From an uncultured Gemmiger sp. (GTDB lineage Bacteria; Bacillota; Clostridia; Oscillospirales; Ruminococcaceae): a stretch of DNA of 32,086 bases. Within the stretch, counting starts at the first letter, position 1. Every line of letters starts with the position of its first letter. Location: NCBI GenBank assembly GCA_944382785.1, contig CALWNO010000029.1:1-32086 (forward strand), in the 5' to 3' direction. Both the position numbers and the translations under genes were made by a program. Of this stretch, positions 1-32,086 are shown piece after piece. The notes under the pieces were generated by a model that saw only the letters and a list, made by a program, of their open reading frames with translations, ran no database searches and had not been told where the DNA came from.

Positions 1-156
1 ATCTGCATTTCGGACAACGCCGCCCGCCAGGTGGCCACCGCGGCGCTGCTCAAGCGGTCTCTCAAGGAGATCCACGCCCTGGGCGGGGATTATGTCTCGG
101 TGCTGCTGGGCAAAGAACCGGCCTGGACTGCCCATTATGCACCGGCTGTGGTATAA
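1..156 (+). CDS. 3' end of an unrecognised protein (truncated by window edge)
   Basis: The frame is open from the first base to a TAA at 154-156 and gives the last 51 residues of a protein. It begins ICISDNAARQVATAALLKRS and ends in HYAPAVV. The codon choice (third-position G/C) matches the neighbouring genes, which supports it as coding. I do not recognise the family from this tail, which looks mainly helical with a hydrophobic end. It runs in the same direction as the RpiR regulator that starts 31 bases later, so it may belong to the pathway that regulator controls, but this is inference. The stop codon overlaps the putative -10 box of the regulator's promoter. Confidence 0.6.
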   Translation: MCISDNAARQVATAALLKRSLKEIHALGGDYVSVLLGKEPAWTAHYAPAVV

Positions 157-157
157 T
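129..157 (+). promoter_or_regulatory. Putative promoter of the RpiR-type regulator
   Basis: A perfect TATAAT lies at 152-157, with a weak -35-like TGCCCA at 129-134 and 17 bases between them. The -10 box overlaps the stop codon of the upstream gene and sits in a short GTAT-A-ATAC dyad. The transcript would start about 25 bases before the regulator's ATG. Confidence 0.5.
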
Positions 158-187
158 ACAGACATAATTATCCTGGGGAGTGTATCT

Positions 188-1012
188 ATGCCGCTGCAAT
201 TTCCGCAAAGTCCCGAAAAACTGACCCCTGCCGAACGCCGCCTGCTGGAATTCATCGAGAGCCACCGGGAAGAGTTTCTCTTCATGACCATCGGGCAGCT
301 GTCGGCGGACCTGGGCGTGTCGGAAGCCACCATCTCCCGGTTTGCCCGGCATCTGGGCTGCCAGGATTTCAAGCAGCTGAAAAACCAGGTGCTGGCCCAG
401 AACCATCTGGAGGGCCCGGCGGGCAAGCTGGCCCGCACGGTGCTGGCCGACGGCGAGTTTGACCCCCACCGCTACCTGATGCAGCAGCAGACCTGCCTGC
501 AAAAAACCATGGACGCCCTGGATCCTGCCGCCTTCGAGGAAGCCGTGGAGGCGCTGCTCTCTGCCCGGCGGGTCTTCATCCAGGCAAAAAGCGCTTCGGC
601 GTCCATGGGTCAGCTGCTGTTTTTCCGGCTGCGGCGGCTGGGTCTGCCGGTGGAGCTGCTGCCCGGCAGCGGCTCCGAACTGCTGGAAGGGCTGGTCCAG
701 GCCGGGCAAGGGGACCTTGTGGTGTTTTTCGGCTTCTCCAAGGTCTCGGCGGAAGGACGCATGATCCTGCGCCGGCAGCGGGAGGCGGGCTACCGCACCC
801 TCTGCTTTACCGGGCGGCTGCATCCTCCCGCCGAGGAACGGGCGGACCTGAACCTGTACGTTTACCGCGGCACCGAGAAGGAATACCACTCCATGACGGC
901 GGCCGCCGCTCTGGTGGACACCCTGGTGGTGGCGGCTTCCCAGCGGCTGGGCGCCGACGGCGCCGCCCGCCTGAAAGAACTGCACCGGATGAAACAGGAA
1001 TTCGGTGGATGA
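188..1012 (+). CDS. MurR/RpiR family transcriptional regulator (HTH + SIS domain)
   Basis: The product is 274 residues. Residues 1-80 form the RpiR-type helix-turn-helix, with LTPAERRLLEFIESH followed by the recognition-helix signature LGVSEATISRFARHLG. Residues about 105-255 form a SIS (sugar isomerase) phosphosugar-binding domain, seen in AKSASASMGQLLFFRLRRLG and VVFFGFSKVSAEG. Family members sense phosphorylated sugars and repress or activate sugar catabolic genes. The start is the ATG at 188, preceded by GGGGAG; the longer in-frame start at 92 lies inside the upstream gene and has no ribosome site. The domain length is normal for the family. The effector sugar cannot be read from sequence. 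It is followed by a perfect hairpin terminator, so it ends its transcription unit. Confidence 0.9.
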   Translation: MPLQFPQSPEKLTPAERRLLEFIESHREEFLFMTIGQLSADLGVSEATISRFARHLGCQDFKQLKNQVLAQNHLEGPAGKLARTVLADGEFDPHRYLMQQQTCLQKTMDALDPAAFEEAVEALLSARRVFIQAKSASASMGQLLFFRLRRLGLPVELLPGSGSELLEGLVQAGQGDLVVFFGFSKVSAEGRMILRRQREAGYRTLCFTGRLHPPAEERADLNLYVYRGTEKEYHSMTAAAALVDTLVVAASQRLGADGAARLKELHRMKQEFGG

Positions 1013-1019
1013 CATCCCA

Positions 1020-1051
1020 AAAGAGCCCGCAGCCTAGGCTGCGGGCTCTTT
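1020..1051. terminator. Bidirectional intrinsic terminator
   Basis: A perfect inverted repeat has AAAGAGCCCGCAGCC on the left arm and GGCTGCGGGCTCTTT on the right, with almost no loop (TA). The A run on the left and the T run on the right let it serve both the RpiR gene (plus) and the AraC gene (minus). Confidence 0.85.
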
Positions 1052-1167
1052 CAATGCACGTACAATCGCCAGGGCAGGCTTTCCTCCTTGAGCAGCCTGG
1101 TCAAGCCGGCGGAAAGGACCCGGCGGGCACACAGGAGGGAAGCCGGCACCACAACAATGGATTGTGG

Positions 1168-2424
1168 CTATTTGCCTGTTCCTCGCCGCGTGGCGGAGGG
1201 ATGCAGGGTGTTCTGGTACTGTCTGGGCGACAGTCCATAGGCTTTTTTGAACCGTCGGATGAAATAGTTTACGTCATTGTAGCCGCAGGAGGTCGCGATT
1301 GCTGTGACAGACAGCGTGGAGGAATTGAGCAGAACGATGGCATGGCGCAGGCGCACCTGATGGATGAAATCTGTCAGGGTACTGCCGGTCTCCTTGCGGA
1401 ATAAATCCGAAAGGTAGGTTCTGGACAGGTTGAACATTTTGGCAAAATACCGGAGACTCAATTCTTCGGTGTAATGGAAATCAATATAGGAGACGATCTG
1501 CCGGGTCACATCGGAATAGCCTTTCATGGCGTGGTTTTTGACCAGGAAACAGTATTCCCGGATCATATCGGACATCAGGGCATCCAGCCCTTCGGGATTA
1601 CCAATCCGGTTGATCTCGGTGGCAAAGTGGGTGGAAAGCTCATCAATGTACAAAGGATGCACGCCTGCCAGCTCCACGGTTTTGCGGCACAGAGAATTCA
1701 TGATCACCATGCGGTGTCGCTGGTCCTCCAGAGGGGTATCAGCCCTGGCCCGGATGTGGTAGCGGATCAGTTTGGTGTGGCAGGCCATCGCCTTTTCGTA
1801 GTCGCCGGATGCAATGGCAAGTAACAGGGCGTTCTCCTCCGAATACCTTTGCTCCACGCTGGCCCGTGCAATCTGGGGGTCTTTCCGGACAACGAACTCC
1901 TTCGCCTGAATGGGAGGGAGGGCATTGCCGGTGTCGGGAAAGCAGGCCGGATGGTACTGCCGTTGGAACAGCCCGGAGGCCAGATACAGCACCAGACATT
2001 CCAGGCTGTCCACTTCCGAAATGACCGGGGCGGTGTTGTAATACTCACACAGGTCAGGCAGCAGCCGGCCGGGAAGCCGGGCACGGTTGATGATGGCCAG
2101 AACAGAGTCCCGGTCATGTTGCATGGTTTGAAATGGCCCTATGGAAACCAGATGTCCGGCAACAGAAACCTCATCGCTGTCTGTGGGAATCCGCAGGAAC
2201 AGGTACAGCAGATCGAATTCGTCCCGCATCCGGACCAGTGTGTCTGCCGGTACCCGCCGGTCAAGAAAGTCATAGGCCTCTGCATAGGAAAAATTTTCAA
2301 ACAGCATGGCCCGCAGCCGGTTGTCCATCTGGCAAAGACCGGCCGGATCACCTGCGATCAGATGAACGCTGATATTGGCGATGCTCAGCGCTTTGGTCAG
2401 CAATTCCAAAGAAGAGGCAGGCAT
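1168..2424 (-). CDS. AraC family transcriptional regulator, likely for beta-glucuronidase
   Basis: The product is 418 residues. The last ~100 residues are a two-HTH AraC domain: YFAKMFNLSRTYLSDLFRKE is the first HTH region and IATSCGYNDVNYFIRRFKKA the second, ending in YGLSPRQYQ. The N-terminal ~300 residues are a long sensory region without a motif I can name and without transmembrane segments. The start is the ATG at 2424, preceded by GGAGG at good spacing; an upstream in-frame ATG at 2448 has no such site. The gene is divergent from the beta-glucuronidase across 154 bases, the usual layout for a local activator, so it probably responds to glucuronides or glucuronic acid (inference). Its base composition is visibly less GC-rich than most of the window. 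Confidence 0.88.
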   Translation of the reverse strand: MPASSLELLTKALSIANISVHLIAGDPAGLCQMDNRLRAMLFENFSYAEAYDFLDRRVPADTLVRMRDEFDLLYLFLRIPTDSDEVSVAGHLVSIGPFQTMQHDRDSVLAIINRARLPGRLLPDLCEYYNTAPVISEVDSLECLVLYLASGLFQRQYHPACFPDTGNALPPIQAKEFVVRKDPQIARASVEQRYSEENALLLAIASGDYEKAMACHTKLIRYHIRARADTPLEDQRHRMVIMNSLCRKTVELAGVHPLYIDELSTHFATEINRIGNPEGLDALMSDMIREYCFLVKNHAMKGYSDVTRQIVSYIDFHYTEELSLRYFAKMFNLSRTYLSDLFRKETGSTLTDFIHQVRLRHAIVLLNSSTLSVTAIATSCGYNDVNYFIRRFKKAYGLSPRQYQNTLHPSATRRGTGK

Positions 2425-2487
2425 AACGTTCCTCCACAATGTATACAAAAAAGAGTACGATTTTCAGCTAAAGTCACAAACGAAATA

Positions 2488-2515
2488 TTGTGCTATTATT
2501 GCGGTATTTTATCAT
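2488..2515 (+). promoter_or_regulatory. Possible promoter of the beta-glucuronidase gene
   Basis: TTGTGC at 2488-2493 and TATCAT at 2510-2515 are separated by 16 bases, within the AT-rich divergent intergenic region 2425-2578. Both boxes are imperfect, as expected for a promoter needing an AraC activator. A transcript from here would carry a leader of about 55 bases. Confidence 0.35.
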
Positions 2516-2578
2516 AGCTTTCCTTGCACCGCAAGTCTTATGATAAAAGCGAAAAATGCTAAGAAAGGATCATGATCT

Positions 2579-4384
2579 ATGCTGTATCCCATTCTGACCC
2601 CGTCCCGGCTGCTCTGTGATTTAAGCGGTGTCTGGGATTTCAAACTGGACAACGGCGAAGGCTTTGAGGAAGGCTGGTACAAGGCGCCGCTGCAGGACCC
2701 CATGACCATGCCGGTGCCTGCCTCCTACAATGATATCAAAGAGGGCGTGGACTTCCGCGACCATGTGGGTTGGGTGTTCTATCAGCGCAAGATCTCGGTG
2801 CCGGCTTTTGCCAAAAGCCAGCGCATCCTGCTGCGCTGTGAGGCGGTGACCCATCACGCCCGGGTGTACCTCAACGGACAGCTGCTGTGTGAGCACAAAG
2901 GCGGTTTCCTGCCCTTTGAGGTGGAAATCAACGAGGCCCTGAAGGATGGCCAGGACAACCTTCTGACCATTGCCGTCAGCAACCGCATCGACTATACCAC
3001 CCTGCCGGTTGGCACCACCAAAAGCATCCTCAATGGCGGTATGCCCCAGAGTGAGACGGCATCCAAGGGCAACAACCCGAACTTTGACTTCTTCAACTAT
3101 GCGGGCATCAACCGGCCGGTGAAGATCTATACCACCCCCAAAGACTATATCGCCGATATTACCGTGGTGCCGGAAGTTTCCGGCGCCGATGCACAGCTGA
3201 CCTACACGGTGGACACCGTGGGCCGGGGCGGCTGCCGCGTGGAAGTGCTGGACCGGGAAGGACGGCTGGTGACCGAAGCACAGGGCACGGCCGGGGTGCT
3301 GACCATCCACAATGTGCACCTGTGGCAGCCGCTGAATGCTTATCTCTATGACATCCGGGTCACCTTCGGCAGCGACGTTTACACGCTGCCGTACGGTGTA
3401 CGCACCGTGCGGGTGGAAGGGACAAAGTTCCTGATCAACGGCAAGCCCTTCTACTTCAAGGGCTACGGCCGCCATGAAGATACCTTCCCCAACGGCCGCG
3501 GCATGAACCTGGCCATGAACGTGAAGGATGTTTCGCTGATGAAGTGGCAGGGGGCCAACAGCTTCCGGACCAGTCACTATCCTTACAGCGAGGAGATGAT
3601 GCGCCTGTGTGATGAGGAAGGGTTCGTGATCATCGACGAGACCACCGCGGTGGGCGTGAATCTGAGCTTCGGCGGCGGTGCCAATTTCGGCGGCCAGGCT
3701 GTGGGAACTTTTGATAAAGAGCACGGCGTCCAGACCCAGGAACATCACAAGGAGGTCATCCGTGATCTGATCGCCCGGGATAAGAACCACGCCTGTGTGG
3801 TGATGTGGAGCATTGCCAATGAGCCGGATTCCACCTCGGAAGGCGCCTATGACTACTTTGCCCCGCTGTTTGCGCTGGCGAGGGAACTGGACCCCCAGAA
3901 GCGCCCCTGCACCCTGGTGGATGTGCAGTCCGGCGCAGCGCCCAAGGATGACTGCGTTTCCAGCCTGGCGGATGTGGTCTGCCTGAACCGCTACTACGGC
4001 TGGTACTATGGCGGCCCCGACCTGAAGGCCTCGGAGCGGGCCCTGCGTGCCGAACTGGATGCCTGGCGGGAGATCGGCAAGCCGGTGGTCTTTACCGAGT
4101 TCGGCGCCGATACGGTGATGGGCCTGCATGACACCACCCCGGTTCTGTACACCGAGGAGTACCAGGTGGACTATTATGAGATGAACACCCGCGTTTTTGA
4201 TGACTACGACTTTGTCATCGGTGAGCAGGTCTGGAACTTTGCCGATTTTGCCACCAGCCAGGGTCTGCTGCGCGTACAGGGCAACAAGAAGGGCCTGTTC
4301 ACCCGGGACCGCAAACCCAAGCTGGCCGCCCACTACTTCCGCCGCCGGTGGCATGCCATTCCGGACTTTGACTACAAAAAGTAA
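2579..4384 (+). CDS. uidA: Beta-glucuronidase, glycoside hydrolase family 2
   Basis: The 601-residue product hydrolyses beta-D-glucuronides with retention of configuration. The layout is the standard GH2 one: jelly-roll sugar-binding domain (about 1-180), immunoglobulin-like domain (about 180-275) and TIM barrel (about 275-600). The acid/base Glu415 is in WSIANEPDS and the nucleophile Glu507 in TEFGAD. The glucuronate-recognition N-x-K motif is present as Asn569-Lys571 in GNKKGLFTRDRKPK, separating it from beta-galactosidases. A segment around residues 360-390 (LSFGGGANFGG) corresponds in place to the active-site loop 1 of E. coli enzyme, the type associated with small drug glucuronides. There is no signal peptide, so it is cytosolic. 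AAGGA precedes the ATG. It is followed by its own terminator and is divergent from an AraC regulator. No glucuronide transporter is adjacent. Confidence 0.96.
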   Translation: MLYPILTPSRLLCDLSGVWDFKLDNGEGFEEGWYKAPLQDPMTMPVPASYNDIKEGVDFRDHVGWVFYQRKISVPAFAKSQRILLRCEAVTHHARVYLNGQLLCEHKGGFLPFEVEINEALKDGQDNLLTIAVSNRIDYTTLPVGTTKSILNGGMPQSETASKGNNPNFDFFNYAGINRPVKIYTTPKDYIADITVVPEVSGADAQLTYTVDTVGRGGCRVEVLDREGRLVTEAQGTAGVLTIHNVHLWQPLNAYLYDIRVTFGSDVYTLPYGVRTVRVEGTKFLINGKPFYFKGYGRHEDTFPNGRGMNLAMNVKDVSLMKWQGANSFRTSHYPYSEEMMRLCDEEGFVIIDETTAVGVNLSFGGGANFGGQAVGTFDKEHGVQTQEHHKEVIRDLIARDKNHACVVMWSIANEPDSTSEGAYDYFAPLFALARELDPQKRPCTLVDVQSGAAPKDDCVSSLADVVCLNRYYGWYYGGPDLKASERALRAELDAWREIGKPVVFTEFGADTVMGLHDTTPVLYTEEYQVDYYEMNTRVFDDYDFVIGEQVWNFADFATSQGLLRVQGNKKGLFTRDRKPKLAAHYFRRRWHAIPDFDYKK

Positions 4385-4466
4385 GGCCCGGTGCTTTCTC
4401 TCTCTTTTGCCGTGTGCCTCTCTTCCGTTGTCGGGCTCATAACCTGACGAATCCTCTCATACGGCC

Positions 4467-4500
4467 AAAGGGCTCCCCTGCGTACACAGGGGAGCCCTTT
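4467..4500 (+). terminator. Intrinsic terminator after uidA
   Basis: A 14-bp perfect stem, AAAGGGCTCCCCTG paired with CAGGGGAGCCCTTT, closes a 6-base loop. The T run is short (three Ts), but the stem is very stable and sits between two transcription units. Confidence 0.75.
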
Positions 4501-4529
4501 GCATAATCCCGCCTCCGCTGCCTTATACT
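4499..4529 (+). promoter_or_regulatory. Possible promoter of the ferritin-like gene
   Basis: A good -10 box TATACT lies at 4524-4529. The only -35-like element is TTGCAT at 4499-4504 with a long 19-base spacer. The position, 31 bases before the ATG, fits; the assignment is weak. Confidence 0.3.
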
Positions 4530-4559
4530 ACGGAAGAACAAACTGCAAGGAGGAACTGT

Positions 4560-5819
4560 ATGAATCCTTTTGAAGAGAAGCCTTCCCGGAAAGCCGGGGC
4601 GTTCCAGAGCTGGAAAAGTCTGTATCCAAAAGCCTACTGCAAGGACGAAACGGACGCTTATACCAAGGTGCGGATTATCCTGATGACCGGGGCCGAGTAT
4701 GAGGCCGTGTGGTTCGGTCACCAGTTCCACCGCCACTGCACCGACAACGATCTGCGCCGGGAGCTGGCGGTGGTGCGGCGGCAGGAGCAGCAGCAACAGC
4801 ACCAGCTGGCCTACCTGAAACCCGCCGACGAGACCCAGCTGGAAACTACCATCACCTACGAGCAGCTGGCGGTGGACCTGACCGCCATCCTGGCCCAGCG
4901 GGAGCCGGACCCCTATGTGGTGAAGGCGCTGAACTTTGCCCTGCTGGAGGACTTTGACCATCTGTACCGGTATGCGGACCTGCTGGAGATGGAGCAGGGC
5001 ATCCGGGCGGAACAGCTGGTGGGGGGCTACACCGAGATCATGCCCGGACGGCCCACCATCGCCCACCACCGTCATCCGGTGGACAGCGTCCGCCGGGCCT
5101 GCGATTTCAAGAAAGCGGATCTGCGCACCATGCTGGACACCTGTACCATCACCGCCGCAGAACAGCAGACAATGAACTACTATATGAATCTGGGCGCCTT
5201 CTACCCCAACGACCTGGGCCGGCGGCTGTACCAGGAGATCGGCATGGTGGAGGAACAGCACGTCACCCAGTACGGGGCCCTCATGGACCCCGGCTGCACC
5301 TGGCTGGAGAATCTGCTGCTCCACGAGTACAACGAGTGCTACCTCTACTGGTCCTGTTTTGAGACCGAGACCGACGACGCGGTGAAGAAGATCTGGGAGC
5401 GGTATTTCGATATGGAGGTGGGGCACCTGCACAAGGCGGCCCGGCTGCTGCAACAGTATGAGGGCAAGGAATGGCAGCAGGTGCTGCCCCAGGGCGAGTT
5501 CCCGGAACTGCTCCGCTTTGCCCCTCAGATCGACTACGTGCGCAAGGTGCTGAAGAACACGGTGGAGCTCACCGCCGCCGGGGAGGACTACCTGCCCGTT
5601 GACCAGGCGGCCCCGGATTCCCCCTTCTTCCAGTACCAGGAAGCGGTGAACAAGGGCGGCCCCGAGGCGGTGCCCAGCCATTGCGTCATCCGGGACTACC
5701 AGGAGAAGAACGGGGAGGACTACCGCTACCAGACCAAGAAGCACCCCGTCCCCGCCCTGTCGGACCGCACCACCGACAACACCCAGCTGGGGTGCGTGCC
5801 CGGTGCAGCCAAAAACTGA
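4560..5819 (+). CDS. Ferritin-like diiron protein of unknown function
   Basis: The product is 419 residues and soluble. Residues about 120-305 hold four helices with the spacing and ligands of a ferritin-like diiron site: Glu130/His134 in ALLEDFDHL, Glu231-x-x-His234 in MVEEQHVTQY, Glu256 and Glu259 in LLHEYNECY, and Glu286-x-x-His289 in DMEVGHLHK. The N-terminal ~115 residues include a polar, Gln-rich stretch (QEQQQQHQ), and the C-terminal ~100 residues are an extension I do not recognise. Ferritin-like folds store iron or use a diiron centre for redox chemistry; which applies here cannot be told. AAGGAGGA lies seven bases before the ATG. The gene stands alone between two terminators. A catalase- or rubrerythrin-like function is possible, but no rubredoxin Cys pair is visible. 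Confidence 0.75.
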   Translation: MNPFEEKPSRKAGAFQSWKSLYPKAYCKDETDAYTKVRIILMTGAEYEAVWFGHQFHRHCTDNDLRRELAVVRRQEQQQQHQLAYLKPADETQLETTITYEQLAVDLTAILAQREPDPYVVKALNFALLEDFDHLYRYADLLEMEQGIRAEQLVGGYTEIMPGRPTIAHHRHPVDSVRRACDFKKADLRTMLDTCTITAAEQQTMNYYMNLGAFYPNDLGRRLYQEIGMVEEQHVTQYGALMDPGCTWLENLLLHEYNECYLYWSCFETETDDAVKKIWERYFDMEVGHLHKAARLLQQYEGKEWQQVLPQGEFPELLRFAPQIDYVRKVLKNTVELTAAGEDYLPVDQAAPDSPFFQYQEAVNKGGPEAVPSHCVIRDYQEKNGEDYRYQTKKHPVPALSDRTTDNTQLGCVPGAAKN

Positions 5820-5846
5820 CCTGAAAAATTGCCCAATTTTTTCAAA

Positions 5847-5875
5847 GCCCAGGCTCCGGCCCGGGCATCTTTTTT
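5847..5875 (+). terminator. Intrinsic terminator after the ferritin-like gene
   Basis: The hairpin pairs GCCCAGG with CCCGGGC (one A-C mismatch) around a CTCCGG loop and is followed by ATC and a run of Ts. Confidence 0.6.
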
Positions 5876-6032
5876 GTCGGTTGTGCGGCTTTTCGACAAA
5901 ATTCGGCCAGACGGGGAAGCTTGGAGAGTTAAACCTTTGTGGAACCTGCAAAAGAACCTCCGGAATTTTAGGTAAATTTTCTTGCGTTCCTCCAAAAATT
6001 GATCACATTCGAATAATTTGTACATTTTACTA

Positions 6033-6061
6033 CGGACATTTCCGGTTCAGTGTGCTATACT
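6033..6061 (+). promoter_or_regulatory. Promoter of the NRPS-like gene
   Basis: CGGACA at 6033-6038 (four of six -35 bases) and TATACT at 6056-6061 are separated by exactly 17 bases. The -10 box carries the TGn extension (TGCTATACT). Transcription would start near 6068, leaving a leader of about 98 bases. Confidence 0.65.
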
Positions 6062-6068
6062 CAAGACA

Positions 6069-6090
6069 GCGCTTCGGAAAAAAGGAGCGC
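6069..6090 (+). promoter_or_regulatory. 5'-end hairpin in the NRPS-like gene's leader
   Basis: GCGCTTC (6069-6075) pairs with GGAGCGC (6084-6090), one pair being G-U, around a purine loop GGAAAAAA. It would form at or within a base or two of the predicted transcript start, a position that often stabilises mRNA. It is not a recognised riboswitch. Confidence 0.4.
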
Positions 6091-6165
6091 AGGAAAGAGA
6101 AAAAATTGAACAGCTGGTCAAACAAAGATTTTGGAACACGGTGTGACACTTTCAGGAGGAAAACT

Positions 6166-9100
6166 ATGATAACCTACGAGAACACCAAAACAGTGTATGA
6201 CCTGGTAGAAAATGCGGGAAAAGAATACGGCGACAGAGTCTTTTTGCGGTATGAAGACAACGACGTTGTCTATGATGTGACCTATGCCAAATTTGTGGAG
6301 GAGTGCCATGCCATTGCCGCCTGGGTCAAGGAACAGGATGCAGTGGTGGGTCACAAGGTCCAGGTGGGGCTGCTGGGCAGCAGCAGCCATCACTACCTGG
6401 CGGTGATGCTGGGCGTCATGGCCAACGGCAATACGGTGGTGCCCCTGGACGTGCAGCTGGATGTGGCGGGCCTGACCGACTGCCTGACCCGTGCGGATGT
6501 GGATATCCTGTTCTATGACTGGGAGCACGCCCCCCTGGTGGAAGGGGTCAAGGACGCCTGCCCCCGGGTCAGGAGCTACATCTCTTTGCAGCACGGCAAG
6601 CATGTGCCCTGCTCCGACAATCTGCTGAAGGAATTCGCCGGCCGCCGGGTCACCCCCGACGTTTCGGAAAACGACTGCGCCATGATCCTGTTCACCTCCG
6701 GCACCACCGGACGGGGCAAGGGGGTCATGCTGTCCAACCGGAACCTGATTGACAACACCTTCTCCTCCACCACCACCGACGATGGCGCGCAGGAAGTGTA
6801 CCTGAACATCCTGCCCATCCATCACGTTTTCTGCATCAACAGCGACGTGTTGGCAGGCATGCGGTACGGGGTGCTGCTCTGCCTCAACCGGGACCTGAGC
6901 AAGCTGGCGGACCACCTGAAACTGTTCCAGCCCACCTCCTTCCGGGCGGTGCCCATGGTGGCCAAGGCTCTGTTCAACCGGCTGATGATGATCAAGACCC
7001 AGCACCCGGAGATGACCACCCAGCAGCTGAAGGAGGAAGTGTTCGGCAGCCGTCTGCGCAAGATCGTCTGCGGCGGCGGGTACCTGACCCCGGAACTGGC
7101 CAAGAATTACCAGGACCTGGGCATCCTCATCGGCCAGGGCTACGGCATGTCTGAGTGCTCGCCCGTCATCTCTGCCCCCGACTGGGACCGCCCGGACAAG
7201 GTGGCCTCGGTGGGCAAGGTGGTGGACCGGTGCCAGGTGCGCATTGTGGACGGGGAGATACAGGTCAAGAGCCCCTCGGTGATGATGGGCTACTATAAGG
7301 ACCCGGAGAACACCGCCGAAGCCCTGACCGAGGACGGATGGCTGCGTACCGGGGACCTGGGTCATTTGGACGAGGAGGGCTTTTTGTACCTCACCGGCCG
7401 GAAAAAGAATCTGATCGTTCTCAGCAACGGGGAAAACGTGGCCCCGGAGCAGATCGAGAACATGTTTGACGATGAGCCCATTGTGGAGGACATTCTGGTG
7501 TTCGAGGAGAACGACACCATCACCGCCGAGGTATACCCCAACTTCCGGTACGCCGAGGATATGGACATCCCCGATATCCAGGCCGCCGTGGGGCAGACCG
7601 TTGCCAAGATCAACCAGCAGCTGCCCACCTTCAAGCGCATCCTCCATTTCCGGGTACGCAAAACCCCCTTTGAAAAAACCAGCTCCCGGAAGATCAAGCG
7701 CACCCACTACTTCAGCCAGAAGCAGGCCGAGGAGGAAAACCGCAAAAAGCGCATCCTGCCCCAGAACGAACTGCAGCAGAAGCTCTATGACGCTGTGGCC
7801 GGTGTGCTGGGCCACCAGGATTTCGGCATCGATACCGATTTTTACCAGGCAGGCATGGATTCCATGGGCAGCGTGATGCTGCTCACCGACCTGTCCGAAA
7901 AGATGGATTTCTCCATCACCCTGGACGACCTGATGGCCCATGCCAGCGTGCAGAAGCTGGAGGCCTACTACCAGGAAAAGCAGCAGGAGGAAAAGGTGGA
8001 CTACACCCCCCGGGCGGTGTACCCCCTCACCAACATGCAGATCTACTTTGCCTACGTCATGCGGGGCAACACCACCGCCAACCTGCCCTCCCTCATCCAT
8101 CTGGACCCCAGCGTGGACCTGCAGCGGCTCCAGACCGCAGTGGCCGACCTGTTTGACGTTCATCCCGGCCTCAAGGCCGTCATCCAGATGGACGACGGTG
8201 CCTACAAGAGCTTCCGCCATGACGAGATCCGGGTCAACGTGCCCATCTGCCGTCAGAGCGACGAGGAGTTCGCCCGGACCCGGGAGCATCTGCTGGTGCC
8301 CTTCCTCTACGGCAAGGACGAGCCCCTGTACCACGTGGGCATCTACCAGACCGACAGCGCCAACTACCTGTTCCTGGACGTGGGCCACATTGTGGGTGAC
8401 GGCATGACTCTGAAGATTTTGTTTGAGGACCTGAACCGTCTGTACGCCGGGGAGAAGGTGGAGAAGGAAGCCTACACCCTCTTTGAATACGTGCTGGACG
8501 AGAAGGACTGGGAAAGCAAGGGCAAGCGGACCCAGGATATCCAGTATTACCGGGAGCTGCTGCAGGGCGCCCGCATCAAAAAGAGCATCCTGAACCGGAA
8601 GGACTTCCACGACCTGGACCACGGGGAGAACGCCTCCCTGAAGGGCCGGTTCACCGTCAGCCCCAACCAGCTCAATGCCTTCTGCCGCCAGCACAAGGTG
8701 TCCGAGAACGTCATGTTCCTCACCGCCTTCAACTACTGCATCTCCATCTTCAGCAATGAGAAGGATGTGGTCAGCAGCAGCATCCACAGTGGCCGTACCG
8801 ACAGCCGCTGGACCCGTCTGGCCGGGCCTCTGTTCCTGAGCTACCTGTTCCGGTACACCAACCGGGCCCACGAGACGGTGCCCCAGCTGCTGTCCCGGTC
8901 CGCCCGGCAGATCATGGAGACCATGCGGTGCCATATCTCCTGCCTGCATTCCGACGAAATGTTCTTCCAGTACCAGGGCGACATCCTGAACCTGGACGAG
9001 ATCGGCGGCGCCCCCGCCCACCGGGAGCACATCCAGCTGGACTCCCTGCCTTTCCATCTGCAGGTCATGTCCAACGCCAAGGGCTTCTATTTCTACGAGC

Positions 9101-9774
9101 TGCGGTACTGGGAAAACCGGTTTGACCGTCAGCAGCTGGAGATCTTCATGGAGTGCATGGATGTCATCGTCAAGGCCATGCTCACCGAGCCTTCGGTGCG
9201 CCGGCTGAAAAAGCATCTGCCCCAGAATCTGTTCCCCCATCACTACTTTGTGAAGGCGGCGGAGGTGAACGCCGCCGCGGGCAGCGCCCTTCTCCCGGAT
9301 ATGGACGGAGAAGAGAAGGTGAAGGCCTATGTCCTGGACGACACCTGCCGCAAGCAGCCTCTGGGCGCCTGGGGTACCTTGTACATCATGGACCATCCCA
9401 CCAGCAACTGGACCGACAAGATTACCAACCCCTACGGCCCCGGCATGCTGTACCAGACCGGCCTGCATGCCCGCATCCTGCCGGACGGCAGCCTGGATAT
9501 CCTGGAACAGTGCGGCCGCACCATCATGATGGAGAGCCTCACCGGACGGGACTTCCTGGACCTGGGCAAGCTGGAACGGGTGCTCCGCGCCTATGAGGGC
9601 GTGGAGACCGCCCAGGCGTACATCACCTGGGGTATGGAGCACCGCATGGAGCTGTGCGCCGATATCACCGGCCGGGAACAGCCGGATCTGGACAAGCTCA
9701 ACGCCTATCTGCAGGAGAAGGTGGAGCCGGTGCTGGTTCCCAAACAGATCCACTTTACCCAGACGGTGTCCTGA
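6166..9774 (+). CDS. NRPS-like synthetase: adenylation, carrier, condensation, partial second adenylation
   Basis: The product is 1202 residues. Residues 1 to about 530 are an AMP-forming adenylation domain (LFTSGTTGRGKGVMLSNRN at about 175-193, GYGMSECSPV, GWLRTGDLGHLDEEG, GRKKN, and a C-terminal Lys region KTSSRKIKR). Its style is closer to long-chain acyl-CoA/acyl-ACP ligases than to amino-acid NRPS domains. A carrier domain follows, with phosphopantetheine Ser566 in AGMDSMGS. Residues about 610-1020 are a condensation domain whose HHxxxDG core reads GHIVGDG: the second, catalytic His741 and Asp745 are kept, the first His is Gly. Residues about 1060-1202 resemble only the end of another adenylation domain (YQTGLHARILPDGSLDIL onward). 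AGGAGG precedes the ATG at 6166. There is no thioesterase or reductase, and no phosphopantetheinyl transferase nearby. It may acylate an unknown acceptor; the product is unknown. Confidence 0.85.
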   Translation: MITYENTKTVYDLVENAGKEYGDRVFLRYEDNDVVYDVTYAKFVEECHAIAAWVKEQDAVVGHKVQVGLLGSSSHHYLAVMLGVMANGNTVVPLDVQLDVAGLTDCLTRADVDILFYDWEHAPLVEGVKDACPRVRSYISLQHGKHVPCSDNLLKEFAGRRVTPDVSENDCAMILFTSGTTGRGKGVMLSNRNLIDNTFSSTTTDDGAQEVYLNILPIHHVFCINSDVLAGMRYGVLLCLNRDLSKLADHLKLFQPTSFRAVPMVAKALFNRLMMIKTQHPEMTTQQLKEEVFGSRLRKIVCGGGYLTPELAKNYQDLGILIGQGYGMSECSPVISAPDWDRPDKVASVGKVVDRCQVRIVDGEIQVKSPSVMMGYYKDPENTAEALTEDGWLRTGDLGHLDEEGFLYLTGRKKNLIVLSNGENVAPEQIENMFDDEPIVEDILVFEENDTITAEVYPNFRYAEDMDIPDIQAAVGQTVAKINQQLPTFKRILHFRVRKTPFEKTSSRKIKRTHYFSQKQAEEENRKKRILPQNELQQKLYDAVAGVLGHQDFGIDTDFYQAGMDSMGSVMLLTDLSEKMDFSITLDDLMAHASVQKLEAYYQEKQQEEKVDYTPRAVYPLTNMQIYFAYVMRGNTTANLPSLIHLDPSVDLQRLQTAVADLFDVHPGLKAVIQMDDGAYKSFRHDEIRVNVPICRQSDEEFARTREHLLVPFLYGKDEPLYHVGIYQTDSANYLFLDVGHIVGDGMTLKILFEDLNRLYAGEKVEKEAYTLFEYVLDEKDWESKGKRTQDIQYYRELLQGARIKKSILNRKDFHDLDHGENASLKGRFTVSPNQLNAFCRQHKVSENVMFLTAFNYCISIFSNEKDVVSSSIHSGRTDSRWTRLAGPLFLSYLFRYTNRAHETVPQLLSRSARQIMETMRCHISCLHSDEMFFQYQGDILNLDEIGGAPAHREHIQLDSLPFHLQVMSNAKGFYFYELRYWENRFDRQQLEIFMECMDVIVKAMLTEPSVRRLKKHLPQNLFPHHYFVKAAEVNAAAGSALLPDMDGEEKVKAYVLDDTCRKQPLGAWGTLYIMDHPTSNWTDKITNPYGPGMLYQTGLHARILPDGSLDILEQCGRTIMMESLTGRDFLDLGKLERVLRAYEGVETAQAYITWGMEHRMELCADITGREQPDLDKLNAYLQEKVEPVLVPKQIHFTQTVS

Positions 9775-9804
9775 GCTCCGCATGAATCATAATTAGGCAC
9801 TGCA

Positions 9805-9846
9805 GCCCGACAAACAACTTGCATGCAAGTGTTTGCCGGGCTTTTT
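9805..9846 (+). terminator. Intrinsic terminator after the NRPS-like gene
   Basis: A long stem pairs GCCCGACAAAC with GTTTGCCGGGC and continues inward through CTTGCA/TGCAAG with a bulged A. It is followed by TTTTTG. Confidence 0.85.
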
Positions 9847-9898
9847 GTGTGGGCAGGGCCGCCAGGGAGGCTTTGTCATACCACCGGTGGGGAACAGA

Positions 9899-9940
9899 TG
9901 CAATTCACGCGGGAAAAAGTGCAATTCGCGCTGAAAAAAG
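9899..9940 (+). repeat. Two tandem 21-bp repeats, candidate LytTR-type operator
   Basis: The copies at 9899-9919 and 9920-9940 are adjacent and agree at 18 of 21 positions. Each starts TGCAATTC, has CGC in the middle and ends AAAAAG. A 21-base period places both copies on the same face of the helix, and this is the spacing of LytTR-regulator (AgrA/ComE type) direct repeats. They end five bases before the -35 position of the promoter for the membrane protein/GH3 operon. A LytTR response regulator is encoded just downstream of that operon. Binding is inference. Confidence 0.6.
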
Positions 9941-9944
9941 CCAT

Positions 9945-9973
9945 GATTTGCCGCCGCGTTGTATCTTTATGAT
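9945..9973 (+). promoter_or_regulatory. Promoter of the membrane protein/GH3 operon
   Basis: A good -10 box TATGAT lies at 9968-9973. The -35 position 17 bases upstream is GATTTG, a poor match, as expected for a promoter needing an activator. The tandem repeats lie directly upstream. The leader would be about 85 bases and contains an extra AGGAGG (around 10008) without a usable start codon behind it. Confidence 0.5.
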
Positions 9974-10063
9974 GACAAAAACGATCTGTTGGTGAAAAAA
10001 ATTGGAAAGGAGGACGAAAAAACAGAGATCTTCACCACCGGATCGGAAAAAAGGAGAAGGAGT

Positions 10064-10459
10064 ATGAAAAATTTCATGGCTAACAAAACCCTGGGATTCC
10101 GCGTCACCCTGGTCACCATGGTCCTGTCTTTGGTGACGGCGCTGGTCTACCTGGCCATCTACTCCAGCAGCCGGTACATGTCCTGGCAGGCCTTCGGCAT
10201 CATGGTGGCGGGCGTTGTGGTCGCCGCCGCGCTGGTGGGCCTGAAGCAGGTGCGCTTTGCCCCCTCCGCGCTGCTGCTGGGCGACTTTCTGTCGCTGCTG
10301 TTTTACGTGTACTACATCTACTTCTACATCTCTTCTGTGGCCACCGGCATTCAGTTCTCCGGCTTCCCGCTGGAATTCTTTGTGAATGCCGTGCTGTACG
10401 GTCTGAGCCTGGTGTTGAGCATCGTCTGTGTGTTCCTGCGCCAGACCGCGGAAGATTGA
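10064..10459 (+). CDS. Small four-helix membrane protein, GH3 operon partner
   Basis: The product is 131 residues with four predicted membrane helices: about 13-33 (VTLVTMVLSLVTALVYLAIY), 42-60 (FGIMVAGVVVAAALVG), 66-90 (PSALLLGDFLSLLFYVYYIY) and 105-125 (FFVNAVLYGLSLVLSIVCV). No catalytic motif or known family is recognised. The start is the ATG at 10064, preceded by AAGGAG; longer in-frame starts are not supported by a ribosome site. The GH3 gene begins 20 bases after its stop, so the two are co-transcribed. It may help insert or anchor the membrane-bound glycosidase (inference). Confidence 0.8.
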   Translation: MKNFMANKTLGFRVTLVTMVLSLVTALVYLAIYSSSRYMSWQAFGIMVAGVVVAAALVGLKQVRFAPSALLLGDFLSLLFYVYYIYFYISSVATGIQFSGFPLEFFVNAVLYGLSLVLSIVCVFLRQTAED

Positions 10460-10478
10460 GAAAGGAGGATCCTGCTAC

Positions 10479-13400
10479 ATGAAATACAAACTGCAGCGCA
10501 AACTGCTCACCGTCATCAGCATGCTGCTGGCGGGCTTCCTGGTGCTGGCCACCCTCATCACCGGGGAAAATGCGGATGCCATCAACGGCACCCTGGGCAC
10601 CAAGACCTTTGAGGTCGTCCAGACCGGCGAGACCGACGAGGACACCGAGTATTACAAGTCCGATTTCTCCAGCGTGGGCGACCTGCGTGCCGCCGGCAAG
10701 CAGACCGCTACCGAGGTCCTGGCCGAAGGCATGGTCCTGCTGAAGAACGACAACAACGCTCTGCCCCTGTCTTCCGGCAACAACGTGAGCCTGGTGGGCG
10801 TCACCGCCTATGACCCCGTTTACGGCGGAACCGGCTCCGGCACCATCAGCGTCAACGACGCGGTGAGCTATGTGGATTCCCTGACCAAGGCGGGCTTCAA
10901 CGTCAACCCCGACCTGCAGGCGGCCTATACCTCCGAGGACTGGGCCCAGTACAAGCGTGGCAGCGAAGGCAAGTTCGGTACCACCACCCTGATGATCCAT
11001 GAAGCTCCCTGGAACGTGGTGGACGAAGCCGCGGGCAGCAGCTTTGCCCAGTACGGCGACGCCGCCATCTTCGTGGTGGGCCGCGTGGGCGGCGAAGGCT
11101 ACGACCTGATCGGCGTCGGCGGCGACGGCATCGACAACGGCGACGGCCTGGGCCCCGACTACCTGGGTCTGAACGAAAACGAACTCTCGGTGCTGGAAGG
11201 CCTGAAGGCCAAGAAGGCTGCCGGTGAGATCAAGAAGATCATTGTGGTCATCAACTACGCCGGCATGATCGAAGGCGACTTCCTGGCCGACCCCGACATT
11301 GACGCCGCCCTGTGGGTGGGCGCCCTGGGTGTGGGCGGCGACGCCGTGGGCCAGGTGCTGTCCGGTGAGGTTTCTCCCTCCGGCCGCCTGCCCGACACCA
11401 TGTGGGTGGACAACGCCAAGAACCCGGTCAACGTGAACTTCGGCCGCTGGATCTATGAGAACGCTCCCGAGCTGGGCGTGCCCAACGAGCTGGGCACCGG
11501 CCAGTATCCCGCCACCACCCTGGCCGGCTACGTGGTCTACCAGGAAGGCATGTACCTGGGCTACCGTTACACCGAGACCCGCTACGAGGACCTGGTCCTG
11601 GGCACCCCCAACGTGGGCGACTATGACTACTCCTCCGTGGTGGCCCGTCCCTTCGGCTACGGCCTGTCCTACGCCCAGTTTGCTCTGTCCGACATGAGCG
11701 TGCAGAAGAACGGCGACCGTGAATATGATGTCACCGTCACCGTCACCAACACCTCCACCACCTACTCCGGCAAGTGCTCTGTGCCGGTGTACATCTCCAA
11801 GCCCTACGGCGAGTATGCCAAGACCAACGGCGTCCAGGTTCCTTCTGTGGAGCTGGTGGACTTCGGCAAGACCCAGACCCTGGCTCCGGGCCAGAGCGAG
11901 ACCCTGACCATCCCGGTGGATGAGAAGTTCTTCGCTTCCTATGACTCCCATAACGCCAAGGGCTACGTGCTCATGGACGGCGACTACTACCTGGCCGTGG
12001 GCGGCAACGCCCATGAGGCTGTGAACAACGTCCTGGCCGCCAAGAAGGCCAACGGCGTTGCGGTGGACGAGACCAAGATGGTGGGCGGCACCGGCGATGC
12101 TTCGCTGGTGTCCAAGTTCACCCTGAGCTTCGACAAGGACAAGTACGCTTACTCCGACGCCGTTTCCAGCCTGGACGGCGAGACCAACGTGCAGGTCACC
12201 AACCTCTTCGACTTTGCGGACATCAACCTGTACGAGGGCCGCGGCGACAACAGCGTGGAATACTACAGCCGCGACAACTGGAACAACGTTTCCTTCGACA
12301 TGGTCAACGGCCATGTGACCCTGACCATGACCGAGCAGATGGCCAAGGACATCTATGCCCAGCTGCCTGCCCAGACCGGCAAGTACAACAACGCCGCCGG
12401 TGTTCCTGAACAGTACCTGCAGCCCATCCAGCCGGATGACGGCGAGTATCCCGCTTACGGCGTGGATGCCGGCCTGAAGCTGATTGACATGCGCTACGAC
12501 GACGAAGGCAACGAGATTGCCTACAACGATCCCCTGTGGGATACCTTCATGGACCAGCTGAGCTGGGATGAGACCATGCGTCTGGTTTCCAGCGGCTTCC
12601 ATATGACCGAGCCTGTGGAAAGCATTGCCAAGCCCCAGACCAAGGACGAAAACGGCCCCAACGGCTTCGGCGGCTGGGCTTTCTCTGCCGGCTACTACAC
12701 CGGCCAGAACGGTCTGGCCTACCGCACCGCCCAGGCCCAGGGCTTTGTGGATAAGGACGGCAACGTCACCGACGCCGCCGATCCCGAAGGCTTCAAGATG
12801 ATGACCGGCTTCCCGGCCAACGGCATTCTGGCCGCCACCTTCAACCGTGAACTGGCGGAAAAGGCAGGCAACATCATCGGCAACGACGGCATCTGGGCCG
12901 GCGCCAGCGGCCTGTACGGCATCGGCCTGAACATCCATCGCTCTCCCTACGCCGGCCGTACCTGTGAGTACTTCAGCGAATGCGGCACCCTGACCGGCAT
13001 GATGGGCGCTGCCGAGAGCAAGGGCATCGAGGCCAAGGGCGTGCATGTGTACAACAAGCACTGCGCCCTGAACGACCAGGAGACCAACCGTCACGGCGTC
13101 TGCACCTGGGTCAACGAACAGGCCATCCGCGAAATTTATCTGCGCGCCTTTGAGCTGCCCATCACCGAGGGCGGTGCCTTCAACACCATGGCTTCCTTCT
13201 CCCGTTTCGGCACCCAGGCCGGCGCTGCCTGCACCGCGCTGGGCACCGACTTCCTGCGGGGCGAATGCGGCATGAAGGGCATCATCGTTACCGACGCTTA
13301 CGGCGACATGGACGGCAGCCAGGACTGCGATCCCTACTTCGAGCAGGTCTACGGCGTCCTGGTGGGCGGCAGCGATCTGCCCGACGGCAGCACTCCCAAG

Positions 13401-13679
13401 ACCGCCGGCCACTTCAAGCGGTTTGAGACCGGCTACAGCCAGATGGCCTGGGCCATGCGGGAATCCGCCAAGCGGATCTGCTACCAGACTGCCTGGTCCA
13501 ACGCCATGAACGGCATCTCCTCCAGCACCGAGATCGTGAGCATCACGCCTTGGTGGCAGCGTCTGCTGTACACCGGCGACGGTGTGTTTGGCGCTCTCTT
13601 CGTGATCGGCCTTGCCTGGACGGGCGTTGCTCTCTATCAGGAGGGCAAGAAGCGCTCCAAGGGTAAGTCGATGGAATAA
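10479..13679 (+). CDS. Membrane-anchored GH3 beta-glycosidase with permuted domain order
   Basis: The product is 1066 residues. An N-terminal membrane helix (about 8-28, LLTVISMLLAGFLVLATLI) leads to what is usually the second GH3 domain (VLLKNDNNALPLSS at about 86-99), then a fibronectin-III-like domain (from about 404). The (beta/alpha)8 domain that normally comes first is last. Its KH motif is Lys860-His861 in KHCALNDQETNRHG, and the nucleophile is Asp939 in IVTDAYGD. A second membrane helix (about 1036-1055) is followed by a basic tail (GKKRSKGK). The reversed order is known from Ruminococcus albus and Butyrivibrio GH3 enzymes. With helices at both ends, the enzyme would sit on the outer face of the membrane. 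The specific sugar is not readable; beta-glucosidase is the common activity. AAAGGAGG precedes the ATG. Confidence 0.9.
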   Translation: MKYKLQRKLLTVISMLLAGFLVLATLITGENADAINGTLGTKTFEVVQTGETDEDTEYYKSDFSSVGDLRAAGKQTATEVLAEGMVLLKNDNNALPLSSGNNVSLVGVTAYDPVYGGTGSGTISVNDAVSYVDSLTKAGFNVNPDLQAAYTSEDWAQYKRGSEGKFGTTTLMIHEAPWNVVDEAAGSSFAQYGDAAIFVVGRVGGEGYDLIGVGGDGIDNGDGLGPDYLGLNENELSVLEGLKAKKAAGEIKKIIVVINYAGMIEGDFLADPDIDAALWVGALGVGGDAVGQVLSGEVSPSGRLPDTMWVDNAKNPVNVNFGRWIYENAPELGVPNELGTGQYPATTLAGYVVYQEGMYLGYRYTETRYEDLVLGTPNVGDYDYSSVVARPFGYGLSYAQFALSDMSVQKNGDREYDVTVTVTNTSTTYSGKCSVPVYISKPYGEYAKTNGVQVPSVELVDFGKTQTLAPGQSETLTIPVDEKFFASYDSHNAKGYVLMDGDYYLAVGGNAHEAVNNVLAAKKANGVAVDETKMVGGTGDASLVSKFTLSFDKDKYAYSDAVSSLDGETNVQVTNLFDFADINLYEGRGDNSVEYYSRDNWNNVSFDMVNGHVTLTMTEQMAKDIYAQLPAQTGKYNNAAGVPEQYLQPIQPDDGEYPAYGVDAGLKLIDMRYDDEGNEIAYNDPLWDTFMDQLSWDETMRLVSSGFHMTEPVESIAKPQTKDENGPNGFGGWAFSAGYYTGQNGLAYRTAQAQGFVDKDGNVTDAADPEGFKMMTGFPANGILAATFNRELAEKAGNIIGNDGIWAGASGLYGIGLNIHRSPYAGRTCEYFSECGTLTGMMGAAESKGIEAKGVHVYNKHCALNDQETNRHGVCTWVNEQAIREIYLRAFELPITEGGAFNTMASFSRFGTQAGAACTALGTDFLRGECGMKGIIVTDAYGDMDGSQDCDPYFEQVYGVLVGGSDLPDGSTPKTAGHFKRFETGYSQMAWAMRESAKRICYQTAWSNAMNGISSSTEIVSITPWWQRLLYTGDGVFGALFVIGLAWTGVALYQEGKKRSKGKSME

Positions 13680-13691
13680 ATCCTCTTTTCC

Positions 13692-13730
13692 AAAAATGCA
13701 CCGGACAGAAATGCCCGGTGCATTTTTTTG
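13692..13730 (+). terminator. Intrinsic terminator after the GH3 gene
   Basis: AAATGCACCGG pairs with CCGGTGCATTT around a nine-base loop and runs into seven Ts. Confidence 0.9.
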
Positions 13731-13746
13731 TGCACAAGCGCCAATC

Positions 13747-13776
13747 TTGCCACTGACCCGGGATTTGTGATACCAT
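13747..13776 (+). promoter_or_regulatory. Promoter of the LytTR two-component operon
   Basis: TTGCCA at 13747-13752 (five of six -35 bases) and TACCAT at 13771-13776 are 18 bases apart, directly after the GH3 terminator and about 60 bases before the response regulator's ATG. Confidence 0.5.
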
Positions 13777-13843
13777 ACAAGAAGGAGAATGTTTGCGGTG
13801 TCCGGCTCCGCCCTGGGAGCCGGAAGAAGAAGGAGTGTGTGGA

Positions 13844-14563
13844 ATGCTGAACGTAGCCATCGTGGATGACGAGGCGGCGGAGCGGCAGAAATTGCGCAAG
13901 TGCCTGGACGAGGTGGCACGGCAGAACCAGGTGGAGTTCTGGGTGGATGAATTTTCCTCTGCCGATGCCTTTCTGGTCCGGTACGGGCAGGGGTATGACC
14001 TGGTGTTTATGGACATTGAATTCCCCCATGGCCAGAGCGGCATGGAGGCCGCCCGTGCCCTGCGCCGGATGGACTCCGCCGTGGTCCTCATCTTTGTGAC
14101 CAACATTGCCCAGATGGCGGTGGAAGGGTATGAAGTGGATGCCCTGGACTTCATCGTGAAGCCGGTGGACCCCTATGCCTTCCGGCTCAAGATGACCCGG
14201 GCGCTGTCCCGGGTGGCCCGCAGTGCGTCCGACCGCATCACGGTGCGGCAGGACGGGGAACTGCACAGCCTGCAGGTACATCTGATCCGCTATGTGACGG
14301 TGGACGGCCATTATGTGGTCTACCATTCCCGGGAAGGGGACTTCTCGGAATATCTGACCCTGTCTGCTGCGGAAAAAAAGCTGAACAGCCCGCTGTTCTG
14401 CCGGTGTGACCGGGGATGCCTGGTCAATCTGCGGTATGTGAGCGCCATCAAAAAGGATGTGTGCGTGGTGGACGGGCAGGAACTGGTGGTGGCCCGGACC
14501 CAGCGCGCCCAGTTCCTGAAGGCGTATGCCGAATTTCTGGGCGGTACAAGGCAGGAGGGATAA
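13844..14563 (+). CDS. LytTR-family response regulator (AgrA/ComE type)
   Basis: The product is 239 residues. Residues 1-120 are a receiver domain with acidic pocket Asp8-Asp9 (VAIVDDEAAE), phospho-acceptor Asp57 (LVFMDIEFP) and Lys106 (FIVKPVDP). Residues about 135-235 are a LytTR DNA-binding domain, shown by LIRYVTVDGHYVVYHS and FCRCDRGCLVNLRYVSAI. LytTR proteins bind paired direct repeats about 21 bases apart, which matches the tandem repeats upstream of the GH3 operon. The start is the ATG at 13844 behind AAGGAG; an in-frame ATG at 13793 lacks support. The kinase begins two bases after its stop, so the two are translated together. No pheromone precursor or AgrB-like protease is seen nearby. 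Confidence 0.93.
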   Translation: MLNVAIVDDEAAERQKLRKCLDEVARQNQVEFWVDEFSSADAFLVRYGQGYDLVFMDIEFPHGQSGMEAARALRRMDSAVVLIFVTNIAQMAVEGYEVDALDFIVKPVDPYAFRLKMTRALSRVARSASDRITVRQDGELHSLQVHLIRYVTVDGHYVVYHSREGDFSEYLTLSAAEKKLNSPLFCRCDRGCLVNLRYVSAIKKDVCVVDGQELVVARTQRAQFLKAYAEFLGGTRQEG

Positions 14564-14564
14564 G

Positions 14565-15833
14565 ATGCAGCTGTTTATCCGGATGTCCTATACCCTGGAA
14601 ATCCTGCTGGGGGCCCTGGTGTTCTTGCAGGGACTGCCCCGGCGGGACGCCTTCCTGCCGCGGATGGCGGCAGCGCTGGCGGTGATCTGGGGAGCAGGGT
14701 GGAGCCTTTCCATCCTGCGGCCCATGGGGGAACTGGCCAATCTGGTGAGTCTGCAGCTCACCATTGTGGCGGTGGTCCTGTGCATGTGGTTTGTCTTTGC
14801 CGGGCGCTTCAAGGATGTGCTCTCGGCCTGTGTGTCGGGGGTGGCGGCCCAGCACATCGGCCATCACCTCAGCCGTCTGGCGGCGGAACTGCCCTGGGTG
14901 GAGCACTGGAGCAACCTGCTGGAATTTGTCTGCGTGGCGGCGGTGTATCTGGTACTGCTGGCACTGCTGGGCCGTTGGCTGCGCAAGGGGCTGTATTATG
15001 AGCACACCGATTCCCGCATCGTGGCGGTTTCGGTGGTGATCGTGCTCATCTGCACCGGCATCACCCGGCTGCTGCGCCTGGCGGGCTGGATGAATTTCTA
15101 TACGACGGTGGCCACCGCCCTGTACGCCATCACCTGCTGTGTGCTGGCCCTGTTCTTTGAATTTTTCCTGTACTACAACCTGCGCAAGGAGAGCGAAAAC
15201 CGCCTGCTCCGGCGCATCCATGAGGAAGAGCGCCGCCAGTATGAGACCAGCCGGGAAAATGCCGAGATGATCAGCATCAAATCCCATGACCTGAAGCACA
15301 AGCTTCTGGCGCTGGAGGGACGGCTGCCCCAGAAAGAGATCGACTCCATGCGCAACATTATCGAGACGTATGACAGCATCTACCACACGGGCAGCGAGGT
15401 GCTGGACATGATTCTGAACGAAAAGACCCTGCGCTGCCGCAGCAAGGGAATCTCCATCACCTGTATGGGGTCCGGCAAGGCGCTGGAAAGCCTGGACAAT
15501 ATGGATATCTATGCGGTTTTCGGCAATTTGCTGGACAACGCCATCACGGCGGTGGAACAGCTGGAAGAACCCCAAAAGCGGATCATCAGTCTGGTGATTC
15601 AGCAAAAAGGCAGCTTTGTCTACATTGATGTGATGAACTTTTACCGCCAGACGGCCCTGCAGATGGAGGAAGGCCTGCCCCGCACCACCAAGCGGGAGGA
15701 GCAGGGGTACCACGGCTACGGCCTCAAGAGCGTGCGGTCCATCGCCCGGAAATACAAGGGGGATCTGACCGTCCAGAGCCGGGACGGGATCTTCATGGCC
15801 CAGCTTTACCTGCTGCAGGCAGAATCCGCCTGA
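14565..15833 (+). CDS. GHKL-family sensor histidine kinase (AgrC-like)
   Basis: The product is 422 residues. Residues 1 to about 205 carry about six membrane helices, for example LEILLGALVFLQGL, LQLTIVAVVLCMWFVFAG and YAITCCVLALFFEFFLYY. After a charged helix comes the phosphorylation box with His241 in SHDLKHKLL. The ATP-binding lobe has the N box Asn325 (NLLDNAITAV) and the glycine box GYGLKSV (384-390). This is the AgrC-type layout (polytopic sensor, HDxKH, short GHKL domain). It starts two bases after the response regulator's stop, with GGAGGG in the end of that gene. The signal is unknown; an extracellular peptide or membrane state is typical for the class. Confidence 0.93.
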   Translation: MQLFIRMSYTLEILLGALVFLQGLPRRDAFLPRMAAALAVIWGAGWSLSILRPMGELANLVSLQLTIVAVVLCMWFVFAGRFKDVLSACVSGVAAQHIGHHLSRLAAELPWVEHWSNLLEFVCVAAVYLVLLALLGRWLRKGLYYEHTDSRIVAVSVVIVLICTGITRLLRLAGWMNFYTTVATALYAITCCVLALFFEFFLYYNLRKESENRLLRRIHEEERRQYETSRENAEMISIKSHDLKHKLLALEGRLPQKEIDSMRNIIETYDSIYHTGSEVLDMILNEKTLRCRSKGISITCMGSGKALESLDNMDIYAVFGNLLDNAITAVEQLEEPQKRIISLVIQQKGSFVYIDVMNFYRQTALQMEEGLPRTTKREEQGYHGYGLKSVRSIARKYKGDLTVQSRDGIFMAQLYLLQAESA

Positions 15834-15884
15834 GAGGCCGCCGGACACAAGGACAAAAACAAACAGAAAAAATTTTCAATGCCG

Positions 15885-15913
15885 TGAATGGATTTTCCCC
15901 TTTGGATCGTATC
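15885..15913 (+). promoter_or_regulatory. Candidate ECF-sigma autoregulatory promoter
   Basis: TGAATG at 15885-15890 and CGTATC at 15908-15913 are 17 bases apart. These resemble ECF promoter elements (TGAAnn and CGTA) rather than housekeeping boxes. They lie about 65 bases before the first gene of an operon that encodes an ECF sigma factor, where self-regulation is usual. Confidence 0.45.
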
Positions 15914-15978
15914 AGGGGTGAAGGCGGCCGGAAGGCCGTACAAACCATGACCCTACAGCAATGAGGGAGGAGATCCAT

Positions 15979-16359
15979 ATGAAGAAAGCAATGGCAACGG
16001 TTTTGGCAGCGGCGGTTCTCTGCGGCGTATGCGCCACGGGGGCCTTTGCCGCAGGGCACCACGGCGGTGTCTGGAACACGGCGGCGACCCGGGTGTGCTC
16101 CTGGGCCGACGGTAGCTGTGACGAGCACACCTGCCGCAACGATGCAGACGGTGACGGGGTGTGTGACATCTGCGGCACCGCGGTGACCTGTTGGGGGGAT
16201 ACCGACGGGGACGGCGTCTGCGACACCTGCGGCACCAGTCACACCTGCCGCAACGATACTGACGGCGACGGTGTCTGCGATGTCTGCGGGGGCGCCTGCA
16301 CCGCCGGAACCTATGCACATCACGGTCACGGCACCGGTCACGGACACTGCGGCCGGTAA
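15979..16359 (+). CDS. Small secreted protein with Cys-rich DGDG repeats and His/Gly tails
   Basis: The product is 126 residues. Residues 1-24 are a signal peptide (MKKAMATVLAAAVLCGVC, cleavage likely after AFA). The mature protein begins with a GHHGG stretch, then has three 19-residue repeats of the form TC-rnD-x-DGDGVCD-x-CG. These combine an EF-hand-like calcium loop (DxDGDG) with three cysteines, two of them as CxxC. The C-terminus is His/Gly-rich (HHGHGTGHGHCGR). Calcium and a transition metal are plausible ligands (inference). The start is the ATG at 15979 behind GGGAGG. It leads an operon with the sigma and anti-sigma genes, whose anti-sigma product carries a similar His/Gly tail, so it may belong to the same sensing system. 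No named family is recognised. Confidence 0.85.
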   Translation: MKKAMATVLAAAVLCGVCATGAFAAGHHGGVWNTAATRVCSWADGSCDEHTCRNDADGDGVCDICGTAVTCWGDTDGDGVCDTCGTSHTCRNDTDGDGVCDVCGGACTAGTYAHHGHGTGHGHCGR

Positions 16360-16383
16360 CAGGCAAACAGGCAGGGGAAGGGT

Positions 16384-16866
16384 ATGCGGAGCGAACAAGA
16401 GGTGAACAGAGCCATTGAGCAATACGCCGACACAGTGCGGCGCATCTGTTTCGTGCACCTCAAAAACCGGGCGGATACCGAGGACATCTTCCAGACGGTT
16501 TTTGTGAAGTATCTGCTGTACTCCCAACCCTTTGCATCGGCAGAGCATGAGCGGGCCTGGATCATCCGGGTGACCCTCAACGCCTGCAAGGACCTGCTCA
16601 AGAGCTTTTTCCGCAGCCGGATGGTGCCGCTGGAGGAACTGTCCGACCGGGCGGCTTCCGCCGACCGGGAACAACGGGAGGTATTGCAGGCGGTGCTGGC
16701 GCTGCCGGAACCCTACCGGGATGTGATCTACCTGCATTACTACGAGGGCTACACCGCCCCCGAAATTGCCGGGATTCTGGGCAAAAACGTGAACACGGTC
16801 TATACACGGCTGACCCGCGCCCGCGGGCTGCTGCGTCAGGCGCTGGGAGGTGAGGTCGATGCGTGA
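16384..16866 (+). CDS. ECF-type RNA polymerase sigma factor
   Basis: The product is 160 residues. Region 2 covers about 8-75 (VRRICFVHLKNRADTEDIFQ then FVKYLLYSQPF and RAWIIRVTLNACKDLLKS). Region 4 covers about 100-155 (LALPEPYRDVIYLHYYEGY, TAPEIAGILGKNVNTVYTRL, TRARGLLRQAL). It lacks regions 1 and 3, so it is a group 4 sigma factor. The start at 16384 lies 24 bases after the secreted protein's stop, with GGGGAAGGG before it. The last eight bases overlap the start of the anti-sigma gene, which suggests translational coupling and a fixed ratio. It probably drives its own operon. Confidence 0.93.
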   Translation: MRSEQEVNRAIEQYADTVRRICFVHLKNRADTEDIFQTVFVKYLLYSQPFASAEHERAWIIRVTLNACKDLLKSFFRSRMVPLEELSDRAASADREQREVLQAVLALPEPYRDVIYLHYYEGYTAPEIAGILGKNVNTVYTRLTRARGLLRQALGGEVDA

Positions 16867-17641
16867 ACAACTGCAGGCGGCGCTGGGGGGCATCCACGCC
16901 GAGCCGGAACTGAAGGCGGCCGCCCGGGCGGCGGTGGCCCGGCGGGCCCGGCGGCACGGTTTGGCCGCCCGCCCCCTGCGCCTGGCCCTGGCCGCGGCGG
17001 CCTGTGTTGCGGTGATCCTGGGCGGGCAATGGCTCTACTTTACCCCCACCGAACACATCAGCATCGACATCAATCCCTCCCTGGAACTGGGCATCAACCG
17101 GTTTGACCGGGTGGTGTCGGTGCAGGGCTGGAACGAGGACGGTGCCGCCCTGGCGGAAGAAGTGTCGGTGGAGAACCTGCCCTATACCCAGGCGGTGCAG
17201 ACCATCCTGGCCAGCGACACGGTGCAGACCCTGCTGGCCGACGACGGGGTGGTGGAGATCGGAGTCATCGGGGAGGATGATGCCCGCTGCGCCCGGATGT
17301 TGGCAGGTGTGCAGGCCTGCACCGACGAAACCAACGCCCACTGCTACCGGGCCGACCCCCACGAGGTGGAGCAGGCCCACGATTGCGGGCTGTCCTACGG
17401 CAAGTACCAGGCATATCAGGAGCTGGCGGCGCTGGACCCCACCGTCACCCCGGAAGAGGTGCAGGGAATGACTATGCGGCAGATCCGGGACCGGATCGCG
17501 GCACTTTCGGGCACGGCATCCCCGGAGACCGCCGCGCCGGCTGCCTCCGGAGGCGCATGGGGTTCCGCCGACTGTGAGGCGGCGCAGAACCAGGAAACGG
17601 AAAAAGGGCATCACGGGGAAGGCCACCACGGCGGCGACTGA
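16859..17641 (+). CDS. RsgI-like transmembrane anti-sigma factor with His-rich tail
   Basis: The product is 260 residues. The N-terminal ~40 residues are cytosolic and basic, the sigma-binding part by analogy. One membrane helix spans about 41-61 (LRLALAAAACVAVILGGQWL). Directly outside is the RsgI signature HISIDINPSLELGINRFDRV; the Asn72-Pro73 bond matches the site where RsgI proteins cleave themselves. Further out, SYGKYQAYQELAALDP precedes MTMRQIRDRI, and the C-terminus is GHHGEGHHGGD. Family members hold an ECF/SigI-type sigma factor at the membrane until proteolysis. The start is the ATG at 16859 behind GGAGG; a GTG nine bases upstream overlaps that ribosome site. The His tail resembles that of the secreted operon partner. 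Confidence 0.85.
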   Translation: MREQLQAALGGIHAEPELKAAARAAVARRARRHGLAARPLRLALAAAACVAVILGGQWLYFTPTEHISIDINPSLELGINRFDRVVSVQGWNEDGAALAEEVSVENLPYTQAVQTILASDTVQTLLADDGVVEIGVIGEDDARCARMLAGVQACTDETNAHCYRADPHEVEQAHDCGLSYGKYQAYQELAALDPTVTPEEVQGMTMRQIRDRIAALSGTASPETAAPAASGGAWGSADCEAAQNQETEKGHHGEGHHGGD

Positions 17642-17658
17642 CCCGGCTCACTATCCTG

Positions 17659-17705
17659 AAAAACCGGACGGCCACGGGAGCGTTCCCTGGTCGTCCGGTT
17701 TTTTT
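17659..17705. terminator. Bidirectional terminator between the anti-sigma and AraC genes
   Basis: AAAAACCGGACG pairs with CGTCCGGTTTTT, and the stem continues inward through GCCA/TGGT and GGGA/TCCC. It has As on the left and Ts on the right, so it ends both convergent genes. Confidence 0.85.
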
Positions 17706-18663
17706 ACGGCTTTCTTTTTTCGGCCTGTCGCCTGCGGTAGGCGGCGGGGGTGAGGTTCAGGTGCTTCTGAAAGACCTTGATGAAATAGCTGCTGTCGCTG
17801 AAGCCGCAGCGGGCGGCCACCTCCTGAACAGGGACGGCGTCGTCCTGCAGCAGCTTTTGTGCGGCGTTCAGGCGGCACTGCAGCAGGTAGTGCATGGGGG
17901 ATTGCCGGTAGTATTTCTGGAAGCAGCGCCCGGCCTCGCTGCGGCTGATGCCGGCGGCGGCCGCCACCTGCTCCAGGGTGAGAGGCTCGGCGTAATGGCA
18001 GCGGATAAAGCGCACCATCTGCTGCATCCGAATCTGGGTGCGGTGACCGGAACGGCGGGCGGGGGTGCGGCCCAGTTCTTCCCGGCGCAGGTACAGCAGG
18101 GTGAACAGCTGCAGCAGCCGCTGCTGGACGACCAGCTCCGGGCAGGGGGAGCTTTCCGGCCGGACGGCGGGGCAGGCAGGGCAGAGCGGCAGGATGCTGG
18201 GCTGGCCGCACAGCAGGCCGTAGACCTCGAACAGGGCCCGGGATGCCTCGGCCTGCCAGGGAACCAGCGGGGAGAGGATCACATGGGAAATCGCCGGCCC
18301 GCTCAGCAGCGGACGCAGGTATTTCTGGAACACCGTGCCGGTCAGCGGGGCCAGTACCTCCTCCGAAAAGACGATGTTGGGGCACAGACAGGGACGGCCG
18401 GGGGCGCTCAGGCGGTAGCTGTGCAGCTGCCCGCCGCCCACCACCACGGATTCCCCCGCCCGCAGCAGCCGCTGCTCATCCCCGATCTGGAGCCACACAT
18501 CCTGTCCCGTGGCGGAGAAAACCTCGTACCCGAAATGCCAGTGCAGGGGCACCTGGCCGTCCGGCCACTGGTTCAGGTCGTCCACATAATACTGGATGGG
18601 GAAAAAGGCATCCGCGAAGGAAACGGATTCCTGCAGCTGATGATCCAAAAGCAGGCTGAGCAT
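17704..18663 (-). CDS. AraC family regulator with cupin sensor domain
   Basis: The product is 319 residues. Residues about 35-110 are an AraC-type cupin (VPLHWHFGYEVF has the metal/sugar-pocket histidines; ESVVVGGGQLHSYRL is the second cupin motif). Residues about 215-315 are the double HTH (LEQVAAAAGISRSEAGRCFQ and VAARCGFSDSSYFIKVFQKH, then LNLTPAAYRRRQ). The ATG at 18663 follows AGGAGG with a longish 12-base gap. The gene is divergent from an MFS transporter across 149 bases, so it likely controls that transporter in response to its substrate (inference). A TAGAAT box on the minus strand at 18697-18702 could be its -10 element. Confidence 0.9.
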   Translation of the reverse strand: MLSLLLDHQLQESVSFADAFFPIQYYVDDLNQWPDGQVPLHWHFGYEVFSATGQDVWLQIGDEQRLLRAGESVVVGGGQLHSYRLSAPGRPCLCPNIVFSEEVLAPLTGTVFQKYLRPLLSGPAISHVILSPLVPWQAEASRALFEVYGLLCGQPSILPLCPACPAVRPESSPCPELVVQQRLLQLFTLLYLRREELGRTPARRSGHRTQIRMQQMVRFIRCHYAEPLTLEQVAAAAGISRSEAGRCFQKYYRQSPMHYLLQCRLNAAQKLLQDDAVPVQEVAARCGFSDSSYFIKVFQKHLNLTPAAYRRRQAEKRKP

Positions 18664-18812
18664 TCCCGCAGTACACCTCCTGACTGTTTTGGGTAAATTC
18701 TACCATAAACGGCGGAGATATGCCATAGATGGCCCCAAAAGACTGTGATAAGATTGTATCCGGCATCGCCGGACAAAGCACCGGCAACACACAACGAAAG
18801 GCGGTTTTCGGT

Positions 18813-19985
18813 ATGGCAACGGTCTTGTTGCTGGTCATCTATATTGCGTTTATCGGCCTGGGAATCCCTGATTCCCTCTTCGGGACGGCATGGCCGGCCA
18901 TTTATGCGGAGCTGGGCCTGCCCCTGGCCAGCGGCACGGTCATCAGTGTCACCGTCTGCTGCGGCACCATCCTGTCCAGCCTGCTCAGTGCCCGGGTCAT
19001 TGCCCGGTTCGGCACCGGCCGGGTGGCGGCGTTCAGCACCGCCCTGACTGCTCTGGCGCTGCTGGGCTATTCCTTTTCCCACAACCTGGGGTTCCTGTGC
19101 CTCTTTGCCCTGCCTCTGGGGCTGGGAGCGGGGGCCATTGATATCGCCCTGAACAACTATGTGGCGCTGCACTACTCGGCGGCCCATATGAACTTCCTGC
19201 ACTGCTTTTACGGGGTGGGGGTGTCCATCAGCCCGTATGTGCTGGCGGTGGTGATCCAGTCCAGCGGCAGCTGGCGGGGCGGTTACCGCACCGCGTGTGT
19301 CATGCAGCTGGCAATTGCCCTTCTGCTGGTGGTCACCCTGCCTTTGTGGAACCGGGCCCACGGTCCGGTCGGGGCAGCGGAGGAGGAATCCCCGCAGCGG
19401 GTCCTCTCCTTCCGGCAGACTCTCCGCATTCCCGGTGTGGGAGGCATGTGCCTGCTCTTCCTCACCTCCTGCGGTATTGAGTATACCTGCGGCAACTGGG
19501 GCAGCACCTTCCTGGTGGAGACCCGGCAGATGTCGGTGGACCAGGCTGCCCGGGTGATCGTTTTCTATTACATCGGCATTGCGGTGGGCCGGTTCCTTTC
19601 CGGGCTGCTGTCGGTGCGCCTGGGCAGCTGGAAAATCATTGCCCTGGGGCAGGGGACCCTGGGGGTGGCGGTGGTGCTTCTGCTGCTTCCCGCGCCGGCT
19701 GCCGTGGCAGGGCTGGGACTGTTCCTGGTGGGGCTGGGCAACGGCCCCATGTTCCCCAACTTCAACTACCTGACCCCCCTCAACTTCGGGCGGGATGTCT
19801 CCCAGAGCGTCATGGGCACCCAGATGGCAGCCTCCTATGTGGGCATTATGGTGGTGCCGGCGGTGTTCGGCCTGCTGGGCCAGCAGCTTGGCACCGGCCT
19901 GTTCCCCGCTTACCTGCTCCTGTTCTATCTGGTCATGGCGGCCGCCACCCGGGTGGTCAAAACCCGCCTGCATCCCGCGATCTGA
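18813..19985 (+). CDS. Major facilitator superfamily transporter
   Basis: The product is 390 residues with about twelve membrane helices. The first helix, LLLVIYIAFIGLGIPDSLFG, and the conserved SLFGTAWPAIYAELGLPL are typical of an uncharacterised MFS subgroup common in Firmicutes. The loop after helix 2 has ARVIARFGTGR, a version of the MFS motif A. The substrate cannot be assigned; sugars or drugs are both possible. I chose the ATG at 18813, preceded by GAAAGG, because helix 1 begins right after it. An in-frame ATG at 18729 would add 28 polar residues that do not fit the family. The neighbouring cupin-AraC regulator is its likely controller. Confidence 0.88.
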   Translation: MATVLLLVIYIAFIGLGIPDSLFGTAWPAIYAELGLPLASGTVISVTVCCGTILSSLLSARVIARFGTGRVAAFSTALTALALLGYSFSHNLGFLCLFALPLGLGAGAIDIALNNYVALHYSAAHMNFLHCFYGVGVSISPYVLAVVIQSSGSWRGGYRTACVMQLAIALLLVVTLPLWNRAHGPVGAAEEESPQRVLSFRQTLRIPGVGGMCLLFLTSCGIEYTCGNWGSTFLVETRQMSVDQAARVIVFYYIGIAVGRFLSGLLSVRLGSWKIIALGQGTLGVAVVLLLLPAPAAVAGLGLFLVGLGNGPMFPNFNYLTPLNFGRDVSQSVMGTQMAASYVGIMVVPAVFGLLGQQLGTGLFPAYLLLFYLVMAAATRVVKTRLHPAI

Positions 19986-20022
19986 AAAAACGCCTGCCGC
20001 ATGGTTTGCGGCAGGCGTTTTT
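19986..20022. terminator. Bidirectional terminator between the MFS and Crp/Fnr genes
   Basis: AAACGCCTGCCGCA pairs with TGCGGCAGGCGTTT around a short loop, with As before and Ts after. It serves both convergent genes. Confidence 0.9.
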
Positions 20023-20024
20023 GG

Positions 20025-20687
20025 TTACAGGGTGTCCTCCCCGGTGCGCAGCAGATGAAAGCGGTTCTTGTGGAAGGTCAGAATTCCTTCCTTCTGCATG
20101 TGGCCCAGTTCCTTGGAAAGGGCACTGCGCTCCACGTTCAGATAGTCGGCCATCTGCTGCCGGTTGAAGGGAATGGCAAACTCCATGCTTCCCCGGCGCA
20201 CCGCCTCGGCGGAAAGGTAGGTCATCACCCGGGTGCGGATGCTCTTGGAGGTGATGCAGAACATCCGGGTGGACCAGGCCAGGTTTTTCTGGGTGGAAAG
20301 CACCAGCAGATTCTGCAGCAGTTTGGGGTACCAGGATTTCCCGTAGTTGCCGGGGGTCAGCAGCACCCCCAGGTCCACAAACAGCACCTTGCTGTCCCGG
20401 GCGGCGGTCACATCCACCATCAGCGGCTCGCTGCAGAAGGCGTAGGTCTCCGCAAAGGATTGCCCCACCCCGATGCTGTGCAGGATCAGCCGGGTGCCCC
20501 ACACGTCAATGTTTTCAATGTGGATCTCCCCGTCCAGCAGGATGCCGAACTCCCGGGTCCTGTCCCCAGTGTGAAAGAGCACCTGTCCCTTCTGATACTC
20601 TGCCCGGCGCACACAGCCGCCGGACACCAAGTCCTGGTATTCCGCCTCTTCAATGGTGCGAAAAATCGGGGGCCGTTGTTGGCTCAC
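20025..20687 (-). CDS. Crp/Fnr family regulator, likely controller of the hcp operon
   Basis: The product is 220 residues. Residues about 15-115 are the cyclic-nucleotide-type beta roll (GQVLFHTGDRTREFGILLDG, IGVGQSFAE). After the dimer helix comes a winged HTH at about 165-215 (NRQQMADYLNVERSALSKEL). There is no N-terminal Cys set like Fnr, so it does not look like a [4Fe-4S] oxygen sensor. It starts with GTG at 20687 behind AGGAGGG at eight bases. It is divergent from cupin, ferredoxin and hcp. Crp/Fnr proteins (HcpR-like) next to hcp in anaerobes respond to NO or nitrite, so this role is likely here. A palindrome in its own leader suggests autoregulation. Confidence 0.9.
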   Translation of the reverse strand: MSQQRPPIFRTIEEAEYQDLVSGGCVRRAEYQKGQVLFHTGDRTREFGILLDGEIHIENIDVWGTRLILHSIGVGQSFAETYAFCSEPLMVDVTAARDSKVLFVDLGVLLTPGNYGKSWYPKLLQNLLVLSTQKNLAWSTRMFCITSKSIRTRVMTYLSAEAVRRGSMEFAIPFNRQQMADYLNVERSALSKELGHMQKEGILTFHKNRFHLLRTGEDTL

Positions 20688-20707
20688 CGCAAATCCCTCC
20701 TTTTTCC

Positions 20708-20721
20708 GTGGTTATAACCAC
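20708..20721. promoter_or_regulatory. Palindromic candidate operator for the Crp/Fnr regulator
   Basis: GTGGTTATAACCAC is a perfect 14-bp palindrome. It lies just inside the predicted transcript start of the Crp/Fnr gene and about 40 bases upstream of a plausible start for the cupin-ferredoxin-hcp operon. Confidence 0.65.
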
Positions 20722-20735
20722 ATACTTTTTCTGTC

Positions 20736-20764
20736 ATTATAGTATACTGGGACCCGTAAGGCAA
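20736..20764 (-). promoter_or_regulatory. Promoter of the Crp/Fnr gene
   Basis: Read on the minus strand, TTGCCT (20764-20759) and a perfect TATAAT (20741-20736) are 17 bases apart. The start would be near 20729, just before the palindrome. Confidence 0.65.
20743..20748 (+). promoter_or_regulatory. Possible -10 box of the cupin-ferredoxin-hcp operon
   Basis: TATACT on the plus strand has no matching -35 box. The start would be near 20755, which puts the centre of the 20708-20721 palindrome at about -40, the class II activator position for Crp/Fnr proteins. Confidence 0.4.
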
Positions 20765-20863
20765 GGATACCCCGTCGGGAAAACCTTGCTTCCGGTTCCG
20801 GGTGCATAAAACGGAACAAATCGAAAACCCTAAGACAAGCGGCAATATCGGGAGGACCCATCC

Positions 20864-21190
20864 ATGAAGATGAAAAATATCAGCCAGGCCCAGGTCCTGG
20901 TGCTCAAAGACCAGATCGCCTACCAGGAAGGCCAGGTGGTCAGCAAGACCCTGGCCCAGAACGAAGCCCTGAGCATCACCCTGTTTTCCTTCGCCAAAGG
21001 GGAGGAAATCAGCACCCATGCCTCCGGCGGGGACGCCTTCGTCACCTGCCTGGACGGGGTAGGCAAGATCACCATCGACGGGCAGGACTATCTGCTCAAA
21101 GAGGGCGAGTCCATCGTCATGCCCGCCGGTCACCCCCACGCCGTCTACGGCCAGGAAGCCTTCAAGATGCTGTTGGTCGTGGTATTCTGA
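20864..21190 (+). CDS. Small cupin-domain protein
   Basis: The product is 108 residues, a single cupin barrel. Motif 1 is degenerate (EEISTHASGGDAFVTCLDG, with one His) and motif 2 is LKEGESIVMPAGHPHAV, with a His pair. Such small cupins bind a metal, but many have no known activity. GGGAGGA precedes the ATG at 20864. It leads a likely three-gene operon with a ferredoxin (28 bases on) and hcp, and cupins of this type recur next to hcp in anaerobes, which suggests a role in nitrosative or redox stress (inference). Confidence 0.88.
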   Translation: MKMKNISQAQVLVLKDQIAYQEGQVVSKTLAQNEALSITLFSFAKGEEISTHASGGDAFVTCLDGVGKITIDGQDYLLKEGESIVMPAGHPHAVYGQEAFKMLLVVVF

Positions 21191-21218
21191 ACATCTTATA
21201 TACAAAGGAGAATCAACT

Positions 21219-21404
21219 ATGAAAGCATTTGTGGATCAGGACACCTGCATCGGCTGTGGCCTGTGCTGCGCCACCTGTGACGCCGTCTTCCGGCTGAATG
21301 ACGAAGGCAAGTCTGAAGCCTACGGCGCCGTTACCGAAGAAAACCAGGCTGATGTGCAGACCGCCATCGACAACTGCCCGGTCTCGGCCATCAGCTGGCA
21401 GTAA
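21219..21404 (+). CDS. [4Fe-4S] ferredoxin
   Basis: The product is 61 residues with one cluster motif: CIGCGLCCATC at residues 10-20, plus the remote Cys in DNCPVSAISW. The pattern is that of the single-cluster (Fer4_13-like) ferredoxins of Clostridia. It is placed between cupin and hcp, 41 bases before hcp, and is the likely electron donor to the hybrid cluster protein. AAAGGAG precedes the ATG. Confidence 0.93.
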   Translation: MKAFVDQDTCIGCGLCCATCDAVFRLNDEGKSEAYGAVTEENQADVQTAIDNCPVSAISWQ

Positions 21405-21445
21405 TCCCCAAAAAATAGAAACCCTGTAAGGAGAACCCAACCCCT

Positions 21446-23086
21446 ATGGAAACCAAGATGTTTTGTTATCAGTGTCAGGAAACCGCCGGCTGCAAGGGCT
21501 GCACCCTGGTGGGCGTCTGCGGCAAACAGCCCGACGTGGCTGCCATGCAGGACCTGCTGGTGTATGTGAGCAAGGGCATTTCCGCCGTGACCACCGCCCT
21601 GCGGAAAAGCGGGGAGGAGATCCCCACCGAGATCAACCATCTCATCACCCTGAACCTGTTCACCACCATCACCAATGCCAACTTTGACAAGCAGGCCATC
21701 CTGGCCCGCATCCGTGCCACTCTGGACGCCAAGCAGGAACTGCTGGCCCGGGTGCCGGACCCCGCCGCCCTGCCCGAAGCTGCCCGCTGGAACGGGGAAG
21801 GGGACTGGGAGGAAAAGGCAAAGCAGGTGGGCGTCCTTTCCACCGAGAACGAGGACATCCGCTCTCTGCGGGAACTCATCACCTATGGCCTGAAAGGTCT
21901 TTCCGCCTACTCCAAGCACGCCAACGCCCTGCTGCAGGACGACGGCGAGGTGGATACCTTCCTCCAGCGCGCCCTGGCCGCCACCCTGGACGATTCCCTC
22001 ACTGCCGACGAGCTGGTGGCCCTGACCATGGAGACCGGCAAGTATGGCGTGCAGGGCATGGCCCTGCTGGACAAGGCCAATACCACCGCCTACGGCAACC
22101 CGGAGATCACCCGGGTGAACATCGGGGTGGGTAAGAACCCCGGCATCCTGGTTTCCGGCCACGATCTGCGGGACCTGGAGATGCTGCTGGAGCAGACCCA
22201 GGGCACCGGGGTGGACGTGTACACCCACTCCGAGATGCTGCCCGCCCACTACTATCCGGCCTTCAAGAAGTACCCCCACTTTGCGGGCAACTACGGCAAC
22301 GCCTGGTGGAAGCAGAAGGAGGAGTTTGAGTCCTTCAACGGTCCTATCCTCATGACCACCAACTGCATTGTTCCCCCCAAGGACAGCTACAAGGACCGGC
22401 TGTACACCACCGGCGCCGCGGGCTATCCCGGCTGCAAGCACATCCCCGGCGGAATCGGGGAGGCCAAGGACTTCTCCGCCCTTATTGCCCAGGCCAGGAC
22501 CTGCCCGCCGCCCCGGGAGATTGAAACCGGGGAGATCGTGGGCGGCTTTGCCCACGCCCAGGTGCTGGCCCTGGCGGACAAGATCGTGGAAGCGGTCAAG
22601 TCCGGCGCTATCAAGAAGTTTGTGGTCATGGCCGGCTGTGACGGCCGCGCCAAGAGCCGGGAATATTACACCGAGTTCGCCAAGGCCCTGCCCCGGGATA
22701 CCGTCATCCTCACCGCGGGCTGTGCCAAGTACAAGTACAACAAGCTGGACCTGGGCGACATCGGCGGCATCCCTCGTGTGCTGGACGCCGGTCAGTGCAA
22801 CGACTCCTACTCCCTGGCGGTCATCGCCCTCAAGCTGAAGGAGGTCTTTGGCCTGGAGGACATCAACGACCTGCCCATCATCTATAACATCGCCTGGTAT
22901 GAGCAGAAGGCGGTCATCGTGCTGCTGGCCCTGCTCTACCTGGGGGTGAAGAACATCCATCTGGGTCCCACCCTGCCCGCCTTCCTCAGCCCCAACGTGG
23001 CCAAGGTCCTGGTGGACAACTTCGGCATCGCGGGCATCGGTGCCGTGGAGGAGGATATGCGCCTCTTCTTCGGCGAAAACGCCTGA
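21446..23086 (+). CDS. hcp: Hybrid cluster protein (hydroxylamine/NO reductase)
   Basis: The product is 546 residues, normal for the class I enzyme of strict anaerobes. The N-terminal [4Fe-4S] ligands are Cys7, Cys10, Cys19 and Cys25 (CYQCQETAG, then KGCTLVGVC). Hybrid-cluster segments are seen in [47 protein letters not shown] and [10 protein letters not shown]. The protein reduces hydroxylamine in vitro and is thought to act as a NO reductase that protects from nitrosative stress. It is cytosolic. The operon with ferredoxin and the divergent Crp/Fnr gene fits that role. AAGGAG precedes the ATG, and a hairpin terminator follows. Confidence 0.97.
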
Positions 23087-23114
23087 TTGGCCAAAAACCA
23101 CTGTATCATCGCGC

Positions 23115-23142
23115 AAAAACCCCGCCGCCCGGCGGGGCTTTT
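23115..23142 (+). terminator. Intrinsic terminator after hcp
   Basis: CCCCGCC pairs with GGCGGGG around GCCC, flanked by AAAAA before and TTTT after. Confidence 0.85.
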
Positions 23143-23192
23143 GCCATACCCGGACCCGAAAGGGCAGGGAAGGAAGCGGCTTTTCTCAAAAA

Positions 23193-23253
23193 CCTATTGA
23201 CATGGTAGGTAATACGTGCTAGGATAATACCAACTTAATTAGTAGGAATAAGG
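23193..23253 (+). repeat. Cluster of TAGG-AATA repeats in the cysK-iscS-iscU promoter
   Basis: Similar short elements recur: CCTATT (inverted) at 23193, TAGGTAATAC at 23206, TAGGATAATAC at 23220 and TAGGAATAAGG at 23243. The first two also form an inverted repeat ACCTA/TAGGT (23192-23210). They overlap the -35, spacer, -10 and start region, so a bound protein would block transcription. The Rrf2 regulator encoded after iscU is the obvious candidate, but this is inference. The last copy overlaps the ribosome site. Confidence 0.4.
23197..23225 (+). promoter_or_regulatory. Strong promoter of cysK-iscS-iscU
   Basis: A perfect TTGACA lies at 23197-23202, then a 17-base spacer, then TAGGAT at 23220-23225. 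The leader to the cysK ATG is about 30 bases. Confidence 0.75.
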
Positions 23254-23262
23254 AGGCCGCCT

Positions 23263-24195
23263 ATGAGCCGCATTTATACATCCGCCGATCAGCTGATCGG
23301 CCGCACCCCCTTGCTGGAACTCACCCGTATTCAGAAGAAGCTGGGCCTGCACGCCCGCATCCTGGCCAAGCTGGAGGCCTTCAATCCCTCCGGCTCGGTG
23401 AAGGACCGCATCGCCAAGGCCATGCTGGACGACGCCGAAGCCGCCGGGCAGCTCAAGCCCGGGGCCACCATCATTGAGCCAACCTCCGGCAACACCGGCA
23501 TCGGGCTGGCAGCGGTGGGGGCAGCCCGGGGCTATAAGGTCATCCTGGTCATGCCGGAAACCATGTCGGTGGAGCGCCGGGCCATGATGAAGGCCTACGG
23601 CGCCGAGCTGGTGCTCACCGAGGGCGCCAAGGGCATGCGGGGGGCCATCGAGAAGGCGGAGGAACTGGCCGCCGCCACCCCCGGCGGCTTTTTGCCCCGC
23701 CAGTTCCAGAACCCCTCCAATCCCCGCATCCATCGGGAGACCACCGGCCCCGAAATCTATGAGGACACCGACGGCAATCTGGACATCTTTGTGGCCGGTG
23801 TGGGCACCGGCGGAACCATCACCGGGGTGGGCACCTACCTGAAAGCCCGCAACCCCGGCGTCCGGGTGGTGGCGGTGGAACCTGCCGGCTCCCCGGTACT
23901 GTCTGCCGGGCGGGTGGGCCCCCACAAGATCCAGGGCATCGGCGCCGGGTTTGTGCCCGACACCCTGGACCCCGCCATCTACGATGAAGTCCTGACGGTG
24001 GAGGAAGCCGACGCCTACGAAACCGGCCGCCTGCTGGGCCGCCGGGAAGGGGTGCTGGCTGGTATCTCTTCCGGCGCGGCGCTCTGGGCCGCCGTTCAGC
24101 TGGCCCGCCGCCCGGAAAACGAGGGCAAGACCATTGTGGTGCTGCTGCCGGACACCGGCGACCGCTACCTGTCCACCCCGCTGTTCGCGGACTGA
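23263..24195 (+). CDS. cysK: Cysteine synthase A (O-acetylserine sulfhydrylase)
   Basis: The 310-residue PLP enzyme makes cysteine from O-acetylserine and sulfide. The PLP lysine is Lys47 in [11 protein letters not shown]. The substrate loop is [11 protein letters not shown], the phosphate loop is [12 protein letters not shown], and the PLP ring contact is in [10 protein letters not shown]. Length and order are standard for fold-type II OASS. AAGGAGG precedes the ATG at 23263. It heads an operon with iscS (39 bases on) and iscU, so cysteine made here can feed directly into cysteine desulfurase and cluster assembly. No serine acetyltransferase lies in the window. Confidence 0.96.
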
Positions 24196-24234
24196 ACCAA
24201 AGGCCGCGGCATATTGCATATAAGGAGAATCCCC

Positions 24235-25425
24235 ATGATCTATCTTGACAACGCGGCCACCACCCGCCTGAGTGATACCGCCCTGCAGGCCATGATGCCC
24301 TATTTTCAGGAGCAGTACGGCAACCCCTCCAGCCTGTATGCTTTCGGCCAGCAGGCCCAGGAGGCCCTGACCGCCGCCCGCACCACCGTGGCCCGGCTGC
24401 TCAATGCCGCCGATCCCCGGGAGATCACTTTCACCTCCGGCGGCAGCGAGTCGGATAACCAGGCCCTGCGCTCGGCGGCCTACATGGGCGCTCGCAAGGG
24501 GAAGAAACATCTGGTCTCCACCACCATCGAGCACCACGCCGTGCTCCACACCCTGGCCGCCCTGGAAAAGGAAGGATTTGCGGTGACCCTGGTGCCGGTG
24601 CCGGAAAACGGCATCGTCCGCCCGGCGGACATCGCCGCCGCCCTCCGGTCGGACACCTGTCTGGTCAGCGTGATGTTTGCCAACAACGAGATCGGCACCA
24701 TCCAGCCGGTGGGGGAGATCGGGGCTCTGTGCCGGGAAAAGGGCATCCTCTTCCACACCGACGCGGTGCAGGCAGCAGGACACCTGGACATTGACGTGCA
24801 GGCGCAGAATATTGACCTGCTCTCCCTCTCCGCCCACAAGTTCCACGGTCCCCGGGGCGCCGGGGTGCTCTACGCCCGCAAGGGCATCGCCCTGACTCCC
24901 CTCATTGAGGGCGGCGCCCAGGAGCGGGGCCGCCGGGCCGGCACCGAAAACCTGCCCGCCATCGTGGGCATGGCCGCGGCGATGGAGGAAGCCTGCGCCC
25001 ACCGGGCGGAAAACGCCGCCCGGATGGCCGCCCTGCGGGACCGGCTCATTGAGGGCCTTTCCGCCATTCCCCATTCGGTGCTCAACGGGGATAAGGAGCG
25101 CCGCCTTCCCGGCAACGTCCATTTCTGCTTTGAGGGCATCGAGGGCGAATCCCTGCTGCTGTTGCTGGACGACGCAGGCATCTGTGCCTCCTCCGGCTCG
25201 GCCTGCACCTCCGGCTCCCTGGACCCCAGCCATGTGCTGCTGGCCATCGGCCGTCCCCATGAGATCGCCCATGGCTCCCTGCGCCTGACCCTGTCCCCCG
25301 ATACCACCCAGGCCGAGATCGACCGCACGGTGGAGGAAGTGGGCCGGGTGGTCATCTACCTCCGGGGCATGTCTCCCGTCTGGCGGGACCTGGAAGCCGG
25401 CAAAACTCCTTTTGTGATTCAGTGA
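24235..25425 (+). CDS. iscS: Cysteine desulfurase (NifS/IscS)
   Basis: The 396-residue PLP enzyme takes sulfur from cysteine as an enzyme persulfide. The start motif is MIYLDNAATTR. The PLP lysine is Lys202 in LSAHKFHGPRGAG. The catalytic Cys is Cys324 in GSACTSGSLDPSHVLLA, with an extra Cys317 seven residues before it, as in many clostridial NifS-type enzymes. Fold type I group I is clear from the long active-site loop. I chose the ATG at 24235, behind AAGGAG, over an in-frame TTG at 24214. iscU follows ten bases after the stop, so this is an ISC-type assembly pair. Confidence 0.96.
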   Translation: MIYLDNAATTRLSDTALQAMMPYFQEQYGNPSSLYAFGQQAQEALTAARTTVARLLNAADPREITFTSGGSESDNQALRSAAYMGARKGKKHLVSTTIEHHAVLHTLAALEKEGFAVTLVPVPENGIVRPADIAAALRSDTCLVSVMFANNEIGTIQPVGEIGALCREKGILFHTDAVQAAGHLDIDVQAQNIDLLSLSAHKFHGPRGAGVLYARKGIALTPLIEGGAQERGRRAGTENLPAIVGMAAAMEEACAHRAENAARMAALRDRLIEGLSAIPHSVLNGDKERRLPGNVHFCFEGIEGESLLLLLDDAGICASSGSACTSGSLDPSHVLLAIGRPHEIAHGSLRLTLSPDTTQAEIDRTVEEVGRVVIYLRGMSPVWRDLEAGKTPFVIQ

Positions 25426-25435
25426 GGTAACTACA

Positions 25436-25831
25436 ATGGCTCTGTACAGTGAAAAAGTCATGGACCACTTCCGCCATCCCCGCAACGTGGGCGTCATCGA
25501 GAACGCCGACGGCGTGGGTGAGGTGGGCAACGCCAAGTGCGGCGATATTATGAAGATCTATCTCAAGATCGAAAACGATACCATTCAGGACGTGAAGTTC
25601 GAGACCTTCGGCTGCGGCAGCGCCATTGCCTCCAGCTCCATGGCCACCGAACTCATCAAGGGCAAGCCGGTGTCTGAGGCCATGGCCCTGACCAACAAGG
25701 CAGTGGCCGAAGCCCTGGACGGTCTGCCGCCCCACAAGATGCACTGTTCGGTGCTGGCGGAGGAAGCCATCCAGAAGGCTCTGCAGGACTACTACGCCCG
25801 CAGCGGCGCCACCCCGCCCGCCGATGCCTGA
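25436..25831 (+). CDS. iscU: Iron-sulfur cluster scaffold (IscU/NifU N-terminal type)
   Basis: The product is 131 residues. The three cluster-ligand cysteines are in GNAKCGDIMK, FGCGSAIASSS and KMHCSVLAEEA, and the conserved Asp follows the first Cys (CGD). The N-terminus YSEKVMDHFRHPRNVG is typical of IscU/NifU. The scaffold takes sulfur from IscS and iron to build clusters. The gene is compactly placed (ten bases after iscS). There are no chaperone (hscA/hscB) or ferredoxin genes in the operon, as is usual for the short clostridial isc set. Confidence 0.96.
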   Translation: MALYSEKVMDHFRHPRNVGVIENADGVGEVGNAKCGDIMKIYLKIENDTIQDVKFETFGCGSAIASSSMATELIKGKPVSEAMALTNKAVAEALDGLPPHKMHCSVLAEEAIQKALQDYYARSGATPPADA

Positions 25832-25845
25832 ACCCGGCCCCGCCC

Positions 25846-25875
25846 TTGCAGTCTGTTCGCAATTTGCTGTATAAT
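25846..25875 (+). promoter_or_regulatory. Promoter of the Rrf2 regulator gene
   Basis: A perfect TATAAT lies at 25870-25875. TTGCAG at 25846-25851 is 18 bases upstream and a weaker -35 match. The 77-base gap after iscU gives the regulator its own start in addition to any read-through. Confidence 0.55.
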
Positions 25876-25908
25876 CAGGAAGGAGAACGAACAGAGGTGT
25901 TGCAAGGA

Positions 25909-26328
25909 ATGATTTCCACAAGAGGGCGGTATGCCCTGCGCATCATGGTAGATCTGGCGGAACACCAGGGGGAAGGGTATATCCCCATGAAGGAAGCCGC
26001 CGCCCGGCAGGGTATTTCCCTGAAATATCTGGAACGGATCCTGCCTGCCTTGACCAAAGGCGGTCTGGTGGAAGGCCAGCAGGGCAAGGGAGGGGGATAC
26101 CGCCTTTGCCGGGACCCGGAACACTGCACCGCCGGGGAGATCCTGCGCCTGACCGAAGGCGACCTGGCCCCGGTGGCCTGCCTCTCCTGCGGGGCAGCCC
26201 CCTGCAGCCGGAAAGACCAGTGCAAGACCCTGCCCATGTGGCGGGAATTCTACCGCATGACAACCGAATATTTTGACGGCATCACCCTGGCCGACCTGGC
26301 CCGCAACGGCCCGGACGCCACCGCGTGA
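25909..26328 (+). CDS. Rrf2 family regulator with four-Cys cluster motif (IscR-like)
   Basis: The product is 139 residues. The Rrf2 winged HTH covers 1-85 (MISTRGRYALRIMVDLAEH, ISLKYLERILPALTKGGLV, GKGGGYRLCRDP). Cys91, Cys94, Cys99 and Cys105 (ACLSCGAAPCSRKDQCK) sit where IscR binds [2Fe-2S], so it probably reads iron-sulfur status. It is placed right after cysK-iscS-iscU and is likely to repress them. The start is the ATG at 25909, behind GAGGTG and matching the family's usual N-terminus. A GTG at 25897 would add four residues and cannot be excluded. A CymR-like cysteine role is an alternative, but CymR lacks this Cys set. Confidence 0.9.
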   Translation: MISTRGRYALRIMVDLAEHQGEGYIPMKEAAARQGISLKYLERILPALTKGGLVEGQQGKGGGYRLCRDPEHCTAGEILRLTEGDLAPVACLSCGAAPCSRKDQCKTLPMWREFYRMTTEYFDGITLADLARNGPDATA

Positions 26329-26380
26329 ACGCCTGCTTTGCAAAAAGCCTTACCGGAATATGGTAAGGCTTTTTGTTTTG
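26324..26380 (+). repeat. 57-bp direct repeat, left copy (end of Rrf2 gene and terminator)
   Basis: The copy spans the stop region of the Rrf2 gene and its terminator. It matches 27928-27984 at 56 of 57 positions; the one change is T to G in the terminator loop. The two copies bracket a 1547-bp segment with a sigma-factor gene pair. Confidence 0.9.
26342..26374 (+). terminator. Intrinsic terminator after the Rrf2 gene
   Basis: AAAAAGCCTTACC pairs with GGTAAGGCTTTTT around a short loop. It is duplicated nearly exactly at 27946-27979. Confidence 0.9.
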
Positions 26381-26455
26381 TGTGGAAAACCTAGGGTATC
26401 CTGCTGCCAGAGCGTTCCGGCCATTATTGGAAAATAGCATCCGAATACGGAAGGA

Positions 26456-26483
26456 TTGACCTGTCTGGTTACGTTTATATAAA
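26456..26483 (+). promoter_or_regulatory. Promoter of the second ECF sigma operon
   Basis: TTGACC at 26456-26461 and TATAAA at 26478-26483 are 16 bases apart. Transcription would begin at the ribosome site, giving a very short leader. A small dyad TCCG-AATA-CGGA (26440-26451) lies just upstream of the -35 box. Confidence 0.5.
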
Positions 26484-26503
26484 TAGAAGGAGGAGGTGAA
26501 AAA

Positions 26504-27061
26504 ATGTGCTTGTCCAAAGATTTGCAAGGAATGCCTAAACTGGTTCGCGGCTTTTGTAACGGAAAGGATGAGGATCTGGATGAATTCATCCGGTATTTTC
26601 ATCCAACGGTACACAAGGTGGTTTGTAACTTGCTGCCTTCCGGGTCCGATACGGAACAGGTAGAGATTGATGTCTTTTTTAAGCTCTGGCAACATAGACA
26701 TAAACTCCCGGCTGATGCGAGTGTCCTGTACTATGTGCTGGCGGTAACCAAACGTTGCGCGATTGATGCCTACAGAAAGGAAAAGCGGCACAGTGCATGC
26801 AGTTCCTTATCGGATATCCAGGATACCATTGAAGATCATGCCCATTCTGAACCCGGTACATGGATAGAAATAACCAATTTTCTGAAAGTTCTAAAGCCGG
26901 AGCTGCGGAGTATGTTGATGGATTATTACTTGCGAGGCTTTACAGCCAGGGAGTTGGCATCTGCCTACAAGATACATCTTCCAACCGTATACACCCGCTT
27001 GTACCGGGCCAGAAAGATCCTGCAAGCCCACTATGCAGAGGAGGCTAAAAACTATGAGTAA
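26504..27061 (+). CDS. ECF-type sigma factor, low-GC cassette
   Basis: The product is 185 residues. Region 2 is about 15-95 (EFIRYFHPTVHKVVCNLL, VEIDVFFKLWQHRHKLP, YYVLAVTKRCAIDAYRKEKR). Region 4 is about 125-175 (LRSMLMDYYLRGFTARELAS, then HLPTVYTRLYRARKIL). The ATG at 26504 follows AGGAGGAGGTGA, a strong ribosome site. The gene is visibly AT-richer than the surrounding genes, with less biased codons, which suggests a separate origin. Its end overlaps the next gene by eight bases. It is unlike the first sigma gene in sequence and in partner. Confidence 0.9.
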   Translation: MCLSKDLQGMPKLVRGFCNGKDEDLDEFIRYFHPTVHKVVCNLLPSGSDTEQVEIDVFFKLWQHRHKLPADASVLYYVLAVTKRCAIDAYRKEKRHSACSSLSDIQDTIEDHAHSEPGTWIEITNFLKVLKPELRSMLMDYYLRGFTARELASAYKIHLPTVYTRLYRARKILQAHYAEEAKNYE

Positions 27062-27908
27062 CGTAGAGCACGTTTGTCAAAAAGTCCATGACCGCATCAG
27101 CCAATACAAAAAAGGACAAAAAAACGTAAAAATCGGCTTTGTATGCGCCTTTGTTGTCTGTCTGGTAGGGTGTGCATCCATTTCACTTCCTTCCGTGTTT
27201 CAGCGCCTTTTTCCAACATTGAGCCGCGGCGGACAAGAGACGCTGAACCAAATCCTCACACAGCAGGATGCCACAGCAATTTGTGGTGGGGAGAAATATA
27301 CTTTGATGGCCACGGCTCAGACAGAGCATGATGTATATTTGTTGCTGGAAACAGAGGCGGATGAGGCAGATCTGGCTGACACGGTTTTTCGTTATCGAAG
27401 CGGTGATGCCGCTGAACCGCCCAGCTTTTATCTGGGATCGAATTGCGGCGTGATCGGGTATGAAACAGGGAACGATTCTGCCTGGGTTCTTCTCCATCAT
27501 ATAAAGACAAATTATGAAAGCTCTCCTTTGAATTCTCTTTGGGTGCTGACGGATTCCGACTCTGCACAGCTTCTTTTGGAAGAGAAAAATACTGGGCCCG
27601 CTCGCATGATAGTGTCGGCCTCCCGAATTCAATGGCAGGAGCAGCAGTACGAGACAGAAACAATTTCCATCACGCCTTTTTGCTGTATTTTGCAGACGAA
27701 CAATTCTGCAGTCCCAAAAGAATTGTATGGGGTGGATGGGGCGGATGTGGTACTCCGCGACGGAACAAAGCTGCCATGTGATGTGGTGTGGTCTATGGAA
27801 AACTCCCGTGCCATCATTACAGTCCTGTGGAACGGAATTCTTTCCGTTGATGATGTTGCCGGGCTGGAGCTGGGGAAAACCACCTTGGATTTGGGTGGGG
27901 AAGGATAA
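27054..27908 (+). CDS. Single-span membrane protein, putative anti-sigma factor
   Basis: The product is 284 residues and of no family I recognise. About 30 polar, basic residues (MSNVEHVCQKVHDRISQYKKGQ) precede one membrane helix at about 30-50 (IGFVCAFVVCLVGCASISLP), and about 230 residues follow outside, rich in beta-strand-like segments. This topology (short inside, one helix, large outside) and the eight-base overlap with a sigma gene suggest an anti-sigma or sensor role by position only. It has no RsgI NPS motif and no zinc-binding anti-sigma HxxxCxxC. Base composition is low in GC like its partner. The start is the ATG at 27054 behind GAGG. It ends just before the right-hand 57-bp repeat. 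Confidence 0.75.
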   Translation: MSNVEHVCQKVHDRISQYKKGQKNVKIGFVCAFVVCLVGCASISLPSVFQRLFPTLSRGGQETLNQILTQQDATAICGGEKYTLMATAQTEHDVYLLLETEADEADLADTVFRYRSGDAAEPPSFYLGSNCGVIGYETGNDSAWVLLHHIKTNYESSPLNSLWVLTDSDSAQLLLEEKNTGPARMIVSASRIQWQEQQYETETISITPFCCILQTNNSAVPKELYGVDGADVVLRDGTKLPCDVVWSMENSRAIITVLWNGILSVDDVAGLELGKTTLDLGGEG

Positions 27909-27927
27909 TTTCTGCAAAATGCCGCCC

Positions 27928-27984
27928 CGTGAACGCCTGCTTTGCAAAAAGCCTTACCGGAAGATGGTAAGGCTTTTTGTTTTG
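27928..27984 (+). repeat. 57-bp direct repeat, right copy
   Basis: This is a near-exact copy of 26324-26380. The similarity extends about ten bases further left (GCCGCCCCGTG against GCCACCGCGTG), so it includes a remnant of the last codons of an Rrf2-like gene. Confidence 0.9.
27946..27979 (+). terminator. Duplicated intrinsic terminator after the sigma cassette
   Basis: The stem is the same as the Rrf2 terminator: AAAAAGCCTTACC with GGTAAGGCTTTTT. It ends the sigma operon. Confidence 0.9.
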
Positions 27985-28051
27985 CCGGTAAAACACCGGT
28001 TTCTGTACACAGTTCCCAAAAACCGGCAATAAAATTCATGCCGAATGTGAA

Positions 28052-28080
28052 TTGATATAAAAATAACAATGCGCTACACT
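28052..28080 (+). promoter_or_regulatory. Promoter of the TetR-led redox operon
   Basis: TTGATA at 28052-28057 and TACACT at 28075-28080 are 17 bases apart, so the transcript would start at about 28087. A perfect TATAAT at 28084-28089 is an alternative -10 box but has no -35 partner. Confidence 0.5.
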
Positions 28081-28087
28081 GAATATA

Positions 28088-28101
28088 ATGAACATGTTCA
28101 T
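28088..28101. promoter_or_regulatory. Palindromic candidate TetR operator
   Basis: ATGAACATGTTCAT is a perfect 14-bp palindrome that begins at the predicted transcript start and lies 17 bases before the TetR start codon. It overlaps TATAAT and would block transcription when bound. Confidence 0.65.
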
Positions 28102-28118
28102 AAAAAGGAGACTCTTCC

Positions 28119-28643
28119 ATGCCCAAGATCATTGAGGAGGCCCGCGCCCGCATTCTGGGCACCGCCCGGGTCATATTGCTGGAAAAAGGCTACGCCGGTC
28201 TTTCCCTGCGGGGGCTGGCCAAGGACTGCGGTTTGGCCGTGGGCACCATCTACAACTATTTCCAGGATAAAGATATGCTGGTTGCTTCGGTGATGATGGA
28301 GGACTGGACAGCCGCCCTGGCTCAGATGGACGGTGCCAGTACCGGGGCAGACAACGCGGCGGACGGGCTGGCGGGCATCCAACTGGCGGTGGAGGAGTTT
28401 GCGGCGGTGTATGCCCCGGTATGGGGGCAGTTTGCCCGGTCGGGACGATCCGCCGGCGTCATCCAGAGCCGCCACGGGCTGCTGCGCGGCCAGATCGAAG
28501 CCCGCATCCGGGCCATGATGGAACGTTTGCAGATGGAAGATACCGCTCTGGCCCCTCTGCTGGCAGAGGCGGTGCTGGCGGCGGCTTTGCAGCCGGATAT
28601 CGGCCGGGATCAGATGCGGATTCTGGCCGGACGACTGCGGTGA
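28119..28643 (+). CDS. TetR/AcrR family transcriptional regulator
   Basis: The product is 174 residues. The N-terminal HTH is ARARILGTARVILLEKGYAG followed by LSLRGLAKDCGLAVGTIYNY and FQDKDMLV. The C-terminal ~120 residues are helical and form the ligand pocket. It is slightly short for the family, with no sign of truncation. AAGGAG precedes the ATG. It is the first gene of a run of five on the same strand and probably represses the whole operon through the palindrome in front of it; the ligand is likely a small hydrophobic molecule (inference). Confidence 0.93.
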   Translation: MPKIIEEARARILGTARVILLEKGYAGLSLRGLAKDCGLAVGTIYNYFQDKDMLVASVMMEDWTAALAQMDGASTGADNAADGLAGIQLAVEEFAAVYAPVWGQFARSGRSAGVIQSRHGLLRGQIEARIRAMMERLQMEDTALAPLLAEAVLAAALQPDIGRDQMRILAGRLR

Positions 28644-28673
28644 ATACATATGGTACAGAAAGGAAGGGACAGC

Positions 28674-29600
28674 ATGAGCAGTTTCAAAGATTTGCGCATC
28701 GTGGACAATTTTTACCAGACTTCCGCCTTCTTTCCCATGCCCACCGTCATGGTGGGTACCCTCACCGATGACGGCAAGACCAGCTTCGGGCCGTACTCCC
28801 TCTGCCAGCCCTACTACATCGCCGGCAAGGACTACTACGCCATGCTGTTGTGCTGTCGCAACTCCTCCAACACGGCCCAGCACATCCTCAAACGGAAGAA
28901 GTGTACCCTGAACTTTATTCCGGACAAGCGGAAGTATTTCAAGGAGGTGGTGCGCATGGGCTTCCCCGGGGACACCCCGGAGGAGAAGATGAAGGATTGT
29001 ATCTTCACCCTGGAGGACGGCCTGCGCAAGGCGGCGGACCCGGCAGGGGAGTATCCCCAGGTCATTGCCGAGAGCTTCCAGGTGTTTGAGTGCACCTGGG
29101 TGGACACCCTGGACAACGCCCAGAACGACCAGCCCGGCCTGCTGGACGGCTACCCGCCGCCCTACCATGACTTCAACGGCATCACCTCCCAGTTCGGGGC
29201 CCACTTCATCCTGAAGGTGGAGAAGATCCTTATGAAGGAGCGGTACTATAACGCCATCGTCAACGGGGTGCGCCGGTGGGACTTCCCCCGGGTACCGGTG
29301 GACTACGGCTACCGGGATTCCAAGAACTTCTGGTACACCCGCTTCCGCCTGCCCATCCCGGAACTGCTGCCGGTGCGCCAGACCACCGTCTCCTCGGTGA
29401 AATACGCCGCTGACCGCATTGACGACACGGTGAAATTCACCGACGAAGCCTGCGCCAAGCTGGTCAAGGTGCCCCGCATCTTCCTGCCCACCGCCCTCAA
29501 AGGCTGTGTGGCCTGGGCCAAGGAGCACAACGTCACCCTCATCACCGCTGAACACATGGACATCATCAACGATAAACGGGCAAAGGAGAAGAACCGATGA
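28674..29600 (+). CDS. Flavin-reductase-like FMN-binding protein
   Basis: The product is 308 residues. The N-terminal half resembles the FMN-binding split barrel of flavin reductases (PTVMVGTLTDDGKTSFGPYS, LLCCRNSSNTAQHILKRKKC, TLNFIP). The second half, with a Pro/Tyr-rich segment (LLDGYPPPYHDFNG), is not recognised. Members bind FMN and pass electrons from NAD(P)H or act as redox partners. I chose the ATG at 28674, behind GGAAGGGA; an ATG at 28650 has no ribosome site. The stop overlaps the next gene's start by four bases, so the two are coupled. The substrate is unknown. Confidence 0.8.
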   Translation: MSSFKDLRIVDNFYQTSAFFPMPTVMVGTLTDDGKTSFGPYSLCQPYYIAGKDYYAMLLCCRNSSNTAQHILKRKKCTLNFIPDKRKYFKEVVRMGFPGDTPEEKMKDCIFTLEDGLRKAADPAGEYPQVIAESFQVFECTWVDTLDNAQNDQPGLLDGYPPPYHDFNGITSQFGAHFILKVEKILMKERYYNAIVNGVRRWDFPRVPVDYGYRDSKNFWYTRFRLPIPELLPVRQTTVSSVKYAADRIDDTVKFTDEACAKLVKVPRIFLPTALKGCVAWAKEHNVTLITAEHMDIINDKRAKEKNR

Positions 29601-30445
29601 AGATTGTACTGGCAGGAGCATTCGGCAATCTGGGCGCGGACATCCTGCGCGCCCTGGTCCGGGACGGTCACCAGGTGGTGGCCGCGGATCTGAAAACCAA
29701 GGAACTGGAAGGTCTGGCGGGCAAATACACCCCCCGCACCATCGACGTGACCCGCCCCGAGACGCTGGCGGGGCTGTGTGACGGAGCGGACGTGGTCATC
29801 ACCACGGTGGGGCTCACCGGGGCGTCGGCCACCATCACCAACTACGACATCGACTACCACGGCAACCTCAACCTGCTGGCGGAGGCCAAAAAAGCCGGGG
29901 TAAAGCACTTTACCTACATTTCGGTCATCCAGGCGGACAGCGACCCCCAGGTCCCCATGCTCCACGCCAAGGCGCTGTTTGAGCAGGAGCTGAAAGCCAG
30001 CGGCATCCCCTATGTGATCCACCGGCCCACCGGCTACTTCTATGATATCGCCAAGGTGTTCATGCCCATGATCGACAAAGGGCAGGTGACCCTGCTGGGC
30101 AAGGGAGACTGCCACGCCAACGTCATCGACACCGCCGACTTTGCGGACTTCATCGTGCTGCACATGCTGGATGAAAACAAGGTCTACAACGTGGGCGGCA
30201 AGGAGACCTACACCTACGCCGAGATCGCCCGGATGTTCTTTGCCGCCGCCGGCAAGGAACCGGTAATCAAGTCGGCCCCGGTGTTCCTCTTTGATGTACT
30301 GGCCTGGGTGAACAAGCACAAGAAAAATGGCAAGGAAGCCATCATCCGCTTTTCCAAATGGACCCTGACCCATGAACTGGTGGGCTCGGATGTATACGGG
30401 GACAAGAGCTTCCGGGAATACATCCGCAGCCGCTACCAGCGGTAA
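29597..30445 (+). CDS. NmrA-like atypical short-chain dehydrogenase/reductase
   Basis: The product is 282 residues. The Rossmann nucleotide loop is GAFGNLG at residues 7-13 (MKIVLAGAFGNLGADIL), and Asp31 in VVAADLKTK suggests NAD rather than NADP. A central segment has KHFTYISVIQADSD and LHAKALFEQELKASG, but the classic YxxxK pair is not intact, as in the atypical NmrA/HSCARG group. IHRPTGYFYD and YNVGGKETYTYAEIA are typical of this group. It may be a reductase or a redox sensor. It overlaps the flavin-reductase-like gene by ATGA and is followed by a membrane protein after 14 bases. Confidence 0.88.
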   Translation: MKIVLAGAFGNLGADILRALVRDGHQVVAADLKTKELEGLAGKYTPRTIDVTRPETLAGLCDGADVVITTVGLTGASATITNYDIDYHGNLNLLAEAKKAGVKHFTYISVIQADSDPQVPMLHAKALFEQELKASGIPYVIHRPTGYFYDIAKVFMPMIDKGQVTLLGKGDCHANVIDTADFADFIVLHMLDENKVYNVGGKETYTYAEIARMFFAAAGKEPVIKSAPVFLFDVLAWVNKHKKNGKEAIIRFSKWTLTHELVGSDVYGDKSFREYIRSRYQR

Positions 30446-30459
30446 AGGAGGAAGCTGCA

Positions 30460-31287
30460 ATGACCATTTCCGAAATGTTCCGCCTGGCCTTCCCCTCCAC
30501 CATCTGGATCATCCTGGCGGTGTGTGCGGTGCTCAGTGCGGTGGGATTTTACAAGTTCGTCTACTTCCTCTCGGTGGGCTACGGCTTTGCTGTCTGCGGG
30601 GCCGGGGCGGCCATCCTGGTGCTGTACGGCGGCGGGGTGGGGGTGTGGAACATCCTGCTCTGCCTGCTGCTCATGGTCTACGGCATCCGCCTGGGCGGGT
30701 TCCTCCTCTGGCGGGAGATCAAAAGCGCCTCCTACCGCAAGACCCTCAAAGCCGCCACCGGGGACGGCAAGCCCATGCCGGTGTTCGTCAAGGTGGTCAT
30801 CTGGGTGTGTGTGGCCGTCCTGTATGTGCTGCAGGTCTCCCCGGTGTTCTACCGGGCGACGGCCGGTGACCCGGCGGGCATCAGCGCTCCCATCGGCGCC
30901 CTCATCATGGCGGTGGCCCTGGTGATCGAGAGCACCGCCGACAAACAGAAATCCGCCGCCAAGCAGAAAGCCCCCAACCGCTTCTGTGATACCGGCCTGT
31001 ATAAGCTGGTGCGCTGCCCCAACTACCTGGGGGAGGTGCTCTTCTGGACCGGGGTGCTGGTCTCCGGCGCCGGGGCCCTGCAGGGCGCCGTGCAGTGGGT
31101 GGTGGCTGTGCTGGGCTACCTGCTCATTGTGTACGTCATGTTCAGCGGTGCCAAGCGGCTGGAACTGCGCCAGAACAAGAACTACGGCGCCGACCCCGCC
31201 TACCGGGCCTATGTGGAGCGCACCCCCATTCTGCTGCCCTTTGTGCCCCTCTACCACCTGGAACAGGTGAAGTGGATCGTGGCCTGA
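30460..31287 (+). CDS. DUF1295 membrane protein (steroid 5-alpha-reductase/ICMT-like)
   Basis: The product is 275 residues with about six or seven membrane helices. The conserved C-terminal signature is CDTGLYKLVRCPNYLGEVLF followed by WTGVLVSG, and near the end YRAYVERTPILLPFVPL. These mark the DUF1295 group, which is related to steroid 5-alpha-reductases and isoprenylcysteine methyltransferases. Members act on lipid-like substrates at the membrane with NADPH or S-adenosylmethionine. Which reaction applies here is not readable. AAAGGAGG precedes the ATG. The association with flavin and NAD proteins leans toward reduction (inference). Confidence 0.85.
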   Translation: MTISEMFRLAFPSTIWIILAVCAVLSAVGFYKFVYFLSVGYGFAVCGAGAAILVLYGGGVGVWNILLCLLLMVYGIRLGGFLLWREIKSASYRKTLKAATGDGKPMPVFVKVVIWVCVAVLYVLQVSPVFYRATAGDPAGISAPIGALIMAVALVIESTADKQKSAAKQKAPNRFCDTGLYKLVRCPNYLGEVLFWTGVLVSGAGALQGAVQWVVAVLGYLLIVYVMFSGAKRLELRQNKNYGADPAYRAYVERTPILLPFVPLYHLEQVKWIVA

Positions 31288-31321
31288 AAGGCGCCCCCTC
31301 TGTGAAAGGAGGACGTGAACG

Positions 31322-31972
31322 ATGAACGGAATCACCGTACCCATGGCCCTTGTGGATTTCATCCCGGTGGTGTTCTTCTTTGCGGCGGCGGTGCTGCTGC
31401 AGCGGGACCTGTACCACCAGATGGTCAAGGGCGCCTACGCCCTGCTGGCCACCGGGTCCATCATGGTGCTCATCGGCGGGCTGTTCAAGGCGACCTGGAA
31501 GATCCTCTACGCCTTGCAAGTCTGTGATTACCCCCTGCTTTCGGACAGCTTTTTCCCTTTGCAGGGACCCGGCTTTTTGCTGGTATTCCTGGCCCTTGCG
31601 GGTATGTTCACCCCCTGGAACCGCAAAGGCACCACCACCCTGCTGGGGGTGGGGGCAGTGCCGGTGTACACCAGCACCATCCCCTTTGTCATCCTGCAGA
31701 CGGTGGGCTGTGCCGGGTCCCAGTGGACCCTGTTTGCCATCTCCCTCAAGATGAAACAGCGGCTGGCCGCGGCCTTGTATGTGGTGGCCTTTGTGTTCAT
31801 GCTGGGCATGGGGTATCTCAGTGCTACCTTTGACGATACCTCCGGCATGCACTGGCTGGCCCAGTGCGTGAACATCGTTTCCCAGGGGGCCTTTTTGTGG
31901 GCCACCCTGCGGCTGCACAAGGCGGGTCTGGCCCGCTGGCAGCCGGGCAGCAACCGTGCAGCTGTTGGTTGA
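31322..31972 (+). CDS. Six-helix membrane protein of unknown function
   Basis: The product is 216 residues with about six membrane helices (for example MALVDFIPVVFFFAAAVLL, GPGFLLVFLALAGMF, YVVAFVFMLGMGYLS). No motif is recognised. It is the last gene of the TetR-led run, 34 bases after the DUF1295 gene, with AAAGGAGG before the ATG. Both membrane proteins of the operon may work as one complex (inference). Confidence 0.8.
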   Translation: MNGITVPMALVDFIPVVFFFAAAVLLQRDLYHQMVKGAYALLATGSIMVLIGGLFKATWKILYALQVCDYPLLSDSFFPLQGPGFLLVFLALAGMFTPWNRKGTTTLLGVGAVPVYTSTIPFVILQTVGCAGSQWTLFAISLKMKQRLAAALYVVAFVFMLGMGYLSATFDDTSGMHWLAQCVNIVSQGAFLWATLRLHKAGLARWQPGSNRAAVG

Positions 31973-32086
31973 ATCGGTAGAAAAAACAAACCGTCCCCGG
32001 CGGACCTGTTGGACCGCCCCAGATTGTGCAGACAGCACAAAAAGAGCCCCTGAGTAGGAATATTGAATTTTAGCAGGAGTGGCGCA
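31973..32086. other. Window tail with two small hairpins
   Basis: GGCGGACC/GGACCGCC (31999-32018, one A-A mismatch) and TTGTGC/GCACAA (32024-32040) can each form a hairpin. Neither is followed by a T run on the plus strand, so they are not clear terminators. AAAAAGAGCCCC from 32039 could be the left arm of a terminator cut by the window edge. No gene is seen. Confidence 0.35.

Follow-up and report, generated by a model that had tools for sequence, protein, structure and literature searches.

The fatty-acid amides that gut bacteria make act on human receptors, and these compounds are tracked in genomes and metagenomes by a three-gene operon with condensation (C), carrier (T) and adenylation (A) functions. 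Chang et al. 2021 is reportedly the founding paper on these FAA / CTA operons of gut Clostridia. In the described system (OaaA, OaaACP and OaaC), the three genes are free-standing and follow the order C, T, A, according to the passages on the operon in PMC13142362 and PMC13060934. The criterion given there in PMC13060934 asks for homologues of the C and A genes with 70% identity over 80% of the length in one operon, and the filter given in PMC13142362 retains C proteins of 300-520 aa. A single-chain form of about 1200 residues would slip past both filters, as worded in those passages.

The window (the whole stretch of DNA analysed here, 32,086 nucleotides) encodes such a chain, a synthetase with the order A-T-C-A′, where A′ is the C-terminal part of a further A domain. 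Like the FAA / CTA operons, it combines the functions of A, T and C, belongs to gut Clostridia, and has an A domain that falls by sequence into the same acyl-ligase group; moreover, the family member L025 directly adjoins such an operon. In contrast, the synthetase is one gene and one chain, its T and C domains score with peptide-synthetase types, it ends in a conserved A-domain stub, and its condensation active site reads xHxxGDG, in which the first His is lost and the Gly after the Asp is retained. A search of titles and the opening lines of abstracts found no published fatty-acid-amide enzyme that fuses A, T and C and carries an A-domain stub; the paper of Chang et al. 2021 could mention one.

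Gene and domain order

Features of the synthetase gene (positions in the window)
Feature	Position	Strand	Basis
A-T-C-A′ synthetase gene, 1202 aa (P0001)	6166..9774	+	open frame, domain search
Likely ribosome binding site AGGAGG	6154..6159	+	read from sequence
A domain, residues 1-515, acyl/fatty-acyl ligase type	6166..7710	+	Pfam, NCBIfam, PDB matches, HMM, tree
T (carrier) domain, residues 530-606	7753..7983	+	Pfam, family alignment
C domain, residues 612-1040	7999..9285	+	Pfam, HMM, tree, alignment
A′ (C-terminal part of amino-acid-type A domain), residues 1046-1202	9301..9771	+	profile search, alignment
A6-like segment of A′, residues 1063-1074	9352..9387	+	alignment
A7-like segment of A′, residues 1096-1104	9451..9477	+	alignment
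A8-like segment of A′, residues 1117-1137	9514..9576	+	alignment

Pfam places AMP-binding at residues 15-377, AMP-binding_C_3 at 415-515, PP-binding at 538-601 and Condensation at 618-920, and gives no match C-terminal to the Condensation domain in the full 1202-aa protein. Together with the profile search of the tail against the PDB described below, this order confirms the sequence-only reading, which had proposed A-T-C followed by the C-terminal piece of a second A domain. An antisense frame of 1221 aa (6118-9783) also spans the gene; we take it as mechanical, because the homology is carried by the + strand frame. The protein looks like a natural chimera, in which a ligase-type A domain is joined to peptide-synthetase-like T, C and A′ parts.

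Kinship of the A, T and C domains

What does the first A domain resemble? Its best NCBIfam match is PRK06187, at a score under that model's cut-off, and its best PDB matches are fatty-acyl/feruloyl-, coumarate- and succinylbenzoate-CoA ligases, in agreement with the earlier suggestion of an acyl-type domain. The family alignment used for residue counts comprises 34 rows (the window and 33 others) and leaves out L009 (its contig is as long as that of G020), L021, L033, L034 and L083 (cut). In all 34 rows the TSGTTG..K motif at residues 177-185 is conserved (one T is replaced by S in 1/34), as is Lys509. An HMM of the family A domain was compared with those stand-alone ORFs of the examined loci that are 450-700 aa long: the ligases of L038-L045 score 525-590 bits, the ligase of the operon adjoining the L025 gene scores 432 bits, and the remaining ORFs reach at most 423. 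In the A tree (55 rows), 12 family rows group with seven of the L038-L045 ligases at 99* and with the eighth at 89, while three of the 11 operon ligases (L025, L048, L049) are not among the ligases that group with it. Seven of the eight L038-L045 loci carry upstream a stand-alone C gene, whole or partial, and a carrier of 74-78 residues, in C-T-A order; in the eighth, L040, the carrier is present, but C is absent from the 2.4 kb upstream of it. By sequence, the family A domain is thus akin to the stand-alone ligases of CTA (fatty-acid-amide) operons and of the CTA acyl-ligase type, in a comparison that does not include OaaA itself. From this kinship we infer that the acid substrate is fatty, with aryl or other acids possible.

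The T domain scores highest with peptide-synthetase carriers that stand before a C domain. Its phosphopantetheine site, Ser566 (7861-7863), is invariant (34/34). With the family T HMM, 13 carriers of nonribosomal peptide synthetases (NRPS) score 18-78 bits and nine CTA carriers 5-12 bits. Each of the six top NRPS carriers (57-78 bits) stands directly before a C domain; three other NRPS carriers that precede a C domain reach merely 18-35 bits.

The C domain contains HxxGDG at residues 741-746 (8386-8403), with H, G, D and G invariant in 34/34. Around this motif the active-site His and Asp are present, the first position is A, S or G, and the last position is G in every one of the 34 rows. The published FAA consensus is (D/H)HxxxD(S/A/G), mostly with S or A, and a G at the last position occurs in 17% of the published FAA C set, according to the passage on this motif in PMC13142362. 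With the family C HMM, 49 NRPS C domains reach at most 195 bits (median 146) and 25 OaaC-type C domains at most 28 (median 13); some of these rows are one gene seen in two loci, and the lowest NRPS C domain (23 bits) falls under the best OaaC-type one (28 bits). A model of the OaaC type matches six family C domains weakly (21-31 bits), similar to one NRPS C domain (29). We call this stand-alone group OaaC type because the C protein of L165 matches PDB 12KH at 611 bits, and 12KH is named OaaC in the portion of PMC13142362 that describes it. A profile of C plus A′ matches the gramicidin and tyrocidine synthetases in the PDB, and 12KH is not among its 43 matches.

By scores the family C domain lies outside the OaaC clade, but holding the family and the OaaC type together in the C tree of 42 rows is only 6.6 log units worse, and the AU test does not reject the joining (p 0.355). 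All trees (67 and 42 rows for C, 55 for A) were made from hand-chosen subsets by a "quick" method, and the 67-row tree gave long-branch warnings and grouped one NRPS C domain (L151) with the OaaC type. The C domain looks more like the elongation C domains of NRPS than like OaaC; similarity scores and the tree favour an NRPS origin of T and C without settling it.

Two groups of gut proteins help to place the family. The T-C-A-T peptide synthetases (L136, L137, L138, L145, L146) share the order of C then A, with the family A shortened, and all but L138 provide high-scoring matches for both the family T and C domains. In contrast to them, the first A domain of the family is an acyl ligase, and about 300 core residues of the second A domain, the A10 lysine and everything downstream are missing. 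The A-T-C proteins of about 1000 aa (L131-L133, L135) also hold A, T and C on one chain, without an A′ stub; their A domains group with the amino-acid type (100*) and their C domains form a group of their own. We considered them as tail-less relatives and rejected them, since their A domains are of the amino-acid type. The family also departs from a canonical C-A-T module: no complete A domain follows C (the A7 Asp, the A8 hinge Asp and the A10 Lys are lost), and no carrier follows it, as the 33 aligned tails stop before A10. Nor does its C domain stand as a lipo-initiating (starter) C domain does, since it is preceded by its own A-T and has no downstream carrier.

The A′ tail

In a PDB search, a profile built from 33 tails aligned collinearly with NRPS A domains over positions 8-152 of 156: the surfactin synthetase SrfA-C (1.2e-14, in a single stretch), the linear gramicidin synthetase LgrA (4.4e-16, summed over two A domains), tyrocidine synthetase (4.8e-14) and GrsA (2.6e-10). 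A′ is accordingly homologous to the A6-A9 part of A domains; A6, A7, A8 and A10 are names of A-domain core motifs. It runs from just before A6 to before A10, so that the roughly 300 core residues (A1-A5) and the A10 lysine are absent, and the expectation of a tail without the ATP-binding core was borne out. Pfam gave a relevant match in none of the 33 isolated tails. The 33-row alignments labelled A1-A3 also omit L037, which has a longer, divergent tail; L037 is kept in the junction comparison.

The distance from C to the A6-like segment is 4-10 residues in all 42 family rows (39 distinct loci, three of them seen twice) and 6 in the window, as compared to 299-332 in 22 ordinary C-A rows, some of which are one gene seen twice. 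L021 is cut inside the tail, and L033 and L034 share one assembly. The sequence-only reading had itself raised a complete second A domain disrupted by a sequencing error; this, like a frameshifted one, is excluded, because the same junction is constant in independent assemblies, in 39 distinct loci and the window.

Compared with ordinary A domains, the loop after the A6-like segment lacks about nine residues. In the A7-like segment, the position of the ATP-ribose Asp (YxTGD) holds Asp in 0/34, and in the A8-like segment neither the hinge Asp nor the Lys of the GRxDxQVK motif occurs in any row (0/34 each). As judged from the sequence, the catalytic residues are intact in A, T and C, while A′ is catalytically dead but conserved. 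Fungal ferrichrome synthetases likewise retain dead, degenerate A domains in a working synthetase, but near full length and inside a multimodular enzyme; the family keeps just the last third of an A domain, at the end of a one-module enzyme. The parent module of A′ cannot be pinned, because A′ is short and divergent. There are C proteins that stand alone and A-T-C proteins that lack the tail, so A′ is not a general requirement of C domains.

Genome context and proposed reaction

A survey of the architecture in Oscillospiraceae had been suggested. Only four of the 35 genomes of the window's genus have it; of 35 genome-contig loci with it, 16 are titled Lachnospiraceae and one Gemmiger, and the bacteria concerned include Catenibacillus (L007 is the member in the isolate Catenibacillus scindens DSM 106146), Oribacterium and others. 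The matches in G485, G461 and G453, which may be further members, lie outside these counts. No neighbour family (proteins clustered at 35% identity across half of their length) is common to more than five of the 35 loci, several of which are cut by contig ends; the earlier remark that no biosynthetic gene is adjacent holds in this sense for the family, the exception being L025, where a C-T-A operon of the fatty-acid-amide type starts 27 bp after the synthetase gene. L025 is also the only one of the 35 with a stand-alone OaaC-type C gene nearby in the stretch examined, so any functional linkage is weak. The synthetase holds the only condensation domain found in its genome; as the genome is 93.6% complete, "only" is not absolute. 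A phosphopantetheinyl transferase has one match, in a 128-residue frame. On contig C21, one of the genome's other small carriers and an A-domain match lie 238 bp apart, presumably as a Dlt-like pair.

We favour, with moderate confidence, a single-chain, chimeric acyl-amide synthetase that uses a free amine as acceptor and keeps A′ as a non-catalytic domain. The kinship of the A domain with the ligases of fatty-acid-amide operons makes the acylation of amines a plausible function.

Acyl loading: The first A domain would activate a fatty (or related carboxylic) acid with ATP, and would load it onto the phosphopantetheine arm of its own T domain.

Amide formation: The C domain would then pass the acyl group to a freely diffusing amine. 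We infer that the acceptor is free because the protein no longer has the downstream A and T domains that formerly brought in a tethered amino acid. As amide formation itself would free the product, a thioesterase would not be needed. A′ would most likely serve as a non-catalytic domain by the acceptor side of C, as a structural cap, an acceptor gate or a partner contact.

Origin: A gut peptide synthetase may have exchanged its initial A domain, at the A-T junction, for an acyl ligase of the CTA-operon type; the module that followed would have been reduced to T-C plus the stub of its A domain.

Could A′ instead be inert debris, the stub of an ancestral deletion that is merely tolerated? Its ATP-binding core and catalytic motifs are gone, it is invisible to Pfam, and residues 1111-1202 are the least conserved part of the protein, with a mean identity to the window of 0.45 as against 0.65 for A and C. 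However, residues 1065-1110 (0.68) are conserved on a par with A and C, Lys1063 and Trp1069 are invariant in 34/34 and absent from aligned ordinary A domains, and the tail is kept in 39 distinct loci and the window, down to 43% overall identity. Moreover, A′ is under purifying selection: dN/dS was computable for both of its halves in 12 of 16 pairs, where it is 0.026-0.244. Saturated dS left the other four pairs without a value for at least one of the two segments, and many of the remaining dS values exceed 1. The sequence-only reading had called the tail vestigial or repurposed; it is catalytically dead, but its conservation and the purifying selection on it speak against drifting debris, and we regard that explanation as unlikely.

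The place of A′, where the next module would stand, also fits a trans-acting initiation module, which would pass its acyl group to an aminoacyl group on a separate carrier and use A′ to dock the partner; elongation C domains, which the C domain resembles, take an acceptor bound to a carrier. Against this, the genome yielded no other condensation domain and just four other small carriers (frames of 84-98 aa), and the family shares no widely conserved neighbour, which makes such a partner improbable. An acceptor other than an amine, such as an alcohol, a lipid head group or a protein, would have C make an ester or thioester from the acyl-T intermediate. C-domain relatives can form esters, and the sequence itself names no acceptor. 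This is a very doubtful option, as the closest ligase relatives lie in operons of the amide-making type, to the extent that the operon passages of PMC13142362 and PMC13060934 describe them.

If active, the single-chain synthetase would extend the list of fatty-acid-amide producers to the genera named above. It supplies a naturally occurring join of a fatty-acid ligase to a peptide-synthetase T-C unit and, in A′, a conserved non-catalytic A-domain stub whose role is directly testable. More tentatively, the all-in-one fatty-acid-amide synthetase may have evolved twice, here by splicing a CTA-type ligase at the A-T junction onto an NRPS T-C-A, the A domain of which was hollowed into a conserved pseudo-A that replaces the tethered acceptor carrier and gates the free amine. 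If so, the family would be a natural counterpart of the A-T and C-A cuts tried by NRPS engineers, and a lipid-amide pathway overlooked by searches for the three-gene operon.

Base composition lends no support to a recent transfer, as 1-kb windows over 3500-11499 all have a GC fraction of 0.55-0.64. Among 2553 matching plasmid records none reaches 60% identity (the eight listed stand at 21-24%), and Rfam gave no match in the window at gathering scores. The upstream gene P0002 lies alongside the synthetase gene in G014 and G020 as well as in the window. Of the 35 same-genus genomes, 16 contain a stretch that resembles P0002 over more than half of its extent; we do not count P0002 in the system, because its matches occur in more of these genomes than the synthetase does.

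Architecture of the synthetase and its tail

By NCBIfam and PDB comparisons, the first adenylation (A) domain of the synthetase is assigned to the acyl/fatty-acyl ligase type, not the amino-acid type. The catalytic residues of the A, carrier (T), and condensation (C) domains are intact in the family, in contrast to the C-terminal tail. Across the window and 33 other family members, Lys509 of A, Ser566 of T, and His741, Asp745, and Gly746 of C are each kept in 34/34 rows, as is the TSGTTG loop of A, in which one T is replaced by S in a single row (1/34).

Features of the synthetase
Feature	Location	Strand	Basis
Synthetase gene	6166-9774	+	Open frame, 1202 residues
AMP-binding domain	Residues 15-377		Pfam
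Acyl-ligase-type C-terminal domain of the first A domain	Residues 415-515		Pfam
Carrier (T) domain	Residues 538-601		Pfam
Condensation (C) domain	Residues 618-920		Pfam

Pfam gives no match C-terminal of the condensation domain in this protein, and no relevant match in any of 33 individual family tails. The sequence-only reading had taken this region (hereafter A′, residues 1046-1202) for the C-terminal part of a second A domain, and the comparison of a 33-tail profile with the A domains of peptide synthetases (NRPS) in the PDB bears this out. The profile matches SrfA-C (1.2e-14, in a single stretch) and LgrA (4.4e-16, summed across two A domains), and its alignment to NRPS A domains is collinear over nearly the full profile length. 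In the window's synthetase, 6 residues separate the end of the C domain from the A6-like segment, and all 42 family rows of the set (39 distinct loci) have 4-10, whereas the corresponding stretch spans 299-332 residues in 22 rows of ordinary C-A pairs taken from gut peptide synthetases (some genes counted twice). The ATP-binding core (~300 residues) is therefore cleanly absent from A′. In the part that remains, described here by the names of the A-domain core motifs (A6, A7, A8, and A10), the loop following A6 is ~9 residues shorter than in ordinary A domains, none of the 34 rows has the A7 Asp, the A8 hinge Asp, or the A8 Lys, and the aligned family tails stop short of A10. Residues 1065-1110 are as conserved in identity (0.68) as the A and C domains (0.65), while residues 1111-1202 are less conserved (0.45). 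In both tail halves, the dN/dS values are 0.026-0.244 (12 of 16 pairs computable for both, many with high dS).

Origins of the domains

From these comparisons, the synthetase looks like a chimera, with an A domain akin to the ligases of the C-T-A (CTA) operons—three-gene fatty-acid-amide (FAA) systems encoding OaaC, OaaACP, and OaaA—and with T, C, and A′ pointing elsewhere. Compared with the stand-alone ORFs from the collected loci that are 450-700 aa long, the family A-domain model finds its nearest relatives in the ligases of loci L038-L045 (525-590 bits; the next score 432 and 423). In seven of these eight loci, a stand-alone C gene and a 74-78-residue carrier lie upstream of the ligase, in the C-T-A order; only the end of the C gene is present in L038, and it is in two pieces in L043. 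L040 has the carrier, with no C in the 2.4 kb upstream of it. A stand-alone C of this operon group (L165) matches PDB 12KH (611 bits), which is OaaC, the condensation enzyme of an FAA system, according to PMC13142362. In the A tree, the family joins seven of these ligases at 99 and the L044 ligase at 89, and three other operon ligases (L025, L048, and L049) are placed elsewhere.

The family T model scores 18-78 bits against 13 NRPS carriers, versus 5-12 bits against nine CTA carriers. The six best (57-78 bits) sit directly before a C domain, and three other NRPS carriers preceding C get 18-35 bits. Similarly, the family C model reaches a maximum of 195 bits against 49 NRPS C domains (median 146, minimum 23), versus a maximum of 28 (median 13) against 25 OaaC-type domains. 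The 43 matches of the combined C+A′ profile include the gramicidin, tyrocidine, and surfactin synthetases but not 12KH. Could the C domain instead descend from the OaaC type? The OaaC-type model matches six family C domains weakly (21-31 bits), similar to one NRPS C domain (29 bits), and the AU test does not reject a tree with the family beside the OaaC type, which is 6.6 log units worse (p 0.355). In the C trees, the family branches, on a long stem, among the C domains of gut NRPSs, and the OaaC type is separate at 98-100. On balance, the comparisons favor an NRPS origin of T-C-A′, for which the A′ stub is the strongest argument.

Proposed reaction and related systems

How might the synthetase work? 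Most likely, the A domain would activate a fatty or similar acid and load it onto its own T, and the C domain would then pass the acyl group from T to a free amine, with amide formation releasing the product. A free acceptor is proposed because the tethered acceptor carrier is lost, no partner C-A-T was found in the genome, and the A domain is kin to the CTA ligases. OaaC, a tail-less C domain, is reported to work in vitro (PMC13142362). Since tail-less C domains work elsewhere, A′ is no general requirement of C domains, and the fact that this family has kept it may point to a role of its own there, for example capping, gating, or making contacts on the acceptor side.

In PMC13142362, the proteins of FAA systems are discrete and free-standing, and the set was filtered to 300-520 aa. 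PMC13060934 describes a three-gene operon; it required homologues of the C and A genes to share an operon, and T was found between the two. Here, in contrast, one gene encodes a single chain. Our literature search, whose reach did not extend to the founding paper, found no description of a single chain that carries an A-domain stub. Four loci (L131, L132, L133, and L135) encode single-chain A-T-C proteins of ~1000 aa that lack the tail; their A domains are of the amino-acid type, and their C domains form their own group.

Some FAA-type operons have a ~320-aa gene immediately before the stand-alone C (L039:7291-8259, L041:4638-5603, and L044:2396-3349), and that of L041 encodes an alpha/beta hydrolase (Pfam). 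In addition, a 193-aa phosphopantetheinyl transferase family match lies between the carrier and the ligase in L044 (4995-5576).

Distribution and genomic context

The synthetase family is old and conserved. The best 80 matches of the genome-contig scan represent 78 loci, and 35 of these (L003-L037, of which L033 and L034 come from one assembly) show the architecture, either complete or truncated by a contig end. The titles of these 35 comprise 16 Lachnospiraceae, 1 Gemmiger, and otherwise other Clostridia names. Identity is as low as 43%, and the uncut members are near 1200 residues long. Within the window's genus, the synthetase occurs in 4/35 genomes, among them the window's own and one in which a contig end truncates the gene, and a fifth (G004) retains only the first ~30 codons. 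In the 26 genomes from outside the genus that the same search covered, no match spans the protein. A class-wide sample has the synthetase in 3/391 genomes, including the window's and one that is cut. In the single-contig G004 (C1, ~8089-8180; L144), the remnant runs into an unrelated coding sequence, beside a region like P0002, the gene upstream of the synthetase in the window.

The synthetase gene stands alone, and no neighbor family is common to more than 5 of the 35 family loci. Its C domain is the only one found in its genome, where a single match to phosphopantetheinyl transferases lies in an AcpS-sized frame of 128 residues. In L025, an FAA-type operon of stand-alone C, carrier, and ligase (13619-16861) starts 27 bp past the single-chain gene; therefore, the single-chain and C-T-A systems can be neighbors. 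Among the 35 genome-contig family loci, L025 alone has such a C gene within the stretch covered.

P0002 (4560-5819, +, 419 aa) matches nothing in Pfam or NCBIfam at E 0.01 and is possibly ferritin-like by eye. Similar DNA occurs in 16/35 same-genus genomes, and P0002 adjoins the synthetase in the window, G014, and G020. The window also encodes a Family 3 glycosyl hydrolase (10428-13679, +) with a permuted Pfam order: the GH3 C-terminal domain, the Fn3-like domain, and the GH3 N-terminal domain.
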